Origin: Pseudomonadota bacterium
GTDB lineage: Bacteria; Pseudomonadota; Gammaproteobacteria; Burkholderiales; Burkholderiaceae_C
Reading direction: 5' to 3'
DNA: 40,395 nucleotides
Assembly (NCBI GenBank): GCA_021808405.1
Contig: JAKBBQ010000003.1
Coordinates: 1-40,395 of the forward strand
The notes under the pieces were generated by a model. The model ran no database searches. It had not been told where the DNA came from and saw nothing but the letters and a program-made list of their open reading frames with translations. The translations under genes were made by a program, and so were the position numbers. Shown here piece after piece: positions 1-40,395 of this stretch; position 1 is the stretch's first letter, and each line of letters begins with the position of its first letter.

Positions 1-32
1 TTGAAGTACCGTGGGGGGTCGCGCGGCCTGCC

Positions 33-857
33 TCAGGCGAGGCGGCCGCCGGGGGACGGCGCGCCGGCGGCGAACACGTCGTCGTACGAGGCATACGAGG
101 CCCCGGAGATCACCGGCAGCAGGACCAGCAGGCCCAGGCCCATCGGGATCATCGCGAGGATGCTGAAGGGGATCAGCAGGATCGAGAACACCACCAGCGC
201 GCCCAGGTTCGCGAAAGCGGCGCGCACCGACAGGCGCACCGCACCCCAGGGCGCGACGCCGCCGAGCGCGACCAGGGTACCGACGAACCAGAAGGCCACG
301 CTGCAGACGAACAGCGCCAGCAGCACCAGCAATGCGGCCAGCAGCAACGCGCCGGCTCCCATGCCCACGCCGGCGAGCACGGCCGCCGGCGAGGCCGCCA
401 TCATGTGCCCGATGGACTCCAGGCGCAGCAGCCCGACCCCGAACAGCGCGGCCAGCAGCAGCCCGAGCAGCAACACCAGCGCGCCGGCGGCGACCAGCAC
501 GAGCAGCGAGGCCAGCAGCAACGACCCGATGCGCGCGCCCCATTGCTGCGACGACTCGGCCAGCGCCCCCTCGTTGTCGGCCTCCGCCGCCAGGCCTTCG
601 GGGGTGATGCTGCGCGCGCGCTGCCAGCGGCGGCGCAACACCGAGGCGAAGACCGCGCCGAGGGTGAACAGCGGCATGGCCAGCCACTGCGCGACCAGGC
701 TGCCCAGCAGCGGCAGCAGGTGCAACAGCATGCTGCCCACCAGCAGGGCCACGCTCAGGCCGACCCAGGCCCATGGCGCGCGCAGGAAGCTGCGCCAGCC
801 CTGGCCCCACCAGGCCAGGCCACGCGAGGCGGGGACACGACGGTAGGGAAGATCCAT
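33..857 (-). CDS. BPSS1780-family integral membrane protein
   Basis: This is a 274-residue hydrophobic protein with about six membrane segments in two groups, separated by a polar loop near residues 70-100. The N-terminus (MDLPYRRVPASRGLAWWGQGW) and the C-terminal YASYDDVF motif resemble the BPSS1780 family of Burkholderiales, whose function is not known. The ATG at 857 was chosen because AGGAG lies just upstream; the frame is open further but has no supported start there. It begins 15 bases after the flippase stop and so is probably cotranscribed with it. That position hints at a role in the envelope, but it may simply be read through from the flippase promoter. Confidence 0.8.
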   Translation of the reverse strand: MDLPYRRVPASRGLAWWGQGWRSFLRAPWAWVGLSVALLVGSMLLHLLPLLGSLVAQWLAMPLFTLGAVFASVLRRRWQRARSITPEGLAAEADNEGALAESSQQWGARIGSLLLASLLVLVAAGALVLLLGLLLAALFGVGLLRLESIGHMMAASPAAVLAGVGMGAGALLLAALLVLLALFVCSVAFWFVGTLVALGGVAPWGAVRLSVRAAFANLGALVVFSILLIPFSILAMIPMGLGLLVLLPVISGASYASYDDVFAAGAPSPGGRLA

Positions 858-871
858 GCTCGCTCCTGTGC

Positions 872-2416
872 TCATCCCCGGGAACCCGGAGGCCGCGAAC
901 GCCAAGGCCGGGCCTGCCACGCCCTGGCCGCCGCCAAGCGTAGCTCACGGTCGCCCAGCAGCAGCAGCGCGCCGTACAACGCCACGCCGACGACGATCTG
1001 GCCGGCGGTGTGCAACAGCCCGCTCCACGGAAGGGCCCGGGTGACCACCTCGTACATCAGCAGGGACATCGCGCCGAACCTGCACAGATCGGCCCAGGGC
1101 ATGCGCAGCGCGACCGTTCCTCGCCCGTAGTAGACCGTCATGGCCACGTACAGTGTACGGGTGCAGAGCATGGCCAGCGCGGCCCCCTCGATGCCCATGC
1201 TGCGGGTGAGAACGGCGGTCAGCACCAGATTGACCGCGGCGGTCGCCAGCACCGAATACATGACCACCTTGGTCAGCTTGTTGATATAGATCCCGGCGCT
1301 GAAGATGGGCGTCCCGCCGGCCACGAGCATGCTGCCGACGATGTACACGAACAGCGGCGCTGCGACTGCGTAGCGGTCGGAGGCCAGCAGGCGCAACAGG
1401 CCCGGCGCCACCGCGGCCATGCCGGCGATCAGCGGCAACGCCAGCATCAGGTAATAGCGCAAGGCCTGCTGCAGGAAGGCCTCGGTGCGCTGTCGACCCT
1501 GGCCTTCCCACATGCGCAGGTACATCGGCACGACGGCCTGGGCGAAGGCCCCGGTGAGGGCGCTCTGCAGGTAGTCGCAGAAGTTGTAGGCGGCTGAATA
1601 GGCTCCCAGCGCCTCGGCGCCGAGCTGGAAGTCGATGATGTAGCGTCCACCCAGGTTCAGCACCAGGCTGGAGAGTTCGCTGACCAGCAGCGGCAGCCCG
1701 TAGGCCAGCATGCTGATGAACAGGGTGCCCGAGAAGTCGGCCGGCCGGAACAGGCGCTGGCGAGCGTAGTGCGCCACGAGCAGGCCCAGCGCCAGGGTCT
1801 CGCCGGCCAGGGTGGCCATGTAGAAGCCCCAGAGGTTGCGCGCCACGCTGAACAGCACGAGCAGCACCAGCCCCAGCCCGAGGTACTTGCGCAACACCGT
1901 GTACAGGCTGTAGAAGCCGCTGCGCTGCTCGGCGCGCAGCAGGTTGAGCATCGCGCTGTCGACCACCCGCACCAGCACCAGCGGACTGATCGCCGCCAGC
2001 AGGTAGCGCAGGCTGTCGTGCCCCCACCAGCGCGACGGCATGGCCACGAACGCGAGCGCGCTGAGCGCGCCGACTGCGCCGCCCACCATGAGCATGCCGA
2101 ACAGCACCGTGGAGTACAGACCGCGGCGATCGCCCGCGCGCTTGCCGCTTTCGATTTCGGCATGGAAGCGCACCACCGACTTCTGCAGGCCGAGCTTGCC
2201 GACTCCGACCAGCAGTCCCAGCGTGGCGTTGATCAGGCTGAGGTCACCGTACTCGGCGACCGTGAAGGTGCGGGTGAAAACCGGGAACGAAATGATGCTG
2301 GCCAGGGTGATCAGCAGGGTGCCGGCCGAGTAGTTGGAGGTGTGGCGCAACAGCCGCAGCAAGCCCCCGGATCGGCCGCGCCGCCCCGAAGCCGCGTCGT
2401 CCTGCGCCGCGCTCAC
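872..2416 (-). CDS. Wzx-like lipopolysaccharide/EPS flippase
   Basis: The 514-residue protein has about 12-14 membrane segments and the N-terminal pattern NYSAGTLLITLASIISFPVFTR, followed by AEYGDLSLI. This pattern is typical of the MVF/MATE-like polysaccharide flippases (Wzx, PF01943/PF13440). Its expected job is to flip undecaprenyl-pyrophosphate-linked repeat units across the inner membrane. The start is inferred to be the GTG at 2416, with GGAG seven bases upstream. The frame stays open to an ATG at 2779, but that extension is Arg/Pro-rich and unlike any flippase N-terminus. The gene is divergent from the ATP-grasp gene and is followed closely by the BPSS1780-type gene. It is the only flippase candidate in the locus and fits a Wzx/Wzy-dependent pathway. 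Confidence 0.88.
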   Translation of the reverse strand: MSAAQDDAASGRRGRSGGLLRLLRHTSNYSAGTLLITLASIISFPVFTRTFTVAEYGDLSLINATLGLLVGVGKLGLQKSVVRFHAEIESGKRAGDRRGLYSTVLFGMLMVGGAVGALSALAFVAMPSRWWGHDSLRYLLAAISPLVLVRVVDSAMLNLLRAEQRSGFYSLYTVLRKYLGLGLVLLVLFSVARNLWGFYMATLAGETLALGLLVAHYARQRLFRPADFSGTLFISMLAYGLPLLVSELSSLVLNLGGRYIIDFQLGAEALGAYSAAYNFCDYLQSALTGAFAQAVVPMYLRMWEGQGRQRTEAFLQQALRYYLMLALPLIAGMAAVAPGLLRLLASDRYAVAAPLFVYIVGSMLVAGGTPIFSAGIYINKLTKVVMYSVLATAAVNLVLTAVLTRSMGIEGAALAMLCTRTLYVAMTVYYGRGTVALRMPWADLCRFGAMSLLMYEVVTRALPWSGLLHTAGQIVVGVALYGALLLLGDRELRLAAARAWQARPWRSRPPGSRG

Positions 2417-2777
2417 CGCAGCGCTCCGCAAACCCGGCGGCAGCCGGCGCCGCGGCGCGGCAGCGCCGCGGCGTGGTCGTCGGCGCACAGGCGAGGCGGG
2501 ATCGCGTGGGGCATGCGGCAGGGCATCGGCGGAAGGCGGGCAGCGAAACGGGCAGCCGGGACGGAACCGGCGGGGCCGCGCCCTAGCGAGCGCCGAGCGA
2601 TGGTACCCCGTGCGCGCCGGCCGGCCCGCTTCCTCGCGCTTGCCGGAGCGCCGAACCGGCCGTTGTATGCTATGCGCATTTTCCCCGCAAATCCGCTCCA
2701 TGTGGATCCGGGGATTCGCCGGCTGGCGATGCGGCGGGTTCCAGTGCGGTGGTATCGAAATCCGGCGCCTCGCCTTC
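2417..2777. other. divergent intergenic region, flippase / ATP-grasp gene
   Basis: These 361 bases separate two divergent genes, and I find no convincing gene in them. The left part is extremely GC-rich, with an 11-base unit GCGCCGCGGCG at 2447-2457 repeated at 2463-2473. The right part (about 2640-2700) is AT-richer. It carries TATGCT at 2666-2671, a possible -10 for the plus-strand genes, without a well-placed -35. Promoters for both directions are expected here but cannot be fixed from sequence alone. Confidence 0.5.
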
Positions 2778-3980
2778 ATGCCACGTCAAGACGCGATTTT
2801 CATACTCGGCGCATCCGGGACCGGGCTCGCGCTGCTGCGGGACGCCGTGAAACTGGGTTTCGACGCCTACGTGGTCGACCGGCACAGGGGGCCGGCCTTC
2901 GACAGCAGGTACGGCCGCAAGATACTTGATGCCAGTGCGGACCTGTCGCGCACCCGTGCGCTGCTGCGCGAGGTTTCGGCCGCGCGAAACTGCTGGCTGA
3001 TCGCGAGCAGCGATCGATGGCTGGAATTCGTACAGGCCCATCGGCCCTGGCTGGAGGGTTTGCCGATACGCATCCTGCACCCCTCGGCGCGCATCGTCGA
3101 AACCTGCCTGAGCAAGATCGAGTTTGCCCGATTCTGTCGCGAACAGGGTTTCCCGACGCCGCTGACCTGGTTCGTCGGCGCCGAACCCAGGCCGGCCGGA
3201 CTCGAGCTTCCGCTGATCCTGCGCCCAACCCGCAAGCTGGAGCGCAATCGGCCGGAGCGCCCGCCGCTGCCCAAGGCGCGGGAAATACGGGATGAAGCCG
3301 AGGTCGCGCGCTGGCTGGAACTGTATCCGGAGCAGGAAGGGGCGTTCCTGCTGTCCCATTCGTTGCTGGACCGCGACCTCGTGCAATTGTCGGTCCCCTT
3401 CGTCAGGACGCCGCGGGAATGCACGATGTATGTGGCCGAGAAAATCCGCCCCAAACCCGCCGACTGCGAGGTCGGGATTTTCGTGCGGATCCGCCCGGAC
3501 GCGCAGGCCGCCGCGCTGGCCGAGCAGCTGGTCACGCGACTGGACTATTGGGGCATCGGCGAGGTGGAAATCCTGCTCGACCGTGCCAGCGGCGAATATT
3601 TCCTGATCGAGATCAATCCGAGGCCATGGTCCCAGTATTCGCTGAGCGCTTGGGCCGGCTTCCATTTCCTCGGCACCCTGACCGGTCGGGGAAAGCGGCG
3701 CAGCGGCCCGCCTCCGACCGATGGCGCCTGGATCGACGTGGCCGGCGACATCTATTATTTCCTGTTCCGGCGCAGGACCCGCGAGGGCCGAGTCGACCCC
3801 ACGTTCATCGGCTATCTGCGGCAGCTTCGCAGCGTGCGTGTGCTGGCGCATGTCGATCTGCTCGATCCGTGGCCGGTATTATCGGCGACGCTGCGAATCG
3901 GACGCAGAATCCTCGGCCGGCGCGCCGGTTTTCTGCGGCGACGCCGCGGCGTCGCGGGCGGGTCGCGCGGCTCGGTATAG
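2778..3980 (+). CDS. ATP-grasp domain protein in EPS locus
   Basis: The 400-residue protein has an N-terminal nucleotide-fold pre-ATP-grasp region (IFILGASGTGLALLRDAVKLGF, residues 7-28). The ATP-grasp core follows, ending in EVEILLD and FLIEINPRPW, where the Glu and Asn are the expected Mg-ATP ligands. Such enzymes join a carboxylate to an amine or thiol through an acyl-phosphate. In an EPS locus a plausible job is adding an amino acid or amide to a uronic acid, but the substrate is unknown. The ATG at 2778 is chosen because the glycine-rich motif follows directly. An in-frame ATG at 2700 would add 26 residues, and neither start has a strong ribosome site. A second ATP-grasp protein with the same EINPR ending lies at 27355-28650. 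Confidence 0.75.
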   Translation: MPRQDAIFILGASGTGLALLRDAVKLGFDAYVVDRHRGPAFDSRYGRKILDASADLSRTRALLREVSAARNCWLIASSDRWLEFVQAHRPWLEGLPIRILHPSARIVETCLSKIEFARFCREQGFPTPLTWFVGAEPRPAGLELPLILRPTRKLERNRPERPPLPKAREIRDEAEVARWLELYPEQEGAFLLSHSLLDRDLVQLSVPFVRTPRECTMYVAEKIRPKPADCEVGIFVRIRPDAQAAALAEQLVTRLDYWGIGEVEILLDRASGEYFLIEINPRPWSQYSLSAWAGFHFLGTLTGRGKRRSGPPPTDGAWIDVAGDIYYFLFRRRTREGRVDPTFIGYLRQLRSVRVLAHVDLLDPWPVLSATLRIGRRILGRRAGFLRRRRGVAGGSRGSV

Positions 3981-4059
3981 TGGCGGCTCCTGCCTGTCGG
4001 GCTGTGGAAGTACCTGACCCGCGTTGCCGGCGGCGCGAGGCGCACGGAATGGGCGACCG

Positions 4060-5217
4060 ATGAAGATCTTGTATTTGATGACCGAGCCCTTCGGGATCGG
4101 CGGGGTGCAGTCGGACCTGTTGATCCTCAGCGAAGGCCTCGCCCGGCGCGGCCACGAGGTCGCGGTGGCGACCACCGATGGCGAACTGCTGGACGAGCTC
4201 ACCGCGCGAGGCGCCGTGTTCGTCGACATCGATTTCCGCTTTCGCCATCCGCTGCGCCTGCTGCGCGCGATGCTCGCGCTGCGCCGGGCGGTGGCTGCGC
4301 AAGCGCCGGACGTGGTCGCACCGCAGTCTGTGCGATCGGCGATCGTGGCCTTCCTGGCACTGCGCCCGATCGGGTTGCGGCGCCGAGGCCCCTCCCCGCG
4401 GGCACGGCTGCCGATCGTCACGACCATTCACAACATCCACAACCCGCGCAATTTCAAGTGGGCCGGGCGCATCCTGCGCCTGTGCTCGGACTTCGTGATC
4501 TTCGAATCCAACTACGAGCGCGATCGCCTGCTCGCCGCCGGCCTGGATGCCCGACGCAGCCGGGTCATCCACAGCGGGATCGACATCGCGCGTCTGGGCC
4601 GCCCGGGGGACATCGGAGTACTCGCCCGCAACTATGGACTGGATCCCGACCGCCACCTGATTTACGGCATCGTCGCGAGACTTTCCGAGGAAAAGGGCCA
4701 CAGATATCTGATCGAGGCTTTCGCGAGGGTCGCCGCGCGCAAGGAACACGCCCGGCTGCTGGTGATCGGCGACGGCCCCCTGCTCGACGCGGTGCGCCAG
4801 CAAGTGCAGGCGCTGGGACTGTCGCAACGCGTGGTGCTCGCCGGCACGCAGCGCGACATCGCGACCCATCTGGCGCTGCTGCATGTCTTCGTGCTGGCGT
4901 CGACCCGCGAATCCTTCCCGCTGTCGGCACGCGAGGCGATGGCTGCGGCGACCCCGGTGGTCGCGCCACGCATCGGCGGTTGCCCGGAAGTCGTCGAGGA
5001 TCGGGTCACCGGGCTGTTGTTCGAGTCGGCCAATATCGACGACCTGGCCGACAAGCTGCTGCAACTGGCCGATCCGGCGCTGCAGCGCGCGATGGGCGAC
5101 GCGGGGCGTGAGCGCGCGCTGCGACTGTTCAGCCACGACGCATGGGTCGCCGGCGACGAGCAGGTCTACCTGGAGTTCGCCGGGCGGGTCACCGGGCCGG
5201 CGGGAGCCGCGGCCTGA
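4060..5217 (+). CDS. GT4 family glycosyltransferase
   Basis: This 385-residue GT-B fold retaining glycosyltransferase begins MKILYLMTEPFGIGGVQSDLL, with the glycine-rich acceptor-side loop of GT4 enzymes. The C-terminal donor domain shows GIVARLSEEKGHRYLIEAF and the E-x7-E signature ESFPLSARE, followed by PVVAPRIGGCPEVV. It should add a sugar from a nucleotide donor to the growing lipid-linked EPS unit at the cytoplasmic face of the membrane; donor and acceptor cannot be read from sequence. The start at 4060 has GGAATGGG upstream. It lies 79 bases after the ATP-grasp gene and 2 bases before the DUF218 gene, so it belongs to the plus-strand EPS operon. Confidence 0.88.
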   Translation: MKILYLMTEPFGIGGVQSDLLILSEGLARRGHEVAVATTDGELLDELTARGAVFVDIDFRFRHPLRLLRAMLALRRAVAAQAPDVVAPQSVRSAIVAFLALRPIGLRRRGPSPRARLPIVTTIHNIHNPRNFKWAGRILRLCSDFVIFESNYERDRLLAAGLDARRSRVIHSGIDIARLGRPGDIGVLARNYGLDPDRHLIYGIVARLSEEKGHRYLIEAFARVAARKEHARLLVIGDGPLLDAVRQQVQALGLSQRVVLAGTQRDIATHLALLHVFVLASTRESFPLSAREAMAAATPVVAPRIGGCPEVVEDRVTGLLFESANIDDLADKLLQLADPALQRAMGDAGRERALRLFSHDAWVAGDEQVYLEFAGRVTGPAGAAA

Positions 5218-5219
5218 GG

Positions 5220-6044
5220 ATGCCCGACGCGCTGCTGTCGCCCGTCGTCCTGCTGGGCCTGCTGCTGTGCCTGGCGGCGGCCGCCTGCCTGCGGGGCCCG
5301 GCGCCCGGCTCGGCCAAGGTGGCCAGCCTGCTCGCGCTGGCGGCCTATGTCATCGTGTCCGACCCGCTGCTGGCCAACCTCGCGCTGGGGCACCTCGAGG
5401 ACGAGGCGACGCGATTGCAGGCGCAATGTCCGCCGCCGCCGGCCGGCAGCGTACTGATCGTGCTCGCCGGCGGCCTGCGCACCACCCCGCGCGGGCCGCA
5501 GGACTTCGACAGCCTGAGCTCGGCCAGCCTGCGACGACTGCTCGCCGCGGTGCACATCGCGCAGCATGTCGACCCCTCCGCGCTGTGGATTTCCGGCGGC
5601 GGCGGCAGCCGGTGGCGCGAGGCCGACCTGATGGCGGCGCTCGCGCAGCGCCTGGGATTCCCGCCGGCGCGAATCCGGCGCGACAGCCGGTCGCGGACCA
5701 CGCTGGCCAGCGGCATGCGGCTGTCCCGGTGGATCGCCCGCTCCGGACGCGGTCCGTTCTACCTGATCACGTCGGCCTACCATATGCCTCGCGCGATCCT
5801 CAGCTTCCGGCTGGGCGGCCGCCCGGTCTGCGCGCTGCCGGTCGATTACCAGGCCGTGCACAGGGCCTGGCCGCACATGCTGCTGCCAGGCCTCGACGCC
5901 ATCCACAAGTTCGCTCTGGCCATCCACGAATACCTCGGCTATGCCTACTATGCGCTGCGCGCCTCGGCAGCGTCGGCCTTGTCGGCCCGCGCGGCCACCG
6001 GGGCGAGCGCGATGCCCGGTGCTGCCCACAGGAGGGACGGATGA
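5220..6044 (+). CDS. DUF218 (YdcF/SanA/ElyC-like) membrane protein
   Basis: The 274-residue protein has two N-terminal hydrophobic segments (about residues 4-22 and 30-50). A DUF218 domain follows, with VLIVLAGGL, DPSALWISGGGGSRWREADLM, SRTTLASGMRLSRWI and ITSAYHMPRA. YdcF, SanA and ElyC share this fold and act in cell-envelope and undecaprenyl-phosphate-linked processes; none has a settled reaction. Members are common in EPS loci. The ATG at 5220 follows the upstream stop by two bases, and its own TGA overlaps the next ATG (ATGA at 6041-6044), so translation is coupled on both sides. The Ala-rich C-terminal tail is unremarkable. Confidence 0.78.
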   Translation: MPDALLSPVVLLGLLLCLAAAACLRGPAPGSAKVASLLALAAYVIVSDPLLANLALGHLEDEATRLQAQCPPPPAGSVLIVLAGGLRTTPRGPQDFDSLSSASLRRLLAAVHIAQHVDPSALWISGGGGSRWREADLMAALAQRLGFPPARIRRDSRSRTTLASGMRLSRWIARSGRGPFYLITSAYHMPRAILSFRLGGRPVCALPVDYQAVHRAWPHMLLPGLDAIHKFALAIHEYLGYAYYALRASAASALSARAATGASAMPGAAHRRDG

Positions 6045-7240
6045 GCTCGCGGACCTCCCCTGAGCAAGGCGCGCGGCAGCGCCGGGCCGGGCCCGGCAGC
6101 GCGGCCGCGCGCGACGACGACCGGCTGCGCATCCTGTTCGTGGTGGACAGCCCCTATCCCACGCTGGGCGGCGCGGAAATCCAGGCGCGGCTGCTGGCCG
6201 GCCAGTTGCGCCAGCTGGGCCATGACATCCGCGTGCTGGCGCCACGGCGCCTGCAGGGACAGGCGCAGCGGGAACGGGTCGATGGCGTCGAGGTGTTCCG
6301 CCTGGGCCACCCGAGATGGAGGGGCCTCGGCGCGCTGATCCTGAATGTCCGTTACGCGGCCTGGCTGCTGCGCCACCAGCACCAGATCGACGTCATCCAC
6401 ATCCACATGATGCACAACCTGGCCGGCGCCGCCGGCTGGCTCAAGCCCTGGCTGCGCGTGCCGGTGATGGTCAAGATTTCCGGCGCCGCGGAGTTCCGTG
6501 GCGGCATCCTCGACCCCGAGTTGCGCCACAAGGCCAAGCACCGGCTGCTCGATCGCGGCGCCCGCCGCCTGCAGGCCTACCAGTGCATCAGCCGCGAGAC
6601 GGTCGGCATGGTGCAATCGGCCGCCTATCCCGCCGAGCGCCTGCGCCTGATCCCCAACGCCGTCGACGTCGCGCGTTTCGCCTGCCCGCAGCGTCGCTTC
6701 GACACCGCGTCGACGGTGCTGTTCATCGGCCGCCACGCCCCGGTGAAGGCCCTGGACGTGCTGCTGCAGGCCTGGGCGCGACTGCCGCGCGCCCCTCGGG
6801 CGCGGCTGATCCTGGCCGGCGAAGGCCCGCAAACCCCGATGCTGCGGCAGATGGCGCAGCAATTGGGCATCGCCGAGTCGGTCGAGTTTCCCGGGACGAT
6901 CGACGATGTCGCCCCGCTGCTGCGGCGCGCCGACATCTACGTCCAGCCTTCGCACCAGGAAGGCCTGTCGAACGCGGTGCTGGAGGCCATGTCGGCCAGC
7001 CTGCCGATCGTCGCCAGCCGGGTCAGCGGGAACGAGGATCTGATCGACGACGGCCAGACGGGCCTGCTGGTCGCGCCGGGCGATCCGCAGGCGCTGGCGC
7101 AGGCGATCGGCCGCCTGATGGAGTCGCCGGCGCTGCGCAGCGATCTGGGCCTCGCCGCGGCGCGCAAGGTCCAGTCGCGCTACGGCCTGCCCACGGTGAT
7201 CGACTCGCTGCTGCGCACCTACCGCGGGCTGATGCGATGA
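6041..7240 (+). CDS. GT4 family glycosyltransferase
   Basis: The 399-residue GT-B glycosyltransferase has a disordered N-terminal stretch of about 27 residues, then LRILFVVDSPYPTLGGAEIQ. Its GT4 donor domain contains TVLFIGRHAPVKALDVLLQAW, then QPSHQEGLSNAVLEAMSASLPIV with the E-x7-E motif, then RVSGNEDLIDDG. It is expected to act at the inner face of the membrane in repeat-unit assembly. The start at 6041 has GGAGGGACGG immediately upstream and overlaps the previous stop by four bases. The stop at 7240 overlaps a possible ATG of the following gene at 7237. Linkage specificity is unknown. Confidence 0.88.
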   Translation: MSSRTSPEQGARQRRAGPGSAAARDDDRLRILFVVDSPYPTLGGAEIQARLLAGQLRQLGHDIRVLAPRRLQGQAQRERVDGVEVFRLGHPRWRGLGALILNVRYAAWLLRHQHQIDVIHIHMMHNLAGAAGWLKPWLRVPVMVKISGAAEFRGGILDPELRHKAKHRLLDRGARRLQAYQCISRETVGMVQSAAYPAERLRLIPNAVDVARFACPQRRFDTASTVLFIGRHAPVKALDVLLQAWARLPRAPRARLILAGEGPQTPMLRQMAQQLGIAESVEFPGTIDDVAPLLRRADIYVQPSHQEGLSNAVLEAMSASLPIVASRVSGNEDLIDDGQTGLLVAPGDPQALAQAIGRLMESPALRSDLGLAAARKVQSRYGLPTVIDSLLRTYRGLMR

Positions 7241-7293
7241 GCGCGGCCGACGGCGCATCCACGGGCGACGCGGCGCGCGGTCGAGGAGATCCC

Positions 7294-8907
7294 ATGGCAT
7301 CGATCCCGTTGCGCATCGGTTTCATCGTCGACGGCCGGGGCGTGTCCAAATACGCGGTGGACCTGCTGCGATGGGCGCAGGCTCAGGAGTTCCTCGCGGG
7401 CAGTCACCTGATCATCGAGGATCCGGCGAGCGACGACGGCTCGTCGGGCAGGCTCGCGGCCCTCGCATGGGACCTGCTGATGCGGCTGGAGCAGCGCAAG
7501 CTGCGAGGCTCCCGCCATGCCGATCACCTGCGACGGCATGCCGTCGCGGACTTGCCCTTGCCGCGCATCGGGGCGGGCTCGCGAGGTGCGTCCGGCGAGC
7601 CGGACCAGGCGGTGCTGCAGGCCGTGCGCGAGGCGGGCCTCGATCTGCTGGTGCACTGCGGGTCGGGCGGACTGCACGAAGGCTGGCTGGACGCCGCTGC
7701 GCTGGGGGTCATTTCGCTGGAGCATGGCGATCCTCGAAGGCACAGGGGCGGCCCGAGCGGTTTCTGGGAAGTCTACGAACGCTCCCCGGACACCGGCTTC
7801 AGCGTGCAGCAATGGACTCGCGATCCGCAGGTGCGGCGGATCCTGCTGCGAGGCAGCTTCGCCACGCAGGCGCACTACCTGCTGAACCAGGCGAACGTCT
7901 GCGAGAACAGCCTGCACTACCTGAAGAGCGTGCTCTCGCACATCGCGTCGACCCGCGTGGTGCAGGCGCAGCCGGGCGTTCCGTACTGCGGCCGGCTGGC
8001 GGCACGGCCTGGCTTGCGGCAACAGGCTCGGTACATCGGGGGGCTTGCCGCCAGCCTGCTGCGCAGCAAGATCGGGTCGCGCCTGCTGGGCAGGCAGCGG
8101 CGCTGGGGAATCGCCTTCCAGCGCTGCGACTGGCGCGACCTCGTGATGGCCGGCGCGCATCGCGTCACGAACCCCGCCGGGCGTTTCTACGCCGACCCCT
8201 TCGTGATTTCGCGCGACGGAGTCGACTACTGCTTCGTCGAGGATTTCGACTACCGGGCGCAGCGCGGGAGGATTTCCGTGCTCGAACTCGGCGACACCCA
8301 GGCCAGGTTCCTGGGCAGCGTGCTGGACGAGCCCTTCCACCTGTCGTTCCCGTTTCTGTTCGAGCACGCCGGGTCGCTGTTCATGATGCCCGAGACCAGC
8401 GAGAACCGGGACATCCGGGTCTACCGGTGCGTCGATTTCCCGCTGCGCTGGGAACTGCATCGCGTGCTGATGAGCGACGTATCGGCGGTGGACACGATGA
8501 TGTTCCGGCAGGACGGCAAGTGGTGGCTGCTCACCAACCTGGCGCCGCAGCCGCATGACGACCAGGGTGCCGAACTGCTGATCTTCCATGCCGACGACCC
8601 CTTCGCCTCGGACTGGACCCCCCACCCCGGCAACCCGATCTACATCGACCCCACGCTGGCCAGGAACGGCGGGCTGCTTGCGGCGGATGGGCGAGTGCAC
8701 CGTGTCGGTCAGCGACAGGGGTTCAGGCAGTACGGAGCCGGAGCGACGATCTTTCGCATCGACGAAATCACGCCGAGCCGCTACCGCGAAACCCCGGTCG
8801 CCCGCCTCGAGCCGCATTTCGGCCCCGGGCTGCTCGGCACCCACCACATGCACGGCAACGGCCGGGTCACCGTGTTCGACTACAAGACCGAGGAGGCGAT
8901 CCGGTGA
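7294..8907 (+). CDS. fusion: formyltransferase-like domain + GINT1-like beta-propeller
   Basis: This 537-residue protein appears to have two parts. Residues 1-230 resemble formyltransferase-fold proteins: ALGVISLEHGD (136-146), then RGGPSGFWEVYERSPDTGF. The usual catalytic Asn-x-His is replaced by Ser-x-Glu. Residues 265-537 match the five-bladed propeller found at the N-terminus of glucosamine inositolphosphorylceramide transferases (FYADPFVISRDG, FVEDFDY, FLFEHAGSLFMMPETSENRDIRVYR split across the blades, and GTHHMHG). A role in making or modifying the EPS is inferred only from context. I chose ATG 7294 for the GAGGAG five bases upstream; ATG 7237, overlapping the previous stop, would add 19 residues. 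The stop overlaps the next GTG. Confidence 0.72.
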   Translation: MASIPLRIGFIVDGRGVSKYAVDLLRWAQAQEFLAGSHLIIEDPASDDGSSGRLAALAWDLLMRLEQRKLRGSRHADHLRRHAVADLPLPRIGAGSRGASGEPDQAVLQAVREAGLDLLVHCGSGGLHEGWLDAAALGVISLEHGDPRRHRGGPSGFWEVYERSPDTGFSVQQWTRDPQVRRILLRGSFATQAHYLLNQANVCENSLHYLKSVLSHIASTRVVQAQPGVPYCGRLAARPGLRQQARYIGGLAASLLRSKIGSRLLGRQRRWGIAFQRCDWRDLVMAGAHRVTNPAGRFYADPFVISRDGVDYCFVEDFDYRAQRGRISVLELGDTQARFLGSVLDEPFHLSFPFLFEHAGSLFMMPETSENRDIRVYRCVDFPLRWELHRVLMSDVSAVDTMMFRQDGKWWLLTNLAPQPHDDQGAELLIFHADDPFASDWTPHPGNPIYIDPTLARNGGLLAADGRVHRVGQRQGFRQYGAGATIFRIDEITPSRYRETPVARLEPHFGPGLLGTHHMHGNGRVTVFDYKTEEAIR

Positions 8908-10058
8908 GCGCAGCCGAGTCGCCGCTGGTCGTGCACATCATCGACGAGCTGCCGCGCGACGGCGCGGAGATGCTGCTGCTCGACCTGCTGCGACTGCGCC
9001 ATCCCCAGCTGCGCTACGCGGTCGTGTGCCTGATCCGCGGCGGCGCGCTGCAGCCGGAGTTCGAGCGCATCGGCGTGCCGGTGACGGTATTCGGCAGGCG
9101 CGGCCGCTACGACCCCCTGCTGGTGCTGCGCCTGGCGCGCTGGCTGCGTCGGCAGCGTGCCAGCGTGGTGCACACCCACCTGTTCACCGCCGACAGCTAC
9201 GGGCGCCTGGCCGCCCGCCTGGCCGGCGTGCCGGCGATCTTCTCCACCGTGCACAGCATCGCGCCCACCGGGGCCGGCCGCGCGCGCGCCCTGGTGTCGC
9301 GGGTGCTCGCGCGACTGAGCACCGCCGTGGTCGGCTGCAGCGAGGAGGTGGCGCAGACCCTGGTCCGGCGCGACGGCCTCGACGCCGAGCGCGTGCATGC
9401 CATCCCCAACGGAATCGACCTGCTGCGCTTCGGCGAGGCCAGCGGCGACGGCGTGCGCGAGGAGTTCGGCCTCGATGCCCGGCGCCGGCTGATCGGCGTG
9501 GTGGGGCGGCTGCATCCGCCGAAGGGCCACGAGGACCTGCTGCTCGCGCTGGCCCGCCTGGACCCCGGGTTGCGCCGCGACCTCAGCTGCCTGGTGGTCG
9601 GCGCAGGCGTGCTCGAGGCGGCGCTGCGCCAGCGCGTCGCCGAACTCGGGCTGCAGGACTGCGTGATCTTCACCGGCCTGCGCACCGACGTGCCGCGCCT
9701 GGTCGCCGCGCTCGACGTGTTCGCCATGCCTTCGCACTGGGAAGGCCTGCCGATCGCGCTGCTGGAGGCGATGGCCGCGTCGCGCCCGGTGCTGTGCACC
9801 CGCGTCGGCGGCATCCCCGACGTCGTGCAGCACGGCGACAACGGCCTGCTGGTCGAGTCGGGGGACGTCGACGGGCTGCGCGGGGGGATCGAGCGGCTGC
9901 TGCGCGATCCGCAACTGGCGGCGCGACTGGCGGCGCGGGCGCGGGCCACGGTGATCGAGCGCTTCGACATCACCCGCACCGCCGGCGCGTACAACCGGCT
10001 GCATTGCCGCGCGATCGGCTGGACCGTGGTCGATTCCGCCGCGGAGCCCTCGTCATGA
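8904..10058 (+). CDS. GT4 family glycosyltransferase
   Basis: This 384-residue GT-B enzyme opens with VVHIIDELPRDGAEMLLLDLL, then HTHLFTADSYGRLAARLAGVP, typical of EPS GT4 enzymes. The donor domain has IGVVGRLHPPKGHEDLLLA, then MPSHWEGLPIALLEAMAASRP with the E-x7-E motif, then TRVGGIPDVVQHG. The start is a GTG at 8904, fixed by a near-perfect AGGAGG at 8891-8896 and by the four-base overlap with the previous stop. Its TGA overlaps the ATG of the deacetylase gene at 10055. It is the third GT4 of this operon, which suggests a repeat unit of at least four sugars once the initiating transferase is counted; that count is inference. Confidence 0.88.
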   Translation: MSAAESPLVVHIIDELPRDGAEMLLLDLLRLRHPQLRYAVVCLIRGGALQPEFERIGVPVTVFGRRGRYDPLLVLRLARWLRRQRASVVHTHLFTADSYGRLAARLAGVPAIFSTVHSIAPTGAGRARALVSRVLARLSTAVVGCSEEVAQTLVRRDGLDAERVHAIPNGIDLLRFGEASGDGVREEFGLDARRRLIGVVGRLHPPKGHEDLLLALARLDPGLRRDLSCLVVGAGVLEAALRQRVAELGLQDCVIFTGLRTDVPRLVAALDVFAMPSHWEGLPIALLEAMAASRPVLCTRVGGIPDVVQHGDNGLLVESGDVDGLRGGIERLLRDPQLAARLAARARATVIERFDITRTAGAYNRLHCRAIGWTVVDSAAEPSS

Positions 10059-10891
10059 GCGCGTCGCCGCGCCTGCTGCTGGCCGCTGCCTGCTGGCCCG
10101 CCACCCGCCTCGCCGAGGCGGCGCGCCCCGGATTGCGGGTCCTGATGTACCACCGCGTGGCGCGACTCGAAGCCTACGACCAGCTGACCGTGACGCCCGA
10201 GCGCTTCGAGCAGCAGATGCGGCTGCTCGCCGGGCGCCGCAAGGTGGTGGGACTGGTCGACGGCCTGCGCGCGCTGCGCGCGGGTACGCTGAGCGGGCCG
10301 GCGGTCGCGGTCACCTTCGACGACGGCTACCTCGACAACCTGGTCGAGGCCGCGCCGATCCTGCAACGCCATGGCATCGCCGCGACGGTGTTCGTGACCA
10401 CGCGCTTTTGCGACCAGACTGCCGCGCATCCGCGCTATGCGCCAGGCGGACCGAGGCTGCACCTCGACTGGGACGAGGTGTCCCGCCTGGCCTCGCTGCC
10501 CGGCCTGGAGATCGGGTCGCATACCCTCAGCCATCCCTACCTGCCCCGGCTGTCCGATGCCCAGGCGAGGCAGGAGATCGAGGCCAGCCGCCAGTGCATC
10601 GGCGAGCGCATCGGGCGCGAGGTGCGGGCGTTGTGCTATCCGTCGGGCGACGTGGGCGAGCGCGAGGCGCGAATGGCCCGCGAGGCCGGTTACGAGGCCG
10701 CGGTCAGCGTCAGCCCCGGGCTCAACCGGACGGGCTTCGACCCCATGCTGGTCCGCCGCACCGAGGTCACGCAGCGCGACGACGAACGCGCCTTCGCCCT
10801 CAAGCTCGACGGGGCCTTCGACCCGCTGCACCGCATCCTCCATGCCCGCCGGCGCCGACGCTTCGAGCGCGAGCGCCTGGCGGAGCGTTGA
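10055..10891 (+). CDS. polysaccharide deacetylase (NodB/CE4 domain)
   Basis: The 278-residue protein has the CE4 fold. The VTFDDGY motif supplies the two aspartates (one metal ligand, one base), IGSHTLSHPYL supplies the metal-binding histidines, and LCYPSGD is the third motif. No cleavable signal is obvious: the short hydrophobic start (LLLAAACWPATRLAEAA) may be a weak anchor. CE4 enzymes remove N- or O-acetyl groups from polysaccharides or lipid-linked sugars, here presumably from HexNAc residues of the EPS. It is the last gene of the plus-strand run and converges on the Wzy-like gene 57 bases away. A second CE4 gene lies on the opposite strand at 12423-13208. Confidence 0.85.
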   Translation: MSASPRLLLAAACWPATRLAEAARPGLRVLMYHRVARLEAYDQLTVTPERFEQQMRLLAGRRKVVGLVDGLRALRAGTLSGPAVAVTFDDGYLDNLVEAAPILQRHGIAATVFVTTRFCDQTAAHPRYAPGGPRLHLDWDEVSRLASLPGLEIGSHTLSHPYLPRLSDAQARQEIEASRQCIGERIGREVRALCYPSGDVGEREARMAREAGYEAAVSVSPGLNRTGFDPMLVRRTEVTQRDDERAFALKLDGAFDPLHRILHARRRRRFERERLAER

Positions 10892-10948
10892 GATCCCCGA
10901 GGCGACCGTCCGCGGCCGCGTCGGCGGCGATGCGCTGCCGGCGCGGCT

Positions 10949-12463
10949 TCAGCCGCGGCGTGGCGGGGCGGGGGCCGGCGCGGCGCGAGGCCGGCGCTCC
11001 GGCAACAGCCGAGCCAGCACGGCGACCATCACCCAGAACAATCCGTCGACCGACGAATCGATCATGTGCGTTCCGAACATGTTGACGCCGATCAACCCGG
11101 CGACCATGGTCGCCGCCGACAGTCCTGCGATGCGATCGATGTCGCAACGGTCGCGGTCGGCATACAGGCGCCAGCCCGCCAGCCCCACCGCGAGCACCAG
11201 CCACGCCAGCGCGACGAGTCCGGGGAGCCCCATGTTCGACGCCGCGTAGAGGAACATGTTCTGGTTGTCGGTGGCGCCTCCGGTGACGCCATCGTCGAAG
11301 CCCGAGACATGGCTGGGCACCAGACTGGAAAAGCGGTCGAAACCCTCGCCCAGCAACGGGTGGTCCTTGGCCATCTGGATGGCCGCGCCCCACAGGATCA
11401 GGCGCGAGTCGGCGCTCTTGTCGATGCCGCTGCCGGGAACCCGGTCCTGATAGGTCTGGCCGACGCGAGCCTTCAACGACGTCGGCACCAGCGCGGGAAC
11501 GAACAGGTAGATGCCGGCGAGCACCGCCAGCACGAACACGAAGAAGCGCCGGCTTTTCACGAAGGAGACCCCGAGGCCCTGCATCGCGAAGGCCAGGTAG
11601 GCGCCGCGCGAGAAGCAGCCCAGCAGCACCTTGACCGCGATCAGCACCATCGGCGCCACGCGCAGCGATTTCCAGCGCGGAAAGTAGAAGGCTCCCCAGG
11701 CCAGGAACGGAGCCACCGAGTACACCACCAGCGCCGCGAAGTCGTTGGGCTGGCCCACGGGGCCGAGCAGCCGCGACTTCTCGATGCTGCTCAGGCCGCG
11801 GGTCCCCCACCACTCGTGGATTCCGTAGAGGTAGACCAGGGTGGCCGAGAACATCATGTACACCAGGATCCTGCGCGCGCTGTTGCGGTCGCGGATCATG
11901 TTGACGAACAGGAAGAAGATGATGAACTGGTCGAGGAAGGTCCGCAGGATCTGCAGGTACTTCCAGAAAAAGGGCTGCAGGCCCAGCGCCGCGATCGCGG
12001 TGAGCACCGACACCAGGCTCAGCCCCAGCCAGATTCCCGCCACTCGCGTGAAGGGATGGCGACGCAGCAGCGGCTGGCGCCTGCGCACGCTCTCGCTGAA
12101 CCAGGCGAACACCAGCGCCAGTTCGAGCAGGTTGGTGCCATTCAAGCCGGGAGCCAGGCGGGCCGCATAGAGCCTGCTCAGCGGCAGGTACACCACCGTC
12201 AGCGCCAGCAGGGTTTCCGGGCCGTTGCGCAGGTCGGCCAGCACGATCAGGCCGAGCACCACCGCGAAGCCGTACAGCCCCAGATGTCCGAGTTGCAGGT
12301 GCAGGCCGTAGAGGGCGACCGCGAACAAGGCCGGCAGCATCAGCAGGCGCAGGCGGGCCCACAGCGGCGCGCCGGCCCAGGCCGGCTGGCGCAGCGTTCC
12401 GTCGGCCTGTCGAACGGCGTCGTCAGGCGCGCAGTCGGGTGTAGAGTCGGTGGTAGCGTTCAT
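10949..12463 (-). CDS. O-antigen ligase / Wzy-like polymerase family protein
   Basis: The 504-residue polytopic protein has about 10-12 membrane segments. A late segment carries the Wzy_C-type region: ILWGAAIQMAKDHPLLGEGF, then TDNQNMFLYAASNMGLPGLVALAW. This family contains both O-antigen ligases and EPS polymerases. Here, in a locus with a flippase, chain-length determinant and export lipoprotein, polymerase is the better guess. The family HN pair appears as QN (DNQNMF). I chose the ATG at 12463, which overlaps the end of the upstream deacetylase gene by 41 bases. It is the last gene of the long minus-strand EPS run. Confidence 0.8.
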   Translation of the reverse strand: MNATTDSTPDCAPDDAVRQADGTLRQPAWAGAPLWARLRLLMLPALFAVALYGLHLQLGHLGLYGFAVVLGLIVLADLRNGPETLLALTVVYLPLSRLYAARLAPGLNGTNLLELALVFAWFSESVRRRQPLLRRHPFTRVAGIWLGLSLVSVLTAIAALGLQPFFWKYLQILRTFLDQFIIFFLFVNMIRDRNSARRILVYMMFSATLVYLYGIHEWWGTRGLSSIEKSRLLGPVGQPNDFAALVVYSVAPFLAWGAFYFPRWKSLRVAPMVLIAVKVLLGCFSRGAYLAFAMQGLGVSFVKSRRFFVFVLAVLAGIYLFVPALVPTSLKARVGQTYQDRVPGSGIDKSADSRLILWGAAIQMAKDHPLLGEGFDRFSSLVPSHVSGFDDGVTGGATDNQNMFLYAASNMGLPGLVALAWLVLAVGLAGWRLYADRDRCDIDRIAGLSAATMVAGLIGVNMFGTHMIDSSVDGLFWVMVAVLARLLPERRPRAAPAPAPPRRG

Positions 12464-13208
12464 GTCCGAGCAGGGCGCGCGCCAGCGCCTTGGCCGCATC
12501 CACTCCGCGGGCCCGCAACAGCGGACCGCTGCGCGCCTGTGCGAGGGCGGTGAATCGTCCCGCGCTCAAGCCGGGGCGCATGGCCAGGCGGGGCAGCAGG
12601 GCCGGCGGGGTCGGGCCGCCGGCGCGCAGCGCCCCCGGGCGCGACCCGTGCAGCCGTTCGAACCCGGCCAGGCGCGCCTGGGCGATGGCCTCGGCATCGG
12701 CGCGCCCGCCGGGAAAGGACATCTGCCGCGGCGCGACGCCCAGCTGCCGAGCCAGGATCGCATGCGAGGAGTCCAGTTCCTCGCGCAGCTGCGCCGCCGG
12801 CAACCCGGCGAGGAAGCGATGGGTGTGGCCGTGCGCGCCGATGCGCATGCCCTGCGCGGCCAGCTCGCGCACCTGCTGCCAGGAGCAATAGCCCGGGCGC
12901 TGCCCGACAAAGCCGGTGGTGATGAAAAAACACGCCCGCTGGCCGCGCGCCAGCAGCGCCGGCAAGGCCAGCTCGGCGTTGCTGGCGTGCCCGTCGTCGA
13001 AGGTCAGCACGACCCCGCCGCCGGCGGGCAGGCGGCCATGCAGCACCTCGGGGTCGAGCACCGGCACCCCCGCGCGCGCCAGGGCGTCGAGCTGGCCTTC
13101 GAATTCGTCCAGCGGCAAGGTGTAGGGGCGCTCGGCGGGATCGATGTCGCGCAGCCCCGCGGCGTCGCGCACCAGCCCGTGGTACATCAGGATGGCCACC
13201 CGGCTCAC
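12423..13208 (-). CDS. polysaccharide deacetylase (CE4 domain)
   Basis: The 261-residue protein begins VSRVAILMYHGLV and carries the CE4 motifs LTFDDGH (catalytic and metal-binding Asp), IGAHGHTHRFL (metal His pair) and MSFPGG. The GTG start at 13208 has GGGAGAAG upstream and overlaps the stop of the GT2 gene as GTGA, so it is translationally coupled. An open extension upstream of the GTG is the shadow of that GT2 gene. No signal peptide is visible, so it may act on lipid-linked intermediates in the cytoplasm. It differs from the deacetylase at 10055-10891 outside the catalytic motifs, so the two may act on different sugars or at different steps. Confidence 0.85.
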   Translation of the reverse strand: MSRVAILMYHGLVRDAAGLRDIDPAERPYTLPLDEFEGQLDALARAGVPVLDPEVLHGRLPAGGGVVLTFDDGHASNAELALPALLARGQRACFFITTGFVGQRPGYCSWQQVRELAAQGMRIGAHGHTHRFLAGLPAAQLREELDSSHAILARQLGVAPRQMSFPGGRADAEAIAQARLAGFERLHGSRPGALRAGGPTPPALLPRLAMRPGLSAGRFTALAQARSGPLLRARGVDAAKALARALLGHERYHRLYTRLRA

Positions 13209-14338
13209 GTCGTCTTCTCCCAGCGCGCATCGACGCGCCCCGAAACGAAACGCAGCAGAGCCAGCACCGCGGCCAGGTTCATGTCGCAGAACACCTGCGC
13301 GAAACCCACCAGCCTGCTGCGTCGGGTCGGTGGCCAGCAACTGCCGGCCAGCGCCAGCGCGTAGAAGGCCAGTTGCACGACCAGCGCGGCCAGCATCAGC
13401 GGGCCGGCGGCGACCGCGCTGGCCACCAGGCAACCCGCCAGCGCATAGGGCACCAGCAGGCGCAGCACCTTGTGCGAGACGAACTGGAACCACACCGGGT
13501 TGCTCCAGGGCAGGAACAGCCAGGGAAGGGCGGCGAAACTCTGGAAATTCCCGCTGAGGGTGCGGATCTTGCGCTTGCGTTCGGCGAGCGCGTCCTCCTG
13601 TACGCCGTCCCAGACATGGGCCCCGTCCTCCAGCAGCGCGCGCTTGCCCAGGCGCACCACCTGCATCGGGATCTCGAAGTCGTCCAGGATCGTCCCGTCG
13701 CGCAGCGGTGTCCAGTCCTCGCGGCGGATCGCATACAGCGCTCCGGTGGCCCCGACCGTCGAATGCAGGCGACTCTCGTTGCGGCGTATCCATTTCTCGT
13801 AGCGCCAGTACAGCCCGATGCTGCGACCGGCCTGGGTGCGCCCGGGGCGCTGCACCAATTCGCCGCTGACCACGCCGACCCCGGGCTGCAGCAGCCGGCC
13901 GACGATGCGCCTCACGGCATCCGGCGCGAGCTGCTGGCGCACGTCGCAGAACACGACGAAACCGGTCGCGACCTCGTGCATCGCGCGGTTCAGCGCATGC
14001 GCCTTGCCGCGGCGCGGCGCATAGCCGATGGCGCGCACCCCCGGCTCGGCGGCGACGACCTCGGCGGTGGCGTCGCTGGAACCATCGGAAACCACCAGCA
14101 CCCGCAGCCTGTCGGCCGGATAGTCGAGTTCGCGCAGGTTGCGGATTTTCGACGGCAGGCGGGACGCCTCGTTGTGCGCGGCGATGACCACGGTCACTTC
14201 AGGCAGTTGCGCATCACCCGGCTCGGCGGCCGGGGCGGGGCGCCGCAAGCGCGCCAGCGCGGCCACCAGCAGCGGGTAACCGGCGTAGGTGTAGAGCACC
14301 ACGCCGGCGCTGCCCCAGAACCAGGCCTGCGCGCTCAC
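13205..14338 (-). CDS. GT2 family glycosyltransferase, membrane-bound
   Basis: The 377-residue protein has an N-terminal membrane segment (about residues 5-28), a GT-A catalytic domain and two or three C-terminal membrane segments (about 290-370). The GT2 motifs are VTVVIAAHNEASRLPSKIRNL, VVSDGSSDAT, FVVFCDVRQ (DxD-like), TGALYAIRRED and DDFEIPMQV. KRKIRTLSGNFQ stands where processive enzymes have Q/RxxRW. It likely adds a sugar using a UDP or GDP donor at the membrane. The start is a GTG at 14338 without a strong ribosome site; it lies 45 bases after the kinase gene, and its own stop overlaps the deacetylase start. Confidence 0.85.
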   Translation of the reverse strand: MSAQAWFWGSAGVVLYTYAGYPLLVAALARLRRPAPAAEPGDAQLPEVTVVIAAHNEASRLPSKIRNLRELDYPADRLRVLVVSDGSSDATAEVVAAEPGVRAIGYAPRRGKAHALNRAMHEVATGFVVFCDVRQQLAPDAVRRIVGRLLQPGVGVVSGELVQRPGRTQAGRSIGLYWRYEKWIRRNESRLHSTVGATGALYAIRREDWTPLRDGTILDDFEIPMQVVRLGKRALLEDGAHVWDGVQEDALAERKRKIRTLSGNFQSFAALPWLFLPWSNPVWFQFVSHKVLRLLVPYALAGCLVASAVAAGPLMLAALVVQLAFYALALAGSCWPPTRRSRLVGFAQVFCDMNLAAVLALLRFVSGRVDARWEKTT

Positions 14339-14383
14339 GCGGGGGGCGCGCGGCGGGCGCGGGCCGCGGGTCGCCGCGCCGGC

Positions 14384-15280
14384 TCAGTAGGCGTAGTAGC
14401 CATAAGCCGACGACTCGGGCGGGGTGCGCGACTGGTTGAGCAGGGTCATCACCAGCGGGCAGTCCTCGAGCAGGCTCAGCGCGTGCTGCACCGTTCCCTG
14501 CCGCGTGCTTCCCGCATGCACCACCAGCACCACCTGCCCCATCTGCGGCGCCAGCACGCGCGCCTCGGCGGCGTGCAGCAGCGGCGGCGCGTCGAACACG
14601 ACCATGCGCTGCTCGGCATGCGCCGCCAGGCGGGCCAGCAGGGCCTGCATCGCCGCGCTGCCGAAGATCTCGGTGGCCAGTTCGTGCTGCGTGCCGGCCG
14701 GCAGGAAGCTGAGCTTGTCGACGTTGGTGGCCAATTCGACCTCGGACAGCTCCAGCCCCGGGTCGAGCAACAGGTCGAGCAGGCCGCGCCGACCCTCGCC
14801 CACCCCCAGCCGCTTGGCGGCAGCCATGCGCGTGCTGTCGGCATCGACCAGCAGCACGTTGTGCCCGAGTTCCATCGCCATGCTCACGGCCAGGTTCACC
14901 GCGGTGAAGGTCTTGCCCTCGCCCGGCAGGCTGCTGGTGATCATCACCAGGTTGCCGCGATCCACCGGCTGGCGCGACTTGCCGCCCACCGCGTTGCCCA
15001 GCAGCGGTCGCTTGATGCTGCGCAGTTCATCCATCAGCCGGGAGCGCGCGGCGCCGGGCACCAGGTAGCCCGCGGCGGCGAGCCCGGCCAGATCGATTTC
15101 CACGCTGTGCCGCGGCTCCAGCAGCGCGGGCGGCCGCGCCGCCACCTCCTGCAGCGCCCCGGCCAGCGCCGCCGGCTGCTCGCCGGCCGACGCGGCCGCA
15201 GCGGGGTCGCTCCACGGAACCTCGACACCGGCAAGGCGCAATTGCTCGAGCCGTTTACTCGCCTGTTCGATGATGCTCAC
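14384..15280 (-). CDS. XrtA/PEP-CTERM-type tyrosine autokinase (CpsD/CapB-like)
   Basis: This 298-residue BY-kinase begins SIIEQASKRLEQLRLAG, the opening typical of the kinase of exosortase-type EPS loci. The P-loop SSLPGEGKT lies at about 116-124, Walker A' VLLVDAD at 142-148, and Walker B MVVFDAPPLL near 225-235. The C-terminal tyrosine cluster YGYYAY (293-298) is the expected autophosphorylation tail. With the separate chain-length protein just upstream it should form a two-part Wzc-type copolymerase controlling chain length. The start is GTG at 15280, with TGAAGG upstream overlapping the previous stop. In the A' motif, the residues after DAD are STR. Confidence 0.88.
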   Translation of the reverse strand: MSIIEQASKRLEQLRLAGVEVPWSDPAAAASAGEQPAALAGALQEVAARPPALLEPRHSVEIDLAGLAAAGYLVPGAARSRLMDELRSIKRPLLGNAVGGKSRQPVDRGNLVMITSSLPGEGKTFTAVNLAVSMAMELGHNVLLVDADSTRMAAAKRLGVGEGRRGLLDLLLDPGLELSEVELATNVDKLSFLPAGTQHELATEIFGSAAMQALLARLAAHAEQRMVVFDAPPLLHAAEARVLAPQMGQVVLVVHAGSTRQGTVQHALSLLEDCPLVMTLLNQSRTPPESSAYGYYAY

Positions 15281-15290
15281 GTTGCGGCCT

Positions 15291-16847
15291 TCAATGGTTC
15301 AGGTACAGGATGTTCGCCAGCACCCAGACCGCGAAGCCGACGACCAGCAGCGCGCTGGCTGCCAGGAACATGCGCCGTTGCGAGTGCTCGCGCGACAGGC
15401 TCGCCGGCGTGTGCACCAGGGTGATCGAGCCCAGCACGGTGCGCTGCGTGTCCTCGCGCAGCTGCCGCGAGGTGCGGTAGGTGGGAAACAGCATCACCAG
15501 CGCGTAGGAGGTCGCCACGCCCAGTGCCACCGCGAGCACCAGCACCAGCGCGATGAGGAAGGTGCGGCGAGGGAACAACGCGGTCGGCCCCAGGCGCGGC
15601 GGATCGACGACCCGGAAGTAGTCCTGGCTGCGGCTCTGGTCCTGGTTGCGCGAAAGCATCGCCGACTCGCGGCGCTGCACCAGCTTCTGGTAGCTGTCGC
15701 TGATCACCCCGTAGTCCCGGTTGAGCTGGGCATACTGCTCGTCCAGCCCGGGCATCTTGCGCTGCTGCTCGCCCAAGTGCTGCAGCCGCGCGCGCACATC
15801 GGCGACCTGCGACTGCAGCGCGGCGACGTTGGCGGCGGCCTGCGCCAGGCTGATGCGCAACTGCTGGTAGACCGGATTGGTGGCCTGGGAGTAGCTGGGC
15901 TGCGCGGGAGCCGCCGCGGGGCCGGCCTGCTGCTCGCGCTGCCGCTGGGCCTCCAGGCGGGCCAGCGCCTGGCGGGTCGCGATGACGTCCGGATAGGCGT
16001 CGGTGTAGCGCTGCAACAGGTCGTCCAGGTGCTTGCGCTGCTGGGCGATGCGCAGGTCGATCGCGCTGGGCGCCGCAGCCAGGACGCCGCCAGGCATCAG
16101 CGAGGGAGCCAGCGTGGGGTGTACCTGGCCGAGCTGGCCCTGCAATGCGTCGCGCGCGCTCACCGCCGCGGTGAGCTGGCCCTGCAGGGTGATCAGCTGC
16201 CCCTGCAGCTGCGACTCCATGGCGTTGTAGTCCATCGGCCCGCGTACCGAATACTCGGGATGAGCGGTGCGAAACGCCGTCAGGCGGTTCTCGATGTCCT
16301 GCAGCTTGGTCTTGTACAGAGCGATCTGGCTGTCGATGAACCGCAGCGCCTGGCTCGAATCGCGCTCGTTGTTGGCCACGCCCCTGTGCACGAACACGTC
16401 GATCAGCGTGCGCACGACCCCCAGGGTCTTGCGGGGGTCGGTGCCGATGTAGCTGATCTGGTAGATGTTGTCGCGGCCGTTGATCTTGAACTCGATGCTG
16501 GTGGACAGCCGCTGGATCAGCAGCCGGCGTTGCAGCGCGCTGGCGCCGGCTGGCAGCAGATGGTCGCGCTCGATCACCGCCTCCAGGGTCGCCGGCGACA
16601 GCATGGTGCGCGCCAGCATGGTCACCTGCTGCCCCACGTCGGGTTGCACGGCCAGCCCCTGCAGCAGCGGCCGCAGGGTGCTCTGGGTGTCGACGTAGAC
16701 GGTCGCGCTGGCCATGTAGCGCTCCTTGTAGGCGAGCACGCCGACGGCGCCCAGCAGCGCGAACACCCAGGCGACGGCCAGGCCCCACCAGCGCTTTTCC
16801 CACATCGCCGGCAGCAGGTTGAACAGCGGAGCAAGCAGATCGTTCAT
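15291..16847 (-). CDS. polysaccharide chain-length determinant protein (Wzz-like, XrtA type)
   Basis: The 518-residue protein has a first membrane segment at about residues 18-40 (WWGLAVAWVFALLGAVGVLAY), a long periplasmic region with coiled-coil character (about 170-400, many Gln/Ala/Leu/Arg), and a second segment near 425-445. A third hydrophobic stretch ends the protein (LAASALLVVGFAVWVLANILY). This architecture and the motif YMASATVYVDTQSTLRPLL match the chain-length determinants of XrtA-type EPS loci. There is no kinase domain, which is supplied by the next gene ten bases downstream. The start is the ATG at 16847. A gap of 124 bases separates it from the ATPase gene upstream. Confidence 0.88.
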   Translation of the reverse strand: MNDLLAPLFNLLPAMWEKRWWGLAVAWVFALLGAVGVLAYKERYMASATVYVDTQSTLRPLLQGLAVQPDVGQQVTMLARTMLSPATLEAVIERDHLLPAGASALQRRLLIQRLSTSIEFKINGRDNIYQISYIGTDPRKTLGVVRTLIDVFVHRGVANNERDSSQALRFIDSQIALYKTKLQDIENRLTAFRTAHPEYSVRGPMDYNAMESQLQGQLITLQGQLTAAVSARDALQGQLGQVHPTLAPSLMPGGVLAAAPSAIDLRIAQQRKHLDDLLQRYTDAYPDVIATRQALARLEAQRQREQQAGPAAAPAQPSYSQATNPVYQQLRISLAQAAANVAALQSQVADVRARLQHLGEQQRKMPGLDEQYAQLNRDYGVISDSYQKLVQRRESAMLSRNQDQSRSQDYFRVVDPPRLGPTALFPRRTFLIALVLVLAVALGVATSYALVMLFPTYRTSRQLREDTQRTVLGSITLVHTPASLSREHSQRRMFLAASALLVVGFAVWVLANILYLNH

Positions 16848-16971
16848 CGCGGATGCATCGGGTATGCGCAGGCGGGCGGCGCGGGCTTGAGGATCGGGCC
16901 AGCGCTCCGGCCCGGCCTGGCGGCCAGACGGGTGTGGCAGCGAATGAGTCGGCGGTCGCGCGGGGTTCGGC

Positions 16972-18978
16972 TCAGGCTCGTTCCAGGTAGTCGCGGTAGG
17001 CCCCGTCCTGGCGCGCCAGCAGCCAGTCAGCCAGCCTGGCGGCCACGCGCTGGGATGCGTGGCCGTCGAACCCTTCCGGCGGCTGCACGCGACGCCCTCC
17101 GCTGGCGATGATATCTGCCAATTCTCCGGCAATCCGCCGTATTTCCGAAGAGGATTTCTCGGCTTCCACCGAATGCGCATCAAGCATCAGCGACGGCACC
17201 CCGAGCGCCAGCGCCTGCGCCTGCAGCCACTCGCTGTCGCTGAGCACGCAGCGCGCGTGGCGCATCAGGCCCAGCATTTCCACGTGGGACGGGGTGTCGA
17301 TGGCATGCACCGCGGTAGCCAGCGCCTGCGCGCAGCGTTGCGCCAGCGCGTCGCGCTGGCCGGATCGCACCACGCAGATCAGGGAAAACATCCAGCCGAG
17401 CTTGCGCATCCGGGCGTTCAACGCCACCACCGCCTCGCCGGTGGCTCGCTCGTCGCCATCGCGCAGTGCCACCAGCGCGAATCCGGCCGGATCGGAAAGC
17501 AGCGATAGTGGAACGCCTTCGCGCCGCAGCAGCTGCTCGGCGGGGGCGCCGCGCGCCAGCGCCAGGCGCACCGCGTCGACCGCGACGCTGCCCACCAGAT
17601 GGATCGCCTGGGAGTCGACGGCTTCGGCATGCAGCCACTCCTGGTCGGACCATTCGGCGCAGAACAGCAGGTCCGCGGCATGGTCGAGCAATTCGCGCCG
17701 CCTGCGCAGCGGCGTCCCGGCGGCCTGGCCGCGCAGCCCGGCTTGCACCCGCACCACCGGCACCTCGGCGGCCGCGGCGGCCATCGCGCAGGCGACCTCC
17801 ACCGGGCCGTCGCCGGCCAGCACCACCGCGCCGACCTCGCGCGCGTCCAGCCTCGCCGCCAGCGCGGCGGCCACCTCCGCGGCGCGCGCCGCGGCAGAGC
17901 TCGCCTGCAACACGACTTGGCTGCCCGGATCGCTCACGCCGAGGTCTCGCAGGTCGCGTTGCGCGCGCTCGCCGTCGTCGATCGCGCCGGGGCCCTGGAA
18001 ACGCAGCAGCAGCGGCGGCGGCAGGTCCTCGCGCTGCGCGAAAGCCTGTGCCAGCGCGCCGGCGCACAGCAGCGACGGCTGCGAAGCGGCCACGCACAGC
18101 ACGACCTCGCGGGTGCGGCGCGACGCGCTCGCCGCCGCCAGCAGTCGGTGTCGCTGCCCTTGACCGCCGATCTCGGCGCTCAACTCGGCTTCGACGCGCA
18201 GCACCCGCGCGGCGTCGATGCGCTCGGCCTCGTCGAGGAACGCCGACAGCAGCAGCCGGTTGCACAGGGTATTGATGCGTCGCGGCACCCCCGCGCTGGC
18301 GGCGTGGATCAGATCGAAGGCCTCGTCGTCGAAGCCGGGTCGCTGCTTCCAGCCGACATGGCGCAGGCGATGCTCGATGTAGCCCCGCGTTTCCGCGGGC
18401 TCCATCGGCCCCAGGTGGCAGCTCGCCAGCACGCGCTGGCGCAGTTGCTCGAGCTGGGGCAGGCGCAGGATGTCCCGCAGTTCGGGCTGCCCGACGAGGA
18501 AGCTCTGGAGCAACGCTCGGTTGCCGAACTGGAAGTTGGACAACATCCGAAGCTCCTCGATCGCCTTGGGGTCGAGGTTCTGCGCTTCGTCGATGATCAG
18601 CAGCGCGCGCCGGTTGGCGGTGGCCAGCGAAGCCAGGAAGGCCTCCAGGGTCACCAGCAGGCGTGCCTTGCTCAGGCCCTGGCCGTTGATCCCGAAACCC
18701 AGTGCGACCGCGTACAGCAGGTCGTCGGCACCGAGCTGGGTGCTGACCACTTGCGCGGCGACGACCTTGCCCGGGTCGAGTTCGGACAACAGCGCGCGCA
18801 GCAGGGTCGTCTTGCCGGCGCCGATATCGCCGGTCACGACGATGAAGCCTTCGCCCTGGAACGCTCCGAAGCGCAGGTACTGGTAGGCGTTGCCGTGCCC
18901 CTTGCTCTCGAAATAAAAGCTCGGATCGGGGTGGATCTGGAACGGCGACGCACTCAGCCCGTAGTGCTTCTCGTACAT
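16972..18978 (-). CDS. XrtA-type AAA ATPase fused to a degenerate WecB-like domain
   Basis: The protein is 668 residues, against about 270-350 for the usual locus ATPase. Residues 1-270 are the GspA/ExeA-like AAA domain: MYEKHYGLSASPFQIHPDP, Walker A GDIGAGKT (50-57), Walker B LLIIDEAQNL (127-135). Residues from about 290 follow the order of non-hydrolysing UDP-GlcNAc 2-epimerase (WecB): VVLAGDG (386-391), VQAGLR (411-416), LVGSVAVDAV (461-470), LSDSEWLQAQALALGVPSL (579-597). By my alignment to E. coli WecB the Asp is kept, but the two Glu and the His are replaced by Gln412, Arg and Arg506. It probably binds rather than converts a nucleotide sugar. The start is the ATG at 18978. Confidence 0.82.
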   Translation of the reverse strand: MYEKHYGLSASPFQIHPDPSFYFESKGHGNAYQYLRFGAFQGEGFIVVTGDIGAGKTTLLRALLSELDPGKVVAAQVVSTQLGADDLLYAVALGFGINGQGLSKARLLVTLEAFLASLATANRRALLIIDEAQNLDPKAIEELRMLSNFQFGNRALLQSFLVGQPELRDILRLPQLEQLRQRVLASCHLGPMEPAETRGYIEHRLRHVGWKQRPGFDDEAFDLIHAASAGVPRRINTLCNRLLLSAFLDEAERIDAARVLRVEAELSAEIGGQGQRHRLLAAASASRRTREVVLCVAASQPSLLCAGALAQAFAQREDLPPPLLLRFQGPGAIDDGERAQRDLRDLGVSDPGSQVVLQASSAAARAAEVAAALAARLDAREVGAVVLAGDGPVEVACAMAAAAAEVPVVRVQAGLRGQAAGTPLRRRRELLDHAADLLFCAEWSDQEWLHAEAVDSQAIHLVGSVAVDAVRLALARGAPAEQLLRREGVPLSLLSDPAGFALVALRDGDERATGEAVVALNARMRKLGWMFSLICVVRSGQRDALAQRCAQALATAVHAIDTPSHVEMLGLMRHARCVLSDSEWLQAQALALGVPSLMLDAHSVEAEKSSSEIRRIAGELADIIASGGRRVQPPEGFDGHASQRVAARLADWLLARQDGAYRDYLERA

Positions 18979-18994
18979 GGCCCGTGGCTCGGCT

Positions 18995-20617
18995 TCAGAA
19001 TCGATGCACCAGGCCCGCGAACACGCCGGTCTCGTTGCCGTTGCCCACCTGCGTGGACACCAGGAAACGGCGGCGCACGCCGACGAGCCCGGTGGTGCGA
19101 GGCGAGAAGCGGTGATCGAGCTGCAGGATCACCGCGGTCTGGTGCGCGCTCTGGCCCTGGCGCAGCCCGAAGCCGATGTCGTTTTCCCGCTGCAGGGTGA
19201 GGTTCATGTTGTCCACCGGGGTCAATCGGTGGCCGTAGTTGATCGCCACCCCGGTCTGCACGTTGTCGTTGGACACGCTCTGCAGCAGCTGCAGCAGCTG
19301 CTGGCCGGGCAGGAACAGGTCCTCGATGCGGTTGCGGTACACCGAAACCGCGACGCTGTCGCGCGGGCGCACCCACAAGCCCGTGACCACCAACTCGTTC
19401 TGCAGCACCGAGGACGAGGTGTAGAAGCCGCCCGCGGTGGTCAGGCTGGCCGGCAGCCCGGCACTGCCCAGCAGGCTCTGCACCGCCGCAGCGCGTTGCA
19501 CCGGGTTGGTGTACTGGGTGGTCAACAGGCTGCTCAGCAGGGTCGCGACATTGCCGGCCGTGCGCCCGGCGGTGTTGCCCCCCAGCGGCGCCAGGTAGCT
19601 GGTGGGCTGGCGGATCCACGACGCGCTCAGGCTCAACTGGGGCGAGCCGGCATGGGCCAGCAGCGACCAGCCGGTGCCGAAGTAGCGATGCTCGACCGTG
19701 GCGTCGACGGCCTCGAGCGGCGAAGGCGACCAGGCTGTGCGCAAGCCGTAGATGCCGGCAGTGTCGTTCGCGCCCTGCGCCTGCACCTTCTCGTGGCCGC
19801 CGATGACCCCCACCACCCACTGCGTGGTCAGTGCGTAGTTGAGAATGCCCCGGAAGGTCGTGTCACGCAGCCAGGCGTAAGGCTCGCCGTCGTAGGTCGC
19901 GTAGGTCTGCTGGGCGGCGAGGGTGTAGCCCCAGTTCTGCGGCAGTTGATCCAGGCGGATCGTCTGGTCCAGGTAGCGCCCCCCCGAGAGCATCCCGCTC
20001 GACGGCGAATTGCTCACCCGCGTCCAGGTGTCGTCGCTGCGCGCGCGCAGGCGCAGCGACGGAGTCAGCAGCCGATCGATGTAGGGCGAGATGCGCCACT
20101 GGGTGCTGGTGTAGGTGCTGCCCTGCACCGGCCCGCCCTGTCCCACGTACGGGCTGATCGACTGCTGCTGCGATACCACCGAGGCATCGAAGTAGACGAA
20201 CTGGTCGACCAGTTCGGAGTGCAGGCTGCCCGATCCGTAGGGTGCCACCACGTTCGGCCGCACGCCGTTGACATAGTAGGTGCCGTTCAGGCTGAAGTCG
20301 CCCAGCACCTGCCAGCGCGCGTGGCTGGACCCCAGGAAGATATTGGGCATCACCTGCAGCACGGTGTCGGAGCGCGAATGGCTGCTGACCCCGTAGTTCG
20401 CATTGCTGGTCTGCGTGGCCAGCACCGCGACCGAGGGCACGACGTAGGTGTTCGGCGGCGGCAGTTCGGCTTGCGGCCCCGAAGCGGCCGAGGCGGCCGG
20501 CAGCGGCGCCCTCGGCACGTTCGGGATGACCTGGCCCTGCGCCGCGCCGAACCCGCCCAGGCCCAGGCAGGCGGCGATCACCGCACGATCGAGAGTACGC
20601 AGGCTGAATGCTTGCAT
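18995..20617 (-). CDS. TIGR03016-like outer-membrane beta-barrel of EPS locus
   Basis: The 540-residue protein has a signal peptide (about residues 1-28, ending GFGAAQGQ). A Pro/Ala-rich linker follows, then repeated amphipathic strands with alternating aromatic residues, ending in VHRF, the terminal Phe of many outer-membrane proteins. The composition and the start of the mature domain (VVPSVAVLATQTSNANYG) resemble the outer-membrane proteins of PEP-CTERM/XrtA EPS loci. It may form the outer-membrane channel or secretin-like partner for EPS export. The ATG at 20617 has AGGAG eight bases upstream; the longer frame to 20695 lacks a signal peptide at its start. It lies 16 bases before the ATPase gene and 114 bases after the export lipoprotein gene. 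Confidence 0.82.
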   Translation of the reverse strand: MQAFSLRTLDRAVIAACLGLGGFGAAQGQVIPNVPRAPLPAASAASGPQAELPPPNTYVVPSVAVLATQTSNANYGVSSHSRSDTVLQVMPNIFLGSSHARWQVLGDFSLNGTYYVNGVRPNVVAPYGSGSLHSELVDQFVYFDASVVSQQQSISPYVGQGGPVQGSTYTSTQWRISPYIDRLLTPSLRLRARSDDTWTRVSNSPSSGMLSGGRYLDQTIRLDQLPQNWGYTLAAQQTYATYDGEPYAWLRDTTFRGILNYALTTQWVVGVIGGHEKVQAQGANDTAGIYGLRTAWSPSPLEAVDATVEHRYFGTGWSLLAHAGSPQLSLSASWIRQPTSYLAPLGGNTAGRTAGNVATLLSSLLTTQYTNPVQRAAAVQSLLGSAGLPASLTTAGGFYTSSSVLQNELVVTGLWVRPRDSVAVSVYRNRIEDLFLPGQQLLQLLQSVSNDNVQTGVAINYGHRLTPVDNMNLTLQRENDIGFGLRQGQSAHQTAVILQLDHRFSPRTTGLVGVRRRFLVSTQVGNGNETGVFAGLVHRF

Positions 20618-20731
20618 GGTCGGGGCTCCTGCCGAGGGCTCGGTGAAAACGACAGCGAAGGGGAAGAAGGCGCGCCGGCCAAACCGGGCGGACATGTCGA
20701 TGAATATGCGGATGCAGAACGTTCGCGGGCC

Positions 20732-21361
20732 TCAGAACCAGCCCTGGGGAATCACGATCGTGTCGCCCGGGAGCAACGGAACATTGTCCGCCATCACTCC
20801 TTTATGCAACAAGTCGTCCAGCAGCAGGCTGTAGGACTTGCCATCGCGGATCAGCACCGCGGCGTTTCCGTCGGCGTAAGGGGTGAGCCCGCCGGCTGCG
20901 ATCATCGCGTCGAGCACCGTCATATGGTCGCGATACGGCACGCTCTGCGGCTTCGCCGCTGCGCCGACAATCGACACCTGCTGGTCCAGCGCGCCGTGGA
21001 AGTTGCTGACCACGACGGTCACGACGGGGTTGCGCACGTACTTGGCGATGCGCTGCTTGATCTTCGCCGCCAACTCGTCGGGAGTCAGTCCGGCCGCCTT
21101 CATGCCGTCGACCAGCGGTGCCGAAATGCGTCCGTCGGGACGCACCTGCACGGTCGACGACAAGTCGGGGTTCTGCCACACCCCGATGTTCAGGGTGTCG
21201 CCGGGCCCGATCACATAGTGGTAGTCGGCCAGCGACGCGTGGGTCGGGGCCGGCGGATAGCTGTTGGCGGCGCACGCCCCGAGCAGCAGCAGCAGGCCGA
21301 GCGCGCAGCCCCGGAGCAGGCGCAACGCGAACGCGGATCCCATCGACAAATTCTGGTTCAT
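20732..21361 (-). CDS. polysaccharide export lipoprotein (Wza/EpsA-like)
   Basis: The 209-residue lipoprotein has a signal sequence with lipobox LGAC (Cys near residue 31). A poly-export domain follows (YHYVIGPGDTLNIGVWQNPDLSSTVQVRPDG), then SLBB-like segments (VSIVGAAAKPQSVPYRDHMTVLDAMIAAGG split, and PLLPGDTIVIPQGWF at the end). It is the short XrtA-type form and lacks the long C-terminal helix domain of E. coli Wza, so a beta-barrel partner such as the next gene is probably needed. The ATG at 21361 has AAGG seven bases upstream. It is the first gene of the minus-strand assembly run and is divergent from the initiating transferase. Confidence 0.88.
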   Translation of the reverse strand: MNQNLSMGSAFALRLLRGCALGLLLLLGACAANSYPPAPTHASLADYHYVIGPGDTLNIGVWQNPDLSSTVQVRPDGRISAPLVDGMKAAGLTPDELAAKIKQRIAKYVRNPVVTVVVSNFHGALDQQVSIVGAAAKPQSVPYRDHMTVLDAMIAAGGLTPYADGNAAVLIRDGKSYSLLLDDLLHKGVMADNVPLLPGDTIVIPQGWF

Positions 21362-21518
21362 TTCGTGACCTTTTTCACAGGCGCGCGGCCGGCAATATGC
21401 TAAAAACTTCAGTCAAAATCATCCGGGAATTTTTCAGGCGGTAAGCCGACAGTATCCGGAACCCGAGTCTAGGGCACTGCGCGACACCCCAGCACCCCGA
21501 GACGGGGGGATGACCGCG

Positions 21519-21546
21519 ATTATCAACCATGCCAAGATTCGGTTAA
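21519..21546 (-). promoter_or_regulatory. putative sigma-70 promoter for the minus-strand EPS assembly run
   Basis: Read on the minus strand, TTAACC (21541-21546) and GATAAT (21519-21524) are separated by 16 bases. They match the -35 at 4 of 6 and the -10 at 5 of 6 positions. Transcription would begin near 21512 and give a leader of about 150 bases before the export gene ATG at 21361. This is the best-matching candidate in the region, but it rests on pattern alone. Confidence 0.42.
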
Positions 21547-21581
21547 AGACCCGGGCGCGGCGTGGCCGTCTTTGCTTTTTT
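21545..21581 (+). terminator. putative hairpin plus T-run in the leader of the initiating transferase
   Basis: AAAGAC (21545-21550) pairs with GTCTTT (21568-21573) around a 17-base GC-rich loop. Two bases later comes a run of six T (21576-21581). The arrangement resembles a weak intrinsic terminator or attenuator lying 120 bases upstream of the transferase ATG. The stem is short, so it may be fortuitous. Confidence 0.28.
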
Positions 21582-21700
21582 GAGGAATGACGCGCCGTAT
21601 TTGCGTCGAATCGCCGCGACGCGCACTTGCCGGCTGGTCGCTGCGAGCCGCCGACCTTGCGGCTGCCACCACGGCGCCACGCAACCAGGGATGCATCACG

Positions 21701-23110
21701 ATGATTCGGGTTTTCGACCACTACGTGCCCACGCGAACCGTGATGGAACTCGGCACGGATTTCTCGTTGCTGTGCCTGGCCGGCATCGCCTCGGGCGCCA
21801 CGCTGCAGGTGCTCTCCGGAACGACGTCCAGCCTGGTCGATTCCCTGCCTGCGATCCGCGCACCGGCGCTCGCCTACGCCTGCACGATGCTGCTGCTGTT
21901 CGTCGCCTTCGGCGTGTACCAGCGCGAGCGTGGCGGCTCGCTGCGCCTGCTGCTGCTGAGCGCGCTGCTGGCGACCTTCGTCAGCGTCGGCCCACTGTTC
22001 TTCGTGCTGCTGCACCTGGCCATCGTGGGCGTGCATCCGCTGCGTTTCCTGGGACTGGCCTACGTGCTGCAGTTCGCCGGCCTGGTGCTCATCCGCCAGC
22101 CGCTGCTCGGGGCCCACACCCGGCGCCTGTGGAGCAGCAAGCTGCTGGTCGTCGGCTGCGGACCCGACGCCCAGGCCGTCGCCAGCGACATCCAGCGGCG
22201 CGGCCAGGGCGCCTACCAGCTGGTCGGCTTCTACCCCTCGGCGCGCGACGAGACCGCGGCGCCGCAGCTGCCGGCGCCGCTGTTCTGCAATGCCGATGAG
22301 CTGGCCGCGCTGGCCGACGCGCAGGGCATCGACGAAATCGTCGTCGCGGTGCGTGAGCAGCGCGGCGGCGTGCTGCCGCTGCGCCAGTTGCTGGAGTGCC
22401 GCACACGCGGCGTGCGGGTGCATTCGATGGCGGCCTTCAGCGAGCGCCTCAACGGCGAGGTCCCGCTGGACAGCCTGAAGGCCAGCTGGCTGATCTACGG
22501 CAACGGCTTCGCGCAAGGATGGCTGCGCACCACGGTCAAGCGGCTGTTCGACATCAGCGCGTCGCTGGTGCTGCTCGCACTGAGCTGGTGGATCATGCTG
22601 CTGGCGGCGCTGGCCATTTTCATCGAGGACGGTGGGCCGGTGCTGTTCCGGCAGCAGCGCGTCGGCCGCTCCGGCCGGCTGTTCAGCGTGCTCAAGTTCC
22701 GCAGCATGCGCACGGACGCGGAAAAGGACGGCGTCGCGCGGTGGGCGCAGGCCAACGACAGCCGGGTCACGCGGGTGGGCCGGTTCATCCGCAAGACCCG
22801 CATCGACGAACTGCCCCAGCTGTTCAACGTGCTGCGCGGGGAGATGAGCCTGGTCGGCCCGCGCCCCGAGCGCCCGGGCTTCGTCGAACAGCTCACCGAG
22901 CAGATTCCCTTCTACGCCATCCGCCACAGCGTCAAGCCCGGCCTGACCGGCTGGGCGCAGGTACGCTTCAGCTATGGCGCGTCGCTGGCCGATGCCCGGC
23001 GCAAGCTGCAGTTCGACCTGTACTACGTGAAGAACCACTCGCTGGTGCTGGACCTGCAGATCATCCTGGAGACGGTTCGCGTGGTGCTGCTCGGCGAAGG
23101 TGCGCGCTGA
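21701..23110 (+). CDS. XrtA-type undecaprenyl-phosphate sugar phosphotransferase
   Basis: The 469-residue protein begins MIRVFDHYVPTRTVMELGTDF, the characteristic opening of the TIGR03013 transferases of XrtA loci. Four or five N-terminal membrane segments lead into a CoA-binding-like domain (KLLVVGCGPDAQAVASDI, near 148-165) and the C-terminal sugar-transferase domain: a membrane segment, then VLFRQQRVGRSGRLFSVLKF (split), SMRTDAEKDG, TRIDELPQLFNVLRGEMSLVGPRPERP and YYVKNHSLVLD. It should start each repeat unit by moving a sugar-1-phosphate to undecaprenyl phosphate. The ATG at 21701 has AGGG upstream; the open frame back to 21587 does not resemble the family. It heads a plus-strand unit with the two nucleotide-sugar genes. 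Confidence 0.9.
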   Translation: MIRVFDHYVPTRTVMELGTDFSLLCLAGIASGATLQVLSGTTSSLVDSLPAIRAPALAYACTMLLLFVAFGVYQRERGGSLRLLLLSALLATFVSVGPLFFVLLHLAIVGVHPLRFLGLAYVLQFAGLVLIRQPLLGAHTRRLWSSKLLVVGCGPDAQAVASDIQRRGQGAYQLVGFYPSARDETAAPQLPAPLFCNADELAALADAQGIDEIVVAVREQRGGVLPLRQLLECRTRGVRVHSMAAFSERLNGEVPLDSLKASWLIYGNGFAQGWLRTTVKRLFDISASLVLLALSWWIMLLAALAIFIEDGGPVLFRQQRVGRSGRLFSVLKFRSMRTDAEKDGVARWAQANDSRVTRVGRFIRKTRIDELPQLFNVLRGEMSLVGPRPERPGFVEQLTEQIPFYAIRHSVKPGLTGWAQVRFSYGASLADARRKLQFDLYYVKNHSLVLDLQIILETVRVVLLGEGAR

Positions 23111-23170
23111 CGCCGTGGCCAGGCCGGGCGCGCCGCGCGCCCGATCCGCTCTCAACCTCGAAGGAACCCT

Positions 23171-24451
23171 ATGAGCGTCGTTGCAGTCGTCGGGCTCGGC
23201 TATGTCGGCCTGCCGCTGGCGGTGGAATTCGGCAAGCGTTATCGCACCATCGGCTTCGATCTGTCGCAAGCCAAGATCGATGCCTATGTCCAGGGCCGCG
23301 ATCCCACCGGAGAAGTCCCGGGCAGCGAGTTGCAGGCGGCGCGGCTGCTCGAGCCGACCACCGATGCCGGCCTGTTGCGCGAGGCTGACTTCATCATCGT
23401 GGCGGTGCCCACTCCGGTGGACATCGCCCACAACCCCGACTTCTCTCCGCTGGCCTCGGCCAGCGAGATCGTCGGGCGCCATCTCAAGCCGGGCAGCACC
23501 GTGGTGTTCGAATCGACGGTCTACCCGGGAGCCACCGAGGAGATCTGCGTTCCCCTGATCGAGCGTCACTCGGGGATGCGCTGGAAGCAGGATTTCCATG
23601 TCGGCTACTCGCCCGAGCGGATCAACCCCGGCGACCGCGAACACACCCTGACCCGCATCGTGAAGGTGGTCTCGGGCGACACCCCGCAGACCCTGGAGCG
23701 CGTGGCGGCCATGTACGGCAGCGTGATCACGGCCGGGGTGCACCGGGCGACGTCGATCAAGGTGGCCGAGGCCGCCAAGGTGATCGAGAACACCCAGCGC
23801 GACCTGAACATCGCATTGATGAACGAGCTGTCGCTGATTTTCCATCGCATCGGGATCGACACCGGGGAAGTGCTGGCCGCGGCCGGGACCAAGTGGAACT
23901 TCCTGCCCTTCCGCCCCGGACTGGTCGGCGGCCACTGCATCGGCGTGGACCCCTACTACCTGACCCACAAGGCCGAGTCGCTGGGCTACCACCCGCAGGT
24001 CATCCTCGCCGGGCGCCGCATCAACGACGGCATGGGCAAGTACATCGCCGAGCAGACGGTCAAGCAGATGAGCCGCGCCGGCTTCCCGATCCGCGGCGCC
24101 AAGGTGATCGTGCTGGGCCTGACCTTCAAGGAGGACTGCCCCGACCTGCGCAATTCCAAGGTGATCGACGTGATCCAGGAGCTGCGCACCTACGGCGTCG
24201 AGGTCCACGTGCACGATCCGATCGCCGCGGCAGGCGAGGCGCGCCACGAATACGGCATCGAGCTGGTGGATTGGGACTTGCTGCCGCGTGCCGCGGCGAT
24301 CGTCGCCGCGGTGGCGCACCACGACTATCGCAAGCGCCCGCTGGACGACTTCCTCGCTCGACTCGAGCCGCGCGGCGTGGTGATGGACGTCAAGTCGGCG
24401 CTCGACACCGAGGCCCTGCGCGCCCGCGGCGTGCACACCTGGCGCCTGTGA
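23171..24451 (+). CDS. tviB: UDP-HexNAc 6-dehydrogenase (TviB/WbpO-like)
   Basis: This 426-residue nucleotide-sugar dehydrogenase has the Rossmann motif [12 protein letters not shown] at the start, the VAVPTPVD loop, [12 protein letters not shown], and the active-site cysteine Cys256 in [14 protein letters not shown]. The C-terminal UDP-binding domain begins at [21 protein letters not shown]. The sequence fits TviB/WbpO enzymes, which oxidise C6 of UDP-GlcNAc or UDP-GalNAc to the uronic acid with two NAD. The ATG at 23171 has AAGGA upstream, 60 bases after the initiating transferase. The neighbouring C4 epimerase would supply UDP-GalNAc, pointing to GalNAcA or GlcNAcA in the polymer; which one cannot be read from sequence. 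Confidence 0.88.
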
Positions 24452-24453
24452 CC

Positions 24454-25518
24454 ATGGACTCGATGCGCGAATTCGCCCTGCCGGAGCTGGTCGCCGGCTT
24501 CGATCTGCAGCGCGAGCTGCGCAGCGCGCGGCGCTGGCTGGTCACCGGCAGCGCCGGCTTCATCGGCTCGCACCTGCTGCAGGCCTTGCTGCAGGCCGGC
24601 CACGACGTCGTGAGCCTGGACAATTTCGCCACCGGGCATCGCAGCAACCTCGACGAGGTGCGCGCCGCGGTGGGAGAACAGGCCTGGTCGCGGCACCGCT
24701 TCATCGAGGGCGACATCGTCGACCCGGCCACCTGCGCCGCCGCCTGCGTCGGCGTCGACATCGTGCTCCACCAGGCGGCGCTGGGTTCGGTGCCGCGCTC
24801 GCTGGAGGACCCGCTGCGCACCCACGCGGTCAACGCCACCGGTTTCCTCAACATGCTGGTCGCGGCGCGCGATGCCGGCTGCGAGCGCTTCGTGTTCGCG
24901 GCGTCGAGTTCCACCTACGGCGATCATCCGGGGCTGCCCAAGGTCGAGGAGCGAATCGGCAATCCGCTTTCGCCCTACGCGGTGACCAAGTACCTCGACG
25001 AACTCTACGCCGGGGTGTTCACCCGCAGCTATGCGATGCAGACCGTGGGGCTGCGCTACTTCAATGTGTTCGGCCAGCGCCAGGACCCGCGTGGCGCCTA
25101 TGCCGCGGTGATTCCCAACTGGGCGCATCGCATCGTCAGCGGCCAGGCCTGCGTGATCAACGGCGACGGCCAGACCACGCGCGACTTCTGCTACGTGGCC
25201 AATGTCGTGCAGGCCAACCTGCGCGCCGCGCTGGTTCCGGCGAGCGGCCCGCGGCACGAGATCTTCAACATCGCCTACGGCGAGCAGACCACGTTGAACC
25301 AACTGCACGAGCTGCTGCAGCGCGACCTGCGCGAACTGCTGCCCGATCTCGTGCTGCACCCCGCCGTCTACCGCGACTTCCGCCGCGGCGACGTGCGACA
25401 TTCGCTGGCCGACATCGACAAGGCAAGGCGCCTGCTGGGCTACCAACCCACGCACAGCGTGCGCCAGGGATTGCGCGAAGCCATGGGCTGGTACCTCGGC
25501 AGCACCGCCAGCGTCTGA
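24454..25518 (+). CDS. tviC: UDP-GlcNAc 4-epimerase, SDR family (WbpP/TviC-like)
   Basis: The 354-residue extended SDR has the NAD motif [16 protein letters not shown] (about 31-46), [28 protein letters not shown], the catalytic Ser region AASSSTYGD and the YxxxK motif YAVTK in [16 protein letters not shown]. The extra N-terminal helix and the substrate-side [14 protein letters not shown] match WbpP/TviC UDP-HexNAc 4-epimerases. It would interconvert UDP-GlcNAc and UDP-GalNAc (or their uronates) for the adjacent dehydrogenase. The ATG at 24454 begins three bases after the dehydrogenase stop; a GTG at 24448 is also possible. It converges on the beta-propeller gene across 32 bases. Confidence 0.88.
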
Positions 25519-25550
25519 GCGGCGTGCGGCGCGCGACCTCAGGCCCGATG

Positions 25551-27026
25551 TCAGTCCGGCAGTTCGATCGCGTAGGTGTCCACCGCTGCCCGCCCGTCGA
25601 TCACCGGATGCGCGGGATCGGCGCATCCCCAGTCGCTTTGCACCAGCAGGCGCGTTCCGCTCGGGCTGATGGTCACGTTGGGCTGGGCCCAGTAGTTGCT
25701 GTGCGGCGCATCGCCCCAGGCGCCGGTGCTGCGGTGGTGGGCCACGCGCAGCACCCGGCCGGTTCCCAGGTCGGTCACGAAGACCTCCTGGTCCAGCAGG
25801 GTCCAGGGATGTTCGACCGCATGCCGGTTGCCGGTTCCGAAGGGCGAGCCGATCGTCGCCCCGGCGACTCGCTGCGGCGCGCGGTATGCCACGGCGCTGG
25901 TGAAGGAGCCGGTGCGCGGGTAGCCGTAGCCGTTGGCCTTGCCGATCAGCGTGCTGACCTCGCCGGTATCCAGGTTGGCCGCGATCAGGTTGCCGTCGAT
26001 CGCGCCGTCGAACTGGACTCCGACCAGCAGGTCCTGGCCCTGGGCGTTGAGTGCGGTATCCACGTGTTCGTGGGCACTGAAGGCGATCTTGCGCATCACC
26101 CGGCCGTCGAGGTCCAGCACCCAGGTCCTGTCGAATTGCGCCTCGTGGCTGCGCGCGTCGTTCCAGAACCAGCCTCGTCCGCTCAGCCTGGGGCCGGGAA
26201 CGCGGGTGCGCGGTTGCGCGCTCGGCACGTCGTGGTAGTGGACGATGCGCCCGCTGTGCAGGTCGAAGCCGAACACGTTCAATGCCAGGTAGCCGTGGAT
26301 CTTCGGCACGCCGCCTGCGCCGAGCCCCCAGATGCGGTTGCCGGCTCCATTGGCGAAGGGGTAGCCGGCGCGCACGGGTCCCTTGTCGGACCAGCCCATG
26401 CGCTGCAGGTCGGGGACGAAGTCGTGCACGACGCGCAGCGTGCCTCGGCGCACGTCGAAGGCCGTCATCTCGCAATGCGAGACGCTGCCGCGCGAATAGT
26501 TGCTGATGTAGAGCAGTTCCGACGGGTTGTCGCGAGACCACCAGAACTGCTCGATGTCCGACGGGTTGATAGGAATGAATCGCAGGAAGCGGTAGTCCTG
26601 GCCGTCGAACAGTGCCCAGCCGCGCCTTCCGCCGTGGGTCTCGCGGGTGACATACAGCACCAGCAGGGACTCGTCGCAATTCCACGCCTGGGTCGTCGGG
26701 TAGGCGGGCATCGCGACGCGCGCGCGGAAATCGGCCACGCAGTCGGTGACGCGGACCATCCGGGTGCCGAAGTCCGGGTCGCGCACCGGCTTGAGCTTGG
26801 GCGGCTTGGCCATCGGCGAATAGCGTGCCGGCGTGGTGCCGGCGATGCCTGCGCTACCCACGCTGCCCAGCACTTGCGATCCGGCCGCCTGCGCGCCGTC
26901 ATGCCGCAGCCATTCGAGCCCTCCGACACCCAGCACGCCCAGGCCGCAGGCAGCGCCCACCGCACGGCCGAGGGCGCGCCGCCGCGGATTCGGCGGCGCG
27001 TATTCTTGCGACTTCGATTTCGGCAT
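25551..27026 (-). CDS. exported beta-propeller protein, possible polysaccharide-active enzyme
   Basis: The 491-residue protein has an Arg-rich N-terminus (NPRRRALGRAVGAACGLGVLGVGG, residues about 14-37) that looks like a Tat-type or uncleaved export signal. The remainder shows repeated blade-like segments with Trp/Asp-rich turns: YPTTQAWNCDESLLVLYVTR, QFWWSRDNPSELLYISNY, GAGNRIWGLGAGGV, and WAQPNVTISPSGTRLLVQSDWG near the end. The fold recalls oligogalacturonate-lyase-like propellers, but I cannot name a family with certainty. Its place beside genes for a uronic-acid precursor makes an EPS-trimming or binding role plausible. The ATG at 27026 is fixed by GGAGG six bases upstream. Confidence 0.72.
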   Translation of the reverse strand: MPKSKSQEYAPPNPRRRALGRAVGAACGLGVLGVGGLEWLRHDGAQAAGSQVLGSVGSAGIAGTTPARYSPMAKPPKLKPVRDPDFGTRMVRVTDCVADFRARVAMPAYPTTQAWNCDESLLVLYVTRETHGGRRGWALFDGQDYRFLRFIPINPSDIEQFWWSRDNPSELLYISNYSRGSVSHCEMTAFDVRRGTLRVVHDFVPDLQRMGWSDKGPVRAGYPFANGAGNRIWGLGAGGVPKIHGYLALNVFGFDLHSGRIVHYHDVPSAQPRTRVPGPRLSGRGWFWNDARSHEAQFDRTWVLDLDGRVMRKIAFSAHEHVDTALNAQGQDLLVGVQFDGAIDGNLIAANLDTGEVSTLIGKANGYGYPRTGSFTSAVAYRAPQRVAGATIGSPFGTGNRHAVEHPWTLLDQEVFVTDLGTGRVLRVAHHRSTGAWGDAPHSNYWAQPNVTISPSGTRLLVQSDWGCADPAHPVIDGRAAVDTYAIELPD

Positions 27027-27354
27027 CACCGCCCTCCGTGCACGCGATGCTGCGCGCACGCGATCAAGGACCCATCCGAGCCCGCGACAGGGCAAGGTGG
27101 CAGCATGGAATGTCCGCCGGCAGTCCCGCGCGCCGCACCAGGGGCGCGCGGACTGCGCATGCAGTGGCTCGCTGTTTCGATGATAGCCGGCGCGATCACG
27201 CCGCGCCAAGGCCTGGTGGCTCGACGGGTCGGGGTCGACCGGGCGTCCTTGACAGGGTCGAAGGCGCCCACCTATTCTGGATCGCCTGGGGTGCGGCGAT
27301 GCGCGCCTGCGACTTCGCGATCCATTGCCATGCGCCAGCAGCACGACCGCCGCG
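27027..27354. promoter_or_regulatory. divergent control region, beta-propeller / ATP-grasp genes
   Basis: No gene is supported in these 328 bases. The right part holds a good plus-strand promoter (27249-27278). Just before it is a dyad, GGTCG (27227-27231) and CGACC (27236-27240) with a 4-base loop, which could be an operator. For the minus-strand propeller gene I see only its strong GGAGG ribosome site and no convincing promoter. Confidence 0.5.
27249..27278 (+). promoter_or_regulatory. sigma-70 promoter for the second ATP-grasp gene
   Basis: TTGACA at 27249-27254 is a perfect -35 and TATTCT at 27273-27278 matches 4 of 6 positions of the -10, with an 18-base spacer. Transcription would start near 27285, about 70 bases before the ATG at 27355. 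The dyad at 27227-27240 lies directly upstream. Confidence 0.6.
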
Positions 27355-28650
27355 ATGAATGAACCCGGGGACGCGGCAGCCGCCGCTGCGCGGGCCTTCG
27401 ACGCCAGCGCTGCGCCGACCTCGGCTCCCGGGGTTCTGGTGCTCGATTCCGACAGCCGCGCCGGCCTGGCCTGCGTGCAGTCGCTGGGCGCGCGCGGCGC
27501 GCGGGTGCATGCCGGAGCTCGTCGGGATGACGCCGTGGTGCGGCATTCGCGCTGGTGCGAGCGCTTCCTGGTGCAACCGGCGCATGAGCCGATCGGCCCG
27601 GCGCTGCAGTGGTTGCGGGGCCTCGACGCCGCGCACGGCTACTCGCTGATCGTTCCCAGTACCGAGGGCTCGCTGCGCTGGCTGCGCGCACTGCCGGACG
27701 ACGACCCGCTGCGACGCAAGGCGCAACTCCCCGGCGACCGCGCGATCGACGCCGCGTTGGACAAGGCCGTCACCGCACGCATGGCCCAGGACCTGGGAAT
27801 CGCCGTGCCGCGTTCGCAGTTGCTGGAGCGCAGCGCAGCCGGCACGACGCCGCTGCCGCCGCTGGGATTCCCGGCCGTGCTCAAGCCCGCGCACAGCAAG
27901 GTGGTGATCGACGGCCAGTTGCGCTCGCTGTCGGTCGAGATGGCGCACGACGCCGCGCGACGAGACGCCGTGCTGGGCGAATGGCTGCCCCATGTCGAGG
28001 TGCTCGAACAGCTTTGGGTCACCGGGCACGGTGTCGGCGTCGAGCTGATGTTCGATCGCGGGCGACTGCTGTGGAGCTTCATGCACGAACGCCTGCACGA
28101 ACTGCCTTTGACCGGCGGCGCGAGTTCGCTGCGCCGCGCGATCGCGCCGCGCGCCGACCTGGTCGACGCGTCGACGAGGCTGCTGCAGCGCCTGGACTGG
28201 CACGGCGTGGCGATGGTGGAGTGGCGCTGCACCCACGAGGGCGTCGCGCATCTGATGGAAATCAACCCTCGTCTGTGGGGTTCACTGCCCTTGACCATCG
28301 CCGCGGGGATCGACGTACCCCGCCACCTGCTGGCGCTGGCGCTGGCTGGGCAGCCGCCGGCAAGCGCCGGCTATCGCGTCGGCACCACCGCGCGCGTGCC
28401 CGTCGACGACCTGCAGTGGACCCTGGAGAACTGGCGCGCCGACAAGTCCGACCCCTTGCTGCTGACCCAGCCCCAGGCCCAGGTGCTCGCCGGATGGCTT
28501 GCGCCGCTGCTCGGCCGCGAACACTGGGATGGCTGGAGGCTCGACGACCTGCCGGTGCTGGTGCGCGAACTCGGCAGCTTCGCTGCCTTCTTCCCGCGGC
28601 TGTTGTTGCGACGTCTTTCGCGGCGGCTGCGGCGCCCGCGCCCGGGCTGA
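27355..28650 (+). CDS. ATP-grasp domain protein
   Basis: The 431-residue protein has an Ala-rich, probably disordered start (residues 1-27) and a nucleotide-fold pre-ATP-grasp domain (VLVLDSDSRAGLACVQSLGARGARVHAG). The ATP-grasp domain includes GFPAVLKPAHSK (ATP-binding Lys), VEVLEQLWVTGHGVGVELMFDRG and the metal-ligand region VEWRCTHEG then HLMEINPRLWGSLPL. Enzymes of this type make peptide or amide bonds from a carboxylate and an amine; the substrate is unknown. With the other ATP-grasp gene at 2778 it brackets the EPS locus, so decoration of the polymer is a reasonable inference. The start is the ATG at 27355; an in-frame ATG at 27325 is an alternative. Confidence 0.75.
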   Translation: MNEPGDAAAAAARAFDASAAPTSAPGVLVLDSDSRAGLACVQSLGARGARVHAGARRDDAVVRHSRWCERFLVQPAHEPIGPALQWLRGLDAAHGYSLIVPSTEGSLRWLRALPDDDPLRRKAQLPGDRAIDAALDKAVTARMAQDLGIAVPRSQLLERSAAGTTPLPPLGFPAVLKPAHSKVVIDGQLRSLSVEMAHDAARRDAVLGEWLPHVEVLEQLWVTGHGVGVELMFDRGRLLWSFMHERLHELPLTGGASSLRRAIAPRADLVDASTRLLQRLDWHGVAMVEWRCTHEGVAHLMEINPRLWGSLPLTIAAGIDVPRHLLALALAGQPPASAGYRVGTTARVPVDDLQWTLENWRADKSDPLLLTQPQAQVLAGWLAPLLGREHWDGWRLDDLPVLVRELGSFAAFFPRLLLRRLSRRLRRPRPG

Positions 28651-28683
28651 AGCGGGCGCGCAGGCGCGCGCATAGCGCGGCGC

Positions 28684-28705
28684 CACGCGAGATGGCTCGC
28701 GCGTG
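28684..28705. terminator. putative bidirectional hairpin between convergent genes
   Basis: CACGCGAG and CTCGCGCGTG form a stem with a two-base bulge and a four-base loop (ATGG). It lies between the convergent ATP-grasp gene (ends 28650) and the HpxZ-like gene (ends 28737). There is no T run, so a role in stopping transcription is only plausible. Confidence 0.28.
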
Positions 28706-28736
28706 ACCAGCGCCCTGGCCAGGCAAGGCGGCTGCG

Positions 28737-29150
28737 TCATGGCTGCATCCAGCTCACATGGGCCGCGACGATGCGCCAGCCCTCGGCGAAACGGACCCAG
28801 GTCTGGCTCTGGCGCCCCACCCGGGAGTCGCCCTGGCGCACGAATTCGATGTTGGCCACCGCGAAGTCGCGACCGAAACTGCACAGGCTGCGGCGGCCGA
28901 CGGTGCGCGCAAGCCCGCGCGGATTGCGGCCCGCGCGGAACGCCGCGATCTCGGCGTGGCCATACAGGTTCTCGCCGGTGCCGTAGCGCAGCGTGCATTC
29001 GTGGTTCCAGAACAGCCGGTCCAGCGTGCGCACGTCGTTGTCGGCCAGCGCCCGCTCGTACTCCTCGAACGCCGCTTGCACTTCGGCCAGCACCTCGGGC
29101 AGGTTCGGCTCCAGCCCCGTGTCTCGGCCGCTCGGCTCGATGGGATTCAT
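28737..29150 (-). CDS. hpxZ: HpxZ/AtzH-like protein (DUF3225, SnoaL-like fold)
   Basis: The 137-residue protein carries the family signature: RALADNDVRTLDRLFWNHECTLRYGTGENLYGH in pieces, then AFRAGRNPRGLARTV, then SQTWVRFAEGWRIVAAHVSW. HpxZ belongs to purine/oxalurate utilisation loci. AtzH of Pseudomonas ADP, a DUF3225 relative, is a decarboxylating amidohydrolase of 1,3-dicarboxyurea in cyanuric acid breakdown. The gene follows the AtzE-like amidase with an ATGA overlap (29147-29150), so both are made together. The substrate here is not fixed by sequence; a small ureido or carboxyamide compound used as nitrogen source is the likely class. Confidence 0.85.
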   Translation of the reverse strand: MNPIEPSGRDTGLEPNLPEVLAEVQAAFEEYERALADNDVRTLDRLFWNHECTLRYGTGENLYGHAEIAAFRAGRNPRGLARTVGRRSLCSFGRDFAVANIEFVRQGDSRVGRQSQTWVRFAEGWRIVAAHVSWMQP

Positions 29151-30490
29151 GACACCACCTCCGCGCTGCTCAGGCCAGCGCGCTCGAGCAGGCGCGCGGC
29201 GTCCAGCGCGACCTGCTCGCGACCCGGGGCCGCGATGAGCTGCACGCCCAGCGGCAGCTCGCCGGGCTGCGTGCGCACCGGGGCGGCCACCACCGGCAGG
29301 CCGATGCAGGAAATCGGCTGGGTCAACAGTCCCATGCTCGATCGCGTGTGCAGGCTGCGCCCGTCCAGGTCGAAACTCTCGCTGCCCAGCGGCTGCGCGG
29401 GCACCGGCGTCGCCGGCGCCACCAGCAGGTCGAAGCGCTGGAACAGGCGCTGCGCCTGCGCGCGCACCACACCGCGCACACGCTGCGCTCGAATGTAGGC
29501 GCACGCCGGCAGCAGCGCGCCCGCGACCAGCCGGTCGCGCGACAGCGGCTCCATGCGCTCATAGTGCTCGCGCAGATGCGGCAAGTGCAGCTGCGCTCCT
29601 TCACTGGCGGTGATCACGAACGCGGCGGCACGGGCAGCGGCGGCACCGCGGAACTCCGCCACTTCCTGCGCGCCCAGCGCTTGCGCCGCCAAGCGTGCCG
29701 CGCGCCGGGCCTGCTCGCCCGCGTGGTGCTCGAAATATCCGCCCAGCAACGCCACGCGCGGCCGCGTGGCGTCGCGCGGCGCGGGCGCCGGGTGCGCTTG
29801 GCCTAGCAGCGCGGCATGGCAGTGCTCGAGGTCATCGACGCAGCGCGCGAAGGGGCCGAGCTGGTCGAGGCTGTACACGTAGGGATAGCTGCCCCCGCGC
29901 GGCAGGCTGCCGAACGTAGGCTTGAGCCCGAAGACCCCGCATAGCGAAGCGGGTACCCGGATCGAACCGTTGGTGTCCGATCCCAGGCTCAACGGCACCA
30001 GGCCCGCGGCTACCGCGGCTGCGCTCCCGCCGGAGGACCCCCCCGCGCTGCGCTCCAGCGCGTGCGGATTGCGCGTCGCGCCGGCGTGGCTGTTCTCGGT
30101 GGTGAAGCCGGCGGCGAATTCGTCCATGTTCAGCAGGCCCACGAGCACCGCGCCGGCCCGGTCCATGCGCTGCACGAGCAGTGCATCGGCGTGCGCCGGG
30201 GGCCGCGAGGCCAGCACGCGCGAGCCCGCCAGCGTGATCTCACCGGCGACGTCGAACAGATTCTTCACCGCGTAGGGAACCCCGGCCAGCGGCGGCAGCG
30301 GCTGCCCTTTGGCGCGCAGCGCGTCGATGCGCCGGGCCTGCGCACGCGCGCGCGCCGCGGTGACTCCGGTGAAGGCGTTGAGCACCGGGTTGCGCTCGGC
30401 GATGCGGCGCAGCGCATGCTCCACCGTCTCGGCCGCGCTGGTCTGGCCGCTGGCGATCGCCGCGGCAATGCGCAAAGCCGACGCCGTCAT
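29147..30490 (-). CDS. atzE: AtzE/HpxY-like amidase (amidase signature family)
   Basis: The 447-residue amidase-signature enzyme has the Ser-cisSer-Lys triad visible: Lys76 in VPYAVKNLFD, Ser152 in GGSSGGS, and nucleophile Ser176 in SDTNGSIRVPA. Length and surrounding sequence match AtzE (TIGR02715) rather than GatA. AtzE hydrolyses 1-carboxybiuret in the cyanuric acid pathway and works as a complex with the small AtzG protein. HpxY is the counterpart in purine loci. The ATG at 30490 overlaps the AtzG-like stop (ATGA), and its stop overlaps the HpxZ-like start. No barbiturase/AtzD or allophanate hydrolase gene is in the window, so the full pathway cannot be read here. Confidence 0.87.
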   Translation of the reverse strand: MTASALRIAAAIASGQTSAAETVEHALRRIAERNPVLNAFTGVTAARARAQARRIDALRAKGQPLPPLAGVPYAVKNLFDVAGEITLAGSRVLASRPPAHADALLVQRMDRAGAVLVGLLNMDEFAAGFTTENSHAGATRNPHALERSAGGSSGGSAAAVAAGLVPLSLGSDTNGSIRVPASLCGVFGLKPTFGSLPRGGSYPYVYSLDQLGPFARCVDDLEHCHAALLGQAHPAPAPRDATRPRVALLGGYFEHHAGEQARRAARLAAQALGAQEVAEFRGAAAARAAAFVITASEGAQLHLPHLREHYERMEPLSRDRLVAGALLPACAYIRAQRVRGVVRAQAQRLFQRFDLLVAPATPVPAQPLGSESFDLDGRSLHTRSSMGLLTQPISCIGLPVVAAPVRTQPGELPLGVQLIAAPGREQVALDAARLLERAGLSSAEVVS

Positions 30491-30714
30491 GGCGACGCCT
30501 GCGCGCCGGGCACGAACTCCGGGGCCGGCGCATCGTGCGCCTGCAGATCCAGCGCATCGAGCTCGGCGACGATGGACTGCAGGCGCTCCCACTGCAATGC
30601 CACGCGGGCGAGCGCCGCGTCGTCCAGCGCCAGGCCCAGCCGGCGTACGCCGAGTTCGACCACTTCGCGCGCTCCGGGCGGCTTCCCGGAATCGCTCGTA
30701 CCGCTTGCTTGCAT
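30487..30714 (-). CDS. atzG: AtzG/HpxX-like small subunit (DUF4089)
   Basis: The 75-residue protein has the core VVELGVRRLGLALDDAALARVALQWERL, then APAPEFVPGAQ. It matches DUF4089/AtzG, which resembles GatC and holds the AtzE amidase in a heterotetramer. The C-terminal PEFVP segment is the family hallmark, followed here by GAQASP. The ATG at 30714 has AGGAG eight bases upstream. Its stop overlaps the amidase ATG by four bases, so the two partners are translationally coupled, as expected for an obligate complex. It is the first gene of the minus-strand unit and divergent from the ABC transporter. Confidence 0.85.
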   Translation of the reverse strand: MQASGTSDSGKPPGAREVVELGVRRLGLALDDAALARVALQWERLQSIVAELDALDLQAHDAPAPEFVPGAQASP

Positions 30715-30795
30715 GCGTTCGTCTCCTGCCGGTTGGCGGCGGCGACTGGAGCCGCCGCGCATTGGTGCGGCTTGCACCGCGGGGCCTGGTCGCGC

Positions 30796-30810
30796 GCACC
30801 GCTGCGGTGC
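30796..30810. promoter_or_regulatory. NtrC-like activator dyad GCACC-N5-GGTGC
   Basis: GCACC (30796-30800) and GGTGC (30806-30810) form a perfect dyad with five bases between. This is the GCAC-N7-GTGC pattern of NtrC sites. Its centre lies about 168 bases upstream of the -24 element of the sigma-54 promoter, a normal enhancer distance. It is also about 90 bases upstream of the amidase operon start, so it could act in both directions. Confidence 0.55.
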
Positions 30811-30969
30811 GGGGCGCCACGCGAGGCGGTCGTGGCGGTGTCGCGATGCCTTCCATCCGTGATGCAAGGCACAGCATACCGGGCCGCCCGGCGCAGGCCC
30901 ATGGTCGCTGCGCGTGGCGATCCTGCCCAGCGGGCGCGGGCCCTGCGTGACGGGCGGCTTCCGGGCTTC

Positions 30970-30985
30970 TGGCACGTCGCTTGCA
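30970..30985 (+). promoter_or_regulatory. sigma-54 (RpoN) promoter for the ABC transporter operon
   Basis: TGGCACG, four bases, then TTGCA fits the sigma-54 consensus TGGCACR-N4-TTGCW at every defined position. The -24 GG is at 30971-30972 and the -12 GC at 30983-30984. Transcription should start near 30995, about 50 bases before the ATG at 31047. Sigma-54 promoters need an activator, and the upstream NtrC-like dyad supports nitrogen control. Confidence 0.78.
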
Positions 30986-31046
30986 TGAAGTCCTGCATCG
31001 AGCGCCGGGACAACCTGTCCTGGTTCTGACCCACAGGAGTCCTGCG

Positions 31047-32078
31047 ATGCATCTGCGTTCCTTGTGCACACCGAGCGTCCGCGCCGGATGGGCCTGCGCC
31101 GCCTTCGCTCTGGGCAGCGCGCACGCCGACGAGGTGCTGCGCTTCGGCGTGCAGCCGTCCACCCAGCCCATCTATATCGCGCGCGCCGCCGGCCTGCTGG
31201 CACCCATCGAAGCGCGCTTCCACGTGAAGATCCGCTTCTACAACTTCTCCTACGGCGGCCCCGAGAACCAGGCCATGGCCGCGGGCGACCTCGACCTCGC
31301 CTCCGCCGGAATGGGCCCGGCGGTGGTGGCCGCCGCCCGGCTGCCGGCCGAGCTGCTGGCCATCACGGTTCTGGATCAGACCGCGATCCTCGTTCCCGCC
31401 GGCTCGCCCATTCACACGCTCGCGCAGCTCAAGGGCAAGCGCATCGCCTACCCCGGCCAAGGCTCGCAGCAGTACCCGTTGCTGCTCAAGGCGCTGCAGA
31501 TGGCAGGGCTGGGCGAGCACGACGTGACGTTGTTCAAGACCAAGGGTTCCGACGTGCCCACGCTGGTCGAGGACGGCAGCGTCGATGCCGGCATCACCTG
31601 GGACCCGGCGGTCTCCGAGGCGCTGGCCTCGGGCAAGGCGCGCGTGCTGGCCATGGCCGGGGCCATCCTGCCGCTCAAGGACGGCCACTACGTCGGCGAC
31701 GGCGTGTACGGGCGCACCGCGTACGTCAGCGCCCACCCGGCGCTGGTCGAAGCCATCCTGGGCGCGATCATCCAGTCCGAGCGGCTGGTGCTGGCGCACC
31801 CGAACCGAGCGGTGACGATGTGGAGCCAGCAACTCGGCTTCCCGCCGCAGGTGATCCGTTACTCCTTGCGCGATGGCATCTCGGTGTACGACGCCGACAT
31901 CGTGCCCACCCCCAGCGTGCTCGACCAGTACACCCGCTTCCTGCAGTCCGCGCAGATCCTCAAGCCCAGCGACCAACCCCACATCGCGCCGCAATACGCG
32001 CAGGCCGCCGAGCAGGCCGAGCACGGCCCCGGGATGCGGCACGCTGCCGACGCGGCGCCGGCCGGCGCCAAGCTGTGA
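31047..32078 (+). CDS. ABC transporter substrate-binding protein (NMT1/SsuA/TauA type)
   Basis: The 343-residue periplasmic protein has a signal peptide of about 27 residues ending SAHA before DEVLRFGVQ. The NMT1/TauA-type fold follows: QPIYIARAAGLLAPIE, GGPENQAMAAGDLDLASAGMGPAV, LKGKRIAYPGQGSQQYPLLLKAL, TLVEDGSVDAGITWDP. This class binds sulfonates, thiamine precursors, nitrate or small ureide-like compounds; the ligand cannot be told from sequence. Divergence from the AtzE/HpxZ module suggests the ligand is the substrate of that module, or a precursor. The ATG at 31047 is fixed by AGGAG seven bases upstream and a sigma-54 promoter 62-77 bases before it. The stop overlaps the permease GTG. 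Confidence 0.85.
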   Translation: MHLRSLCTPSVRAGWACAAFALGSAHADEVLRFGVQPSTQPIYIARAAGLLAPIEARFHVKIRFYNFSYGGPENQAMAAGDLDLASAGMGPAVVAAARLPAELLAITVLDQTAILVPAGSPIHTLAQLKGKRIAYPGQGSQQYPLLLKALQMAGLGEHDVTLFKTKGSDVPTLVEDGSVDAGITWDPAVSEALASGKARVLAMAGAILPLKDGHYVGDGVYGRTAYVSAHPALVEAILGAIIQSERLVLAHPNRAVTMWSQQLGFPPQVIRYSLRDGISVYDADIVPTPSVLDQYTRFLQSAQILKPSDQPHIAPQYAQAAEQAEHGPGMRHAADAAPAGAKL

Positions 32079-32842
32079 GCACCGCCGCGCCGCGCTGGCA
32101 GGCGGCTTGGCCCTACGTCGCCGCCGCCGCCGTGGTCCTGCTGACCTGGCAGCTCGTGGTGCTGCTCACCCACCCCAGCCAGGCCGTGCTGCCCACGCCG
32201 GGCCAGACGCTGCGCACGCTGTGGTCGCTGGCGGTGTCCGGCCGGCTCTGGGTGGACGCGGGAGCCAGTCTCGGCCGCGTGCTCGTCGCCTGGTTGCTGG
32301 GGGCCGCGGTGGCGGTTCCGGTGGGCCTGCTGCAGGGCACGCATCCCCGGCTGCGGCGCGTGCTCGAACCGCTGTTCGAGCTGTTCCGCCCGATCTCCCC
32401 GCTGGCCTGGATCCCCATGGCCATCCTCTGGTTCGGCCTCGGCGAGACCGGCAAGGTCTTCATCCTGTTCATCGCGACCTTCTTCCCGATCCTGCTCAAC
32501 ACCCTGGCCGGCGTGCAGGGTGTCGACCCCGTGCTGGTGCGCGCCGGTCGCGTGCTGGGCTGCGACAACGACGCTCGGCTGTTTCGCCGCGTCATCCTGC
32601 CAGCGGCGATGCCGCAGATCCTCGTCGGGCTGCGCATCGCCTTCGGCACGGGGTGGGCGGCCATCATCGCCGCCGAACTGGTCGCCGCCAACAAGGGGCT
32701 GGGCTACCTGATCTCCAACGGCATGGAGATCCTGCGCTCCGACCAAGTGCTGGCCGGCATGATCGTCATCGCCGTGCTCGGTCTGCTGATCGACACCTCG
32801 TTCCGCTGGCTGGGGCGGCGCCTCGGCGTGGAGGATTCCTGA
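32075..32842 (+). CDS. ABC transporter permease (SsuC/TauC type)
   Basis: The 255-residue permease has about six membrane segments. The BPD_transp_1 cytoplasmic loop appears as LIRAGRVLGCDNDARLF-like text (VLVRAGRVLGCDNDARLFRRVILPAAMPQ in two parts), followed by ILVGLRIAFGTGWAAIIAAELVAANKGLGYLI, in the style of SsuC/TauC. FRPISPLAWIPMAILWFGLGE is the conserved motif of this group. The GTG start at 32075 overlaps the binding-protein stop, and the stop shares one base with the ATPase ATG at 32842, so all three subunits are coupled. It should form a homodimer in the inner membrane. Confidence 0.87.
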   Translation: MSTAAPRWQAAWPYVAAAAVVLLTWQLVVLLTHPSQAVLPTPGQTLRTLWSLAVSGRLWVDAGASLGRVLVAWLLGAAVAVPVGLLQGTHPRLRRVLEPLFELFRPISPLAWIPMAILWFGLGETGKVFILFIATFFPILLNTLAGVQGVDPVLVRAGRVLGCDNDARLFRRVILPAAMPQILVGLRIAFGTGWAAIIAAELVAANKGLGYLISNGMEILRSDQVLAGMIVIAVLGLLIDTSFRWLGRRLGVEDS

Positions 32843-33708
32843 TGCCTGGCACGGCCCCCTTTTCCCCCGGCGCGCCCGTCGACGGCGCTGCCGCGGCCGC
32901 CGGCCCGCGCGCGGGCCGCGGCCTGCGCATCGAGCAGGTCTCGAAGTGGTTCGACCGCCCCGACGACGACCCGCTGCAGGCGCTGCAGCCGATCGACCTG
33001 AACATCGATGCCGGCGCCTTCGTCGCGCTGATCGGCCCGTCCGGCTGCGGCAAGAGCACGCTGCTCAACATCGTCGCCGGCTTCGAGCCGGCCACCCGCG
33101 GCAGCGTGCTCGTGGACGCACAGCGCGTGCGCGGCCCGCACATCAGCCGTGGCATGGTGTTCCAGCAATACGCGCTGTTCCCCTGGCTCGACGTGCGCGA
33201 GAACATCGGCTTCGGGCTGCGCAACAGCGGTGCGCCCACGAGCGAGCGCGAGCGCCGCGTGGATCACTACCTGCGCCTCATCGGCCTGGAAGGGTTCGGC
33301 GCGGCGCGCCCGGCCGCACTGTCCGGCGGCATGAAGCAGCGAGTGGCGCTGGCGCGCGCCTTCGCCACCGACCCCGACATCATCCTCATGGACGAACCCT
33401 TCGGCGCGCTCGACGCCCTCACGCGCGGTTTCCTGCAACAGGAACTGCTGCGCATCTGGCGCGAGCATCGAAAGACCGTGCTGCTGGTCACGCACTCCGT
33501 GCAGGAGGCGCTGTTTCTCGCCACGCGCGTGATCGTGTTCACGCGCCGCCCCGGACGCGTCAAGCTGGACCTGGGCATCGAGCTGGAGCAACCCCGGCGC
33601 ATCAGCGAGCCCGGCTTTCGCGAGCTCGAAGCCCGCATTCTCGAGGCGCTGCACGAAGAGCTGCTGCCGGCGGCGCAAGCAGGGGCCGCCGGCATCGGCA
33701 CCGACTAA
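32842..33708 (+). CDS. ABC transporter ATP-binding protein (SsuB/TauB type)
   Basis: The 288-residue ATPase has Walker A GPSGCGKST (near residue 69), the Q-loop MVFQQYALFPWLDV, the signature LSGGMKQRVALARA, Walker B IILMDEPFGALDALTR and the switch His in VTHSVQEALFLATRV. These match the nitrate/sulfonate/taurine group of importers. A Gly/Ala/Pro-rich N-terminal extension of about 28 residues precedes the domain. The ATG at 32842 overlaps the permease stop by one base, with GGAGG upstream. A strong hairpin follows 39 bases after the stop. It completes a three-gene importer under the sigma-54 promoter. Confidence 0.9.
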   Translation: MPGTAPFSPGAPVDGAAAAAGPRAGRGLRIEQVSKWFDRPDDDPLQALQPIDLNIDAGAFVALIGPSGCGKSTLLNIVAGFEPATRGSVLVDAQRVRGPHISRGMVFQQYALFPWLDVRENIGFGLRNSGAPTSERERRVDHYLRLIGLEGFGAARPAALSGGMKQRVALARAFATDPDIILMDEPFGALDALTRGFLQQELLRIWREHRKTVLLVTHSVQEALFLATRVIVFTRRPGRVKLDLGIELEQPRRISEPGFRELEARILEALHEELLPAAQAGAAGIGTD

Positions 33709-33746
33709 AGCCCGCGCGCCGCCAGTCCTGCCGCGCCTGCTGCTGC

Positions 33747-33770
33747 GCCGGGAGCGCGGTCGCTCCCGGC
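33747..33770. terminator. strong bidirectional hairpin between convergent genes
   Basis: GCCGGGAGCG (33747-33756) pairs perfectly with CGCTCCCGGC (33761-33770) around a CGGT loop. It lies between the ABC ATPase stop (33708) and the radical SAM stop (33776), and so can serve both directions. The plus-strand sequence after it is CTTGCT, only weakly T-rich. Confidence 0.7.
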
Positions 33771-33775
33771 CTTGC

Positions 33776-34948
33776 TCAGAACAGGCGGCCTTGCCGCAGT
33801 CGCGACGGCGCGACGAACTGCGAGGCATCGAGCTCGGGAAGGCGCTGCGCGATGCCGGCGCTGCGCGCCGCGCGCGCCACGCGCTGCTCGAGCAGCTGCG
33901 CCCACGGACCCTGGCCGCGCATGCGGGTGGCGAAGTCGGCGCGGTAGTCGCGCGGCGCGTGGGCGTCGCCCCCCCGACGCTGCGCTTGCGCGATGCCGTG
34001 CAGGTCCTGCACGCGCGCGATCACCCGCGCCGCGCGCTCGGGGAAATGGGTCTGCAGCCAGTGCCGGAACAGCGGCGCGACTTCCCACGGCAGGCGCAGC
34101 ACCGTGTGGAACACCGCCTGCGCGCCGGCCTGCGCAGCGGCCTGCACGATGGCCTCGATCTCCCCGTCGTTGACAAAGGGGATCAGCGGGGCGATTCCCA
34201 CCGCCACCGGAACCCCGGCGTCGCTCAGCCTGCGCAGCGCCTGCAGCCGGCGCTGCGGCGAGGCCGCGCGGGGCTCGAGGATGCGAGCCAGTGCCGGGTC
34301 GAGGGTGGTGATGCTCAGCGCGGCATGCGCGCGCCGCGCCGCGGCGGCCTGCGCCAGCAGGTCGAGGTCGCGCTCGATCCCGGCCGACTTGGTGATCACG
34401 GTGTACGGGTGGGCGGTGCGCGCCAGCAGCTGCAGCACGCCGCGGGTGATGCGCAGCCGCCGCTCCACCGGTTGCCAGGCGTCGGTGACGCTGCCGATGG
34501 CCAGCGGCAACGCGCGGTAGCCGGGGGCGTCGAGCTCGCGCTCGAGGACTTCGACGGCATTGACCTTGGCCACCAGCCGGGTCTCGAAGTCCAGCCCCGG
34601 CGACAGGTCGAGGTAGGCGTGGGTCGGACGGGCGTAGCAGTAGATGCAGCCGTGCTCGCAGCCGCGATAGGGATTGAGCGCGACCGCGAAGGGGATATCG
34701 GGCGAGTCGTTGCGACTGAGCAGGCTGCGCACCCGCTGCTCGCGCACCTCGGTGCGCGGCGCCGCGTCGCTGTCGGCGTCGCTGTCGGCGTCGGCATCGG
34801 CGTCGCCCGGCCAGCCGTCGTCGGCCTGCGCACGCGCCTCGGCCTCGAAGCGGTGGGCGATCGCCAGCGGGGTGCCGCGGCCCTTGCGCGCCTGCGCGGG
34901 CGCGTCGGGAAGGCCCTGATCGGTGAGGATGGGAATCGAACGCCGCAT
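33776..34948 (-). CDS. PA0069-family radical SAM protein (SplB-related)
   Basis: The 390-residue protein has the radical SAM cluster motif C97-x3-C101-x2-C104 (GCEHGCIYCYARPTH) after NPYR. ITKSAGIERDLDLLAQAA and PLIPFVNDGEIEAIV are typical of the PA0069/Rv2578c group related to spore photoproduct lyase. The true reaction of this group is not known; nucleic-acid repair is often suggested. An acidic insert of alternating Asp-Ala and Asp-Ser (about 49-62) lies before the core. The ATG at 34948 follows a GGGGTG. An SOS-box-like palindrome and a TATACT -10 lie directly upstream, and the KefB gene ends 47 bases away. Confidence 0.85.
   Translation of the reverse strand: MRRSIPILTDQGLPDAPAQARKGRGTPLAIAHRFEAEARAQADDGWPGDADADADSDADSDAAPRTEVREQRVRSLLSRNDSPDIPFAVALNPYRGCEHGCIYCYARPTHAYLDLSPGLDFETRLVAKVNAVEVLERELDAPGYRALPLAIGSVTDAWQPVERRLRITRGVLQLLARTAHPYTVITKSAGIERDLDLLAQAAAARRAHAALSITTLDPALARILEPRAASPQRRLQALRRLSDAGVPVAVGIAPLIPFVNDGEIEAIVQAAAQAGAQAVFHTVLRLPWEVAPLFRHWLQTHFPERAARVIARVQDLHGIAQAQRRGGDAHAPRDYRADFATRMRGQGPWAQLLEQRVARAARSAGIAQRLPELDASQFVAPSRLRQGRLF
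34765..34806. repeat. GTCGGC/GTCGCT hexanucleotide repeat in the radical SAM gene
   Basis: A run of imperfect six-base units (GTCGCT, GTCGGC, GGCATC variants) covers about seven copies. It encodes the DA/DS-alternating acidic tract of the radical SAM protein. The six-base unit keeps the frame, so slippage would only change tract length. Confidence 0.65.
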
Positions 34949-34965
34949 CGTCCGCGCACCCCGGA

Positions 34966-34988
34966 ATACTGGATAGGCAACCAGTATA
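34966..34988 (-). promoter_or_regulatory. SOS-box-like palindrome overlapping a -10 element
   Basis: ATACTGG (34966-34972) and CCAGTAT (34981-34987) are a perfect inverted repeat with eight bases between. Read as TACTG-N10-CAGTA it has the layout of E. coli LexA boxes, but the inner half-sites are CTGG/CCAG rather than CTGT/ACAG. On the minus strand TATACT (34983-34988) is a 5-of-6 -10 match overlapping the repeat, as in repressor-controlled promoters. The ATG of the radical SAM gene is 18 bases away. Confidence 0.5.
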
Positions 34989-34995
34989 CGGCGGA

Positions 34996-36990
34996 TCAGC
35001 CCCCGCCCAGCAGCACGTCCTCGGCCAGCGCCAGCTGCTGCTGCGATCCCGACAGCACCAGGGTGTCGCCCTCGGCCAGCAGCAGTTCGCCGTCGGGCTG
35101 CAGCACCTGGCCGTCGGCGCGCCGCACCTGCAGCACCCGTGCGCCCTGCAGCGGCAGGCGCTGCAGCACCTGGCCGATGGAATGCGACCCGGCCGGCAGG
35201 CTCAGGGTGCGCAGCCGGGGTTGCTCGGCCTGCTCCAGGCTGCCCGCCGGGTCGTCGAAACCGCGGAAGAAATCGCGCAGCAGGCCGTAGCGCTGCGCGC
35301 GCGCCTCGCGCAGCCGCGACACCACCCGCGGCAGCGGCACCCCGACGATGGCCAGCGCGTGCGAGGCCAGCATCAGCGAACCCTCGAGGACCTCGGGGAC
35401 GACCTCGGTCGCGCCGGCGGCGCGCAGTTCGTCCAGCGCCGCGTCGTCGTGGGTGCGCACCACCACCGGCAGCCGCGGCGCGTGACGGTGCACCAGGTCG
35501 AGCACGCGCAGCGCCGAGCGCTTGTCGACATAGGTGATGGCCATGCAGCTGGCGCGCGCCAGCCCCGCCGCCTGCAGGCTGTGCAGCCGCGTGGCGTCGC
35601 CATAGACCACGTTGCGTCCGCCGGCCGCGCTGCGCGCCACGCGCTCGGGGTCGAGGTCGAGCGCGACATAGGCCACGCCTTCGTCGTGCAGCAGCCGCGC
35701 CAGGTTCTGGCCGCAGCGGCCGAAGCCGCAGATCACCACATGGCGCTGGGTGCCGATGGTCTTGCGCGCGATGTCGGTCAATTGCAGCGAGGCGCGCATC
35801 CATTCGCTGGCCACCAGCTTGAGCACCAGCGAGTCGATGTGCTGGGCGAGCAGCGGCGCCGCCAGCATCGACAGCACCAGCGCCGCCAGCAGCGGACTGA
35901 ACACCTGCGGCGGCAGCAGCCGGTAGGCCGCCGCGGTGTTGAGCAGCACGATGCCGAATTCCCCCGCCGGCCCGAGCCACAGCGCGGTGCGCAGCGCGAC
36001 CCCCGGGGCCGTGCCGCGCAGCCTCTCGATGGCCGCCACCAGCGCCACCTTGCACAGCAAGGCCAGCAGCGCCAGCCCCAGCACCAGCCACCAGCTGCGC
36101 AACACGTAGCGCCAGTCGAGCAGCATGCCGATGGTGATGAAGAACAACCCCAGCAGCACGTCGCGGAAGGGCCGGATGTCCGACTCGACCTGGTGGCGGA
36201 ACTCGGTTTCGGCGATCAGCATGCCGGCGAGGAACGCCCCCAGGGTCAGCGACAGCCCGGCCAGCTCGGTCAGCCAGGCCAGCCCGAGGGTGATCAGCAG
36301 CATGTTCAGCATGAACAGCTCGTCGGAGCGACGGCGCACCACCAGCCGCAGCCACGGCCGCAGCAGCCTGCCGCCAGCCAGCAGGATGAGCGCCAGCACC
36401 AGCACCGCCTTGACGGCCGCCAGCAGCAGCGTGCGGCCCGGTGCCGCGCCCGGCGTGGCCAGCGCCGGGATCAGCACCAGCAGCGGCACCACGGCCAGGT
36501 CCTGGAACAGCAGCACCCCGACGATGTGCCGGCCGTGCTCGCTTTCCAGCTCCAGGCGGTCCGACAGCAGCTTGAGCACCATCGCCGTCGACGACATCGC
36601 CAGCACCCCGCCGGCGACGATGCCGTAGGCCAGCGGGCGGGTCCACCAGCGCGCGGCCAACCAGCCCAGCAGCAGGCTGCCGGCCAGCGCCAGCACCATC
36701 ACCGCCGCCACCTGCGCCGCGCCCAGGCCGAGCACCAGGCTGCGCATCGCCCGCAGCCTGGCCAGGCTGAACTCCAGGCCGATGCTGAACATCAGGAACA
36801 CCACGCCGAACTCGGCCAGCTGCTGCACCACCTGCGGGTTACCCGACAGGCCGATTCCCAGCGCGTGGGGGCCGATCAGCGCCCCGGCGGCGAGGTAGCC
36901 GAGCATCGCCGGCATCTGCCACAGGCGGAACAGCACCACCCCGACGACGGCGGCAACCAGCAGCAGGAGGGTGATGTCGAGACCGTGCAT
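34996..36990 (-). CDS. KefB-like CPA2 cation/proton antiporter with RCK domain
   Basis: The 664-residue protein has about 12-13 membrane segments (residues 5-390). These include FRLWQMPAMLGYLAAGALIGPHALG, the CPA2 segments GVVFLMFSIGLEFSLARLRAMR and FQDLAVVPLLVLIPAL. A TrkA-N/RCK domain follows (QRHVVICGFGRCGQNLARLLHDEGVAYVALD, split over the NAD-binding turn GxGxxGxxxA), then a TrkA-C domain with LQGARVLQVRRADG. It should exchange K+ or Na+ for protons across the inner membrane under nucleotide control. It may equally be named a monovalent cation:proton antiporter-2. The ATG at 36990 is chosen at the first membrane segment; the upstream extension is Arg-rich and not family-like. Confidence 0.9.
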   Translation of the reverse strand: MHGLDITLLLLVAAVVGVVLFRLWQMPAMLGYLAAGALIGPHALGIGLSGNPQVVQQLAEFGVVFLMFSIGLEFSLARLRAMRSLVLGLGAAQVAAVMVLALAGSLLLGWLAARWWTRPLAYGIVAGGVLAMSSTAMVLKLLSDRLELESEHGRHIVGVLLFQDLAVVPLLVLIPALATPGAAPGRTLLLAAVKAVLVLALILLAGGRLLRPWLRLVVRRRSDELFMLNMLLITLGLAWLTELAGLSLTLGAFLAGMLIAETEFRHQVESDIRPFRDVLLGLFFITIGMLLDWRYVLRSWWLVLGLALLALLCKVALVAAIERLRGTAPGVALRTALWLGPAGEFGIVLLNTAAAYRLLPPQVFSPLLAALVLSMLAAPLLAQHIDSLVLKLVASEWMRASLQLTDIARKTIGTQRHVVICGFGRCGQNLARLLHDEGVAYVALDLDPERVARSAAGGRNVVYGDATRLHSLQAAGLARASCMAITYVDKRSALRVLDLVHRHAPRLPVVVRTHDDAALDELRAAGATEVVPEVLEGSLMLASHALAIVGVPLPRVVSRLREARAQRYGLLRDFFRGFDDPAGSLEQAEQPRLRTLSLPAGSHSIGQVLQRLPLQGARVLQVRRADGQVLQPDGELLLAEGDTLVLSGSQQQLALAEDVLLGGG

Positions 36991-37105
36991 GGCCGAAGGC
37001 AAGGCGAAGGGCTTCGCGTGCCCCCGCGCGCGCCGCAAGCGGCCTACGCGACGACTGCGCAGCCGGGCGCCGCGGTCCGGCACAGCATAAGCGATCGCTC
37101 CGGGC

Positions 37106-38341
37106 TCAGGGCCGCGCGGCGCTTAATCCGGCAAAAAAACCCCGGTAAGCCACCAGGTAGGCGCCCTGGAACAGCGCGGCGACCAGGAAGGGCGCGACCA
37201 GCCAGCCACGCGCCAGCATCAGCCCCGAAAGCGCCGGGCCGATGGCCCGCGGCAGCATCACCGAGACGTTGTTCACCGTCGCCGCCAGGCCGCGGCGGCG
37301 CTCGTCGGTGAGGCTGACCACCAGCGCCTGGCGCACGCCGACCGTGCCGCGGTTGAAGGCCGATCGCACCGCCCAGGCGATGGCCGCCAGCGCGAACCAG
37401 GGACTGAGCGGGGTCAGCAGCAACAGCGCCAGCCCGGCGGCGCGCATGTACACCACCGCGTCGACCAGCCCGACTCGCTGCGACAGCCGGCGTGCCAGTT
37501 GCGCGCCCAGCGCAGCGCAGACAAAGCCCGCTGCCAGCGCGGGACCGATGCTCGCCGGACCGTGGCCGAAGCGCAGCGCGTACCAGTACGCCATCCATGG
37601 CGCGACGAGACCGATCCCCATGCCGTTCAGGCTGTTGGCGAAGGCCAGCCGCAGCAGCAGGCGGTTTTGCTGGGACGCGGGCGGATCGCCCTCGGCGGCG
37701 ACGCCGCGCTGCGCGGAGGCTGCGCCGGCGGCCGGCGCGGCGCCCTCGCGGGCACGCCACAGCAGGCTCCAGCCGATCAGCGAGCCCAGCAGCGGCAACA
37801 CGAACAGCGGGCGAAACGCCAGCGCGCCCGGCAACTCGTGGCGCCAGACGGCTGGCAGCGCGCCGAGCAGCGCGCCCAGCGCCATGCCGCCGAATCCCAG
37901 CGCGGCGTTCAGGCTGAACACCCGGGCGCGCTGCGCCGGCTGCAGATCCTGCGCCAGCCAGGCCTGCTCGAGCGGCCCGAAGGGACCTGCCGAACCGTTG
38001 GCGCCACGCCCGAAGCCGCCGAGCAGCGCGCCCACGGTGAGCACCCACGGGCTCGAGCTGAGCAGCGCCAGCGTCGAGCTGAACAGCACGACGACTTCGT
38101 AGCCGAGCAGGAAGCGCCTGCGTCCCAGACGGTCGCTGGCCGGTCCGACCAGCAGGGTCAGCAGCACCGCCACCAGCAGGGCCCCGGACAGCAGCGCGCC
38201 GATGTGCGCGGCGCCCCAGCCCAGAGCATGCAGGTACAGCGTGAAGCCGACGACCAGCGCACCCTGGCCGATGGAACGCGCGAAGCGCACCGCCATGAGC
38301 AGCGGCACGGCACGCGGCCAGCGGCCAGTGCCGCGGTCCAT
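37106..38341 (-). CDS. MFS transporter
   Basis: The 411-residue protein has 12 membrane segments in two halves, split by a polar loop near residues 200-240 rich in Ala and Gly. The major facilitator motif between segments 2 and 3 is visible as GPASDRLGRRRFLLGYE. GRGANGSAGPFGPLEQAWLA and RAFN-type loop text (WAVRSAFNRGTVGVRQALV) resemble drug/sugar exporters of the DHA1-like group. The substrate is unknown. The ATG at 38341 shares one base with the thioredoxin stop, so the two are cotranscribed. Nothing nearby fixes its role. Confidence 0.85.
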   Translation of the reverse strand: MDRGTGRWPRAVPLLMAVRFARSIGQGALVVGFTLYLHALGWGAAHIGALLSGALLVAVLLTLLVGPASDRLGRRRFLLGYEVVVLFSSTLALLSSSPWVLTVGALLGGFGRGANGSAGPFGPLEQAWLAQDLQPAQRARVFSLNAALGFGGMALGALLGALPAVWRHELPGALAFRPLFVLPLLGSLIGWSLLWRAREGAAPAAGAASAQRGVAAEGDPPASQQNRLLLRLAFANSLNGMGIGLVAPWMAYWYALRFGHGPASIGPALAAGFVCAALGAQLARRLSQRVGLVDAVVYMRAAGLALLLLTPLSPWFALAAIAWAVRSAFNRGTVGVRQALVVSLTDERRRGLAATVNNVSVMLPRAIGPALSGLMLARGWLVAPFLVAALFQGAYLVAYRGFFAGLSAARP

Positions 38342-38943
38342 CAGGAGTGCGCCGAGGTCGCTTGCGCCCGCGCGGGCCCGGGTTGGGCGATGTAGTGGCG
38401 CAATTGGGCGATCACGCTCGGCTGGTCCCAGTCCTGCGGCCCCAGGGTGCGCGCGACCTCGCGCCCCTGCTTGTCGATCAGGATGGTCGTCGGGGTGCCC
38501 AGGATGTCGAGCCGGTCGAGCACCTTGGTCGTCGGATCGACGTAGATCGGCAGGTGATCGATGAAGTTGTCCTGGTAGAAGCTTTTCACCGCGAACAGCC
38601 CGCCACGGTCGACCGACAGCGGAACGACCGCGAACTCCTTGCCTCCGAGCAGCTCCTGCAGCTTGTTCAGCGTGGGCATTTCGCGCACGCAGGGCGGGCA
38701 CCAGGTGGCCCAGATGTTCAGCAGCACCACCTTGCCGCGAAACGCGGCGAGGCTGGTCGGCTGGCCCTTGCCGTCGAGAAACGACAGCTGGGGTACCGGC
38801 CGCGGCGCCGGGTAGGGGGTGAAGCGGAAGGCCGCTGCGGCCTCGGCCTGCGGCGCCGCCAGCGCGCCGGCAGCGCCCAGCGCGAGGCTGAGCGCCAGCA
38901 GGCCCGACAAGCGCCTGCGCGACCCCGAGGGAATGCTGGACAT
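38341..38943 (-). CDS. TlpA/ResA-like thiol-disulfide oxidoreductase
   Basis: The 200-residue exported thioredoxin-fold protein has a signal peptide (about residues 1-29, Arg-rich start, LSGLLALSLALGAAGALA). The active site WCPPC (Cys82, Cys85) follows KVVLLNIWAT, and the cis-Pro loop is LGTPTTILID. TlpA/ResA proteins reduce disulfides in the periplasm, often for cytochrome c or outer-membrane maturation. The ATG at 38943 is preferred over ATG 38970 because GGAG lies seven bases upstream and the signal peptide begins properly. The stop overlaps the MFS start. No cytochrome maturation genes lie in the window. Confidence 0.87.
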   Translation of the reverse strand: MSSIPSGSRRRLSGLLALSLALGAAGALAAPQAEAAAAFRFTPYPAPRPVPQLSFLDGKGQPTSLAAFRGKVVLLNIWATWCPPCVREMPTLNKLQELLGGKEFAVVPLSVDRGGLFAVKSFYQDNFIDHLPIYVDPTTKVLDRLDILGTPTTILIDKQGREVARTLGPQDWDQPSVIAQLRHYIAQPGPARAQATSAHS

Positions 38944-39010
38944 ACTGCGTCTCCGGCGAAGGTTCGACATCGGCGAGCCCGGCGCGCGCGGCGCCGACCC
39001 CAGGTCTCGC

Positions 39011-39016
39011 AGTATA
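39011..39016 (-). promoter_or_regulatory. possible -10 for the TlpA/MFS unit
   Basis: On the minus strand TATACT (39011-39016) matches 5 of 6 -10 positions about 70 bases upstream of the TlpA-like ATG. No good -35 is correctly spaced, so this is a weak candidate. Confidence 0.28.
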
Positions 39017-39035
39017 TAAGGCTTCGGTGATAGAT

Positions 39036-39059
39036 GGGCGCCGCGGCCCCGCGGCGCCC
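39036..39059 (-). terminator. GC-rich hairpin after the penicillin-binding protein gene
   Basis: GGGCGCCGCG (39036-39045) pairs with CGCGGCGCCC (39050-39059) around a four-base loop, starting nine bases past the PBP stop. No T run follows on the minus strand, so it may be a weak or Rho-assisted terminator. Confidence 0.5.
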
Positions 39060-39067
39060 TCCGCGGG

Positions 39068-40395
39068 TCAGCGCGTCAGCGAAGGCAGGATCACGTAGGA
39101 CGAAGGCCTCGCCGGCAACGGGGCGGTGCGCGTGGGGTTGGCCGGCGTCTGCGGCGGCGCTGCCGCGGGCGTCGACGCGGTGTGCCCGAACAGGCCGCCG
39201 AAGTTGAAGCCGCTGGGCTTGGCCAGGCTGGCCGCGCTGGGATCGAGCGGCGGGTACTGCTGCAGGAAATAGCCCTCCACGGCATCGGGCACGGCGTAGC
39301 TGCCGATGGAGGCGAAGCCGGTCGCCGGGTTCACCGGCACCTGCACGACGTCCGGCGGCGGCGCCCACGGCTGGTCGGGATCACCGGCAGCCGCCTGGCG
39401 CATGTATTGAATCCAGATCGGCAACGCCACCGCCGCTCCCTGCTCGCCGCGCCCCAGGCTGCGCGGCTGGTTGTAGCCCACCCAGGCGATGCCGACACGG
39501 TCGTGGTCGTAGCCGTCGAACCAGGCGTCGCGGAAGTCCGAGGTGGTGCCGGTCTTGCCCGCCAGGTCCTGGCGCCCCAGCACCCGGGCCCCCGCCCCGG
39601 TTCCGCTGCGGATCACCTGCTGCATCATCTGGGTCAGCAAGAAGGCGTTGCCCTGGCTGATGATGCGCGGGGCGTCGGCGCTGCCCAGGGCCTGCTTCGG
39701 AGCCTGGTAGATCACCGCGCCGTGGGCGTCGACGATCTTCTCGACCAGGCGCGGCTGCACCAGGTATCCGCCGTTGGCGAACACCGCGTAGGCGCGGGCC
39801 ATTTGCAGAGGCGAGAAGCTGCCGGCACCGAGCACCATCGTCGGGTACGGGGGGATCTGGTCGAGCGGCAGTCCGAACTGCGAGGCGTGGTAGCGCGCGT
39901 AGGGCACGCCCACCGCCAGCACCACGCGCACCGCGGCGATGTTGTCCGAGCGCGCCAGCGCGACCGCTGCGGGCATCGGGCCCAGAGAATGCTTCTCGTA
40001 GTTGTGAGGCTGCCATAGCGGCTGCCCGGGCCCGGGGTTGATGGCGATCGGCGAGTCGTCGATGATGGTCGTCGGCGCCAGGCCCTCGGCCACCGCGGCC
40101 GAGTAGATGAAGGGCTTGAAGCTCGAGCCGGGCTGGCGATAGGCCTGGTTGACGTGGTCGAACTTGTCGTGGATGAAGTCGAATCCGCCCACCCAGGCCT
40201 GCACCGCGCCGGTCTGCGGCTGCAGCGACACGAAGGCCGCCTGCGCGCGCGGCACCTGGGCGATCATCAGGCCGGCCGCGCCGCGCTCCAGCCGGACGAT
40301 CGAGCCGGGCACGATACGCAGCGCCGCCGGCGCGCGCGGCAGCAGGCCCCGGTAGCAGAACTTCAGCCCGGCGCCGCCGATGGTCTGCACCGTGC
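39068..40395 (-). CDS. mrcA: penicillin-binding protein 1A (class A), C-terminal part
   Basis: The visible 440 or so residues are the transpeptidase half of a class A PBP; the gene runs off the right edge and lacks its start and glycosyltransferase domain. The transpeptidase motifs are SSFK (SxxK) in RQPGSSFKPFIYSAA, SDN in ALARSDNIAAVRV, and KTGTTSDFRDAWF. A Pro/Ala/Thr-rich C-terminal tail follows (TASTPAAAPPQTPANP and on). It cross-links peptidoglycan in the periplasm. The order of motifs and the QTGAVQAWVGGFDF and HDKFDHVNQAYRQPG segments fit MrcA/PonA-type proteins of betaproteobacteria. Confidence 0.92.
   Translation of the reverse strand, partial: TVQTIGGAGLKFCYRGLLPRAPAALRIVPGSIVRLERGAAGLMIAQVPRAQAAFVSLQPQTGAVQAWVGGFDFIHDKFDHVNQAYRQPGSSFKPFIYSAAVAEGLAPTTIIDDSPIAINPGPGQPLWQPHNYEKHSLGPMPAAVALARSDNIAAVRVVLAVGVPYARYHASQFGLPLDQIPPYPTMVLGAGSFSPLQMARAYAVFANGGYLVQPRLVEKIVDAHGAVIYQAPKQALGSADAPRIISQGNAFLLTQMMQQVIRSGTGAGARVLGRQDLAGKTGTTSDFRDAWFDGYDHDRVGIAWVGYNQPRSLGRGEQGAAVALPIWIQYMRQAAAGDPDQPWAPPPDVVQVPVNPATGFASIGSYAVPDAVEGYFLQQYPPLDPSAASLAKPSGFNFGGLFGHTASTPAAAPPQTPANPTRTAPLPARPSSYVILPSLTR

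Follow-up and report, generated by a model that had tools for sequence, protein, structure and literature searches.

The EPS locus psc1 of Rubrivivax gelatinosus is laid out in the order Wza, chain length, tyrosine kinase, exported protein, ATPase and epimerase, the ATPase being followed by a UDP-GlcNAc 2-epimerase in the published locus table (PMC3684757). For several WecB/MnaA enzymes UDP-GlcNAc is a known allosteric effector, and in the MnaA of P. alvei replacement of the E131 equivalent by Ala almost abolished activity (PMC11464976, in the extract consulted). Solved structures are available for WecB/MnaA, the family modeled by TIGR00236 (1F6D, 1V4V, 3BEO), and for WbpI-type epimerases (8sxv-8syh). 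Pseudoenzymes form a general class in which an enzyme fold is retained under selection with its catalytic residues gone. A search of the open-access literature, with subscription papers outside its scope, returned no account of an ATPase-WecB fusion or of a WecB pseudoenzyme, and the words ‘ATPase’ and ‘epimerase’ are absent from the extract of PMC1569441.

Here, we describe a gene in which a dead, folded and constrained epimerase domain sits on an intact ATPase, in an EPS export locus without XrtA nearby. The locus, found in the window (the whole stretch of 40 395 nucleotides that was analyzed), shares the psc1 order given above, yet has ATPase and epimerase as one gene, a dead epimerase and no exosortase, and the surrounding gene order differs as well from that in the psc1 table. 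Like the ATPases of XrtA/PEP-CTERM systems, the protein matches the full TIGR03015 model, carries Walker motifs and has neighbors matching TIGR03007, TIGR03016, TIGR03027, TIGR03013 and, just under its cut-off, TIGR03018; unlike them, it has a C-terminal domain of WecB fold, and XrtA was not detected in its genome. That domain resembles the WecB/MnaA and WbpI-type epimerases in fold (Foldseek E of about 5e-16), is 20-23% identical to them over ~380 columns, and appears to descend from the wecB gene that stands behind the ATPase gene in canonical loci. In contrast to these enzymes, it is part of an ATPase, scores under the family cut-off, and has lost three of the four catalytic residues, most substrate residues and the allosteric residues tested. 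As in pseudoenzymes at large, a fold without catalytic residues has been kept under selection.

The fused gene and its EPS locus

The gene is a single open frame on the minus strand that runs from an ATG at 18978 down to 16972, and its start is the same as those of the aligned relatives (Table 1). An EPS-locus ATPase joined to a WecB-like domain in one 668-residue frame had been proposed from the letters alone, and profile searches bear this out, both TIGR03015 and Pfam Epimerase_2 being matched above their cut-offs; for TIGR03015 the curated cut-off is exceeded and residues 1-268 cover the full model. Both Walker motifs are intact in the window protein, and every fused protein aligned retains them. 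An assembly artefact was ruled out because the same fusion is present in many independent assemblies, including those of the isolates T. delicata DSM 16361 and Thiomonas sp. FB-6, through which the host genus is named as Thiomonas.

The stretch 13205-25518 is an EPS locus with XrtA-system proteins in a genome without a TIGR02602 or TIGR03109 exosortase match. Export proteins of the XrtA/PEP-CTERM EPS system are present, four scoring above their cut-offs and the TIGR03018 match falling just below. The TviB/TviC-like pair (23171-25518) adjoins the priming transferase and presumably points to a GalNAcA-type sugar; it occurs at 13 of the 14 Thiomonas loci, and a contig end truncates the remaining one. 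A 597-aa frame at 25551-27344 (minus strand) has no Pfam match at E 1e-4 and has conserved counterparts (42-92% identity) in several EPS loci of Thiomonas. Also among EPS genes, at 7270-8907 (plus strand), there is a GINT1_N match of 145 bits, a domain named for plant glucosamine inositolphosphorylceramide transferase.

Table 1. Positions of the fused gene, its parts and its neighbors in the window
Feature	Position	Strand	Basis
Fused gene, XrtA-type ATPase + pseudo-WecB domain, 668 aa	16972..18978	-	ORF, profile matches
ATPase domain, residues 1-268 (TIGR03015)	18175..18978	-	367.1 bits, cut-off 324.5
Walker A GDIGAGKTT, residues 50-58	18805..18831	-	Alignment
Walker B LLIIDE, residues 126-131	18586..18603	-	Alignment
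Pseudo-WecB domain, residues 290-668 (GT-B/epimerase fold)	16975..18111	-	Profile, phmmer, model, Foldseek
REDLP, residues 316-320, fusion-specific conserved stretch	18019..18033	-	Alignment
Asp390 (D95 equivalent, retained)	17809..17811	-	Alignment to intact WecBs
Gln412 (E117 equivalent lost)	17743..17745	-	Alignment to intact WecBs
Leu424 (E131 equivalent lost)	17707..17709	-	Alignment to intact WecBs
Arg506 (H213 equivalent lost)	17461..17463	-	Alignment to intact WecBs
XrtA-associated tyrosine autokinase-like	14384..15280	-	TIGR03018 214.7 bits, just below cut-off 230.65
Chain-length determinant	15291..16940 (16940 is the edge of the scanned stretch)	-	TIGR03007 402 bits, above cut-off
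Outer-membrane protein	18995..20695	-	TIGR03016 139.6 bits, above cut-off
Polysaccharide export protein	20732..21361	-	TIGR03027 213.8 bits, above cut-off
Priming glycosyltransferase	21587..23110	+	TIGR03013 478.9 bits, above cut-off
TviB-like nucleotide-sugar dehydrogenase	23171..24451	+	TIGR03026 above cut-off; NF011729 491.5 bits, below cut-off 592
TviC-like 4-epimerase	24472..25518 (24472 is the first base of the scanned stretch)	+	NF011728 408 bits, below cut-off 760

An epimerase fold without its active site

By score the domain falls outside WecB, with TIGR00236 matching residues 361-603 at 60.3 bits, under its cut-off of 210.15, and Epimerase_2 matching residues 357-600 at 85.2 bits, over its cut-off of 30.6. 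TIGR00236 scores 52-136 bits in four of the five Thiomonas relatives scanned, while the fifth has no listed match at E 0.001. In phmmer searches the nearest solved structures belong to epimerases of the WbpI and WecB/MnaA types (8sxv, E 7.9e-15). An AlphaFold2 model of the full protein, built on a shallow alignment of 13 sequences, has a mean pLDDT of 69.7 and a pTM of 0.57; its ATPase half is poor, with many blocks <50, and the part after residue 290 is confident, 10-residue blocks mostly reaching pLDDT 80-93. All 50 of the 50 PDB matches listed by Foldseek are non-hydrolysing epimerases of the WecB kind, led by 1v4v_B (E 4.8e-16) and including 8sxw, 5enz and 1f6d. Model and Foldseek thus place a GT-B epimerase fold after residue 290, as the sequence-only reading had anticipated when it suggested a comparison of the predicted structure with WecB.

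We take the residue numbers used here (D95, E117, E131, H213 and others) to be those of E. coli WecB. When the catalytic and ligand residue sets given in Table 4 of PMC11464976 are located by alignment to intact WecBs, Asp390 alone remains of the catalytic set in the window protein, which on this ground too does not belong with WecB. R135 (Arg428) and S290 (Ser582) are also retained, and R10, K15 and E296 are changed to Gln300, Cys305 and Gln588. The catalytic residues are therefore not intact, in agreement with the earlier view that two Glu and a His had been lost and an Asp kept, which holds for Gln412, Arg506 and Asp390 but had given the second Glu as Arg, where the alignment has Leu424. 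Arg425 follows directly, the earlier reading having been one alignment column off, and since the mismatch is only one column, the conclusion of catalytic loss is unchanged.

Intact separate enzymes and dead fusions

The search covered 300 order-level and 399 family-level genomes and, for the ATPase, 369 class-level genomes and the same 399 family-level genomes, and frames were checked on fetched DNA. Most loci with an XrtA-type wecB carry it as a separate gene that starts a few tens of bases past the ATPase gene. Among the matches listed, at least 38 family genomes out of 399 have the fusion, and they span 12 genera including Thiomonas; the best four or six candidates per genome were scored in the family lists, and absences there are no proof. 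Within Thiomonas it is present in 17 of 25 genomes (the window genome counted, and one of the 17 cut by a contig end), while the remaining eight gave either no match (six) or weak unrelated matches only (two). Conservation in relatives, put forward earlier as a check, is thus seen in the genus and, for similar fusions, in 11 other genera of the family. The Thiomonas fusions are 54-94% identical in all and come in two forms, that of the window with a short linker and another with ~70 extra linker residues; catalytic residues are lost in both.

All 69 separate WecBs carry the full quartet D95, E117, E131 and H213, and none of the 56 distinct fusions from the family does; this contrast does not amount to 125 independent observations because a single evolutionary event may lie behind all the dead fusions. 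Directly beside the ATPase lie 62 of the separate genes; the other seven have no ATPase on the fetched stretch. Among the fused proteins, the H213 equivalent is lost in all 56 and that of E131 in 52, and the number of catalytic residues kept is none in 21, one in 29 and two in six. The 56 exclude L010 (cut by a contig end) and include the g191 rows L141, L146, L147, L166 and L167 despite weak alignment; the 69 exclude L023 and L024, whose WecB-like genes are intact but of a different kind, as well as the separate, intact WecB of L143; L178, with a broken wecB frame in a 74%-complete draft, is in neither set.

The sole intact fusion found, L152 in genome G770, belongs to another family of the class, keeps all catalytic residues and has XrtA ~5 kb away. 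It is probably independent of the family fusions and, being fused yet intact, tells us that joining the two frames is not by itself enough to inactivate the epimerase. Nor does the dead copy require that the cell has lost the reaction, since an intact separate WecB exists besides the fusion in G387, G511 and G394, and in G415 within ~3 kb. Long frames without the domain were also seen: 13 class-level TIGR03015-like ATPases (L153-L165) lie in frames of 714-1240 codons without a WecB domain, and none was found in three long frames of the family (L169-L171). Together with L152, these rule out that every fusion to a TIGR03015 ATPase carries a dead WecB.

Fused proteins make up one side of a branch both in a tree of the WecB domain (104 rows, SH-aLRT 99) and in one of the ATPase (97 rows, SH-aLRT 97). 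A larger ATPase tree of 109 rows splits the fused proteins and five unfused ATPases from all separate-gene rows with a branch support of 99; the root of these trees is uncertain, and the tool warned of long branches. Because the fused sequences are themselves long branches, artefact may account in part for their grouping in a single clade. The trees fit one fusion event and suggest a single origin. In an ancestor within the Burkholderiales family, an ATPase gene and the wecB gene directly behind it in an XrtA-type EPS locus would have come to form one frame. The epimerase half would then have lost its catalytic residues and most nucleotide-sugar contacts, its fold being kept by purifying selection; we infer this order of fusion and loss.

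Dead fusions and the exosortase XrtA

Dead WecB goes with a locus that lacks XrtA. When the loci were scanned by tblastn, XrtA was present at all 26 separate-gene loci, at all 13 ATPase-only loci of the separate-gene branch and at the one intact fusion, and it was found at none of the 36 dead-fusion loci (two of which, L030 and L229, are apparently one strain) and at none of the four ATPase-only loci of the fused branch. Genome-wide, TIGR03109 exceeds its cut-off in 3 of 36 dead-fusion genomes, each time on a contig other than that of the fusion, in 6 of 7 genomes with an intact WecB (the exception being G417) and in 14 of 15 genomes with the ATPase alone on the separate-gene branch. No TIGR03109 match above the cut-off was found in 13 further Thiomonas genomes or in five genomes with the ATPase alone on the fused branch. 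TIGR02602 reaches >220 bits in 27 of 28 separate-gene-only genomes and at most 169 bits in 25 dead-fusion genomes (G387 counted here). With no match to either model in its 97.66% complete draft, the window genome (G000) does not show the XrtA exosortase that an XrtA/PEP-CTERM system has in the genome, near the locus. As the dead fusions and the absence of XrtA may be one event, we read the relation as association, not cause.

Why the dead domain is kept

With somewhat more confidence than doubt, we favor the reading that the fusion descended from adjacent ATPase and wecB genes and that the pseudo-epimerase has been retained because it serves an EPS export machine without exosortase as a structural or docking module. 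The domain would be a non-catalytic part of an AAA-type ATPase, in a machine of chain-length protein, tyrosine autokinase, outer-membrane and Wza-like proteins that would run without the exosortase XrtA. WecB enzymes are dimers; the contacts of the domain could lie between ATPase subunits, or with the chain-length protein, the kinase or the priming transferase.

Selection on the domain was estimated as omega by NG86. In 15 chosen fused pairs, with species shared between pairs, omega of the C-terminal domain ranges from 0.061 to 0.468 (median 0.17; window pair 0.24), compared with 0.032-0.177 (median 0.09) in 10 pairs of separate WecBs; the fused ATPase has 0.016-0.486. The dead domain is under purifying selection and is less constrained than the living enzyme. 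A one-off pseudogene is ruled out by omega <1 and by conservation in relatives. Constraint has also shifted to other positions than in the living enzyme: the fusions have a conserved stretch of their own, REDLP, of which R, D, L and P are present in 18 of 18 Thiomonas rows and E in 17 of 18; Leu-Pro at 319-320 occurs in 44 of 59 fusions versus 3 of 69 separate WecBs.

Five genomes with an unfused ATPase, without the domain, are nested in the fused branch (L187-L191). Four of these were examined on larger stretches and the fifth, G536, on 3.5 kb only; although they look at first like simple losses of the domain, 3 of the 4 loci encode a further ATPase-like protein with a dead WecB attached. At the fourth, L228, a second fusion was not found within 18 kb. 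Second-type fusions comprise L225-L227 and seven more (L058, L106, L108-L112). All keep Walker A and B and have lost the LSNFQ stretch (10/10), and LRQRV reads LRERV in six and is gone in four; in the second fusion of L226, His occupies the H213 column, the other three catalytic residues being absent. Genomes G288 and G642 of g23 carry a second-type fusion ~50 kb from an ordinary one.

Because second fusions supply the domain at three of the four ATPase-only loci, the dead domain can be read as needed by the machine, against which L228 speaks. A more tentative proposal, to which we lend less than even credence, is that the branch dropped the exosortase and captured the epimerase in the same step, the pseudo-epimerase being its hallmark and a needed part that can be supplied in trans by a second fusion.

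The main rival, which we consider unlikely, holds that the domain is a passenger in decay, retained only since the ATPase carries it for folding or stability, without a role of its own, and eroding. An omega higher than in separate WecBs and the g191 copies, barely recognizable at 53-96 bits with an HMM of the fused domain, fit such slow decay and to that extent count against a docking or structural module, and the domain-free ATPases of the five nested genomes point the same way. The pocket residues that survive and the eight of 25 Thiomonas genomes without a fusion weigh against the module reading as well. What tells against mere carriage is that omega lies well under 1 in 15 of 15 pairs, that the fold is conserved and confidently predicted, that REDLP is new and conserved, that second fusions bring the domain to loci whose main ATPase is without it, and that the domain is retained across the 12 genera.

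Nucleotide-sugar sites and other reactions

It had further been suggested that the domain could sense a nucleotide sugar and gate export or polymerization through the ATPase. A sensor that binds UDP-HexNAc would suit an EPS machine, UDP-GlcNAc is allosteric in several WecB/MnaA enzymes according to the extract of PMC11464976, and the window domain keeps the fold and some pocket residues (D95, R135, S290), yet neither a conserved substrate site nor a conserved allosteric UDP-GlcNAc site was found. Over 14 catalytic and ligand columns, the mean conservation percentile is 90 in separate WecBs, 52 in Thiomonas fusions and 45 in other fusions, the latter two being about the level of any average column. 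The allosteric UDP-GlcNAc residues, named in Table 4 of PMC11464976 and present in 69 of 69 separate WecBs, are nearly all lost from the 56 dead fusions, where Q42 is kept in four, H43 in none and R209 in two. In the phosphate loop, 15 of 18 Thiomonas rows have Trp in place of Gly292. Which residues survive differs among subgroups, R135 (18/18) and D95 (15/18) in Thiomonas rows and K15 (28/38) and E296 (26/38) in other fusions. Sensing by the known nucleotide-sugar sites therefore appears unlikely from these alignments; the domain may have a novel kind of binding site, and we regard the sensor idea as a whole as improbable.

GT-B folds host many reactions, and the D95 equivalent is kept in 15 of 18 Thiomonas rows, but catalysis of another reaction through new residues is very hard to credit, as no new invariant polar cluster was found at the old active-site columns and within Thiomonas alone the H213 column holds E, R or D and the E131 position varies. 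No more credible is that a switch of the locus to making an acidic HexNAc sugar through TviB/TviC left WecB superfluous and alone explains the catalytic loss: the pair is in nearly all Thiomonas loci, but TviB-like genes (≥50% identity) also occur at 14 of 26 loci where WecB is intact, and just two of the 22 other dead-fusion loci have them, counts that largely refute the switch as a general cause; inside Thiomonas it could still hold.

Implications

Separate and intact on the one side, fused and dead on the other, these genes form a natural series in which to follow the conversion of an enzyme into a structural component, the living ancestor still being a close neighbor in related genera. The fusion also marks a type of EPS export locus that bears XrtA-system names with no linked XrtA, so that annotation by names alone misleads. 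Lastly, it makes a neglected question testable, namely the role of the TIGR03015 ATPase in EPS export and its partner surface.
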